Positions 1-34,864 of a stretch of DNA of 34,864 bases are shown here, piece by piece. A program made the position numbers and the translations under genes. The notes under the pieces are model-generated. The model searched no databases and had not been told where the DNA came from. It was given only the letters and a program-made list of their open reading frames with translations. The first letter of the stretch is position 1. Each line of letters begins with the position of its first letter. This DNA is from Eubacterium sp. (GTDB lineage: Bacteria > Bacillota > Clostridia > Lachnospirales > Lachnospiraceae): positions 1 to 34,864 of the forward strand of contig JAFUDC010000059.1 in NCBI GenBank assembly GCA_017459345.1. The letters run 5' to 3'.

Positions 1-1389
1 GCCTTTGAGGATGGCATCGATACCATTATCACCTGTGATAACGGCATTGCTGCAGAACAGCAGATTGACTACGGAAACAGTTTGGGGATGACCTTCATCG
101 TGACCGACCACCACGATGTGCCCTTTGAGATGGTGGGAGATAAAAGAAAAGAAAAGCTGCCGGCGGCGGCTGCGGTGATCAATCCCAAGCAGGCTGACTG
201 CCCTTACCCCCATAAGAATATCTGCGGGGCTGTGGTTGCCTGGACGTTCATCAAGGTTCTTTACCGGCTCTACGGGATTGCTGAGGCCGAGACGGAGGAC
301 TTCCTTGAGATTGCTGCCCTGGCCACCGTTTGCGACGTGATGCCCTTACAGGGGGAGAATCGTATCATCGTAAAAGAGGGTCTTGCCAGGATGAATCATA
401 CTAAAATTCCCGGCCTTTTGGCACTGATTGAGGGCAGCGGCCTTCAGGATAAGGAAATCAGGGGCTATCATCTGGGCTTCATCATCGGCCCCTGCATCAA
501 TGCATCAGGGCGGCTTTCCACGGCCAGGCTGGCTCTTGAGCTCCTGCTTTGCCGGCAGGAGGAGGAATGCCGCAGGATGGCTGGCCAGCTCATCAGCCTG
601 AACGCAGAGCGAAAGGAAATGACCCGAAAGGGGGAGGAGCAGGCAAAAGAGTATCTGGTAAAAAGCGGGCATGACAAGGATAAGGTGCTGATCGTCTACC
701 TGCCGGACTGCCATGAGAGTATTGCGGGCATCATTGCCGGCAGAATACGGGAAACCTATAATAAGCCGGTTTTTGTCCTGACCAGGACCATGAAAGGGGT
801 TAAGGGATCCGGTCGGTCCATCGATGCCTACCACATGTATCAGGAAATGAGCCGGGTGAGAGAGTGCTTTGACCAGTTCGGAGGCCATCCCATGGCTGCC
901 GGCCTCTCCATGCAGGAGGAACGGATCGAGGAACTGAGACAGAAGCTGAATGCCAATACTACATTAACGGAAGCAGATTTCGTAGAGAAAGTGAACATAG
1001 ATATTGCTCTGCCTTTCGATTACATCAGTGAAGAACTGATCAGGGAACTGGATCTCCTGGAACCCTTCGGCACCGGCAATGAGAAACCTCTCTTTGCTCA
1101 GAAAGATCTTGAGGTCAGCGCCATAAGAGAGCAGGGCAGAAGCGGGAGGGTGCTGAAGCTCTTTTTAAAAGACCGGAAAGGGTATCCTGTGGAAGCCATC
1201 TGGTTTGGAGACGTGGCAGAGTTCTATCATAATGTGGAAGAATGTATCGGATCCAGGGGCCTTAATGCCATGCTGCGGGGCCAAAAGCAGTCCCTAACCA
1301 TGGCCTGCACCTACTATCCTCAAATCAATGAGTGGAGAGGACAGAGAACCATACAGATTGTGATTAAGAACTATATGTTGTTTAATTAG
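1..1389 (+). CDS. recJ: Single-stranded-DNA-specific exonuclease RecJ, 5'-truncated by window edge
   Basis: The reading frame is open from base 1 to the stop at 1387-1389, so the gene starts upstream of the window; 462 codons are visible, and about 100 N-terminal residues seem missing compared with usual RecJ length. RecJ is a 5'-3' single-strand exonuclease of the DHH phosphoesterase superfamily acting in recombination and repair. Visible motifs, in order, are TCDNG, the metal-binding TDHH (codons at 97-108), GPCINASGRL (the family usually has GPR here), a DHHA1 domain with CHESIAGIIAGR and GGHPMAAGLS, then a C-terminal OB-like part after GTGNEKPLF. recJ next to apt is a common Firmicute arrangement; here a HAD phosphatase gene lies between them. 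Family assignment is secure. Confidence 0.93.
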   Translation, partial: AFEDGIDTIITCDNGIAAEQQIDYGNSLGMTFIVTDHHDVPFEMVGDKRKEKLPAAAAVINPKQADCPYPHKNICGAVVAWTFIKVLYRLYGIAEAETEDFLEIAALATVCDVMPLQGENRIIVKEGLARMNHTKIPGLLALIEGSGLQDKEIRGYHLGFIIGPCINASGRLSTARLALELLLCRQEEECRRMAGQLISLNAERKEMTRKGEEQAKEYLVKSGHDKDKVLIVYLPDCHESIAGIIAGRIRETYNKPVFVLTRTMKGVKGSGRSIDAYHMYQEMSRVRECFDQFGGHPMAAGLSMQEERIEELRQKLNANTTLTEADFVEKVNIDIALPFDYISEELIRELDLLEPFGTGNEKPLFAQKDLEVSAIREQGRSGRVLKLFLKDRKGYPVEAIWFGDVAEFYHNVEECIGSRGLNAMLRGQKQSLTMACTYYPQINEWRGQRTIQIVIKNYMLFN

Positions 1390-1462
1390 TTTTTTCGAAT
1401 CAATTTACGATAGAATCCGAAACCGTCTGGTAAGCAGTATACATTATAAAAAGGGGGTACAT

Positions 1463-2323
1463 ATGACTGAAGCAGAAGACAGGAGGATCCGGCTGATCGG
1501 TCTGGATCTGGACGGGACAACCTTAACCTCAGACAAAAAACTGACGGACCACACCAGGGAAGTCCTTGAGGCATGCCTGGCCGGGGGAATCCAGGTCCTT
1601 CCCACCACCGGGAGGACCCAGGCTGCGATTCCGGATTTTCTTAAAGGTATCAAGGGCCTTCGCTATATGATTCTGTCCAATGGGGCCAAGATATGTGATC
1701 TTGCCACCGGGGAGGAAATCTACAGTGACTGTATCCCCTGGGAGAGGGCCCTCACGCTGGCAGATGAGCTGGAGCAGTATCAAACCTACTATGATTTTTA
1801 CGCCCTGGGGAGAGGATGGAGCGAGAGAAGGTTCTTTGACCATCTGGACCGGTTCAATATAGAGGCTCATATCGAAACCCTGGTTCGGACTTCCAGAACG
1901 CCGATTGATGATATGCGTCAGTGGATCAGGGAGAATCAGGCATCCATAGAGAAGTTCAGCATGTTTTTTGCCTCACCCGAACACCGGTTTTCTGCCTGGG
2001 AAAAACTGAAGGAGATTCCGGATGTGCTTGTCACCTCCTCGGTGCCCAATAACCTTGAAATAAACTATCATACCTGCAATAAAGGGAATGCGCTTCTGGG
2101 TCTGGGTAAGATCCTGGGTATTCCCCGTGAGGAGATTATGGCCTGCGGTGACGGGACCAATGATCTGGCCATGATTAAGGCTGCAGGACTGGGAGTTGCC
2201 ATGGAGAATGCAGATCCGGTGGTGAAGGAGGCCGCGGATTACATCACCCTTTCCAATGATGAGGAGGGGGTAGCCGCTGCCATCTGTAAGTTCTGCCATC
2301 TGGATATTAGCATTCCCGGTTAA
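1463..2323 (+). CDS. Cof-type HAD-superfamily phosphatase
   Basis: A 286-residue HAD hydrolase of the Cof/YidA type, which dephosphorylates small phosphometabolites such as sugar phosphates or flavin/pyridoxal phosphates. Motif I is DLDGTTL near residue 14 (nucleophile and acid aspartates), motif II is LSNGA, and motif IV is GDGTNDLAM near the C-terminus (Mg2+ binding). The C2-type cap lies between motifs II and IV. The start ATG follows AAGGGGG at 1451-1457. The substrate cannot be read from sequence. It sits between recJ and apt, with the strong apt promoter starting after it, so it is probably read with recJ. Confidence 0.9.
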   Translation: MTEAEDRRIRLIGLDLDGTTLTSDKKLTDHTREVLEACLAGGIQVLPTTGRTQAAIPDFLKGIKGLRYMILSNGAKICDLATGEEIYSDCIPWERALTLADELEQYQTYYDFYALGRGWSERRFFDHLDRFNIEAHIETLVRTSRTPIDDMRQWIRENQASIEKFSMFFASPEHRFSAWEKLKEIPDVLVTSSVPNNLEINYHTCNKGNALLGLGKILGIPREEIMACGDGTNDLAMIKAAGLGVAMENADPVVKEAADYITLSNDEEGVAAAICKFCHLDISIPG

Positions 2324-2403
2324 TTTCTGATTATTGACAGGATATAGAATGCAAGAGAGACTAACATTTCCTGCAATTTGTCTATAAAAAAATGTAAATT
2401 ATA

Positions 2404-2433
2404 CTGTAAAAGCAAGGATCTTTCTGTTATAAT
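2404..2433 (+). promoter_or_regulatory. Predicted sigma-A promoter of apt
   Basis: A consensus TATAAT -10 box lies at 2428-2433, with a weak CTGTAA -35 at 2404-2409 and an 18-nt spacer. It is about 35 nt upstream of the apt start in an AT-rich gap. Confidence 0.6.
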
Positions 2434-2466
2434 ATAAAAAGAATTCAAACAGGAGAGGTGAAAGCT

Positions 2467-2991
2467 GTGAGAAAACTCGAAGATTATGTAACAAATATCC
2501 CTGATTTCCCGGAGCCGGGTATTGTTTTCCGCGATATAACGACCATCCTTCAGGATCCGGACGGTCTGCAGCTGGGCATCCATGAGATGATGCATCTTCT
2601 GGAAGGCCTGGAATTTGATGTGATCGCCGGAGCCGAATCCAGAGGATTTTTATTCGGCATGCCCATTGCCTACAACAAGCATAAGGGCTTCGTACCGATT
2701 CGCAAAAAGGGGAAACTCCCCAGAGAGACCATAAGCAAAAAGTACGACCTTGAGTATGGAACTGCAGAGATTGAGATGCATAAGGATGCCATCTTCCCGG
2801 GACAGCGTGTTGTTCTGGTGGATGATCTGCTGGCAACCGGCGGTACCGCAAGGGCTGCTGTTGACCTGATCGAGGAGCTTGGCGGCGTTGTTGTTAAGAT
2901 AGTCTTCGCCATGGAGCTTGCAGGTCTGAACGGACGGGCAAAACTGGCAGGATATGATGTGGATTCTGCAATCATCTATCCTGGAAAGTGA
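2467..2991 (+). CDS. apt: Adenine phosphoribosyltransferase
   Basis: Type I phosphoribosyltransferase that salvages adenine with PRPP to AMP and pyrophosphate in the cytoplasm. The PRPP-binding signature VLVDDLLATGGTA is intact, and the N-terminal EDYVTNIPDFPEPGIVFRD is typical of Apt. The start is taken as GTG at 2467 (VRKLEDY...), because the ribosome binding site AGGAGAGG (2451-2458) is 8 nt upstream. An upstream GTG at 2458 would overlap that site. The resulting 174 residues match the usual Firmicute Apt length. It has its own promoter and is closed by a strong terminator, so it is probably monocistronic. Confidence 0.95.
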   Translation: MRKLEDYVTNIPDFPEPGIVFRDITTILQDPDGLQLGIHEMMHLLEGLEFDVIAGAESRGFLFGMPIAYNKHKGFVPIRKKGKLPRETISKKYDLEYGTAEIEMHKDAIFPGQRVVLVDDLLATGGTARAAVDLIEELGGVVVKIVFAMELAGLNGRAKLAGYDVDSAIIYPGK

Positions 2992-3025
2992 TGACTAATT
3001 GCAGATACATAGATAAAGATTATAT

Positions 3026-3056
3026 CCCCTGCACAGCCGTCTGTGCAGGGGTTTAT
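3026..3056 (+). terminator. Rho-independent terminator after apt
   Basis: A perfect 11-bp stem (CCCCTGCACAG / CTGTGCAGGGG) with a 4-nt CCGT loop is followed by TTTATAT. It lies directly before the RpiR-family gene. Confidence 0.85.
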
Positions 3057-3062
3057 ATGTAG

Positions 3063-3947
3063 GTGAATTATAGAATTATGGATCAGTTGAATTTATTACA
3101 GAGAATTGAAAAGAAAAGTCCTTCTTTCAGCAAAGGACAAAGAAGACTGGCAGAGTACATTACTCAGAATTATGACATCGCAGCATATCTGACAGCTTCA
3201 AAGCTGGGAAAGGAAGCCGGAGTGAGCGAATCCACGGTGGTCCGCTTTGCCTACCAGCTGGAGTATGACGGTTATCCTGAACTTCAGAAGGCAATCCAGG
3301 TGATCGTAAAGACCAATTCCAATTCCATCCAGCGCATGTCTCTGTCTTCAAAAAGATATCAGGAGAAGGGCGTACTTAAGAGTGTAATGTACACCGATGC
3401 CGACCGTCTCAGGGATACCATTCATAACGGGATCGATGAGGGTGAGTTTCAGAAAGCGGTAGATTATATTAACGAGTGCTCCAGATTATACATTCTAGGA
3501 GCCAGAAGTGCTGCCTATCTGTCCGGCCTCCTGGGCTACTATCTTAAGATGCTATTTGACAATGTGTTTATCGTGGATGCCAATTCCACCTCGGAAACTC
3601 TGGAGCAGATTTACAATATCGGCGAGAATGATGTCATGTTCGGCGTGACATTTCCCAGGTATTCCAAGAGGACAATCTATGCCCTCCAGTATGCAAAGAA
3701 CCATGGCGCCAGAACCATCGCTCTGACCGACAACTATTCCTCGCCCATCGTGGAATATGCGGACTGTACGCTGATTGCCAAAAGTGATGTGATGACCATC
3801 GTGGATTCCATGGTAGGCCCCTTAAGTGTGGTGAATGCCCTGGTAACTGCCATCGCCCTTCTTCGCAAGGAGGATGTGGAAAAACGTCTGATGGCTTTGG
3901 AAGAGCTTTGGAAAGAGTATGATGTATATAATAAGAGCTCGCAATAA
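3063..3947 (+). CDS. MurR/RpiR-family transcriptional regulator (HTH plus SIS domain)
   Basis: A regulator of about 290 residues with an N-terminal HTH_6 domain (residues 1-80, including GVSESTVVRFAYQLEYDG) and a C-terminal SIS sugar-phosphate isomerase domain (about 120-260, including LYILGARSAAYLSG and ARTIALTDNYSSPI). RpiR-type proteins sense phosphosugars, often for amino-sugar or pentose use, but no sugar operon adjoins it here, so its target is unknown. The start is uncertain: GTG at 3063 has AGGGG at a suitable distance, while ATG at 3078 has only AGGTG 12 nt upstream. It begins immediately after the apt terminator. Confidence 0.88.
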   Translation: MNYRIMDQLNLLQRIEKKSPSFSKGQRRLAEYITQNYDIAAYLTASKLGKEAGVSESTVVRFAYQLEYDGYPELQKAIQVIVKTNSNSIQRMSLSSKRYQEKGVLKSVMYTDADRLRDTIHNGIDEGEFQKAVDYINECSRLYILGARSAAYLSGLLGYYLKMLFDNVFIVDANSTSETLEQIYNIGENDVMFGVTFPRYSKRTIYALQYAKNHGARTIALTDNYSSPIVEYADCTLIAKSDVMTIVDSMVGPLSVVNALVTAIALLRKEDVEKRLMALEELWKEYDVYNKSSQ

Positions 3948-3991
3948 GGTCGCAAAATACATATCTGGGATTTAGCAGAGGGCAGATCAGG

Positions 3992-5272
3992 ATGAAAACA
4001 ATTATCGTAGCGGGCGGAGGGGCAGCAGGCATGATGGCGGCGATAGCCGCCTCCACAGATCAAAGCCGGGTCATTCTGCTGGAAAAGAATGAGAAAACGG
4101 GAAAGAAGCTCTTTATCACCGGCAAGGGCCGCTGTAATGTGACCAACGCCTGTGCCATGGAAGAGCTTCAGTCTCATGTGGTGACCAACCCCAGATTTTT
4201 ATATAGTGCATTTCACCGGTTTACCAATGCGGACATGGTCCGCTTTCTGGAGGAGATGGGGGTAGCTGTCAAGGTCGAGAGGGGACAGAGGGTTTTCCCC
4301 GAAAGCGACCATTCATCAGATATCATTCAGGCACTGACCAGGGCCTGCAGGAAAAAGAAGGTGGACATCCTCCTGAACAGTCCCGTTGCCAGAATCCTAT
4401 ACCACCATGAAGATGATGGGGTGGAAAGAACATTTGCTGGTGTGGAGCTTGAGCACGGCAAGAGAATCATGGGAGATGCCCTGATCCTTGCCACGGGAGG
4501 CCTTTCCTATCCATCCACAGGATCAACCGGAGATGGCTACGGATGGGCCCGGGAGATGGGTCATACTATTAAAGAACCCATGCCCTCCCTGGTTCCCTTT
4601 GAGATGGAGGAAGACTGGTGCCGGGATCTGATGGGCCTCACGCTCAGGAATATAAAGATTCAGGTGAAAGACGGGAAGAAGAAGATTTACGAAGGCTTTG
4701 GGGAGTTTCTCTTTACCCATTTCGGTGTGAGCGGCCCCCTGGTGCTTACTGCCAGTACCAGACTGGGTAAATGTACCAGGGCCTTAAGGGAAGGGCGTCT
4801 GACCCTTATTCTGGACCTAAAGCCTGCCCTTGATGAAGAACAGCTGAATAAGCGCTTCTTAAGAGAGTTCGATACCTGGCGCAACAAGAATATCTCCAAT
4901 GTGATCGAACAGATGCTGCCAAAGAAGCTGGTTCCCGTCTTTCTTTGCATAGCCCAGGTTCCGCCGGATAAGAAGGTCCATGATATCACCAGGGCGGAGC
5001 GCCGCCGGATGCAGGAGGTCATGAAGGGGCTGCCCATGCATATCCGGGGGCTCAGAGCCTTTGAGGAAGCCATTATCACCCGGGGAGGGGTGCATGTTAA
5101 GGAGATTGATCCATCCACCATGGAATCGAAAAAGGTGAAGAATGTCTACTTTGCCGGAGAGCTTCTGGATGTGGATGCGGAGACCGGGGGCTATAACCTT
5201 CAGATTGCCTGGTCCACAGGCTATACAGCCGGGATAAGCGCTGCGGGGAAGGCCAGTCAGGATCAATCGTAA
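3992..5272 (+). CDS. HI0933/BaiN-type NAD(P)/FAD-dependent oxidoreductase
   Basis: A 426-residue flavoprotein with an N-terminal Rossmann FAD-binding motif (IIVAGGGAAGMMAAIAA), followed by EKNEKTGKKLFITGKGRCNVTN, which is characteristic of the HI0933/YhiN family, and a C-terminal FAD-contact segment near GGYNLQIAWSTGYTAG. The family includes BaiN, reported in Clostridium scindens bile-acid 7-dehydroxylation, but members occur widely in bacteria without that pathway. No bai genes are visible here, so a bile-acid role should not be assumed. The ribosome binding site is weak. It lies 44 nt after the RpiR-type gene in the same direction. Confidence 0.85.
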   Translation: MKTIIVAGGGAAGMMAAIAASTDQSRVILLEKNEKTGKKLFITGKGRCNVTNACAMEELQSHVVTNPRFLYSAFHRFTNADMVRFLEEMGVAVKVERGQRVFPESDHSSDIIQALTRACRKKKVDILLNSPVARILYHHEDDGVERTFAGVELEHGKRIMGDALILATGGLSYPSTGSTGDGYGWAREMGHTIKEPMPSLVPFEMEEDWCRDLMGLTLRNIKIQVKDGKKKIYEGFGEFLFTHFGVSGPLVLTASTRLGKCTRALREGRLTLILDLKPALDEEQLNKRFLREFDTWRNKNISNVIEQMLPKKLVPVFLCIAQVPPDKKVHDITRAERRRMQEVMKGLPMHIRGLRAFEEAIITRGGVHVKEIDPSTMESKKVKNVYFAGELLDVDAETGGYNLQIAWSTGYTAGISAAGKASQDQS

Positions 5273-5277
5273 ATATA

Positions 5278-5296
5278 AAAAATGTCAAACATTTTT
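5278..5296 (+). terminator. Weak AT-rich hairpin after the flavoprotein gene
   Basis: AAAAATGT and ACATTTTT form an 8-bp stem around a CAA loop just after the stop codon. The stem is AT-rich, so termination may be inefficient. Confidence 0.4.
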
Positions 5297-5307
5297 GTTA
5301 AAAAATC

Positions 5308-5336
5308 TTTTCATTTATTTTAATTTGTGATACAAT
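5308..5336 (+). promoter_or_regulatory. Predicted sigma-A promoter of cmk
   Basis: TTTTCA at 5308-5313 and TACAAT at 5331-5336 are separated by 17 nt, giving a leader of about 100 nt before cmk. Confidence 0.65.
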
Positions 5337-5441
5337 AGTCAAGTGTATGCGGTACTGTATCAAGGTTTATCTATATGTACTCCAGGCGGGGTACGTAAGC
5401 AGGCCGATCAGTGCTTTAGCGATTGACAGGAGGACATGTTC

Positions 5442-6113
5442 ATGCATTACAGCATTGCCATTGACGGCCCGGCAGGTGCCGGGAAGAGTACCATAGCCAA
5501 ACGGATTGCCAGTGAGCTGGGTTTTATCTATGTGGATACCGGGGCCATGTACAGGGCAATGGCACTGTATTTCCTGAGGAAGGGTATAGATGGACATGAC
5601 ACACAGGCAATTGAGGCAGAATGCCCGGGTATCAAAGTTTCTCTTGCCTATGATGAGGAGGGGAAGCAGCAGGTCATCCTGAACGGGGAGAATGTGACTC
5701 CCTATATCCGGACAGAAGAGGTGGGCAATATGGCTTCTGTCACGGCAGCGATACCGGCGGTTCGCGCAGCTCTCCTGGATCTTCAGAGAGGGATGGCGGA
5801 GACATCGGATATCCTCATGGATGGCAGGGATATCGGCACCCACGTGCTTCCGGGAGCTTTTCTTAAGATTTATCTCACCGCCTCTCCCCAGGTTCGTGCC
5901 AGGAGGCGCTACCTGGAGCTTACAGAGAAGGGTGAGACCTGTGATCTTTCTCAGATTGAGCATGATATCATCGAGAGAGACCGGCAGGACATGAACAGGG
6001 AGATCGCTCCTCTTAAGCAGGCGGAGGATGCCCTTCTGGTGGATTCCTCGGATATGTCAATCGAAGAAGTTGCTGATGCAGTGATCGCAGAATTTCATAA
6101 CAGGAAGCAGTGA
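5442..6113 (+). CDS. cmk: Cytidylate kinase
   Basis: A 223-residue nucleoside monophosphate kinase that phosphorylates CMP and dCMP. The P-loop IDGPAGAGKST is at residues 6-16, then YVDTGAMYRAMALY, MDGRDIGTHVLP and the lid segment RARRRYLE are all typical of Cmk. The start is ATG 5442 (MHYSIAIDG), since AGGAGG at 5428-5433 is 8 nt away; an ATG at 5436 would be only 2 nt from it. It is the first gene of a cmk / ispH-rpsA unit, an order common in clostridia. Confidence 0.95.
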   Translation: MHYSIAIDGPAGAGKSTIAKRIASELGFIYVDTGAMYRAMALYFLRKGIDGHDTQAIEAECPGIKVSLAYDEEGKQQVILNGENVTPYIRTEEVGNMASVTAAIPAVRAALLDLQRGMAETSDILMDGRDIGTHVLPGAFLKIYLTASPQVRARRRYLELTEKGETCDLSQIEHDIIERDRQDMNREIAPLKQAEDALLVDSSDMSIEEVADAVIAEFHNRKQ

Positions 6114-6134
6114 TTGACTTCATTTCCTTATATT

Positions 6135-6182
6135 CCTGCCAGGGGCTTGCGTTGATGGCAGGAAGCTGTCTTGACTTGACAG
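6135..6182 (+). other. Two small hairpins between cmk and ispH-rpsA
   Basis: CCTGCCA (6135-6141) pairs with TGGCAGG (6156-6162), and CTGTC (6166-6170) pairs with GACAG (6178-6182). Neither is followed by a T tract, so they are not obvious terminators. They could shape the mRNA leader of the S1-fusion gene. Confidence 0.4.
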
Positions 6183-6224
6183 TTATGAGGGACAGTCACT
6201 GTGGACAGATTGCCGGAGTTAACA

Positions 6225-8123
6225 ATGGAGATTACAATTGCAAAGTCTGCGGGTTTTTGCTTTGGAGTTCAGAGAGCCGTTGATACCGTTTACAGGGAAG
6301 CAGCCAACAAGAGTGTTTTTACTTACGGGCCGATCATTCATAATGATGAGGTAGTTGCTGATCTTGAAAAGCATGGCGTGAAGGTAATTCATGACCATGG
6401 GGATTTCTCTTCTGTAGGTTCAGGTACAGTGATCATTCGTTCTCATGGTGTTCCTAAGAGCATATATGACGAGATTGCGCAGGCCGGGTTGTCTCTGGTC
6501 GATGCGACCTGTCCATTTGTGAAAAAGATTCACGGGATTGTCGAACAGGAAAGCAGTGACGGCCGGGTTGTCGTTATCATTGGCAATGACCACCATCCTG
6601 AGGTGGAGGGAATCAAGGGTTGGTGTCGCACCGCCCCCATCGTGATTGAGAATCATGAGCAGGCGCGGGAGATGGTGCTTGCACCGGGCACGGGAGTGTC
6701 CATCGTCTCACAAACGACATTTAACCACAATAAGTTTCAGGAATTAGTTGAAATTATCTCTGAAAAGGATTATGATATAAAAGTCTTTAATACGATATGT
6801 AATGCCACAGAGGAGCGGCAGACCGAAACCAGAGAACTTGCAAGGCGCTCAGATGCCATGATCGTGATTGGCGGCAAACATAGCTCGAACACTCAGAAGC
6901 TTTTCGAGATAAGTAAAAAAGAATGTAGTAATACTATATATATACAAACGAAATCTGATCTGCATATGGAGTATTTTCGTAATATCGGCAAGCTCGGTAT
7001 TACTGCAGGGGCTTCTACCCCAAACAATATTATCAAGGAGGTTCATGAAAGCATGGCAGAAATGAGTTTTGACCAGATGCTGGAGGAAAGTTTTAAGACA
7101 ATCAGGAATGGAGAGATTGTCAAGGGTACTGTTATCGATGTTAAAGAGGATGAGATTATTCTCAATATCGGATATAAAACAGATGGTATTATTACCAGAC
7201 AGGAATATTCCAATGACCAGAATCTTGATCTTACAACAGTAGCCAAGGTTGGAGATGAGATGGAGGCCAAGGTTCTCAAGGTGAATGATGGCGAAGGACA
7301 GCTTCTTTTAAGCTACAGAAGACTGAAAGCGGAGAAGGTGAACCAGAGACTTCAGGAAGCATTCGAGAACAAGGAAGTATTAAAAGCGACAGTTGCCAAG
7401 GTGCTTGACGGTGGTTTAAGCGTAGTTGTGGAGGATACCAGAGTATTTATCCCTGCTAGCCTTGTTTCTGATACTTATGAGAAGAACCTGAAGAAGTATG
7501 ACGGTCAGGAGATCGAGTTCGTGATCACTGAGTGCAATCCCAGAAAGAGACGGATCATCGGTGACCGCAAGCAGCTCTTAGTTGCAGAGAAGAAGAAAAA
7601 ACAGGAAGAACTCTTTGCACGCATCGAGCCGGGCATGACTGTAGAAGGCGTTGTAAAGAACGTGACAGACTTTGGTGCTTTCGTGGACCTTGGCGGAGCA
7701 GACGGACTTCTTCATATCTCCGAGATGAGCTGGGGCCGTGTTGAGAACCCCAAGAAGGTCTTCAATGTCGGCGAGAACTTAAGTGTTCTGATCAAGGATA
7801 TCCAGGGTGAGAAGATTGCCTTATCCCTCAAGTTCCCTGAGACCAATCCATGGTTAACCGCAGATGAGAAGTATGCTGTAGGCAACATCGTTGAAGGTAA
7901 GGTTGCCCGCATGACAGACTTCGGTGCATTTATTGAGCTTGAGCCTGGTGTTGATGCATTGCTGCATGTTTCCCAGATTGCCAGAGAGCATGTTGAGAAA
8001 CCGTCTGATGTATTGAAGGTTGGTCAGGAGATCACAGCTAAGGTTGTGGACTTTAAGAAGGATGACCGCAAGATCAGCTTAAGTATCAAGGCTTTAGATA
8101 TTCCGGCAAGGGATGAAGAGTAA
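6225..8123 (+). CDS. ispH: IspH (HMBPP reductase) fused to ribosomal protein S1-like domains
   Basis: A bifunctional 632-residue protein. Residues 1 to about 283 are 4-hydroxy-3-methylbut-2-enyl diphosphate reductase, the last MEP-pathway step giving IPP and DMAPP. The [4Fe-4S] ligands C12, C96 and C192 are present in GFCFGV, ATCPFVKKIH and TICNATEERQ. Residues from about 295 carry four S1 RNA-binding repeats (starting near 295, 380, 470 and 553); repeats 3 and 4 contain the canonical TDFGAFVDLGG- and TDFGAFIELEP-type cores. The start is ATG 6225, with a CCGGAG site 6 nt upstream, because this begins exactly at the IspH N-terminus. The fusion is widespread in clostridia. A strong terminator follows. 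Confidence 0.95.
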   Translation: MEITIAKSAGFCFGVQRAVDTVYREAANKSVFTYGPIIHNDEVVADLEKHGVKVIHDHGDFSSVGSGTVIIRSHGVPKSIYDEIAQAGLSLVDATCPFVKKIHGIVEQESSDGRVVVIIGNDHHPEVEGIKGWCRTAPIVIENHEQAREMVLAPGTGVSIVSQTTFNHNKFQELVEIISEKDYDIKVFNTICNATEERQTETRELARRSDAMIVIGGKHSSNTQKLFEISKKECSNTIYIQTKSDLHMEYFRNIGKLGITAGASTPNNIIKEVHESMAEMSFDQMLEESFKTIRNGEIVKGTVIDVKEDEIILNIGYKTDGIITRQEYSNDQNLDLTTVAKVGDEMEAKVLKVNDGEGQLLLSYRRLKAEKVNQRLQEAFENKEVLKATVAKVLDGGLSVVVEDTRVFIPASLVSDTYEKNLKKYDGQEIEFVITECNPRKRRIIGDRKQLLVAEKKKKQEELFARIEPGMTVEGVVKNVTDFGAFVDLGGADGLLHISEMSWGRVENPKKVFNVGENLSVLIKDIQGEKIALSLKFPETNPWLTADEKYAVGNIVEGKVARMTDFGAFIELEPGVDALLHVSQIAREHVEKPSDVLKVGQEITAKVVDFKKDDRKISLSIKALDIPARDEE

Positions 8124-8143
8124 TAAGACCTGATATATATTAC

Positions 8144-8177
8144 GGGCTGCTGCACTTTATGTGCAGCAGCCCTTTTT
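8144..8177 (+). terminator. Rho-independent terminator after ispH-rpsA
   Basis: A perfect 12-bp stem, GGGCTGCTGCAC with GTGCAGCAGCCC, encloses a TTTAT loop and is followed by TTTTTATA. The convergent PAP2 gene ends at its 3' edge. Confidence 0.9.
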
Positions 8178-8682
8178 ATATCTTGAGACCAACAATACAG
8201 GTGATTCCTGCAGCCAGTATTCCAAGAACCGCTCCCCATAGCACATCCCCGGGAAAATGTACTCCTCCCGCAACCCGGATGACTGCCAGTCCCATGCCGC
8301 AGACCAGCACCAGGATACCGGCCGCGGGGTTAATACCAAGCCAGAGTCCCCCGATCAGCATGATGGAGAAGACATGGCGGCTGGGGAAGGACCGTCCCCG
8401 TTTTTCTTTGGCAATCAGAGGTTTTATGGGGTAGACCTCGTAGGGCCGGGGATAATTGCGGACTCTGCGATAGACTGAGATGAAGAAAAAAGCCAGGCCA
8501 GGCAATATAATATACACAAGCAGCTTCTGCAGAGGATACCGGTACAGGATCAGCCACAGCAGGAGGGGGTACATGGCAAAGCCCAGACCGGTAAAGAGGT
8601 AATTGGCTCCGCGGATCACCATCATTATTAAAGGATTTGAGCGTATTCGGTCAGCCCATAGATTATAGTTGTTGTAATTCAT
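8176..8682 (-). CDS. PAP2-superfamily membrane phosphatase
   Basis: A 168-residue integral membrane protein with about five hydrophobic segments and the three PAP2 (type 2 phosphatidic acid phosphatase) signature parts: RRVRNYPRP, SFPSRHVFS (the usual PSGH is PSRH here) and IRVAGGVHFPGD, which holds the catalytic histidine and aspartate. Such enzymes dephosphorylate phosphatidate, phosphatidylglycerol-phosphate or undecaprenyl pyrophosphate at the membrane; which one cannot be told from sequence. The start codon has GGTGAGG 5 nt upstream on the minus strand. It stands alone between the S1-fusion terminator and the promoter of the secreted protein gene. Confidence 0.88.
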   Translation of the reverse strand: MNYNNYNLWADRIRSNPLIMMVIRGANYLFTGLGFAMYPLLLWLILYRYPLQKLLVYIILPGLAFFFISVYRRVRNYPRPYEVYPIKPLIAKEKRGRSFPSRHVFSIMLIGGLWLGINPAAGILVLVCGMGLAVIRVAGGVHFPGDVLWGAVLGILAAGITCIVGLKI

Positions 8683-8850
8683 GTAAACCTCACCGGGGCA
8701 ATATCCAGCCTTATTACAAAATGAGCGGTTACAGTGATTTCTGGAATAATATTATTCTTATCATATATGATCAGAACAGATATATCCCCATTATACACGA
8801 TTATCAGCTGCCTGGCAAATCAGCTGGTCATGATAACCACGAGGGGGGAA

Positions 8851-8879
8851 TTGACCTTTTGATGGTGATAACATATAAT
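8851..8879 (+). promoter_or_regulatory. Near-consensus sigma-A promoter of the secreted FN3-like protein gene
   Basis: TTGACC at 8851-8856, a 17-nt spacer and TATAAT at 8874-8879 lie about 28 nt upstream of the start codon at 8907. The 8683-8850 stretch upstream shows nothing else I can identify. Confidence 0.85.
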
Positions 8880-8906
8880 AAAATTGTTTAAAGGAGGGAC
8901 TATACC

Positions 8907-10007
8907 ATGAGAAGAATTAAAGTTAAAGCCCTGGCCATCCTGCTGGCCGCCGCCATGCTGCCTTTTATTCCATCAGGAAGTGCGGACAGAGTAAAGGCAT
9001 CTGACTGGATTGAAGCCAAAAGTACAGCAACCGGAAAGACATCCGTCAGGCTGTCCTGGCCCAATAAGAAGAATGTCGCAAGATGGAAGATCAGAAGAGC
9101 CCTGCAGGATAAGAATGGAAACACCGGATCTTTTAAAACTATCAAGACTCTTGGAGCCGGAAAGAAGTCCTTTGTTGTCAAAGGTCTTAAGAAGAACAGA
9201 TCCTATGTCTTTGAAATCAGGGGATTCAGGAAAAAGAAGGGCAAATATGTCGAAGCATACTACTCCGAGGTATATGATTATACAGGACTTGCCAAGACAT
9301 CATGGGATGAGTATGCATATTCTGACCCCTACTGTTCTCCGGAGAGGATCGATCTTTCCATGAATAAGTCCACACAGGGACTTTCTGTCAAAGGATATCA
9401 GATTTACCGCAAGAAGGAAGGAACATCCGCCTATAAGAAGATAGCAACAATCAAAAAGAAATCACCGGGAGTCTATAAAGATAAGAATGTGGAAAAAGGT
9501 GCATCCTATCAATATAAGTTCCGCTCTTATACCAAATATAAAGGGAAAACCATCTATTCTCCATTCTCTGATGTTTTGAAGCGGTCTGCGGTCTATCAGA
9601 AAGGGAAGTTCACCAGCAGGCAGGTGAAGCTTGCAAAAGCAGAAGTAATCGTCAATGTGACCAGTCAGAAATATAATGCTAAACTGAGTCTTGACTCCAT
9701 AGAGTATGATTTCAGAATAGGTGGAGGGCAGTACAGTGACGAGTACGAGGATGAGATGGCTCCTGTAACCCTGACAGGCTGGAGCAAGGACGGGATTAGC
9801 TGGACTGAGGCAAAAAAGAATCAATCTGTTACATTAAAAGACGGGGAGAGTCTTTATCTCAGATTTAAAGGCGACGGAGCTTCGGACCTCAGAAAAGGAC
9901 AATTCCTTTACAATGAAGAAATTAGATATAACGGTCTGCCATCTTTCTTCCGTCTTTATTTGAATGGCGATGGAACTGCATATATGAATGATGAGTCCAT
10001 TCACTGA
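8907..10007 (+). CDS. Secreted protein with fibronectin type III-like repeats
   Basis: A 366-residue protein with a Sec signal peptide (basic MRRIKVK, a hydrophobic run to about residue 22, likely cleavage near residues 25-31). Two FN3-like beta-sandwich modules follow: roughly 32-128 (TSVRLSWPNKKNVARWKI ... SYVFEIRGF) and 145-230 (VKGYQIYRKKEG ... YQYKFRSYTKYKGK). A C-terminal domain of about 130 residues is unrecognised. No LPXTG, SLH or cell-wall-binding motif is visible, so it may be released or loosely wall-bound. The modules are lysine-rich. A strong promoter and a perfect AGGAGG site 9 nt before the ATG suggest high expression. Function is unknown; it may be adhesive or structural. Confidence 0.8.
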   Translation: MRRIKVKALAILLAAAMLPFIPSGSADRVKASDWIEAKSTATGKTSVRLSWPNKKNVARWKIRRALQDKNGNTGSFKTIKTLGAGKKSFVVKGLKKNRSYVFEIRGFRKKKGKYVEAYYSEVYDYTGLAKTSWDEYAYSDPYCSPERIDLSMNKSTQGLSVKGYQIYRKKEGTSAYKKIATIKKKSPGVYKDKNVEKGASYQYKFRSYTKYKGKTIYSPFSDVLKRSAVYQKGKFTSRQVKLAKAEVIVNVTSQKYNAKLSLDSIEYDFRIGGGQYSDEYEDEMAPVTLTGWSKDGISWTEAKKNQSVTLKDGESLYLRFKGDGASDLRKGQFLYNEEIRYNGLPSFFRLYLNGDGTAYMNDESIH

Positions 10008-10041
10008 TACACTTTCATTCTTTTAATCTTTAAACTTTTGG

Positions 10042-10070
10042 TTTACTGAATCTATGAATTGTGATATAAT
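10042..10070 (+). promoter_or_regulatory. Extended -10 sigma-A promoter of the YerC-like gene
   Basis: TTTACT at 10042-10047, a 17-nt spacer and TGATATAAT (extended -10, hexamer at 10065-10070) lie 48 nt before the start codon. Confidence 0.8.
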
Positions 10071-10118
10071 GTATCATATTATCGGGTTTGATACCTGCCA
10101 GTTAAGAGAGGGATTATT

Positions 10119-10370
10119 ATGGCTAAGAATGTTCCTAAGGAACGTAAGATTGGGATGTATAAGGCAATCCTGGAACTTGAAACCTTAGATGAGTGCTGCG
10201 ATTTTTTTGAAGATATCTGCGCTATAACGGAGCTTCGATCCATGGAGCAGAGGTTCGAGGTGGCCAGGATGCTCTACGATGATAATGTTTATACTGAGAT
10301 CATGCAGAAGACCAGTGCCAGCTCGGCAACAATCAGCCGGGTAAACCGTATGCTCAATTATGGTACCTGA
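10119..10370 (+). CDS. YerC/YecD-family TrpR-like DNA-binding regulator
   Basis: A small 83-residue all-helical protein with the YerC/YecD layout, related to the tryptophan repressor TrpR: a helical dimerisation part (LDECCDFFEDICAITELRSM) and a C-terminal helix-turn-helix (TSASSATISRVNRMLNYG). A GAGAGG-type ribosome binding site is 6 nt upstream of the ATG. It lies 92 nt before iorA in the same direction, so it might control the downstream aromatic 2-oxoacid genes. That link is inference, since YerC-family targets and ligands are poorly defined. Confidence 0.88.
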   Translation: MAKNVPKERKIGMYKAILELETLDECCDFFEDICAITELRSMEQRFEVARMLYDDNVYTEIMQKTSASSATISRVNRMLNYGT

Positions 10371-10462
10371 TGTCTGGCTAAGATATTTGACCGCATGACA
10401 GAGAAGGGGACCAATCAGGAGAAAAACTGATAAAAGATACTATTAACAGAAAGGATGTATGT

Positions 10463-12190
10463 ATGAAACAGTTAATGTTGGGCAACAAAGCATTTGCCAG
10501 AGGATTATATGAAGCCGGATGCTCTGTGGTATCTTCCTATCCCGGTACGCCAAGTACCGAGGTTACTGAGGAAGCTGCAAAGTATGATGAGATTTACTGT
10601 GAGTGGGCTCCCAACGAGAAGGTAGCCATGGAGGTGGCCTTTGGTGCCTCCCTGGCAGGTAAGAGAAGCTTCTGCGGTATGAAGCATGTGGGGCTTAACG
10701 TAGCTGCTGACCCCCTCTACACCTGCTCTTATACCGGTGTGAACGCCGGTATGGTAATCTGTGTGGCTGATGATGCCGGTATGCATTCCTCCCAGAACGA
10801 GCAGGATTCCCGCCATCATGCCATTGCTTCCAAGGTTCCCATGCTGGAACCTTCGGATTCCGCAGAGGCATATGAATTCGCAAAGAAGGCTTTTGAGCTC
10901 TCCGAAGAGTATGATACACCGGTTATCATCAAGATGTGTACCCGCGTGGCTCATTCCCAGAGTGTCGTTGACCCCGGTGAGAGGGTTATGCCGGAGCCCA
11001 GGGCCTATGAGAAGAATATTGCCAAGTATGTTATGATGCCGGGCAATGCCATCCGCCGTCACCCCATCGTGGAAGAGCGGACCCGCCGTCTGATTCAGTT
11101 CGCGGAAAGCTGCGACTTCAACCGCGTGGAGATGGGGGATACCAGTCTGGGTATCATCACTTCCTCAACCAGTTATCAGTATGCCAAGGAAGTATTCGGG
11201 GACAAGGCCAGCATCTTAAAGCTTGGTATGATAAATCCGCTTCCGGTCCAGCTGATTCTGGATTTTGCAGCTAAGGTTGACAGGCTGGTCATCATTGAAG
11301 AGCTTGATCCTGTGATTGAGAACCATTGTAAGCAGCTGGGACTTACCGTGACGGGCAAGGATGTCCTTCCCATCGAGGGAGAGTTTTCCCAGAACCTGAT
11401 TGCAGATAAGCTTGGCATGGAGGTTCCGGCCTATAAGGAGCTGTCCGAGGCTCTGCCCGGAAGACCGCCTGTAATGTGTGCCGGATGTCCTCACAGAGGA
11501 CTTTTCTACACACTTAACCGGAATAAATGTACTGTACTCGGAGATATCGGCTGTTATACATTGGGTGCTGTTCCGCCGCTGGCTGCCATCGAGATGACCC
11601 TTTGCATGGGTGCATCCATCTCTGCAACCCACGGTTTCAACAAGGCGCTTGGCGGAGAAAGCGAGGGAAAAACCGTAGCAGTAATCGGTGATTCCACCTT
11701 CATGCACTCCGGCATGACCGGCCTGGCCAATATCGCTTATAATCAGAGTAATTCTACAGTAATCATACTGGACAACTCCATCACCGGCATGACCGGACAT
11801 CAGCAGAATCCGACCACCGGTTATAACATCAAGGGAGATCCTGCGGGAAAGATCGATCTGGAAAGCTTATGTCGTTCCATGGGATTTAACAGAGTCAGGG
11901 TGGTAGACCCCTACGATCTTAAGGCATGTGATCAGGCAGTCAAGGAAGAACTGGCGGCCGATGAACCATCTGTCATCATCAGCAGACGTCCATGCGCCCT
12001 GCTTAAGTATGTGAAGCATAATCCGCCCCTTAAGGTGGCTAAGGATAAATGTATCGGCTGCAAGTCCTGTATGAGACTGGGCTGTCCGGCTATTGCCATC
12101 AAGGACGGAAAGGCTGCCATTGATGATACATTATGTGTGGGCTGCGGCGTATGCCAGCAGTTATGCAGATTTGATGCTTTGCAGTCTTGA
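10463..12190 (+). CDS. iorA: Indolepyruvate:ferredoxin oxidoreductase, alpha subunit
   Basis: A 575-residue TPP-dependent 2-oxoacid:ferredoxin oxidoreductase subunit that converts aromatic 2-oxoacids (indolepyruvate, phenylpyruvate, 4-hydroxyphenylpyruvate) plus CoA to aryl-acetyl-CoA, CO2 and reduced ferredoxin. The N-terminal pyrimidine-binding part includes YPGTPSTEV and CEWAPNEKVAMEVA. MCAGCPHRGLFYTL and GDIGCYTLG follow, then the TPP motif GDSTFMHSGMTGLAN ending in LDN. Two C-terminal [4Fe-4S] motifs, CIGCKSCMRLGC and CVGCGVCQQLC, are complete. It pairs with iorB downstream and paaK after that. Confidence 0.95.
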   Translation: MKQLMLGNKAFARGLYEAGCSVVSSYPGTPSTEVTEEAAKYDEIYCEWAPNEKVAMEVAFGASLAGKRSFCGMKHVGLNVAADPLYTCSYTGVNAGMVICVADDAGMHSSQNEQDSRHHAIASKVPMLEPSDSAEAYEFAKKAFELSEEYDTPVIIKMCTRVAHSQSVVDPGERVMPEPRAYEKNIAKYVMMPGNAIRRHPIVEERTRRLIQFAESCDFNRVEMGDTSLGIITSSTSYQYAKEVFGDKASILKLGMINPLPVQLILDFAAKVDRLVIIEELDPVIENHCKQLGLTVTGKDVLPIEGEFSQNLIADKLGMEVPAYKELSEALPGRPPVMCAGCPHRGLFYTLNRNKCTVLGDIGCYTLGAVPPLAAIEMTLCMGASISATHGFNKALGGESEGKTVAVIGDSTFMHSGMTGLANIAYNQSNSTVIILDNSITGMTGHQQNPTTGYNIKGDPAGKIDLESLCRSMGFNRVRVVDPYDLKACDQAVKEELAADEPSVIISRRPCALLKYVKHNPPLKVAKDKCIGCKSCMRLGCPAIAIKDGKAAIDDTLCVGCGVCQQLCRFDALQS

Positions 12191-12264
12191 TTGTGGTGCC
12201 AGCTGTGATGGCACAGGTGTTTAGTCAGAATAACAGCATTAGCTATAAGAGGAGTTTGATAGAT

Positions 12265-12837
12265 ATGACCAAGAATATTATGATCGTTGGTGTCGGCGGC
12301 CAGGGCTCATTGCTGGCCAGTAAGCTGCTGGGGCACCTGCTTTTGAAAGAGGGATACGACGTGAAAGTTTCCGAAGTACATGGTATGAGCCAGCGCGGAG
12401 GAAGTGTCGTAACCTATGTGCGTTTCGGCGAGAGGGTATACTCTCCCATCATTGACAAGGGCCAGGCTGATTTTATCGTGTCCTTCGAGAAACTTGAGGC
12501 CGCCCGCTATGTTGAGTATCTTAAGGAGGATGGGCGAATTGTAGTCAACACCCAGGAAATTGATCCCATGCCGGTAATCACCGGTGCAGCCGCATATCCG
12601 GAGAATCTGATTGAGAAGATGCAGGATAAGGACATCCAGGTGGATGCCATGGACTGTCTGGCCCTGGCCAATGAGGCAGGTTCCTCCAAGGCGGTGAATA
12701 TCGTTCTTATGGGCCGCCTGTCCAGGTATTTTGATATTCCTGTGGAAAAATGGCAGGAAGCCATCAGGGAGTGTGTTCCGGCCAAGTTCCTCGATCTCAA
12801 CATGAAGGCCTTTGAGCTGGGCCGCGAGAGCGAGTAA
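12265..12837 (+). CDS. iorB: Indolepyruvate:ferredoxin oxidoreductase, beta subunit
   Basis: The 190-residue gamma/beta-type partner of IorA, with the family's N-terminal nucleotide-binding-like MIVGVGGQGSLLASKLLG and the segment VSEVHGMSQRGGSVVTYVRFG. The start is ATG 12265 (MTKNIMIVG) with AAGAGGAG about 10 nt upstream; the frame is open further 5' but only from a TTG inside the iorA end, and the 190-residue product matches the family. It forms the heterodimer or heterotetramer that transfers electrons from oxidative decarboxylation to ferredoxin. Confidence 0.94.
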   Translation: MTKNIMIVGVGGQGSLLASKLLGHLLLKEGYDVKVSEVHGMSQRGGSVVTYVRFGERVYSPIIDKGQADFIVSFEKLEAARYVEYLKEDGRIVVNTQEIDPMPVITGAAAYPENLIEKMQDKDIQVDAMDCLALANEAGSSKAVNIVLMGRLSRYFDIPVEKWQEAIRECVPAKFLDLNMKAFELGRESE

Positions 12838-12865
12838 TTTACGTTAATTATATGAAAAGAATCGT

Positions 12866-12885
12866 AATGACTGTCATAAGTCATT
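12866..12885 (+). promoter_or_regulatory. Palindrome between iorB and paaK
   Basis: Perfect 7-bp arms AATGACT and AGTCATT flank a 6-nt centre. A TTGACA hexamer starts 15 nt downstream at 12901 but has no convincing -10 partner. It is a candidate operator or mRNA hairpin. Confidence 0.35.
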
Positions 12886-12953
12886 GCCAAAGTTACACGG
12901 TTGACATTTGAGGGATTTTATGCAAATGAAATAAGCATAAGGAGAATTGAAAC

Positions 12954-14258
12954 ATGAAAAACTATTTCCAGCCAGAAATTGAAACCATGCCATTAGAGGA
13001 GCTTCAGGCTCTTCAGAGCGAGAGACTGGTAAAGCAGGTACAGCACGTGTATGAGAATGTACCCTATTACCGGCAGAAGCTTGATGAAGCCGGAGTTAAA
13101 CCGGAAGATATCAAGGGAATTGATGATCTTACCAAGCTTCCCTTCACCAACAAGGACGAGCTGAGAGACCAGTATCCTTACGGATTCCTTGGTGTTCCTC
13201 TGGACCAGTGCGTACGTATCCAGTCCACCTCCGGAACCACAGGCCGCCGTGTCGTTGCCTTCTATACCCAGGAAGACATTGATGTGTGGGATGAGTGCTG
13301 TGCAAGAGCCATCGTGGCAGCAGGCGGAACCAAGGATGATGTGGTTCATGTATGCTACGGCTATGGTCTTTTCACAGGCGGTCCCGGACTCAACGGCGGA
13401 TCCCATAAGGTTGGTTCTCTGACCCTTCCCATGTCCTCCGGTAATACAGACAGACAGCTTCAGTTCATGGAAGACCTGGGTTCTACCATCATCTGCTGTA
13501 CACCTTCCTATGCAGCTAACCTGGGTGAAACCATCACAGAGAGAGGCTTAAAGGATAAGATCAAGTTAAAAGCCGGTATCTTCGGTGCTGAGCCCTGGAC
13601 TGAGGAGATGCGTCATGACATCGAGGAAACTCTCGGGATTAAAGCTTATGACATCTATGGTCTGACAGAGATTTCCGGACCTGGTGTATCCTTCGAGTGT
13701 GAGGAGCAGGCCGGCATGCACATCCAGGAAGACCATTTCATTGCTGAGATTATCAATCCGGATACCGGAGAGGTTCTCCCGGAGGGAGAAGTAGGCGAGC
13801 TGGTGTTCACCTGTATCACCAAGAAGGCCTTCCCCCTGATTCGCTACCGTACCCGTGACCTCTGCTACCTGACCAGAAAGAAGTGCTCCTGCGGACGTAC
13901 CCATGTACGTATGCACAAGCCCATGGGCAGAAGCGATGACATGATGGTTGTTAAGGGCGTCAATGTATGGCCATCCCAGATTGAGGCCGTACTTCTGAAT
14001 CAGGGCTATCAGGCTAACTACCAGATCGTCGTTGACCGTGTCAACAACAGAGATACTATCGAGGTACAGGTGGAGAAGACACCGGAGATGGCCAAGGATA
14101 CATCCGTTCCTACCGAGGCAAGGGAGAAGAAGATCGTGGCTGGTCTTAAGTCCATGCTGGGCATCAAGGTAGATGTCAAGGTACTGGCACCCAAGTCCAT
14201 CGTGCGAAGCGAAGGCAAGGCTGTCCGTGTTGTGGATAAGCGAGACCTGTACAAGTAA
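12954..14258 (+). CDS. paaK: Phenylacetate-CoA ligase family protein
   Basis: A 434-residue adenylate-forming enzyme of the PaaK family, which interconverts aryl-acetate, ATP and CoA with aryl-acetyl-CoA. Features are the P-loop-like QSTSGTTGRRVVAFYT, the family signature YGLTEISGPGVSFEC, a zinc-binding-like CSCGRTHVR segment and a C-terminal lid with the final RVVDKRDLYK. AGGAG lies 9 nt before the ATG. Placed after iorAB, it plausibly handles the aryl-acetyl-CoA these make from aromatic amino acids, releasing the aryl-acetate, or works in the activating direction; the sequence cannot decide. A terminator-like hairpin follows. Confidence 0.93.
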   Translation: MKNYFQPEIETMPLEELQALQSERLVKQVQHVYENVPYYRQKLDEAGVKPEDIKGIDDLTKLPFTNKDELRDQYPYGFLGVPLDQCVRIQSTSGTTGRRVVAFYTQEDIDVWDECCARAIVAAGGTKDDVVHVCYGYGLFTGGPGLNGGSHKVGSLTLPMSSGNTDRQLQFMEDLGSTIICCTPSYAANLGETITERGLKDKIKLKAGIFGAEPWTEEMRHDIEETLGIKAYDIYGLTEISGPGVSFECEEQAGMHIQEDHFIAEIINPDTGEVLPEGEVGELVFTCITKKAFPLIRYRTRDLCYLTRKKCSCGRTHVRMHKPMGRSDDMMVVKGVNVWPSQIEAVLLNQGYQANYQIVVDRVNNRDTIEVQVEKTPEMAKDTSVPTEAREKKIVAGLKSMLGIKVDVKVLAPKSIVRSEGKAVRVVDKRDLYK

Positions 14259-14281
14259 TTCATAAACATAAAGCTTTACTT

Positions 14282-14327
14282 AAAGAGCCGGGAGCATAAC
14301 TGATGTGGTGCTTTCGGCTTCTTTAAT
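14282..14327 (+). terminator. Probable terminator after paaK
   Basis: AAAGAGCCG (14282-14290) pairs with CGGCTTCTTT (14315-14324) with one bulged T; an inner AGCA/TGCT pairing extends the stem. The T tract is short. Confidence 0.6.
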
Positions 14328-14461
14328 TACGTTTCTTTATTACGTTTCTTAAGAAATACTTTAGAATTCTCTGCAGAGAATATTTGGATTCTTGTTCTAT
14401 GATTGTTCTGACAGAAGGAAATACGTGCAGCTTCAGGAATTATTTTATGAGTTGAACAGGG

Positions 14462-14479
14462 GTTTCGCAATTATCTGAA
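14462..14479 (+). repeat. Dispersed motif copy a (GTTTCGCAATTATCTGAA)
   Basis: This lies 60 nt before the response regulator start. TTTCGCAATTATCT is identical to copy b upstream of the SsuA-type gene. A TTGAAC hexamer at 14452-14457 precedes it. The rest of the 280-nt gap 14259-14538 holds only the paaK terminator and AT-rich sequence. Confidence 0.5.
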
Positions 14480-14538
14480 TGTCAAATCATAGAGGAAAGG
14501 AGAATCATTTATTATGAGAATAAGGGGAACAAAATGAT

Positions 14539-15255
14539 ATGGAAAAATCACATATACTTATTGTAGAAGATGACAAGGAAATAAGGGATGGAATCGAAAT
14601 CTACCTGCAGACACAGGGCTATGAGGTAAGCAAAGCCGGGGACGGACTGGAAGGACTTCATCTACTGGGTCAGGAAAGGATTGATCTTGCCATAGTTGAT
14701 GTGATGATGCCCAGGATGGATGGGATTTCCATGATTAGGGAGCTCAGGAAGGAATACGATATTCCTGTGATCATGCTTTCTGCCAAATCCGAGGAAGTTG
14801 ATAAGATCCTGGGACTTAATATGGGGGCTGATGATTATATCACCAAACCTTTCGCTCCCATGGAACTTATGGCCAGGGTAAATTCCCAGCTGCGCCGTTA
14901 TCAGTTCTGGCAGGAGAAAATAGCAGCGGGCGGCAGTCCCAAGGAGCGGACTCACGTCATTGGCGGACTGGTCCTCAATGAGGACAGGGTGGAGCTTACT
15001 GTAGATGGATCTTTGGTAAAACTCACCCCCATGGAATACAGGATTCTGCTGCTGCTCATGAAGCATCCGGGAAGGGTTTTCTCTGCGGAAGAAATCTATG
15101 AGAGAGTCTGGAATGAGAAGGCTGTGAACTCGGATACCATTATGGTCCATGTGCGCAACATCCGTGAGAAGATTGAGATGAATCCCAAAAAACCGGAATA
15201 TTTAAAGGTGGTGTGGGGAGTTGGATATAAAATTGAAGACAGGAAAACAAGATAA
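14539..15255 (+). CDS. OmpR/PhoB-family response regulator
   Basis: A 238-residue two-component regulator. The receiver domain (residues 3-120) has the acidic pair in VEDDKE, phosphoacceptor D54 in AIVDVMMPRMDG, and K103 in DDYITKPF. The C-terminal winged helix (about 140-235) has the usual LTPMEYRILLLLMKHPGRVFS and WNEKAVNSDTIMVHVRNIREKIE. It is transcribed with the histidine kinase gene that overlaps its 3' end, so the two form a cognate pair. The sensed signal and target genes are not evident. Confidence 0.95.
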   Translation: MEKSHILIVEDDKEIRDGIEIYLQTQGYEVSKAGDGLEGLHLLGQERIDLAIVDVMMPRMDGISMIRELRKEYDIPVIMLSAKSEEVDKILGLNMGADDYITKPFAPMELMARVNSQLRRYQFWQEKIAAGGSPKERTHVIGGLVLNEDRVELTVDGSLVKLTPMEYRILLLLMKHPGRVFSAEEIYERVWNEKAVNSDTIMVHVRNIREKIEMNPKKPEYLKVVWGVGYKIEDRKTR

Positions 15256-17764
15256 TCATACTGGAAATATACAGGAAAAAAAGAATAAACATAATAATCA
15301 GCAAGGAAAGAGCCGCTATATAAGCCTCCTGATCATTCTGCTTGCTGCGTCCATAGCTGCAGGTTTTATGCTTTATTCCTACCCGGGATTCAGGAACCAG
15401 GCACAGACTATCGTAGAGAAGGAAAAAGAGAAGCTGAAGCAGGAAGAGAAGCAGAAGAGTTATCTTTGGGAAGATGGGTCCATGCTGAAAGATATCCTGT
15501 TTGCGGTATATTATCTGGACTACAGATTAAGTGATGAAAAAGATGCTCTGAACTATTATACCAGGGATTATGATACTTCAAAGCTCAGCAAGGAAGAGAT
15601 GACGGCACTTAATGCTTCCTCTGACCTGATGCTGCATTACATGAATGATGCCTATGATGCCCTGACCTTAAAAGATAATGACAGCGGATATGGATCCTTC
15701 GATTACAGTGGAGATATCCTCTATTCCTGCTGTGGGGCGGTGAAAGATGAAAAAGGAAATGTAATCAGGGACTATGGAATTGATAAAAATCTGCTTCAGG
15801 TACTTACCGGCGGAATTGGAGCTTTAGAAGCCCGGGAACTTCCGGAAAAGACAGCTGCTGTGGATGAAGATACTGATGATAAGGGGACAGTGGGGACAGA
15901 ACGTTATGATAGCATTTTTGTATTAAGCTTTGATAAAGATGGAAACCCCTCTGTCACGGAATCAAAGAATATCTCCGGAAATCCCCTTCAGCTGACCAGT
16001 TACCTGCAGTCAGCAGGCATCTCTGATCTTTATTTTGATACAGCCTGGGACAGACTGTGGGATGCTGAGATAGCCCCGAGTCTGGAAGGGGAAGGAGATA
16101 ATAGCTACGGCAGTGCTCAGTTTGAAAAGGATGCCATGATCTTAAAGCAGATTCCTCTGCCGGCCATTAAAAATAAGACCTTTGTTTTCGGAATGTCCAG
16201 CCGGGATAATTCAGAAAAATCCGGTTATGCCTATCCTTCCTATCAGACAGAGCTGGATGCCTGGCTTCTTCATGGCTATCTGATAACAGCCCTGATGATC
16301 GCTCTGATCATGGCCCTTCTGGCTCTCATCCTGCAGAATATACCGACCCTTGCTCTGCGCAGCAATCCGGTATTTCGACTTCCATCAGAGATAACTGCAG
16401 GGCTGGCCCTGCTTGGTATTCCCATAGCTGCCTTCATGGTTTACTCTGTGGACTTTGCCAGGATAACCATGGGGACAGACCTGAGAGAATTCTTCCAAAC
16501 CCTTGGCTTTGGCACAGCCTCAGACTATCTGGCCCATGCTGTAGTGTGGATTATGTGGGCTATGTACAGTTTTTTTGCCTACTGGCTGATTGCAAGCCTT
16601 CTTCCCTACCTGACTCATCCGGTAAGGACTTTAAAGGAGAGGGCTCTTTTTCCACGATTCCTCCATTGGGTAAGGGGAAAATTTCATGATATATTAAAAT
16701 GGGCGGGTCAGATAGATCTTATGGAGAAGGATGGGCTGATCCTGCGACGAATGGTTCTGCTTAACGGTCTGGCTATTGTCCTGATCAGCTGTTTCTGGTT
16801 CTGGGGAGTATTATTGGGAATCGTATATTCCATTTGTCTCTATATCTGGCTGATGAAACGATATCGTAAGGTTCAGGAGGATTATACCAGGCTACTTGTG
16901 CGGGCAAAAGAGATTGCCTCTTCCTCTGCTGCCGAACCGGGAAAAGAGAGGAGTGGTGATCCTGATTATCATGCTCAAGCAAGGTCTGACGAAATAAGAG
17001 ATGCAGATACTTTCTACAGAATGAATGAAGATCTCGACCGCATTGAAGCAGGCCTGGCCCGGGCAGTGAATGCGGAGGTCAGAAGCCGTAATACCAAAAC
17101 AGAACTGATAACCAATGTCTCTCATGATCTGAAGACCCCTCTGACAGCTATTATCACCTACCTTGACCTGCTTAAAAAGGAAGATCTGTCCGATGAGCTT
17201 CGGAAAGAATATCTGACCACTCTGGATGCCAAGGCCCAGCGTCTTAAGGCTCTGATCGAGGATCTCTTTGAGGCCAGCAAGGCTGTGACCGGGGATATCG
17301 TGATGAATTACGCCGAAGTAGACCTGGCCAGTCTCATGAAACAGGTTCGCATGGAGAATGAAGACCGAATAGAAGAGAGCAGTCTGGACTTCCGATGGAA
17401 TCTTCCGGAGGAGAAATGCAGTCTCAGGCTGGATCCTAACAGAACCTGGCGCATCATGGACAACCTCCTGCAGAACACCTTAAAATACTCCATGCCTGGG
17501 ACCAGGGTATATGTGGATATGGTTGAAAAGGCAGGCTGCGTAAAGGTTATCATGAAAAATATCTCTGCATCGGAGATGAATTTTAACGCATCCGAGATAG
17601 CAGACCGTTTTGTCAGAGGCGATCTGGCCAGGAATACGGAAGGAAGCGGATTAGGTTTGGCCATCGCCCGCAGCTTTACCGAGCTGCAGGGAGGCAGATT
17701 TGAGATAGAAATCGACGGGGATCTGTTTAAAGTGACAGTTTCATTTCCGGTGAAGAGAGAATAA
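15221..17764 (+). CDS. Large membrane sensor histidine kinase
   Basis: A protein of up to 847 residues. TM1 is near 34-54, then an extracytoplasmic part of roughly 290 residues of unrecognised fold, further hydrophobic segments near 352-371, 390-409, 435-463 and 510-547, then a HisKA domain with H635 in NVSHDLKTPLTAI and an HATPase_c domain with the N box DNLLQNTLKYS and G box GSGLGLAIA. No ATG exists before TM1, so the start is probably TTG: 15221 directly after a GGGGAG site, or 15233. Either start overlaps the response regulator gene by 23-35 nt, which suggests translational coupling. Its 3' end nearly meets the convergent amidohydrolase gene. Confidence 0.92.
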   Translation: MDIKLKTGKQDNHTGNIQEKKNKHNNQQGKSRYISLLIILLAASIAAGFMLYSYPGFRNQAQTIVEKEKEKLKQEEKQKSYLWEDGSMLKDILFAVYYLDYRLSDEKDALNYYTRDYDTSKLSKEEMTALNASSDLMLHYMNDAYDALTLKDNDSGYGSFDYSGDILYSCCGAVKDEKGNVIRDYGIDKNLLQVLTGGIGALEARELPEKTAAVDEDTDDKGTVGTERYDSIFVLSFDKDGNPSVTESKNISGNPLQLTSYLQSAGISDLYFDTAWDRLWDAEIAPSLEGEGDNSYGSAQFEKDAMILKQIPLPAIKNKTFVFGMSSRDNSEKSGYAYPSYQTELDAWLLHGYLITALMIALIMALLALILQNIPTLALRSNPVFRLPSEITAGLALLGIPIAAFMVYSVDFARITMGTDLREFFQTLGFGTASDYLAHAVVWIMWAMYSFFAYWLIASLLPYLTHPVRTLKERALFPRFLHWVRGKFHDILKWAGQIDLMEKDGLILRRMVLLNGLAIVLISCFWFWGVLLGIVYSICLYIWLMKRYRKVQEDYTRLLVRAKEIASSSAAEPGKERSGDPDYHAQARSDEIRDADTFYRMNEDLDRIEAGLARAVNAEVRSRNTKTELITNVSHDLKTPLTAIITYLDLLKKEDLSDELRKEYLTTLDAKAQRLKALIEDLFEASKAVTGDIVMNYAEVDLASLMKQVRMENEDRIEESSLDFRWNLPEEKCSLRLDPNRTWRIMDNLLQNTLKYSMPGTRVYVDMVEKAGCVKVIMKNISASEMNFNASEIADRFVRGDLARNTEGSGLGLAIARSFTELQGGRFEIEIDGDLFKVTVSFPVKRE

Positions 17765-17768
17765 CTAG

Positions 17769-18620
17769 TTACCTCATTCCCAAAAGCTCAAGGGCATTAC
17801 CGGAAAAGATATGCTCCATTTCTATGTCAGTAAAGGGCATACTCTTCACCCTGTCCACATAGTCCTTCTGGTCTGCCCAGGGGGAATCTGTGGCAAAGAG
17901 AATCCTGTCGGTTCCGTGCTTTCTGCAGAGCCTTACGAAATCTTCGTGGGACAGATTGCTGGGTATATATGGCGGGGTGGGGTCCCCTTCTGCTCTTTCT
18001 ATGGGTCCTATGGCAAAGCCGGTGTCCAGCCATACCGGCGCACCGGCAAGGTCCCGCTCCACATCATCCCAGCAGGCCCAGCCTCCCATGTGGGCCAGCA
18101 CGAACTTTGGCGGGTGAATCTGATCAATGACTTTCAGGATATGCTTTACCGAAGAGTAATCATGGTCAAAGATTCCGATATCGATGCCGGCGTGGATCAG
18201 GACGATCATGTCAAGCTCGGAGGCTGCGTCGATGACGTGCATCATGTTGATGTCATCCAGATCCACCTCCTGGTAGGCCGGATGGAGCTTGATTCCTTTG
18301 ATGCCGTTATCCTTCAATATCTTTAGCTGGTCTCTGTAATTTTCATAAGCCGGGTGCATACACCCCAGGGTGATAACACCGCTTTTAAGCATGTCCTCCT
18401 GATTCCGGATCATGGTCTGATTCAGCTTCTCCACCTGCCCCACATTGGTTGCCACCGGCAGATTGATGGAGTAATCGATACCGGCTTTCTTCATGGAAGA
18501 GGAGAGAGCGGATATGGAGCCATCAGTCCAAGGTCTGCTGTGAGAAACGGTGGAAAGGTGATGAACGGTTTTTGCTGCAATCTTATCAGGAAATGTATGG
18601 GTATGAAAGTCTATAATCAT
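17769..18620 (-). CDS. Amidohydrolase_2-family metal-dependent hydrolase or decarboxylase
   Basis: A 283-residue TIM-barrel protein of the amidohydrolase-related (ACMSD-like) group. The metal ligand motif HxH is in IIDFHTHTFP at the N-terminus, followed by KLHPAYQ, LIHAG, VLAHMGG and the catalytic Asp in FATDSPW. The start is ATG at 18620 with GGAGG just upstream on this strand; the longer open frame would run through the REP-like repeat. The family includes hydrolases and non-oxidative decarboxylases. It follows the LysR gene in the same direction, divergent from the sulfonate operon, so it may prepare a conjugated or carboxylated sulfonate for cleavage. That role is inference. Confidence 0.85.
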   Translation of the reverse strand: MIIDFHTHTFPDKIAAKTVHHLSTVSHSRPWTDGSISALSSSMKKAGIDYSINLPVATNVGQVEKLNQTMIRNQEDMLKSGVITLGCMHPAYENYRDQLKILKDNGIKGIKLHPAYQEVDLDDINMMHVIDAASELDMIVLIHAGIDIGIFDHDYSSVKHILKVIDQIHPPKFVLAHMGGWACWDDVERDLAGAPVWLDTGFAIGPIERAEGDPTPPYIPSNLSHEDFVRLCRKHGTDRILFATDSPWADQKDYVDRVKSMPFTDIEMEHIFSGNALELLGMR

Positions 18621-18649
18621 GGTGTCCTCCAGAGTATTTGATATTAAAT

Positions 18650-18716
18650 GGGAGACATGGAACGGGTCTCTATCTCCCGAAAAAATAGGGAGACAAAGAC
18701 CCGTCCCTTGTCTCCC
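18650..18716. repeat. REP-like inverted pair (two 29-nt palindromic units head to head)
   Basis: Unit 1 (18650-18678) starts GGGAGACATGG and ends TATCTCCC. Unit 2 (18688-18716) lies on the opposite strand and starts GGGAGACAAGG and ends TTGTCTCCC. The units agree at 25 of 29 positions, each folds into its own hairpin, and together they can form a long cruciform. The core GGGACGGGTCT resembles, from memory, the REP sequences mobilised by RAYT (Y1) transposases in Firmicutes. The pair lies between the LysR and amidohydrolase genes. Confidence 0.75.
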
Positions 18717-18726
18717 TTCCAATATT

Positions 18727-19638
18727 TTATGACATTTTGCCGTAACTGTAAAGAGCCGATTTTAGGATATCCATAACTCTTTCCTCCTTGAGGCTTGATC
18801 TGTAGCTTGTACTTTCGATATATCCCAGCTCAAAGGTCAGGTCATAATCGGATACAGGAAGTCCTTTGATTAGGCCGTTTTTAACATATATATCATTCTC
18901 CATCATGTGTTTTGGAAAGAATGTGGAATAGTCTGATCTGGAAACCATAGTTTTTATAAAATCCGGATTGTCGCTTACCAGGTTGACGTCCGGATAATCT
19001 TTTTTCTGAAAGAGTTCGGTGATACCGCCGTTATCCTTTTTGAATTCATCTCCGTAAGCAATCAGCTTCTGTTTTCTGAGCTCCTTAAGAGCGACTGATG
19101 ATTTCTCCCATAATGAAGACTGTCTTCCGACATAAAGCAGGTACTCATCCTGAAACAGAGGAGTATACTTGATATCTTTATAATTCTTAAGATAAACCCC
19201 GCATACCACGATACCCAGATTGGCATAGCCGGATGATACATCCTTTGCAATATCTCTGCTTTCTCCAATGTTGAAAGAGAGGATCAAACCGGGATTCTTT
19301 TCTTGAATCTGAATAACTGCCTCCGGCAGTATGCTGCTTAAAGGACCAGGGATGCAGCCAACAGAGACAGTTCCGGTGAGCTGGCTGCTGTCTGATGCTC
19401 TGATGATATTGTCCTGGGCTTCAAAGATGAGCTTTGCCTGGTCCAGGACGTAGTTTCCATATTCCGTCACAGTGATGCCGGTATTGGTTCTCTTTAATAA
19501 TGATACCCCCAATTCCTTCTCCAGCCTTGATATAGATGAAGAAAAAGAAGATTGTGATATATAATTCTGCTCCGCTGCCACGGATATAGAATGGTATTTT
19601 ACTGCTTCCATGAAACAGAAGAGCTGGTTTAACTGCAT
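18727..19638 (-). CDS. LysR-family transcriptional regulator
   Basis: A 303-residue regulator with an N-terminal winged HTH (residues 1-60: FCFMEAVKYHSISVAAEQN, SSFSSSISRLEKELGVSLLKR) and a periplasmic-binding-protein-like effector domain (about 90-295). The ribosome binding site AGGAGGAAG is 6 nt before the ATG on this strand. It is divergent from the SsuA-type gene across a 356-nt regulatory gap, the classic LysR layout, so control of sulfonate uptake and cleavage is likely, by analogy with CysB/Cbl/SsuR-type regulators. The effector is not known. Confidence 0.93.
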   Translation of the reverse strand: MQLNQLFCFMEAVKYHSISVAAEQNYISQSSFSSSISRLEKELGVSLLKRTNTGITVTEYGNYVLDQAKLIFEAQDNIIRASDSSQLTGTVSVGCIPGPLSSILPEAVIQIQEKNPGLILSFNIGESRDIAKDVSSGYANLGIVVCGVYLKNYKDIKYTPLFQDEYLLYVGRQSSLWEKSSVALKELRKQKLIAYGDEFKKDNGGITELFQKKDYPDVNLVSDNPDFIKTMVSRSDYSTFFPKHMMENDIYVKNGLIKGLPVSDYDLTFELGYIESTSYRSSLKEERVMDILKSALYSYGKMS

Positions 19639-19718
19639 CGAATCTTCCTCCTGAAAATGAGTGGGATAAATATATCATATAAACATATATAGTAAATATG
19701 TAATAAACATTAAGAATG

Positions 19719-19748
19719 ATTATAATTCATATATCTCATATTTGTCAA
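19719..19748 (-). promoter_or_regulatory. Consensus promoter of the LysR gene
   Basis: Read on the minus strand, TTGACA (19748-19743), an 18-nt spacer and TATAAT (19724-19719) form a full-consensus promoter about 80 nt before the LysR start. It lies in the divergent 19639-19994 gap. Confidence 0.75.
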
Positions 19749-19771
19749 CTATGAATTTTTGGTTTGATTAT

Positions 19772-19800
19772 CTTTTATGCCTGATATAATTAAATAAAAC
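19772..19800 (+). promoter_or_regulatory. Candidate promoter of the sulfonate operon
   Basis: GTTTGA (19772-19777), a 17-nt spacer and TGATATAAT (extended -10, hexamer 19795-19800). It would give a leader of about 190 nt before the SsuA-type gene. A second, weaker candidate is TTCCCA / TATAGT at 19867-19895. ATAGGT (19821-19826) and ACCTAT (19848-19853) form a spaced inverted repeat just after the first start. Confidence 0.55.
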
Positions 19801-19910
19801 CCTGATTTTAAATAGGTTAAATAGGTAATATATCATTTTTCGTTAGCACCTATCAGTTTTTCATACTTCCCAAATGTTAAAAAAGAGATTATAGTATGGT
19901 CAAACAAGAT

Positions 19911-19937
19911 AAAACATATCTGAAAAGTATGTTTTTT
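19911..19937 (+). other. T-tailed hairpin in the leader of the SsuA-type gene
   Basis: AAAACATA (19911-19918) and TATGTTTT (19928-19935) are perfect inverted arms around a 9-nt loop, followed by TT. It could be a weak attenuator or an operator. Confidence 0.4.
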
Positions 19938-19945
19938 AACTGACA

Positions 19946-19964
19946 GAGTTTCGCAATTATCTAA
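19946..19964 (+). repeat. Dispersed motif copy b (GAGTTTCGCAATTATCTAA)
   Basis: It shares TTTCGCAATTATCT with copy a at 14462 and lies about 30 nt before the SsuA-type start codon. Confidence 0.5.
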
Positions 19965-19994
19965 AAGAATTTTAAGCGGGAAAGGAGTATGAAC

Positions 19995-20996
19995 ATGAAG
20001 AAAAGATTATTGGGAATCACTTTAGCATTGATATTGGCTGCAGGTCTGATCAGCGGCTGCGGCGGAAGTTCCTCCGCAGGAGAAAGTACCGGAAGCGCAG
20101 GCGGCGAACAGAAGGTTTTAAGGCTGGGAGCTCAGACCTATCCCTTATATTCTTCCATAGACCTGGCTCATGAGCTTGGATATATCGAAGAGGAATTGAA
20201 CAAGGTGGGAGCGAAGGAAGAATGGACCAATTATGATTCGGGCCCCCTGGTTAATGAAGCAGTCGCAGCAGGAGAGGCTGATGTGGGATTCATGGCTGAC
20301 CTTCCGGCTATCAATGCCAGATCTACCGGACAGGACATTCAGGTGGTCTCCAATGTGGCGACAGGGGAAAGATCTCTGGCCGTGCTGGTTCCGGCAGATT
20401 CAGATATCACAGATATCAGCCAGCTTAAGGGCAAGAAAATAGCTTATGCCACCGGCTCCTACGCCCAGCATCTCCTGGCCCTGGTGCTTGATCAGGCAGG
20501 ACTTACATTTGATGATGTGGAATCCGTCAACCTTGGTGCCGCTGACAGTCCGGCGGCTATGGAGAATGGCCAGGTGGATGCAATCGTCATCTGGGAGCAG
20601 TTCATCACCAAACTTACCACCGAGGGTAAGGCAAAGGTTCTCATTGACGGAACCGGCATCAAGAAGAGCAACATGGTCATCTATGCAGTGAAAGACTATG
20701 CCCAGGCTAATCCCGAGGTGATTGAGGCCTTTATCAAGGCAGCTGACCGGGGTGCCCAGTATATAAAGGAGAACCCGGATGATGCGGCCGCTAAGCTTGC
20801 ACCTGTATATAATGTGACAAAAGATCAGATGAAGACCATCTTCGGAAACTTTGAGTTTACGGTATCCCTCACCGATGATGACATCGCAGAGATTACCAAG
20901 GTTGCAGATTATGCTTATGATGCAGGCATTATACAAAACCAGGTAAAAGCAGATGAATTTATCAATACAGATTACTTAAAGGAAGCAGGATACTAA
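19995..20996 (+). CDS. SsuA/TauA/NMT1-type sulfonate ABC transporter, substrate-binding lipoprotein
   Basis: A 333-residue periplasmic-binding-protein-like lipoprotein. The signal peptide ends in ISGC with lipidated C22. The mature part has the SsuA/NMT1 features RLGAQTYPLYSSIDLAHELGYIEEEL and ADVGFMADLPAINA, and the KGKKIAYATGSYAQHLLALVL segment of the second lobe. The start is ATG 19995, 7 nt after AGGAG; ATG 19989 would be 1 nt from it. The family binds aliphatic sulfonates, taurine or nitrate-like anions, but also pyrimidine precursors, so the sulfonate call rests on the neighbouring sulfite-lyase and sulfite reductase genes. Confidence 0.88.
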   Translation: MKKRLLGITLALILAAGLISGCGGSSSAGESTGSAGGEQKVLRLGAQTYPLYSSIDLAHELGYIEEELNKVGAKEEWTNYDSGPLVNEAVAAGEADVGFMADLPAINARSTGQDIQVVSNVATGERSLAVLVPADSDITDISQLKGKKIAYATGSYAQHLLALVLDQAGLTFDDVESVNLGAADSPAAMENGQVDAIVIWEQFITKLTTEGKAKVLIDGTGIKKSNMVIYAVKDYAQANPEVIEAFIKAADRGAQYIKENPDDAAAKLAPVYNVTKDQMKTIFGNFEFTVSLTDDDIAEITKVADYAYDAGIIQNQVKADEFINTDYLKEAGY

Positions 20997-20997
20997 G

Positions 20998-21762
20998 ATG
21001 CAGAAAAACAGTCCAGGGTTCATCACTGATCTCTTATGGAGGATTACGCTGCCGGTTCTGGTGCTGATCCTCTGGGAGATGGTATGTCATCTGAACCTGG
21101 TAAATGTGATCAGCATGCCTCCGCCAGAGACGGTTTTAAAAGCAGCTTTTACGACCATAAAGGATGGAAGCCTTCCGGCCAATATAGTGGTCAGCTTTCT
21201 AAGAGTTCTGGAAGGCTTTCTGATTGCCACATTGCTGGCTCTGATCCTGGGAATCGTCACAGGCCTGCATCCTAAAGCAGAGGCATTTACTGAGCTGCTG
21301 ATTCAGATTATCAAGCCTATTCCCCCCATCGCCTGGATTCCTCTGGCAATCCTTTGGTTCGGGATTGGGGAAAGCTCCAAATTATACATCATTTTTATCG
21401 GTGCCTTCTTTCCGGTCCTCCTCAATACAGTTTCCGGAATCCACAGCATTGATCCAAGATACCTGGAGCTGGCCAGGGTGTATGAGGTGGACCGGTTCCG
21501 CCTCATCACCCGGGTGATCCTGCCCGGGGCCCTTCCTTCCATTCTTACGGGAATCCGGGTAGGCCTGGGCAACGCCTGGGTCTGCGTGGTTGCCGCAGAG
21601 ATGATTGCGGCGACCAGAGGAATCGGCTACATGCTGTCCAACGGACGAAGCATGTCCCGGTCAGACCTGGTTATCCTGGGCATGCTGCTCATCGGCATCG
21701 TTGGAAAGCTGATGGATGATTTTCTGAAATATGTTTCACGGAAATTAGTAAAATGGACCTGA
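20998..21762 (+). CDS. SsuC/TauC-type ABC transporter permease
   Basis: A 254-residue membrane protein with about six transmembrane helices and the BPD_transp_1 EAA loop (ARVYEVDRFRLITRVILPGALPSI-type, near residues 159-182), which docks the ATPase. The segments PIPPIAWIPLAILWFGIGESSK and IGYMLSNGRSMSRSD are typical of the SsuC/TauC group. The ATG is 1 nt after the stop of the binding-protein gene, so translation is likely coupled. Confidence 0.93.
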   Translation: MQKNSPGFITDLLWRITLPVLVLILWEMVCHLNLVNVISMPPPETVLKAAFTTIKDGSLPANIVVSFLRVLEGFLIATLLALILGIVTGLHPKAEAFTELLIQIIKPIPPIAWIPLAILWFGIGESSKLYIIFIGAFFPVLLNTVSGIHSIDPRYLELARVYEVDRFRLITRVILPGALPSILTGIRVGLGNAWVCVVAAEMIAATRGIGYMLSNGRSMSRSDLVILGMLLIGIVGKLMDDFLKYVSRKLVKWT

Positions 21763-21793
21763 CCAGCTGAGTATGTTCAGGGAGATAAGAGCC

Positions 21794-21812
21794 AGTTTCA
21801 CAATTACCCGGA
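21794..21812 (+). repeat. Dispersed motif copy c (AGTTTCACAATTACCCGGA)
   Basis: A diverged copy of the motif at 14462 and 19946, about 30 nt before the ATPase start codon inside the transporter operon. Confidence 0.4.
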
Positions 21813-21841
21813 GTATAACAAATTAGAAAGAGAATTCTTAA

Positions 21842-22609
21842 ATGAATCATATATCAGAAACAGCCGTACACATATCAAATCTGAATAAATCCTTTGATGA
21901 CCTTAAGGTCCTTACGGATATCAGCCTGGATATCAAAAAAGGAGAGTTTCTGTCGGTAATCGGCGTCAGCGGATGCGGCAAGAGCACCCTGCTCCGCATC
22001 ATCGGAGGTCTGGAAACCAAAACAGAGGGAACTCTGCTGGTCAATGGCCAGGAGGTGGAGAAGCCTTCCAGGAAGATTGGCTTTGTCTTTCAGGATCACA
22101 GACTCCTGCCCTGGCTGACGGTGGAGGAGAACATCAAGCTTGCTCTCGACCGCAATCAGCCGGATGCCGACAGGCTGGTGAAGGAAAATCTGGAGCTAGT
22201 GGGGCTTGGGGATTTTGCAAAGTCCTATCCCGGACAGCTGTCCGGGGGGATGGCCCAGAGGGTGGCTATTGCCAGAGCCCTTTCCAACAAGCCGGATATC
22301 CTCCTCCTGGATGAACCTTTCGGGGCCCTGGATGCCATGACCAGGATCAACATGCAGCAGGAGCTGAGAAGAATCTGGCAGCAGGAGAAGATTACCATGA
22401 TCCTCATCACCCATGATATTGAGGAAGCCATATTCTTAGGGGAGAGAGTGGTTGTCTTATCCAGCAGACCAGGCAGGATCAAGAAGACGGTTCCCATCGA
22501 GGAAATCTGTCATATTCAGAGGACCGGAACTGCATTTTCCTCCACCAGAGACCTGATATTCAAGGAGTTCTTCCGCGATGAGGAGCTGCCTTTTGCCTAC
22601 ACCATATAG
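21842..22609 (+). CDS. SsuB/TauB-type ABC transporter ATPase
   Basis: A 255-residue ATPase with Walker A GVSGCGKST at residues 41-49, a Q loop in VFQDHRLLPWLTVEEN, signature LSGGMAQRVAIARAL, Walker B LLLDEPFGALD (D157, E158) and switch histidine in ILITHDIEEA. It energises the neighbouring permease; HRLLPWLTV is a hallmark of the nitrate/sulfonate/taurine ATPase group. The ribosome binding site is weak. The gene ends 10 nt before the sulfite-lyase ATG, whose binding site GAGGAGG lies in that gap. Confidence 0.93.
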   Translation: MNHISETAVHISNLNKSFDDLKVLTDISLDIKKGEFLSVIGVSGCGKSTLLRIIGGLETKTEGTLLVNGQEVEKPSRKIGFVFQDHRLLPWLTVEENIKLALDRNQPDADRLVKENLELVGLGDFAKSYPGQLSGGMAQRVAIARALSNKPDILLLDEPFGALDAMTRINMQQELRRIWQQEKITMILITHDIEEAIFLGERVVVLSSRPGRIKKTVPIEEICHIQRTGTAFSSTRDLIFKEFFRDEELPFAYTI

Positions 22610-22619
22610 AGGAGGTTCT

Positions 22620-25085
22620 ATGAGCGAAAAAATATTATCCATGCAGGAAAAAAGGCTCCTGCATAAGATCACTTCCAATAATCCCAACCGGGCCATCAGC
22701 CTGATCGGGCGTGTGCGGGGAGTGAAGCCTCAGATCGATATTGAGAGAGGATTGATCTTTACCAGATCATTTAAAGAGACAGAGGGGCAGCCCCTGATTC
22801 TTCGGTGGGCCAGGGCCCTCTATAAGTATGCCAGGGAGAGTTCGGTCATTATAGAAGATGGCCAGCTGCTGGCAGGAAGGGCGGGAAGCTCAGCCCGCTA
22901 CGGCATCCTCTATCCGGAACTTGACGGGGACACCCTGGGAATCAACATCGAGAAGCTTCCGGGAAGAAGCACATCTCCCTTCGATATCTCGGAGGAGGCA
23001 GCCCGCATTGTAAAGGAGGAAATCGAGCCTTACTGGAAGGGGAAGACCTATCACGAGGAGCTTGCCATCGCATTTCCTGAGGATACCAGAAGACTGACCT
23101 ACAATCCTGACCAGGAGTCATCCTCCAGGTTTATCGTCAATGAGACCTCTTCCTACCGGTCATCCATCCAGTGGGTCCATGACTACGAGATTGTCATGAA
23201 GAAGGGCTTCCTGGGAATCCGCCGGGAGATGGAGGAGAAGCTTGCGGAACTTGATGAGGACAGTGCCTATGACATGATGGAGAAGAAGCCCTTCATCGAT
23301 GCCCTGATCCTTACCTGTGATGCCATTATTCTCTGGGCCGGCCGCTATGCCGATGAGGCAGAAAGACTGGCAGGCCTTACAGAGGATGAAGGCAGAAAGC
23401 GGGAACTGACTCGTATTTCCCAAATATGCCGCCGTGTCCCTGCCAATCCTCCGGAAAACTTCCGGGAGGCAGTCCAGTCTCAGTGGTTTACCCAGATGTT
23501 TTCCAGGATAGAGCAAAAGACAGGAACCATCATCTCAAACGGCAGGATGGACCAATATCTTTATCCATATTATAAAAAGGATCTGGAAGCAGGGGTAATC
23601 ACCCCCTATGAGGCCCAGGAACTCCTGGAGTGCATGTGGGTGGAGATGGCCGCCTTTGTAGACCTCTACCTGTCTGAGTCAGGCGGGGCATTTAACGAGG
23701 GATATGCCCACTGGGAGGCAGTTACAGTAGGGGGGCAGACGCCGGAAGGAACAGATGCCACCAATGAACTGACCTACCTGATCCTTAAGTCCAAGAGGGA
23801 CTTCCCCATGAACTATCCGGATCTGGCGGCAAGGATTCATATCGGCAGTCCCAAAAGATACCTGGTGGAGGTGGCAAAAACCATCAAGGACGGTTCCGGC
23901 TTCCCCAAGATCATAAACGATGAGGAAGTGATTCCCCTGCTTTTATCCAAGGGAGCCGCATTTGAGGAAGCCTACGATTACAGTGTCTCCGGCTGCGCCG
24001 AGTGCCGTATGCCAAACCGGGATACCTATACCAGTCCTGGAGCCTACATTAACTTTGCAGCTGCATTGGAGATGACCTTATATAACGGAAAGATGCTTAA
24101 ATACGGCGATGAACTTCTGGGACTTGAGACAGGGAATCCGGAAGAATTCGCAGACTTTGAGGAATTCTTTGAGGCCTACCTGAAGCAGCAGAAGAATTTC
24201 ATCCGGCATGCCTTCCGCCAGCAATATCAGATCAATCATCTCAGGGCCAGACATTTTGCCAGCCCTCTGGGTTCTGCCCTGCAGAAACTATGCAGAGACT
24301 CCTTCACCGATCTCCACCAGGAGCACATTGAGGGCGGAATTGATCTAGGATACTTTGAGTTTATCGGCTACGGGACGGTAATTGATTCTCTTGCCGCCAT
24401 CAAGAAGCTTGTCTATGAGGATAAAACTTTGACCATGACAGAGCTTATCGATGCCCTGCGCCACAACTTTAAGGGGCATGAGGCAGTGAGACAGCGTCTG
24501 CTTAATGCTCCATCCTATGGGAATGATGAGGCTTATGCAGACCAGATCGGCCTGAGGCTTGATAAGGAAGCAGGCGACTTTGCCAGAAAATACGGGAAGG
24601 AATTCGGCGCCCATATCGACCTTCGCTATGTGCCCTTTACCTCCCATGTACCCTTTGGTAAGGTAGTCAGCGCCAGCCCCAACGGCCGCTTTGCCTGGAC
24701 GCCCCTGTCAGACGGGTCAAGCGCCTCCCAGGGAGCAGATACCAAGGGGCCCACAGCTATCTTAAAGTCCAATTTCAATACCAAGAACTGGAATAACAAC
24801 TACCGGGCCGCCCGCCTTTTAAATATCAAACTAAGCCCTTCCTGCGTTGACGGCCAGGATGGGACAGATAAGCTGGTACAGTTCATCGAAGGATTCTGCA
24901 GGCTTAAGCTCTGGCATGTCCAGTTTAATGTGTTAAATACCGACACCATGCGAAAAGCCCAGGAGCATCCCGAGGAATATCGTGATCTGCTGGTCAGGAT
25001 TGCCGGGTACAGTGCATATTTTACTGAGTTATCCAAAGACCTGCAGGATGACCTGATAGCCAGGACCGAACAGATGGCAATCTGA
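22620..25085 (+). CDS. islA: Glycyl radical enzyme, isethionate sulfite-lyase (IslA) type C-S lyase
   Basis: An 821-residue glycyl radical enzyme. The cysteine-loop motif is GCAE (C459, E461) and the C-terminal radical motif is RIAGYSAYF with G796. R180, Q184, W365 and R669 lie exactly nine residues before the R189, Q193, W374 and R678 that I recall as sulfonate- or substrate-contacting residues of Bilophila IslA. C468, E470 and G805 of that enzyme map with the same offset. IslA cleaves isethionate (2-hydroxyethanesulfonate) to acetaldehyde and sulfite. One recalled aromatic, F680, would be V671 here, so a related substrate is possible. The start is ATG 22620 after GAGGAGG. Context (sulfonate importer, activase, sulfite reductase) agrees. 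Numbers for the reference enzyme are from memory. Confidence 0.82.
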   Translation: MSEKILSMQEKRLLHKITSNNPNRAISLIGRVRGVKPQIDIERGLIFTRSFKETEGQPLILRWARALYKYARESSVIIEDGQLLAGRAGSSARYGILYPELDGDTLGINIEKLPGRSTSPFDISEEAARIVKEEIEPYWKGKTYHEELAIAFPEDTRRLTYNPDQESSSRFIVNETSSYRSSIQWVHDYEIVMKKGFLGIRREMEEKLAELDEDSAYDMMEKKPFIDALILTCDAIILWAGRYADEAERLAGLTEDEGRKRELTRISQICRRVPANPPENFREAVQSQWFTQMFSRIEQKTGTIISNGRMDQYLYPYYKKDLEAGVITPYEAQELLECMWVEMAAFVDLYLSESGGAFNEGYAHWEAVTVGGQTPEGTDATNELTYLILKSKRDFPMNYPDLAARIHIGSPKRYLVEVAKTIKDGSGFPKIINDEEVIPLLLSKGAAFEEAYDYSVSGCAECRMPNRDTYTSPGAYINFAAALEMTLYNGKMLKYGDELLGLETGNPEEFADFEEFFEAYLKQQKNFIRHAFRQQYQINHLRARHFASPLGSALQKLCRDSFTDLHQEHIEGGIDLGYFEFIGYGTVIDSLAAIKKLVYEDKTLTMTELIDALRHNFKGHEAVRQRLLNAPSYGNDEAYADQIGLRLDKEAGDFARKYGKEFGAHIDLRYVPFTSHVPFGKVVSASPNGRFAWTPLSDGSSASQGADTKGPTAILKSNFNTKNWNNNYRAARLLNIKLSPSCVDGQDGTDKLVQFIEGFCRLKLWHVQFNVLNTDTMRKAQEHPEEYRDLLVRIAGYSAYFTELSKDLQDDLIARTEQMAI

Positions 25086-25132
25086 GTAACTGTCAGGCAT
25101 TAACAAACGAACAGCAAAGGTTTCCGGAAGTA

Positions 25133-25969
25133 ATGAAAGAAACACTAATCGTATTTAATATTCAGCGATACTCCCTGCATGACGGGGACGGGATCCGCAC
25201 AGTCTTTTTCCTGAAAGGCTGCCCCTTAAGATGCTCTTGGTGCTGCAATCCGGAATCCCAGAATCCCAGGCCGGAGCTCATGTTCAGAAAGGGCAAATGC
25301 ATCGGAAAAGAGGAGTGCGGACAATGCGGGCAGTTGTGTCCGGAAAAAGCCATTCTATTTAAGCAGCATGAGGCACAGGTCGATTTTCATCTATGCCGGC
25401 AGTGCTTTGCCTGCGCAAAGCACTGCCCCTCCAGGGCACTTAAGGTGGTGGGGGAGAGCCGGGAGATAGAAGACCTGTTGGATATCGCTGAGCAGGATGC
25501 ATCCTTCTACTCTTCAGGAGGAGGCGGCATCACCCTGTCTGGAGGAGAACCCTTAAGTCAGCCGGGCGCTGTCCTCTTTCTGAAAAAGGCCAGGGAGAGA
25601 TACCTGAACACTGCCATGGAAACCTGCGGGTATGTTCCCAAAGAAAGACTACTTGAGGCGGCAGGGTATCTCAATCAGATATTCTTTGACATCAAGTCCC
25701 TTGATGATGACAGGCACAAGGCCTTTACCGGGGTATCCGGTCAGAAAATCAGGGAGAATCTTGAGGCCTTATGCCAGGTCTGGCCGGATCTGCCTAAAAC
25801 AGTCCGGACACCGGTAATTCCGGGCTTTAATGACCGTCCGGAAGAACTGGAAGCGATCGGTCAGTACCTTCATGGACTTGCCGGGGTGACCTGGCAGAAG
25901 CTTCCCTACCATACATACGGAGCCGGAAAGTATGAGATGCTGGGGAGGAAATATGAGATGCCGGTCTAG
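25133..25969 (+). CDS. islB: Glycyl radical enzyme activase (IslB type, radical SAM)
   Basis: A 278-residue radical SAM enzyme that installs the glycyl radical on the adjacent lyase. The SAM cluster motif is C30-x3-C34-x2-C37 in GCPLRCSWC. An inserted ferredoxin-like domain follows, with CIGKEECGQCGQLCPE and CRQCFACAKHCP (two [4Fe-4S] clusters, typical of non-PFL activases). Then come the GGE-type motif LSGGEPLSQP and the terminal LPYHTYGAGKYEMLGRKYEMPV. The protein stops about 20-30 residues earlier than most relatives, and no continuation is visible in other frames. It lies 47 nt after the lyase gene. Confidence 0.92.
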   Translation: MKETLIVFNIQRYSLHDGDGIRTVFFLKGCPLRCSWCCNPESQNPRPELMFRKGKCIGKEECGQCGQLCPEKAILFKQHEAQVDFHLCRQCFACAKHCPSRALKVVGESREIEDLLDIAEQDASFYSSGGGGITLSGGEPLSQPGAVLFLKKARERYLNTAMETCGYVPKERLLEAAGYLNQIFFDIKSLDDDRHKAFTGVSGQKIRENLEALCQVWPDLPKTVRTPVIPGFNDRPEELEAIGQYLHGLAGVTWQKLPYHTYGAGKYEMLGRKYEMPV

Positions 25970-25980
25970 CCGGCATGTAA
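25958..25980 (+). terminator. Hairpin overlapping the activase stop codon
   Basis: ATGCCGG and CCGGCAT form a perfect 7-bp stem whose loop TCTAG contains the stop codon. It is followed by GTAAGTTTAGT rather than a proper T tract, so it is a weak terminator or mRNA 3'-end element. Confidence 0.4.
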
Positions 25981-26010
25981 GTTTAGTCAGGATAATTATA
26001 GTTATTAAGG

Positions 26011-26102
26011 AGCCGGATTTTGTCTCGATTGCGAAGCAAGAGAGGTACAAAATCGGGCATTCGACAATTTAAGTCAGAAAAAAGCTTACGCTATCAGAGG
26101 AG
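26011..26102 (+). ncRNA. Structured leader element, copy 1 (candidate cis-regulatory RNA)
   Basis: A 92-nt element starting AGCCGGATTTTGT and ending in the ribosome binding site AGAGGAG of the sulfite reductase gene. Arms GATTTTGT and ACAAAATC enclose CTC-GA-TTGC-GAA-GCAA-GA-GAG; the outer GCC and GGC pair across a G-G mismatch. A second weaker hairpin uses CGAC and GTCA. It aligns without gaps to copy 2 (76 of 92 identical). A TATAGT -10 at 25997-26002 would place the transcription start at the element's 5' edge. Confidence 0.6.
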
Positions 26103-26111
26103 GAAGTTATA

Positions 26112-26978
26112 ATGGCAAAAATTGATTATGCAGGCCTGAAAAAAGGCGGTTTTATGCGCCAGAAGCAAAAAGGCAAATTCTCCTTGAGACTGCAGGTGGT
26201 GGCCGGCAATGTCACCGCCGAAAACCTGCGGGCCATCCAGGAGGTTGCAGATACCTACGGGGAAGGGTATGTTCATCTGACCTCCCGTCAGAGTATAGAA
26301 ATTCCCTTTATTGATTATGAAGATATCGAGGAAGTCAAGGCAAAGCTGGCGAAAGGAGGCGTCAAGCCCGGTGTCTGCGGGCCAAGAGTCCGGACTGTGA
26401 CTGGATGTCAGGGCGATCAGGTCTGTCCCAGCGGCAATATAGATTCCTATGATATCGCTAAGAAGCTGGATGCCAGATATTATGCCAGGGAGCTCCCTCA
26501 TAAGTTCAAGTTCGGCGTTACCGGCTGTCAGAATAACTGCCTGAAGGCGGAAGAGAACGATGTGGGCATCAAGGGTGCCCTGGATGTGAGCTGGAAGCAG
26601 GATAAATGTACTCTCTGCGGTGTCTGCGTCAAGGCCTGCCGGGAGGGTGTGATCAGCATTGAGGATGAAAAACTTACCTGTGACTTCAGCAAATGCAACC
26701 AGTGCGGCCGCTGTGTCAAGGCCTGTCCCTTTGACGCCTGGGAGGGTCAGAGGGCCTATCACCTCTCCTTCGGGGGATTATTCGGCAACAAGATTGCCCA
26801 GGGCGAGAGTCTGGTTCCCCTGGTGAAGGACGAGGAGACTCTCTTCCGGGTCACCGACGCAGCCATTACATTTTTTGCGGAAAATGCAAATCCCGGGGAG
26901 CGGTTTAAATTTACGGCCGACCGTGTAGGCTGGGACCAGCTGAAAATTAAAGTGCAGGAGGCATATTATGGCAAATGA
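26112..26978 (+). CDS. Small siroheme/[4Fe-4S] sulfite (or nitrite) reductase with ferredoxin domain
   Basis: A 288-residue protein of the nitrite/sulfite reductase superfamily in its short, single-module form. Residues 1-80 form the ferredoxin-like half domain (LTSRQSIEIPF). The siroheme-[4Fe-4S] ligands C99-x5-C105 and C139-x3-C143 are in TGCQGDQVC and TGCQNNC. Two more [4Fe-4S] clusters are at C166-x2-C169-x2-C172-x3-C176 and C195-x2-C198-x2-C201-x3-C205. It resembles AsrC and small assimilatory sulfite reductases; no AsrA or AsrB partner is present, so ferredoxin is the likely donor. It would reduce lyase-derived sulfite to sulfide. AGAGGAGG precedes the ATG. Confidence 0.85.
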   Translation: MAKIDYAGLKKGGFMRQKQKGKFSLRLQVVAGNVTAENLRAIQEVADTYGEGYVHLTSRQSIEIPFIDYEDIEEVKAKLAKGGVKPGVCGPRVRTVTGCQGDQVCPSGNIDSYDIAKKLDARYYARELPHKFKFGVTGCQNNCLKAEENDVGIKGALDVSWKQDKCTLCGVCVKACREGVISIEDEKLTCDFSKCNQCGRCVKACPFDAWEGQRAYHLSFGGLFGNKIAQGESLVPLVKDEETLFRVTDAAITFFAENANPGERFKFTADRVGWDQLKIKVQEAYYGK

Positions 26979-27216
26979 GATTACGATTGATGAGACCATC
27001 GATATCACGGATTCTGTGTGTCCCATGACCTTTGTCCGCACCAAGGCTGCCCTGGAGGAGATGGAGATCGGCCAGGTCTTAAGTGTGATCATGAACGACG
27101 GTGAACCAGCCGAGAATGTACCCCGCAGCATGAAGGATGAGGGGCAGCTGGTGCTGGGACTCAGGCAGCTTGAGAACGGGACTTATCAGATGCTGGTAAA
27201 GAAGCTGGAAGAATAA
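26968..27216 (+). CDS. TusA/YedF-family sulfurtransferase-like protein
   Basis: An 82-residue protein of the TusA (SirA/YedF) fold, with the sulfur-relay cysteine C18 in DSVCPMTFVRTKAAL and the GQVLSVIMNDGEPAENVPRSMK segment typical of the family. The usual CPxP motif is CPMT here. TusA-like proteins carry persulfide or deliver sulfur to acceptors; here it may shuttle sulfide-level sulfur from the reductase to the sulfur carrier. Its start overlaps the reductase gene by 11 nt, with AGGAGG (26956-26961) inside that gene, indicating tight coupling. Confidence 0.87.
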   Translation: MANEITIDETIDITDSVCPMTFVRTKAALEEMEIGQVLSVIMNDGEPAENVPRSMKDEGQLVLGLRQLENGTYQMLVKKLEE

Positions 27217-27242
27217 TATCTGAGAAAGGATAAGGAATAAAG

Positions 27243-27452
27243 ATGATATTGAATATTGCAGGGGAAAAGAAAGAGTACGAAGAAGGTATCACAGTTGCAG
27301 AACTGATTGAGGCGGAAGATGTGGAGACACCCCAGTATGTCAGTGTCTCAGTCAATGATGACTTTGTGGACTCTGCTGATTTTTCCACTTATAAACTTCA
27401 GGATGGAGACCAGATAGAGTTTATCTACTTTATGGGAGGAGGCAGCCGCTGA
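27243..27452 (+). CDS. ThiS/MoaD-like sulfur carrier with masked C-terminus (HcyS/CysO-like)
   Basis: A 69-residue ubiquitin-fold sulfur carrier (MILNIAGEKKEYEEG, then VSVNDDFV, then LQDGDQIEFIYFMGGG). Mature carriers end in GG so that the glycine can be adenylated and converted to a thiocarboxylate; this one ends in GGGSR, so the last two residues must be removed. The JAMM peptidase encoded downstream would do that. The same masked-carrier logic is known for HcyS/HcyD of Wolinella succinogenes and QbsE/QbsD of Pseudomonas. ThiS for thiamine is unlikely, as no thiG or thiH is near. Its stop overlaps the next ATG by 1 nt. Confidence 0.88.
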   Translation: MILNIAGEKKEYEEGITVAELIEAEDVETPQYVSVSVNDDFVDSADFSTYKLQDGDQIEFIYFMGGGSR

Positions 27453-28258
27453 TGGCAATGACCAATGAACAGCTGGAGCGCTATTCCAGACATATTATAT
27501 TAAAAGAAGTGGGTGTGAAGGGACAGAAGAAGCTCTTAAATGGCAAAGTGCTGATCATCGGCGCAGGCGGCCTGGGCGCCCCGGCGGCCATGTATCTGGC
27601 TGCTGCAGGTGTGGGAACTATCGGCATAGCGGATGCGGATGTGGTTGACCTGTCCAATCTGCAGCGGCAGATTATCCATGCCACCAGCGATCTGGGCAAG
27701 AAGAAGGTGGAATCTGCGGCGGAAACCATGCGGGAGATGAATCCCGATGTGACAGTCAATACCTATCATACTTTTGTCATGGCCAATAATATCCGGGACC
27801 TGATCAGGGATTATGACTTCATTATTGACGGTACGGATAACTTCCCGGCCAAGTTTCTGATCAACGATGCCTGCGTTCTGGAGGAGAAGCCCTTCTCCCA
27901 TGCCGGTATCATCCGCTTCAAGGGCCAGCTCATGACCTATGTGCCTGGAGAAGGTCCCTGCTACCGCTGTGTATTCAAGGAGCCGCCGCCGGCAGATGCG
28001 GTACCAACCTGCAAGCAGGCCGGTGTTATCGGAGCCATGGGAGGCGTGATCGGCAGTCTTCAGGCTATGGAAGCAGTCAAGTACCTGTTGGGAGTGGGAG
28101 ACCTGCTGACCGGCAGACTCTTAACCTACGATGCCCTGAAGATGGAGTTCCGGACCATCAAGCTGCCAAAGCAGGATAAAAAGTGTGCAGTGTGCGGTGA
28201 GAACCCAACCATCACGGAACCTGTTGACTATGCCCAGGCGGCCTGTGATTTGAAATAA
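27452..28258 (+). CDS. ThiF/MoeB/HesA-family sulfur-carrier adenylyltransferase (HcyF-like)
   Basis: A 268-residue E1-like enzyme that adenylates the carrier's C-terminal glycine. The ATP-binding motif is IIGAGGLGAPAA (G37-G42), then IADADVVDLSNLQRQIIH, DGTDNFPAKFLINDAC, zinc cysteines CYRC and CAVCG, and PTCKQAGVIGAMGGVIGS with the conserved cysteine. The ribosome binding site GGGAGGAGG (27434-27442) is made from the codons for the carrier's glycine tail, and the ATG overlaps the carrier stop (TGATG). No rhodanese domain is attached, so sulfur would come from sulfide or a TusA-like donor. Confidence 0.92.
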   Translation: MAMTNEQLERYSRHIILKEVGVKGQKKLLNGKVLIIGAGGLGAPAAMYLAAAGVGTIGIADADVVDLSNLQRQIIHATSDLGKKKVESAAETMREMNPDVTVNTYHTFVMANNIRDLIRDYDFIIDGTDNFPAKFLINDACVLEEKPFSHAGIIRFKGQLMTYVPGEGPCYRCVFKEPPPADAVPTCKQAGVIGAMGGVIGSLQAMEAVKYLLGVGDLLTGRLLTYDALKMEFRTIKLPKQDKKCAVCGENPTITEPVDYAQAACDLK

Positions 28259-28271
28259 ATGGTAAATTGTT

Positions 28272-28688
28272 ATGATATATATAAAAAAAGAGGACTATAA
28301 TTCCATAATCGATTACGGCAGAGAGGGCCTTCCCAACGAAGTATGCGGCCTTCTTGCCGGAAAGATTGAGGGCCGGGACCGGATTATTGAGAAAGTATAC
28401 TACCTGACCAACATTGATGCCAGCCCGGAACATTTTTCCATGGATCCCAGAGAGCAGCTTGCTGCCATCCGTGATATGAGAAAGGAAGGTCTCATCATGA
28501 TCGGAAACTTTCACTCACATCCGGAGACTCCCTCCCGTCCCTCTGAGGAGGATAAGAGGCTGGCTCATGATTCAAACAGCAGGTATCTGATTCTGTCTCT
28601 TGCTGATACAGAAAAACCCGTTCTGAGGGCCTTTATCATAAGGAACCATACGGAAGTGTCCATGGAGGAGATCAACATCAGTTCCTGA
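28272..28688 (+). CDS. JAMM/MPN+ metallopeptidase (Mec+/HcyD-like)
   Basis: A 138-residue zinc peptidase with a full JAMM motif: E23 in LPNEVCGLLAG, H81-S-H83 followed by seven residues, S91 and D94 (FHSHPETPSRPSEEDKR). Bacterial stand-alone members cleave after the GG of ubiquitin-like sulfur carriers, either to unmask the tail (HcyD, QbsD) or to release cysteine from the carrier adduct (Mec+). Both uses fit here, because the neighbouring carrier carries a two-residue mask. It lies 13 nt after the E1-like gene with a weak ribosome binding site, as last gene of the cluster. Confidence 0.92.
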   Translation: MIYIKKEDYNSIIDYGREGLPNEVCGLLAGKIEGRDRIIEKVYYLTNIDASPEHFSMDPREQLAAIRDMRKEGLIMIGNFHSHPETPSRPSEEDKRLAHDSNSRYLILSLADTEKPVLRAFIIRNHTEVSMEEINISS

Positions 28689-28716
28689 AAGCTTCTTTTC
28701 ATTTTCGTTTACCGGG

Positions 28717-28760
28717 CCATCTATTTACCTATTGAATAGATGGGTAAAATGGGTTATAAT
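28717..28760 (+). promoter_or_regulatory. Promoter with overlapping inverted repeat, upstream of leader element copy 2
   Basis: TTGAAT (28732-28737), a 17-nt spacer and TATAAT (28755-28760) form a near-consensus promoter. CCATCTATT (28717-28725) and AATAGATGG (28735-28743) are perfect 9-bp inverted arms covering the -35 box, a likely operator. The 28689-29027 gap also holds the structured element, a partial copy and a second promoter. Confidence 0.7.
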
Positions 28761-28772
28761 ATTAAGATAAGT

Positions 28773-28864
28773 AGCCGGATCTTGTCTCGATTGCATAGCA
28801 AAAGAGCTACAAGATCGGGCATCCGACAACATAAGTCGGAAAAAAGCTATTGCTTATAGAGGAG
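28773..28864 (+). ncRNA. Structured leader element, copy 2 (candidate cis-regulatory RNA)
   Basis: The same 92-nt layout as copy 1 with no gaps. The main stem is GATCTTGT / ACAAGATC, where the T-A pair of copy 1 has become C-G (compensatory change). The second hairpin is CCGAC / GTCGG, fully paired. It starts 13 nt after a TATAAT -10 box, so it would form the very 5' end of the transcript. It also ends in AGAGGAG, but no ATG follows directly. Confidence 0.6.
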
Positions 28865-28868
28865 AAAA

Positions 28869-28898
28869 TCTGGCAACCGACAGCATTAGTCAGAAAAA
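28869..28898 (+). repeat. Partial third copy of the element's 3' hairpin
   Basis: TGGCAACCGAC, a 7-nt loop and GTCAGAAAAA repeat the 3' hairpin segment of copies 1 and 2 (GGCATCCGAC ... GTCGGAAAAA) without the 5' stem, 54 nt downstream of the same hairpin in copy 2. Confidence 0.55.
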
Positions 28899-28926
28899 CC
28901 TGAGTTTTTAGACGAGGGGACTTAAG

Positions 28927-29031
28927 ATGACCGAGATTTTTTTATTGACAAATCCTTCTTATAAACCTATAATACATATTAGAAAAGTCGGAATTTATTA
29001 TACATTATTAGTTGAGGAGGAATGTTCATGA
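28927..29031 (+). CDS. Possible 34-residue leader ORF coupled to the Rrf2 gene
   Basis: ATG 28927 has GAGGGG (28914-28919) 7 nt upstream, and the frame closes with a TGA that overlaps the Rrf2 ATG (ATGA at 29028-29031). The peptide (MTEIFLLTNPSYKP...) has no recognised family. The consensus promoter at 28945-28973 lies inside it, so the ORF could be translated only from the upstream transcript. Chance is a real alternative. Confidence 0.25.
   Translation: MTEIFLLTNPSYKPIIHIRKVGIYYTLLVEEECS
28945..28973 (+). promoter_or_regulatory. Full-consensus promoter of the Rrf2-family gene
   Basis: TTGACA (28945-28950), a 17-nt spacer and TATAAT (28968-28973) sit about 55 nt before the Rrf2 start. A GTCGGAA half-site at 28987-28993, like that in the leader elements, lies just after the predicted transcription start. 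Confidence 0.85.
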
Positions 29032-29474
29032 AATTATCTAACAAAAGTCGTTACGGCCTGAGAGCTCTGGTAGATCTTGCGGTCAATTCTAAAGACGGAC
29101 ATGTGGCCCTTAATCTGATTGCTGAAAGGAACGGTATTTCTCCCCAGTACCTGGAGCAGGTTTTTGCAAGTCTCAGGAAGGCAGGTATCGTAAAGAGTAT
29201 CAAGGGGCCTCAGGGAGGATATTTTCTGGCCAGAGAGGCGGATCAGATCACTGCCGCTGATATATTGGAAGCCCTTGAGGGAACTTATTATCTGGAAGAG
29301 GAGAATATTTCGGAGATCCCGGCCCAGACCGGTATATCTGTAGCCATACAGGAGCTGCTGATCAACAGGATTAACCATGAGATGGATATCCTGCTTAATG
29401 ACATTAACCTGGCTGACCTTGAAAACTATTATATGGAACATAAATTGATTTCTGATGATATGTACTATATTTAA
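29028..29474 (+). CDS. Rrf2-family regulator, CymR-like (no Fe-S cysteines)
   Basis: A 148-residue winged-helix regulator (MKLSNKSRYGLRALVDLA; HTH in GISPQYLEQVFASLRKAGIV; wing IKGPQGGYFLA). The IscR/NsrR cysteine triad is absent; the region where it would be reads YYLEEENISEIPAQTG. The whole, including the closing MYYI, recalls CymR, the cysteine-metabolism repressor of Bacillus and Staphylococcus, which works with CysK instead of an Fe-S cluster. The start is ATG 29028, 7 nt after GAGGAGG; ATG 29022 would be 1 nt from it. Position after the sulfur genes supports a sulfur-control role. Confidence 0.88.
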   Translation: MKLSNKSRYGLRALVDLAVNSKDGHVALNLIAERNGISPQYLEQVFASLRKAGIVKSIKGPQGGYFLAREADQITAADILEALEGTYYLEEENISEIPAQTGISVAIQELLINRINHEMDILLNDINLADLENYYMEHKLISDDMYYI

Positions 29475-29486
29475 TCAGATAGAAGC

Positions 29487-29530
29487 ATCACTGTCTGTTA
29501 TACACATTGTATTTCAGGCAGTGATTTTTA
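29487..29530 (+). terminator. Rho-independent terminator after the Rrf2 gene
   Basis: ATCACTG (29487-29493) pairs with CAGTGAT (29519-29525), extended by CTG/CAG inside, and is followed by TTTTTA. Confidence 0.75.
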
Positions 29531-29600
29531 TGGCTTATAAAATGTGCACGATGTAATAAACGGCAACTTAATATTTCGCTATTACTTAAATGACCCGGAC

Positions 29601-29620
29601 TAGGTAATTGCAAAACTCGT
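29601..29620 (-). repeat. Dispersed motif copy d (minus strand)
   Basis: Read on the minus strand it is ACGAGTTTTGCAATTACCTA, related to copies a-c. It lies 60 nt before the DUF2318 gene, in opposite orientation to it. Confidence 0.45.
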
Positions 29621-29679
29621 GTCTAGCTCAAAAATGATTCCTTGAAATGGCCTTAAAGTTCGAAAGGAGTATCAACACT

Positions 29680-30168
29680 ATGAAAAAGCTTATTCTTCCT
29701 ATCCTGGCAGGAGTCCTGCTGATTGCGGCAGCAGCTGTTTTTCTATTCACTCCGGCTTCAGTAAAAAAGGATGCCTCATCCACTGAGGAGCCTTCAGTTG
29801 AGGGCCGTATTCTGATTAAGACTGCTGACCTTAAGGAGGATGAGGTGACATTTATCCGGGCAGGAGGGGACAGCAGGATTGAGCTGATTGCCCGTCTGGG
29901 AGCAGACGGGAAGCCGAAAGTCGCTCTTGGAACCTGTCAGTCCTGCAATGGAGCCCCTGGTGCCTATTACAGCCAGGATGGTGACGTCCTTCAGTGCAAC
30001 AACTGCGGCCTGACCTTCCCTCTGGAAGTGATTGACCAGCCGGGAGGTGGCTGCCATCCCATTACCATCGATGAGACCATAATTGAGAGTGAGAAAGATG
30101 GTATCTCTATTGATATGGATAAACTGAGTCAGTACGAAGATTTATTTACATCGGTGAAGGAGCATTGA
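29680..30168 (+). CDS. DUF2318-family membrane-anchored metal-binding protein
   Basis: A 162-residue protein with an uncleaved-looking N-terminal membrane anchor (residues 2-25, KKLILPILAGVLLIAAAAVFLF) and an outward domain of the DUF2318 / FtrD-like type: CQSCNGAPGAYYSQDGDVLQCNNCG plus GGGCHPI, i.e. two CxxC pairs and a Cys-His, likely binding a metal or Fe-S centre. The start is ATG 29680, with AAAGGAG 10 nt upstream; an in-frame ATG at 29647 lacks a site. It is followed after 2 nt by the HMA-SafE fusion, so the two probably act together in metal handling at the membrane. The metal is not determined. Confidence 0.82.
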   Translation: MKKLILPILAGVLLIAAAAVFLFTPASVKKDASSTEEPSVEGRILIKTADLKEDEVTFIRAGGDSRIELIARLGADGKPKVALGTCQSCNGAPGAYYSQDGDVLQCNNCGLTFPLEVIDQPGGGCHPITIDETIIESEKDGISIDMDKLSQYEDLFTSVKEH

Positions 30169-30170
30169 CC

Positions 30171-31484
30171 ATGCCAAAAAGGAGCAGAAGGATTCAGGTT
30201 AAGGGAATGTTCTGCGAAAAATGTGAGAGACGAATCAGCAGGGCTCTCTTAAACTTACCTGGGGTTCTTAAAGCAAATGCAAGCTTCAAAAATGCAGATG
30301 TGGAGGTCATATGGGAGCCCGACCGGACTGACGAAGACAGCCTGTACAAGGCCATAGAAGAGGCGGGCTATGAGCCTGTATTGCAGGAGGTCAGAAGAGA
30401 CGGGATGATACAGACCGCCTCCATCCTGATTATTCTGTTATCCCTGTACATGATCGCAGATCATATGGGATGGACCGGCTATCTGAATATCTTTCCAAAA
30501 GCAGAGTCCACCATCAGTCTTTCCATGGTCTTTGTCATCGGGCTGCTGACCTCTGTTCACTGTGTGGCTATGTGCGGGGGGATCAATCTGGCTCAGAGCA
30601 CCACTGCTGCCAGAAGAGACCATAAGATATTCCGGTCTAATGTCAGCTATCAGGCAGGCCGGGTTATCTCTTATACTATCATCGGAGCTATAGTCGGGGG
30701 AGTGGGCAGTGTCCTCCGACTTAATGGTCTGGTTCGCGGATTCCTTCCCATACTGGCCGGTATGGTTATGATTATCATGGCCTTAAATATGCTGGGCCTT
30801 TTTCGCTCCCTTCACTCCCTGACTTTTCATCTTCCTGCTGGAGTATATGGCCGGGTAATCGGCTGGTTTGGAGGGCAGTCTTCTTTTGTCATCGGCCTGT
30901 TAAACGGTCTTATGCCCTGTGGCCCCCTGCAGTCCATGCAGCTCTATGCCCTGACTGCGGGATCAGCCATCAGAGGTGCTCTTTCCATGCTGCTTTTCGG
31001 TGCAGGTACCGTTCCTCTGATGCTGGGATTCGGCTATCTTGCCGGCAGCCTGAACCGGAGATTCTCCCGGTATATGCTGACTGTATCCGCATTCCTTATC
31101 TTTATCATGGGAATTCATATGACTGCTGATGGTTTTTCCCTGTCAGGAATAAGACTTCCCTCAATCCATCTGCCAGGACAAATGTCTGGCCCGGAGGCGG
31201 CAGTTATCAATGATGAAGGAGAGCAGCAGGTCCGCACAGAGATTGATTACGGCAGCTATCCTGCCATAAAGGTTAAAAGGGGGATCCCGGTTGAGTGGAC
31301 CATCCATGTACCTGAGGGTAAGCTCAACGGCTGCAACGGGGAGATCCTTATCCCTGCCTACAATCTGGATATTGTTCTTATGGAAGGAGATAACAGGGTA
31401 TCCTTCCTCCCTGAGAAAACCGGAACCATCCCTTACAGCTGCTGGATGGGGATGATCAAAAGCACAATAGAGGTTACGGAGTAA
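30171..31484 (+). CDS. HMA domain - SafE/UreH-type membrane domain - cupredoxin-like fusion
   Basis: A 437-residue fusion. Residues 5-72 are a heavy-metal-associated domain with the MFCEKCERR metal motif (CxxC). Residues about 78-325 form a six- to seven-helix SafE/UreH-type (DsbD-like) membrane domain with the diagnostic VHCVAMCGG and GLMPCGPLQSMQLYALTAGS. Residues about 350-437 are a cupredoxin-like domain, with NGCNGEI and IPYSCWMGMI providing cysteine and methionine ligands. Such fusions are usually linked to copper (or other soft metal) transfer across the membrane. Automated tools may label it a sulfite exporter; see rejected items. The start is ATG 30171, with GAAGGAG 8 nt upstream, rather than the TTG at 30165. 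Confidence 0.85.
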   Translation: MPKRSRRIQVKGMFCEKCERRISRALLNLPGVLKANASFKNADVEVIWEPDRTDEDSLYKAIEEAGYEPVLQEVRRDGMIQTASILIILLSLYMIADHMGWTGYLNIFPKAESTISLSMVFVIGLLTSVHCVAMCGGINLAQSTTAARRDHKIFRSNVSYQAGRVISYTIIGAIVGGVGSVLRLNGLVRGFLPILAGMVMIIMALNMLGLFRSLHSLTFHLPAGVYGRVIGWFGGQSSFVIGLLNGLMPCGPLQSMQLYALTAGSAIRGALSMLLFGAGTVPLMLGFGYLAGSLNRRFSRYMLTVSAFLIFIMGIHMTADGFSLSGIRLPSIHLPGQMSGPEAAVINDEGEQQVRTEIDYGSYPAIKVKRGIPVEWTIHVPEGKLNGCNGEILIPAYNLDIVLMEGDNRVSFLPEKTGTIPYSCWMGMIKSTIEVTE

Positions 31485-31551
31485 AGATCCAAAATGTCCG
31501 TCTCCTGTCAGATTTACCTGAGCTGGTTTTATTAGCTGAGCCAATATTAGG

Positions 31552-31580
31552 TTGACCAAATCTGGAAGATGCCTTAAAAT
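31552..31580 (+). promoter_or_regulatory. Near-consensus promoter of the CoA-transferase gene
   Basis: TTGACC (31552-31557), a 17-nt spacer and TAAAAT (31575-31580) precede the start codon by 43 nt. Confidence 0.75.
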
Positions 31581-31623
31581 ATCAGTAAGACCAAGGTCAA
31601 ATGATATGATTAGGAGGAATGTT

Positions 31624-32964
31624 ATGAGCTATTTAAAAGAATATGCCAGCAAGCTGGTCACAGCAGAAGAAGCCGTTAAGGTCGTAAAATCCGGCGACTG
31701 GGTGGATTATGGATGGACTACAGCTACACCGGTAGCCCTTGACGCTGCCCTGGCGAAAAGAGCAGAGGAGCTGACCGATGTAAAGGTGCGCGGCGGAATC
31801 CTGATGTGGGAACCGGAGATCTTTAAGGTGCCTGATGTTGCAGAGCACTTCACCTGGAATTCCTGGCATATGAGCGGAATCGAGAGAAAGGCTGCTTCAA
31901 AGGGCTTTGCATTTTATGCTCCGGTGCGGTACTCTGAGCTGCCCCGTTATTATCGCGATAACATCCGTCACCTGGATGTTGCCATGTTCCAGGTAACACC
32001 CATGGACAAGCATGGATATTTTAACTTCGGACCCAATGCTTCCCATATGAGAGCCGTATGTGAGGTGGCAGATGTCGTTATCGTTGAAGTAAACGAGAAA
32101 CTGCCCAGATGTCTTGGCGGTTTTGAAGAAGCCATCCACGTATCTGAGGTAGATTATATTGTGGAAGGAGATAATCCGCTGATCGCTCAGATGGGTGCAG
32201 GTGCTCCGCCTACGGATGTAGATGTTGCCGTAGCCAAGCTTATCGTGGAGGAGATTCCCAACGGTGCCTGCCTGCAGTTAGGTATCGGCGGCATGCCCAA
32301 CACTGTGGGCTCCATGATCGCTGAATCTGACCTCAAGGACCTGGGTGTTCACACGGAAATGTATGTGGATGCCTTCGTAGATATCACAAAGGCTGGTAAG
32401 ATCACCGGTCTTAAGAAGAATATCGACAGGGGCCGTCAGGTATACGCCTTCGGTGCAGGAACCCAGAAGCTTTATGACTTCCTGGATGACAATCCGCAGT
32501 GTATGAGTGCTCCGGTCGACTACACCAATGATATCGATGTAATCGGCGGTATCGACAACTTTATCTCCATCAACAATGCTGTTGATATTGACCTCTACGG
32601 CCAGATCAATGCAGAGAGTGCCGGAACCAAGCAGATCAGCGGTGCCGGCGGACAGCTCGACTTCGTACTTGGCGCATATAAGTCCAAGGGCGGAAAGAGC
32701 TTCGTATGTTTCTCATCCACATTTACTTCCAAAGACGGAAAGATGCATTCCCGGATTCGTCCGACCCTGGCTGTGGGTTCAACAGTTACAGATACCCGTC
32801 CTAACACCCACTGGGTTGTTACAGAGTATGGCAAGGTTTGCCTCAAGGGCATGTCCACATGGGAGAGAGCAGAAGCACTGATTTCCATCGCCCACCCGGA
32901 TTTCAGGGATGAGCTCATTGTTGAGGCTGAGAAGATGAATATCTGGAGAAGAAGCAATAAGTAA
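31624..32964 (+). CDS. but: Butyryl-CoA:acetate CoA-transferase (acetyl-CoA hydrolase/transferase family)
   Basis: A 446-residue class I CoA-transferase. The catalytic glutamate is E245 in [12 protein letters not shown]. Other conserved parts are [60 protein letters not shown] and [21 protein letters not shown]. Length and motifs match the Lachnospiraceae enzyme that makes butyrate from butyryl-CoA and acetate. 4-Hydroxybutyrate or propionate transferases are close relatives, so substrate is inferred. AGGAGG lies 6 nt before ATG 31624. It has its own promoter and a strong terminator, pointing to high, independent expression. Confidence 0.8.
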
Positions 32965-32991
32965 TGATATTTAATCACATAAAGGCGAAAC

Positions 32992-33020
32992 AAAAAGGAC
33001 CATGACGGTCCTTTTTGTTG
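32992..33020. terminator. Bidirectional terminator between the CoA-transferase and acyl-CoA synthetase genes
   Basis: AAAAAGGACC (32992-33001) and GGTCCTTTTT (33007-33016) form a perfect 10-bp stem with an ATGAC loop, with A and T tracts suited to both strands. The two genes converge on it. Confidence 0.85.
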
Positions 33021-33058
33021 TTATATTGAGATTATTTTTGCTTAATAGATATAATTGT

Positions 33059-34693
33059 TTATCCTCTGTTCTGCTGTTCTACCAGGCGGTCTGCTCCATA
33101 TTTCTTGCGGAGGGCAGGTTTTTCAATCTTGCCGGTGGCATTCCTGGGAACTTCAGCAAATATCAGTTTCTTGGGTCTCTTGTATCTCGGAAGTTCCTTG
33201 CAATACTCGTTGATTTCCTCCTCTGAACACTCCATCCCTTCCTTGATGGCGATGATAGCACCGGTAATCTCTCCCAGACGTTTGTCGGGAAGTCCGATGA
33301 CAGCCACATCCTTCACCTTGTTATAGGCACTTAGGAAGTTCTCAATCTGGACAGGATAGATATTCTCCCCGCCGCTGACGATGACATCCTTCTTCCGGTC
33401 TACCAGGAAGATAAATCCATCTTCATCCTGCATGGCCATATCGCCGGTATAAAGCCAGCCGTCCTTTAAAGTCTCCGCAGTTGCCTGGGGATCGTTATAA
33501 TAGCAGGTCATAACGCCGGGACCTTTCACACAGAGCTCACCTACAGTACCCTGTTCAACCTCAGCTCCGTTTTCATCCACAATCTTGCAGGACCAGCGAT
33601 AGCCGGGAATACCGATAGCACCAACTTTATGGATATTCTCAACACCCAGGTGAACACAGCCTGGGCCGGTGGACTCGGATAAGCCATAATTGGTATCGTA
33701 GAGATGGTGAGGGAAGTAATCCTTCCAGTGCTTGATCAGGGACGGGGGTACCGGCTGGGCTCCAATGTGCATGAGCCTCCACTGGTCAAGCTTATAATCA
33801 GAAAGTTTCAGATCGCCCCTGTCCAGGGTATCCAGGATATCCTGGGCCCAGGGTACCAGGAGCCATACCAGGGTACAGCCTTCCTTGGAAACCGCATCCA
33901 GGATGATTTCCGGTGTGGTTCCGGTGAGCAGCACCGCCTTACTTCCGGCACATAGACTGCCCATCCAGTGGAACTTGGCTCCGGTGTGGTATAGTGGCGG
34001 AATACACAGGAAGACATCATCCCTGTTGGTCAGATGGTGCTTCTGTTCCATCTGAGCTGCCTGCAGCAGACTCTCATGATTATGTAATATTGCTTTTGGA
34101 AAACCTGTGGTTCCTGAAGAAAAATAAATAGCTGCATCATCCTCATCCTCAATACGGATGAGGGGAGCCTTACTGGAGAAATCAGATACCATCTCCCTGT
34201 AGCTTTCCGCAAAATCAGGGCAGTTATCTCCTACATAAATCATCAGGCGGCCTTTACAGATCTCGTCCTTGATGGAATCGATACGTTCCACAAACTGGGG
34301 ACCGAAAAAGAGCATATGTACCTCTGCCAGGTTGGCACAGTACATGATCTCGTCCGCATCGAAACGGAAATTGAAGGGAACTGCAATGGCTCCGGTTTTC
34401 AGAATACCGAAATAGATGGGCAGCCACTCAAGATTGTTAAACATGAGAATGGCCACTCTGTCCCCCTTCTTGATACCCAGATGAATCAGCATATTGGCCA
34501 CCCGGTTGGCCTTCTCATCGAACACATTCCAGGTAATCTCCCTCCGGTAAGGAACCGGGGAAGTCTGCTGAACCAGATCATACTCCTTCCAGGATACTCT
34601 TCTGGGATCCTTCATCATGGGATTGAGCTCCACCAGGGCAATCTCATCCCCGTACAGCTTATGATTTCTCTCCAGTAAATCAGTTACAGGCAT
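33059..34693 (-). CDS. AMP-forming acyl-CoA synthetase (class I adenylate-forming)
   Basis: A 544-residue enzyme that activates a carboxylic acid with ATP and CoA. The P-loop motif is YFSSGTTGFPKAILHNHES, followed by the A5-type YGLSESTGPG, YTGDMAMQDEDGFIFLVDRKKD and SGGENIYPVQIE, and the C-terminal catalytic lysine in RNATGKIEKPAL. It belongs to the fatty/aromatic acyl-CoA ligase branch; chain length or substrate cannot be assigned. It points toward the CoA-transferase gene, and together they may handle short-chain or branched acids. GAAAGGA lies upstream of the ATG on this strand. Confidence 0.9.
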   Translation of the reverse strand: MPVTDLLERNHKLYGDEIALVELNPMMKDPRRVSWKEYDLVQQTSPVPYRREITWNVFDEKANRVANMLIHLGIKKGDRVAILMFNNLEWLPIYFGILKTGAIAVPFNFRFDADEIMYCANLAEVHMLFFGPQFVERIDSIKDEICKGRLMIYVGDNCPDFAESYREMVSDFSSKAPLIRIEDEDDAAIYFSSGTTGFPKAILHNHESLLQAAQMEQKHHLTNRDDVFLCIPPLYHTGAKFHWMGSLCAGSKAVLLTGTTPEIILDAVSKEGCTLVWLLVPWAQDILDTLDRGDLKLSDYKLDQWRLMHIGAQPVPPSLIKHWKDYFPHHLYDTNYGLSESTGPGCVHLGVENIHKVGAIGIPGYRWSCKIVDENGAEVEQGTVGELCVKGPGVMTCYYNDPQATAETLKDGWLYTGDMAMQDEDGFIFLVDRKKDVIVSGGENIYPVQIENFLSAYNKVKDVAVIGLPDKRLGEITGAIIAIKEGMECSEEEINEYCKELPRYKRPKKLIFAEVPRNATGKIEKPALRKKYGADRLVEQQNRG

Positions 34694-34727
34694 AATTCTC
34701 TTTTCCTTTCTATCAATATTCTTATTA

Positions 34728-34756
34728 GGCGTTTGCGAAACGCCAAAACTCGCTTA
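34728..34756 (-). repeat. Palindrome with dispersed motif copy e
   Basis: GGCGTTT and AAACGCC form a 7-bp stem around GCG (34728-34744). Read on the minus strand, AGCGAGTTTTGGCGTTTCGC carries the GAGTTTTG and GTTTCGCAA pieces seen in copies a-d. It lies about 35 nt before the acyl-CoA synthetase start. Confidence 0.4.
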
Positions 34757-34847
34757 AATAAACATTATTATTTTTAACAAAATAAAACAACTCCTCACTG
34801 ATTCATGGTAAAATTGAGTTGCCTAGAAACAATCAACCATGCCCCAG

Positions 34848-34864
34848 AAAGGAGTTGCTACCTA
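34848..34864 (+). promoter_or_regulatory. Ribosome binding site for a gene beginning at or beyond the right edge
   Basis: AAAGGAG (34848-34854) is followed by TTGCTACCTA to the window end. If the next bases are TG, an ATG would start at 34864 with suitable spacing. An inverted CAACTC (34788-34793) / GAGTTG (34816-34821) precedes it. This could be the left flank of an insertion sequence, but no transposase code is visible. Confidence 0.35.

Follow-up and report, generated by a model that had tools for sequence, protein, structure and literature searches.

The window analyzed here, a stretch of 34,864 nucleotides from a Eubacterium sp. genome, carries a gene cluster through which the bacterium probably assimilates sulfur from isethionate anaerobically, building it into homocysteine by way of a protein thiocarboxylate; judging from the sequence, we give this reading a probability of roughly three in four. 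The first-pass annotation had proposed a route from sulfonate sulfur through sulfite to a carrier thiocarboxylate, and this outline draws support from the recurrence of the gene set in other genomes, from the presence of a single small sulfite reductase (Sir) and from linkage to metY. It had also remarked that the parts were known separately and that their union stood out. Each half is indeed already known and the union is new: we found no published description of the partnership between lyase and carrier module.

In the proposed pathway, SsuABC would import a C2 sulfonate, most likely isethionate, and the activase would install the glycyl radical of the IslA-type lyase; this enzyme would then cleave the sulfonate to acetaldehyde and sulfite. 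Sir would reduce the sulfite to sulfide, perhaps passed on via the TusA-like protein. The JAMM peptidase would trim the masked tail of the ThiS-like carrier, baring its GG; the E1 enzyme would adenylate the bared end, and the sulfur would form the carrier thiocarboxylate. Transfer of the sulfur to activated homoserine would then fall to a MetY-type enzyme whose gene lies outside the cluster in the same genome, and JAMM would free homocysteine. What the sequences themselves show is the gene families and their motifs, the residues of the pocket, the masked tails, the recurrence of the cluster and the lack of matches to two sulfate-reduction families; we infer all the reactions in this organism, along with the substrate, the TusA route and the regulation. 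According to the available text of PMC11423573, isethionate can again serve as sulfur source for a Rhodobacter capsulatus mutant once islAB is expressed in it, and R. sphaeroides is able to use the compound when given ssuCAB together with isrBHDK.

Gene content and regulators

Table 1. Features of the cluster, with positions in the window.
Feature	Position	Strand	Evidence
Amidohydrolase (Amidohydro_2)	17769..18722	-	Pfam PF04909, 67 bits
LysR-family regulator, divergent from importer genes	18727..19638	-	Pfam HTH_1 + LysR_substrate
SsuA-type sulfonate-binding lipoprotein	19989..20996	+	TIGR01728, 198 bits (cut-off 163.5)
SsuC-type ABC permease	20998..21762	+	PF00528
SsuB-type ABC ATPase	21842..22609	+	PF00005
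Glycyl radical enzyme, IslA-type sulfite-lyase	22620..25085	+	ORF opens 22578; PF02901 + PF01228; PDB chains; pocket residues
Radical SAM activase	25133..25969	+	TIGR02494, 310 bits (cut-off 174); CxxxCxxC at residue 30
Dispersed repeat copy, ~100 nt, directly upstream of Sir start	26006..26105	+	
Small siroheme sulfite reductase (Sir), two-cluster ferredoxin insert	26112..26978	+	PF01077 + PF03460; CX5C at 99, CX3C at 139
TusA-like protein	26968..27216	+	PF01206, 72 bits; CP motif at residue 18
ThiS-like sulfur carrier, masked tail FMGGGSR	27243..27452	+	TIGR01683, 66 bits (cut-off 37)
ThiF/MoeB-type E1 activating enzyme	27452..28258	+	PF00899, 293 bits; GxGGxG + two CxxC
JAMM/JAB metallopeptidase	28272..28688	+	PF14464, 79 bits; HxHx10D at residue 81
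Dispersed repeat, second copy	28768..28867	+	
Rrf2 regulator, CymR-like, ends in Ile	29022..29474	+	PF02082

Pfam and NCBIfam matches, together with the motifs, bear out the gene content and colinearity originally described; all genes named at that stage stand, and the minus-strand amidohydrolase at the start of the region had been left unnamed. Family scores and recurrence in other genomes exclude a chance origin of the cluster. On the importer side, the solved chain nearest to the lipoprotein is the aliphatic sulfonate-binding protein 2x26, and the permease matches the NCBIfam models SaoP, then SsuC and TauC, all under cut-off. For the lyase, 22620 is a more likely start position than 22578, where the ORF opens.

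No NCBIfam model reached its cut-off for the LysR protein among the 25 of 53 matches listed. The downstream regulator had been called CymR-like: its Rrf2 family membership holds, but it scores 110 bits against the CymR model, below the curated cut-off of 195. Among solved chains an unnamed Rrf2 protein (4cic) comes first, followed by CymR (2y75, 3t8r); the protein has no cysteine, and its C-terminal end reads MYYI. Neither regulator nor the amidohydrolase was matched beside the lyase in related loci (E<=1e-15), and the regulators thus lend no support to a shared regulon. The importer-lyase half is separated from the Sir-carrier half by a 142-base gap with one copy of the dispersed repeat, and JAMM from the Rrf2 gene by 333 bases that contain the second copy as well as a match to a promoter consensus (the promoter and terminator scan being consensus matching only). 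Given these gaps, the genes may be carried on more than one transcript. The repeat was looked for in related loci and not found there, and Rfam gave no match in the window or its intergenic regions.

The nearest solved chains to Sir are F420-dependent sulfite reductases, and a genome profile search found it to be the only NIR_SIR protein of the host. Residues follow the GG of the carrier; ends of the form YFMGGG plus one or two residues are shared by the window and 11 distinct separate carriers of relatives. The E1 and JAMM genes adjoin the carrier gene with motifs intact, and the E1 (268 aa) consists of a ThiF domain only. The early annotation had placed the last step elsewhere for want of cysK or metY; neither turned up when 30 ORFs of the window were scanned against NCBIfam, and a cluster-type metY does lie elsewhere in the host genome (G000:C156:17254-18456). 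Its product is 50-65% identical to cluster MetYs, except those of the L034/L092 type (40%). Siroheme synthase and MetA are also present. The sulfate-reduction families PF01507 and PF01747 gave 0 and 0 matches in the host genome, a 188-contig draft that is 97.4% complete, which weakens such absences accordingly. These results, with the lone small Sir and the lack of any aldehyde-using enzyme among the cluster genes, agree with the preference for assimilation expressed at the outset.

Identity and substrate of the lyase

That the lyase is of IslA type, as first proposed, is borne out by both structure matches and pocket residues. In phmmer comparisons the IslA chains 5ymr (1160 bits) and 7kq3 (1157 bits) outscore HpsG (6lon, 1075 bits), and all ten mutagenised IslA residues are kept (R189, I192, Q193, W374, C468, E470, R678, V680, F682 and G805). 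The catalytic cysteine and the glycyl radical site, C468 and G805 in IslA, align with window C473 and G810; the sulfonate-binding R189, Q193 and R678 and the hydroxyl-binding E470 correspond to R194, Q198, R683 and E475. R189, Q193, W374, C468, E470 and R678 are present in 92/92 aligned lyase rows (window included; 87 distinct contigs). The available text of PMC8473560 reports undetectable activity for the Q193A, R189E, R678E, C468S and E470Q mutants of IslA. The name HpsG was rejected on the PDB scores and the IslA-like pocket, although the NCBIfam HpsG model (NF048011) matches at 1417 bits, above its cut-off of 1000.

That same model match could mean that the main substrate of the enzyme is a different sulfonate, for instance dihydroxypropanesulfonate as for HpsG, and Ile192 is described as variable among IslA homologs (PMC8473560, in part). 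We consider this doubtful: besides the higher scores of the IslA chains, the window lyase agrees with both IslA rows at positions 682 (F) and 192 (I), and the HpsG row differs at both, with I and L respectively. Moreover, the neighbourhood of the lyase includes a class III aminotransferase in 29/80 loci (family assigned from L029 only), which would fit conversion of taurine to isethionate. HpsG itself is reported to cleave isethionate as well (PMC13219744, in the part available), so the substrate range of the window lyase may be broader.

Recurrence in other genomes and alternative readings

Whether both halves co-occur elsewhere had been put forward as a test, and they do: 12 further genomes carry Sir, TusA, ThiS and ThiF next to the lyase, in several gene orders. 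Locus L079 reproduces the gene order of the window exactly, with metY added, and L089 shares that order over the stretch from lyase to JAMM. The lyase and module occur together at seven places of the lyase tree, the fewest state changes being 8, on a tree built by a quick method without mixture model and with L038 flagged as a long branch. Among 392 genomes of the order, Sir (at least 50% identity) is found in 13/14 lyase genomes and 32/378 others (Fisher p 1.4e-12, or 1.1e-11 without the window's genome, values that ignore kinship); in 6 of these 13 the lyase and the listed Sir sit on different contigs. Of 36 GTDB loci flanked by 9.5 kb or more to either side of the lyase, 28 lack three of the five module genes in the vicinity; these loci come from the 80 best of 337 relatives and are biased to near kin. 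The link is common, then, and not required. Among lyase-free relatives examined, carrier genes stand beside Sir in 19/20 and sulfate-reduction genes beside the carrier module in 12/20; the lyase thus looks like an exchangeable front end of the carrier module. A metY gene lies within the fetched stretch in 10/12 lyase loci having the module, which points to homocysteine as the product; no close metY was found in L052 and L126.

One could view the region as two adjoining, independent operons, one desulfonating for general sulfite supply and the other using sulfite from any source. The repeat-bearing 142-base gap would suit this idea, as would the opposite orientation of the module in L063 (on the contig of L030) and L126 and the frequency of Sir with carrier genes in genomes that lack the lyase. 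We nevertheless hold it to be rather unlikely in view of the recurrence at seven tree places, the identical order in L079 and the failure to find another sulfite source with the two sulfate families searched. Use of the sulfite as electron acceptor, as in Bilophila and Desulfovibrio, is suggested by the sulfite- and sulfate-respiring bacteria in which IslA was first shown (PMC6386719, PMC6453916, both in part); it is very improbable here, given that the small Sir is the sole NIR_SIR protein found in the genome and that Desulfo-named lyases form a separate 21-row clade with three of the five module genes in 0/21 (10 with full flanks). The matches to ThiS and MoeB/ThiF models might likewise suggest that ThiS, ThiF and JAMM work for thiamine or molybdopterin, or in protein conjugation, instead of homocysteine formation, a role made hardly credible by metY in 16/20 lyase-free loci examined as well as in the lyase loci cited above.

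Known systems and significance

The assimilatory pathway proposed here resembles one that Krishnamoorthy and Begley reportedly described in 2011, in which HcyS, HcyF, HcyD, Sir and MetY of Wolinella succinogenes make homocysteine with sulfate as source. By that account the two are alike in masked carrier, E1, JAMM, Sir, MetY and product, and differ in that a sulfonate lyase and importer stand in front here, with metY outside the cluster.

The carrier half also recalls the class 4e operons listed for low-GC Gram-positives by Iyer, Burroughs and Aravind in 2006 (PMC1779556, row 4e), which combine a ThiS/MoaD-like protein, an E1 without rhodanese, JAB, a SirA-type protein, sulfite reductase and OAH sulfhydrylase. 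The window joins ThiS, E1 without rhodanese, JAB, TusA/SirA and sulfite reductase in the same way; however, that row has sulfate transport and reduction genes, and the available text names no sulfonate lyase, whereas the window cluster is without sulfate genes. For the other half, lyase, activase and pocket are like those of the IslAB isethionate sulfite-lyase (PMC6386719, PMC6453916, PMC8473560, each in part), of which homologs in Clostridia and Negativicutes had been noted previously (PMC6386719). The characterised IslAB feed sulfite respiration, often with TRAP transporters and microcompartments (PMC6453916), in contrast to the ABC importer and assimilatory module of the window. IslAB is listed among assimilatory enzymes in one sentence of PMC11423573. 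The IsrBHDK system of R. capsulatus (same source) shares anaerobic use of isethionate as sulfur source, SsuCAB import and a sulfite intermediate, but uses a nitrogenase-like reductase, with no carrier module mentioned in the available text, where the window has a glycyl radical enzyme and a carrier module.

These genes are candidates for the oxygen-free use of sulfonates as sulfur source by fermenting anaerobes, and the nearest relatives of the host bacterium include gut fermenters. One could envision, at about even odds, a dedicated route with low sulfide in fermenting Clostridia of gut and rumen: sulfonate sulfur would be converted to homocysteine on a carrier protein, releasing little free H2S, and an IslA front end would have taken the place of the sulfate front end in an exchangeable carrier module. 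If so, many islA genes of gut metagenomes would mark sulfur assimilation and not sulfide production, and we suggest that islA without accompanying dsr genes be taken as no marker of sulfide production. More generally, a single sulfur-carrier module is seen to pair with alternative front ends for sulfate, sulfonate and perhaps sulfate esters, and the pairing of module and front end offers a testable rule by which the sulfur source may be read from gene order.

Co-occurrence of the two halves

The first-pass annotation had joined sulfonate assimilation to a protein-thiocarboxylate pathway and asked whether the two halves, importer, lyase and activase on one side and the carrier module on the other, are found together elsewhere. 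They are: ThiS, ThiF, TusA and Sir genes lie beside the lyase gene in 12 distinct genomes other than the window's. A GTDB search returned 337 stretches encoding lyase relatives, and the set is biased to near kin because only the best 80 were kept. At 10 of these 80 loci (L numbers denote fetched loci of other genomes) at least three of Sir, TusA, ThiS, ThiF and JAMM fall within the fetched flanks, L053 solely through a divergent JAMM and with ThiS absent within reach. Many GTDB contigs stop early; at least 9.5 kb is available on both sides at 36 of the 80, and 8 of these 36 have three or more module genes. The genome-sample search added three module-carrying loci, L009, L035 and L036.

The order Sir-TusA-ThiS-ThiF-JAMM right behind the activase is found in the window, L079 and L089; metY (for an O-acetylhomoserine (OAH) sulfhydrylase-type enzyme) and then Sir in L035, L072 and L114; ThiS ahead of Sir in L009, L049 and L052. 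The module is upstream in L050 and on the opposite strand in L063 and L126; L036 completes the 12. L079 repeats the window's arrangement throughout, SsuA to JAMM, with metY next; L089 has no importer but agrees with the window between lyase and JAMM. In 10 of the 12 loci, all but L052 and L126, the stretch includes a metY of at least 50% identity. On a quick lyase tree the module state needs 8 changes, with carriers in seven separate places; a clade with Desulfo-named genomes has three or more module genes in none of its 21 rows, 10 of which had full flanks.

The same 392 genomes of the window's order were searched for the lyase (E<=1e-200; 14 genomes) and Sir (at least 50% identity; 45 genomes). 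Sir is present in 13 of the 14 lyase genomes versus 32 of the 378 lyase-free ones (p = 1.4e-12, inflated by kinship). It lies on the lyase's contig in 7 of the 13, about 1-20 kb off, and on another contig in 6, in one of which (genome G262) a second Sir piece adjoins the lyase at a contig end.

Older work reports that some fermenters, Clostridium pasteurianum among them, can assimilate sulfonate sulfur. In PMC11423573, IslAB put into R. capsulatus supports isethionate as sulfur source and is termed assimilatory in passing. In the open-access literature, subscription papers being mostly outside the search, we found no title or abstract opening describing the union, no paper treating isethionate and thiocarboxylate together, and none naming two of HcyS, HcyD and HcyF. 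The original observation was right, and its interpretation holds better than the sequence alone could tell. Each half is already known; their union, judged from gene content, is a recurrent variant for which no description was found, with activity, substrate, co-transcription and sulfide release as predictions.

The cluster and its host genome

The host genome is a 2.96-Mb draft (188 contigs, 97.4% complete) in which the window forms contig 17. SsuA, SsuC, SsuB, lyase, activase, Sir, TusA-like, ThiS-like, E1 and JAMM genes follow one another with intergenic gaps of 1, 79, -32, 47, 142, -11, 26, -1 and 13 bases; the -32 before the lyase is an ORF overlap and becomes about 10 bases if the lyase starts at 22620. 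LysR and amidohydrolase genes run in the opposite direction, and an Rrf2 gene lies 333 bases beyond JAMM. The Rrf2 protein has no cysteines and ends in Ile, a C-terminal residue linked to CysK binding in other partner proteins (PMC4961446). FtrD-like and HMA-DsbD genes lie downstream of it; DsbD relatives also occur near the lyase in L081, L082, L089 and L093.

Coordinates of features in the window, its genome and other loci
Feature	Location	Coordinates	Strand	Remark
SsuA to JAMM	window	19989-28688	+	
Lyase	window	22620-25085 (probable start)	+	
Sir	window	26112-26978	+	
Repeat copy	window	26006-26105		
Repeat copy	window	28768-28867		
Rrf2 protein	window	29022-29474		
FtrD-like, HMA-DsbD	window	29647-31484		
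PLP enzyme	contig C156	17254-18456		
ThiS-ThiF fusion	L126	257-1255		carrier and E1 in one reading frame
Divergent JAMM, E1	L049	14802-16298		
Divergent JAMM, E1	L053	19937-21475		
Divergent JAMM, E1	L183			
Arylsulfotransferase family	L178	6692-8188		PF05935 match
Arylsulfotransferase family	L169	15398-16924		start similar to L178 protein

Neither PF01507 (CysD, PAPS/APS reductase) nor PF01747 had a match in this genome, a draft in which absence is not proof. Its one NIR_SIR protein is the window's Sir; siroheme synthase is on contig C2 and MetA on C54. Among five strong Cys/Met PLP enzymes, that on C156 has 50-65% identity to the cluster MetYs and 40% to the L034/L092 type, which is closer to an enzyme on C70. 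Because the C156 enzyme and the L009 MetY score 398 and 411, below the TIGR01326 cut-off of 495, they may form a subclass of OAH sulfhydrylases.

The repeat, about 100 nt long, is dispersed: searching the genome at E<=0.01 gave 41 matches, and an Rfam search gave none. It can be read as a hairpin with paired changes (GATTTTGT/ACAAAATC, GATCTTGT/ACAAGATC). Of 30 inspected copies, 21 stop no more than 30 nt before an ORF on their own strand or reach slightly into it, and no copy is placed in this way before an opposite-strand ORF; GAGGAG at the 3' end may be a ribosome site.

Lyase and substrate

Against solved structures, 5ymr (tabulated as formate acetyltransferase, and which we take to be IslA) and 7kq3 rank above 6lon, presumably HpsG; the best solved relatives are thus IslA, ahead of HpsG. 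The six nearest lyases among the best 80 of 337 GTDB relatives match at 77-80% and come from genomes labelled Lachnospiraceae, Lachnospira, Clostridiales or Eubacterium, the labels of three naming rumen or omasum; the window's host is presumably similar. All ten residues of the IslA mutagenesis table in PMC8473560 are kept. Across 92 aligned rows, the window's included (87 distinct contigs), R189, Q193, W374, C468, E470 and R678 are invariant; at position F682, 87 rows have F, four have Q and one has V. The exceptions are a divergent set, L011 and L035-L038; because of this Q or V, the substrate of the L035 and L036 lyases, both with the carrier module, is less certain.

An aminotransferase of at least 50% identity lies near the lyase at 29 of the best 80 of 337 loci. 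That of L029 is class III and stands beside an Fe-ADH scoring 192 with the SarD model (cut-off 700); the two may convert taurine to isethionate. Since both are absent from the window's cluster, imported isethionate would be the simplest substrate there. Lyase and activase are also encoded in five Bifidobacterium genomes (L087, L088, L094, L095, L098). Four of these have SsuABC-type genes and an aminotransferase as well, a hint that sulfonates are used there.

The carrier module and its possible front ends

Besides the siroheme/4Fe-4S motifs CX5C and CX3C, Sir carries two ferredoxin clusters; among solved chains it is similar to F420-dependent sulfite reductases. The window's ThiS-like protein ends in FMGGGSR. 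Thirteen carriers are listed for relatives, 12 of them distinct (L030 and L063 are one contig); 11 are separate proteins with the tail YFMGGG plus one or two residues, and in L126 the GG would fall within the protein because of the fusion. The window's JAMM matches HxHx10D exactly. The Wolinella Hcy pathway consists of the same components as this carrier half. So does operon class 4e, described by Iyer and colleagues in 2006 (PMC1779556). L049, L053 and L183 have an additional, divergent pair of JAMM and E1 (29-35% and 43-44% identity) near metY or cysDN.

We fetched 20 of 32 Sir-positive, lyase-free genomes. JAMM, E1 and carrier lie near Sir in 19 (the exception is L181), metY in 16, and CysD, CysN or AprA in 12. 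Two of the other eight, L169 and L178, have an SsuABC-type importer and an arylsulfotransferase-family protein near the metY-Sir-carrier module, and these may represent a third kind of front end, one that draws on sulfate esters. As the module occurs with sulfate-reduction genes or an importer in lyase-free genomes, it seems to be a general sink for sulfite whose front ends can be exchanged and whose product is likely homocysteine.
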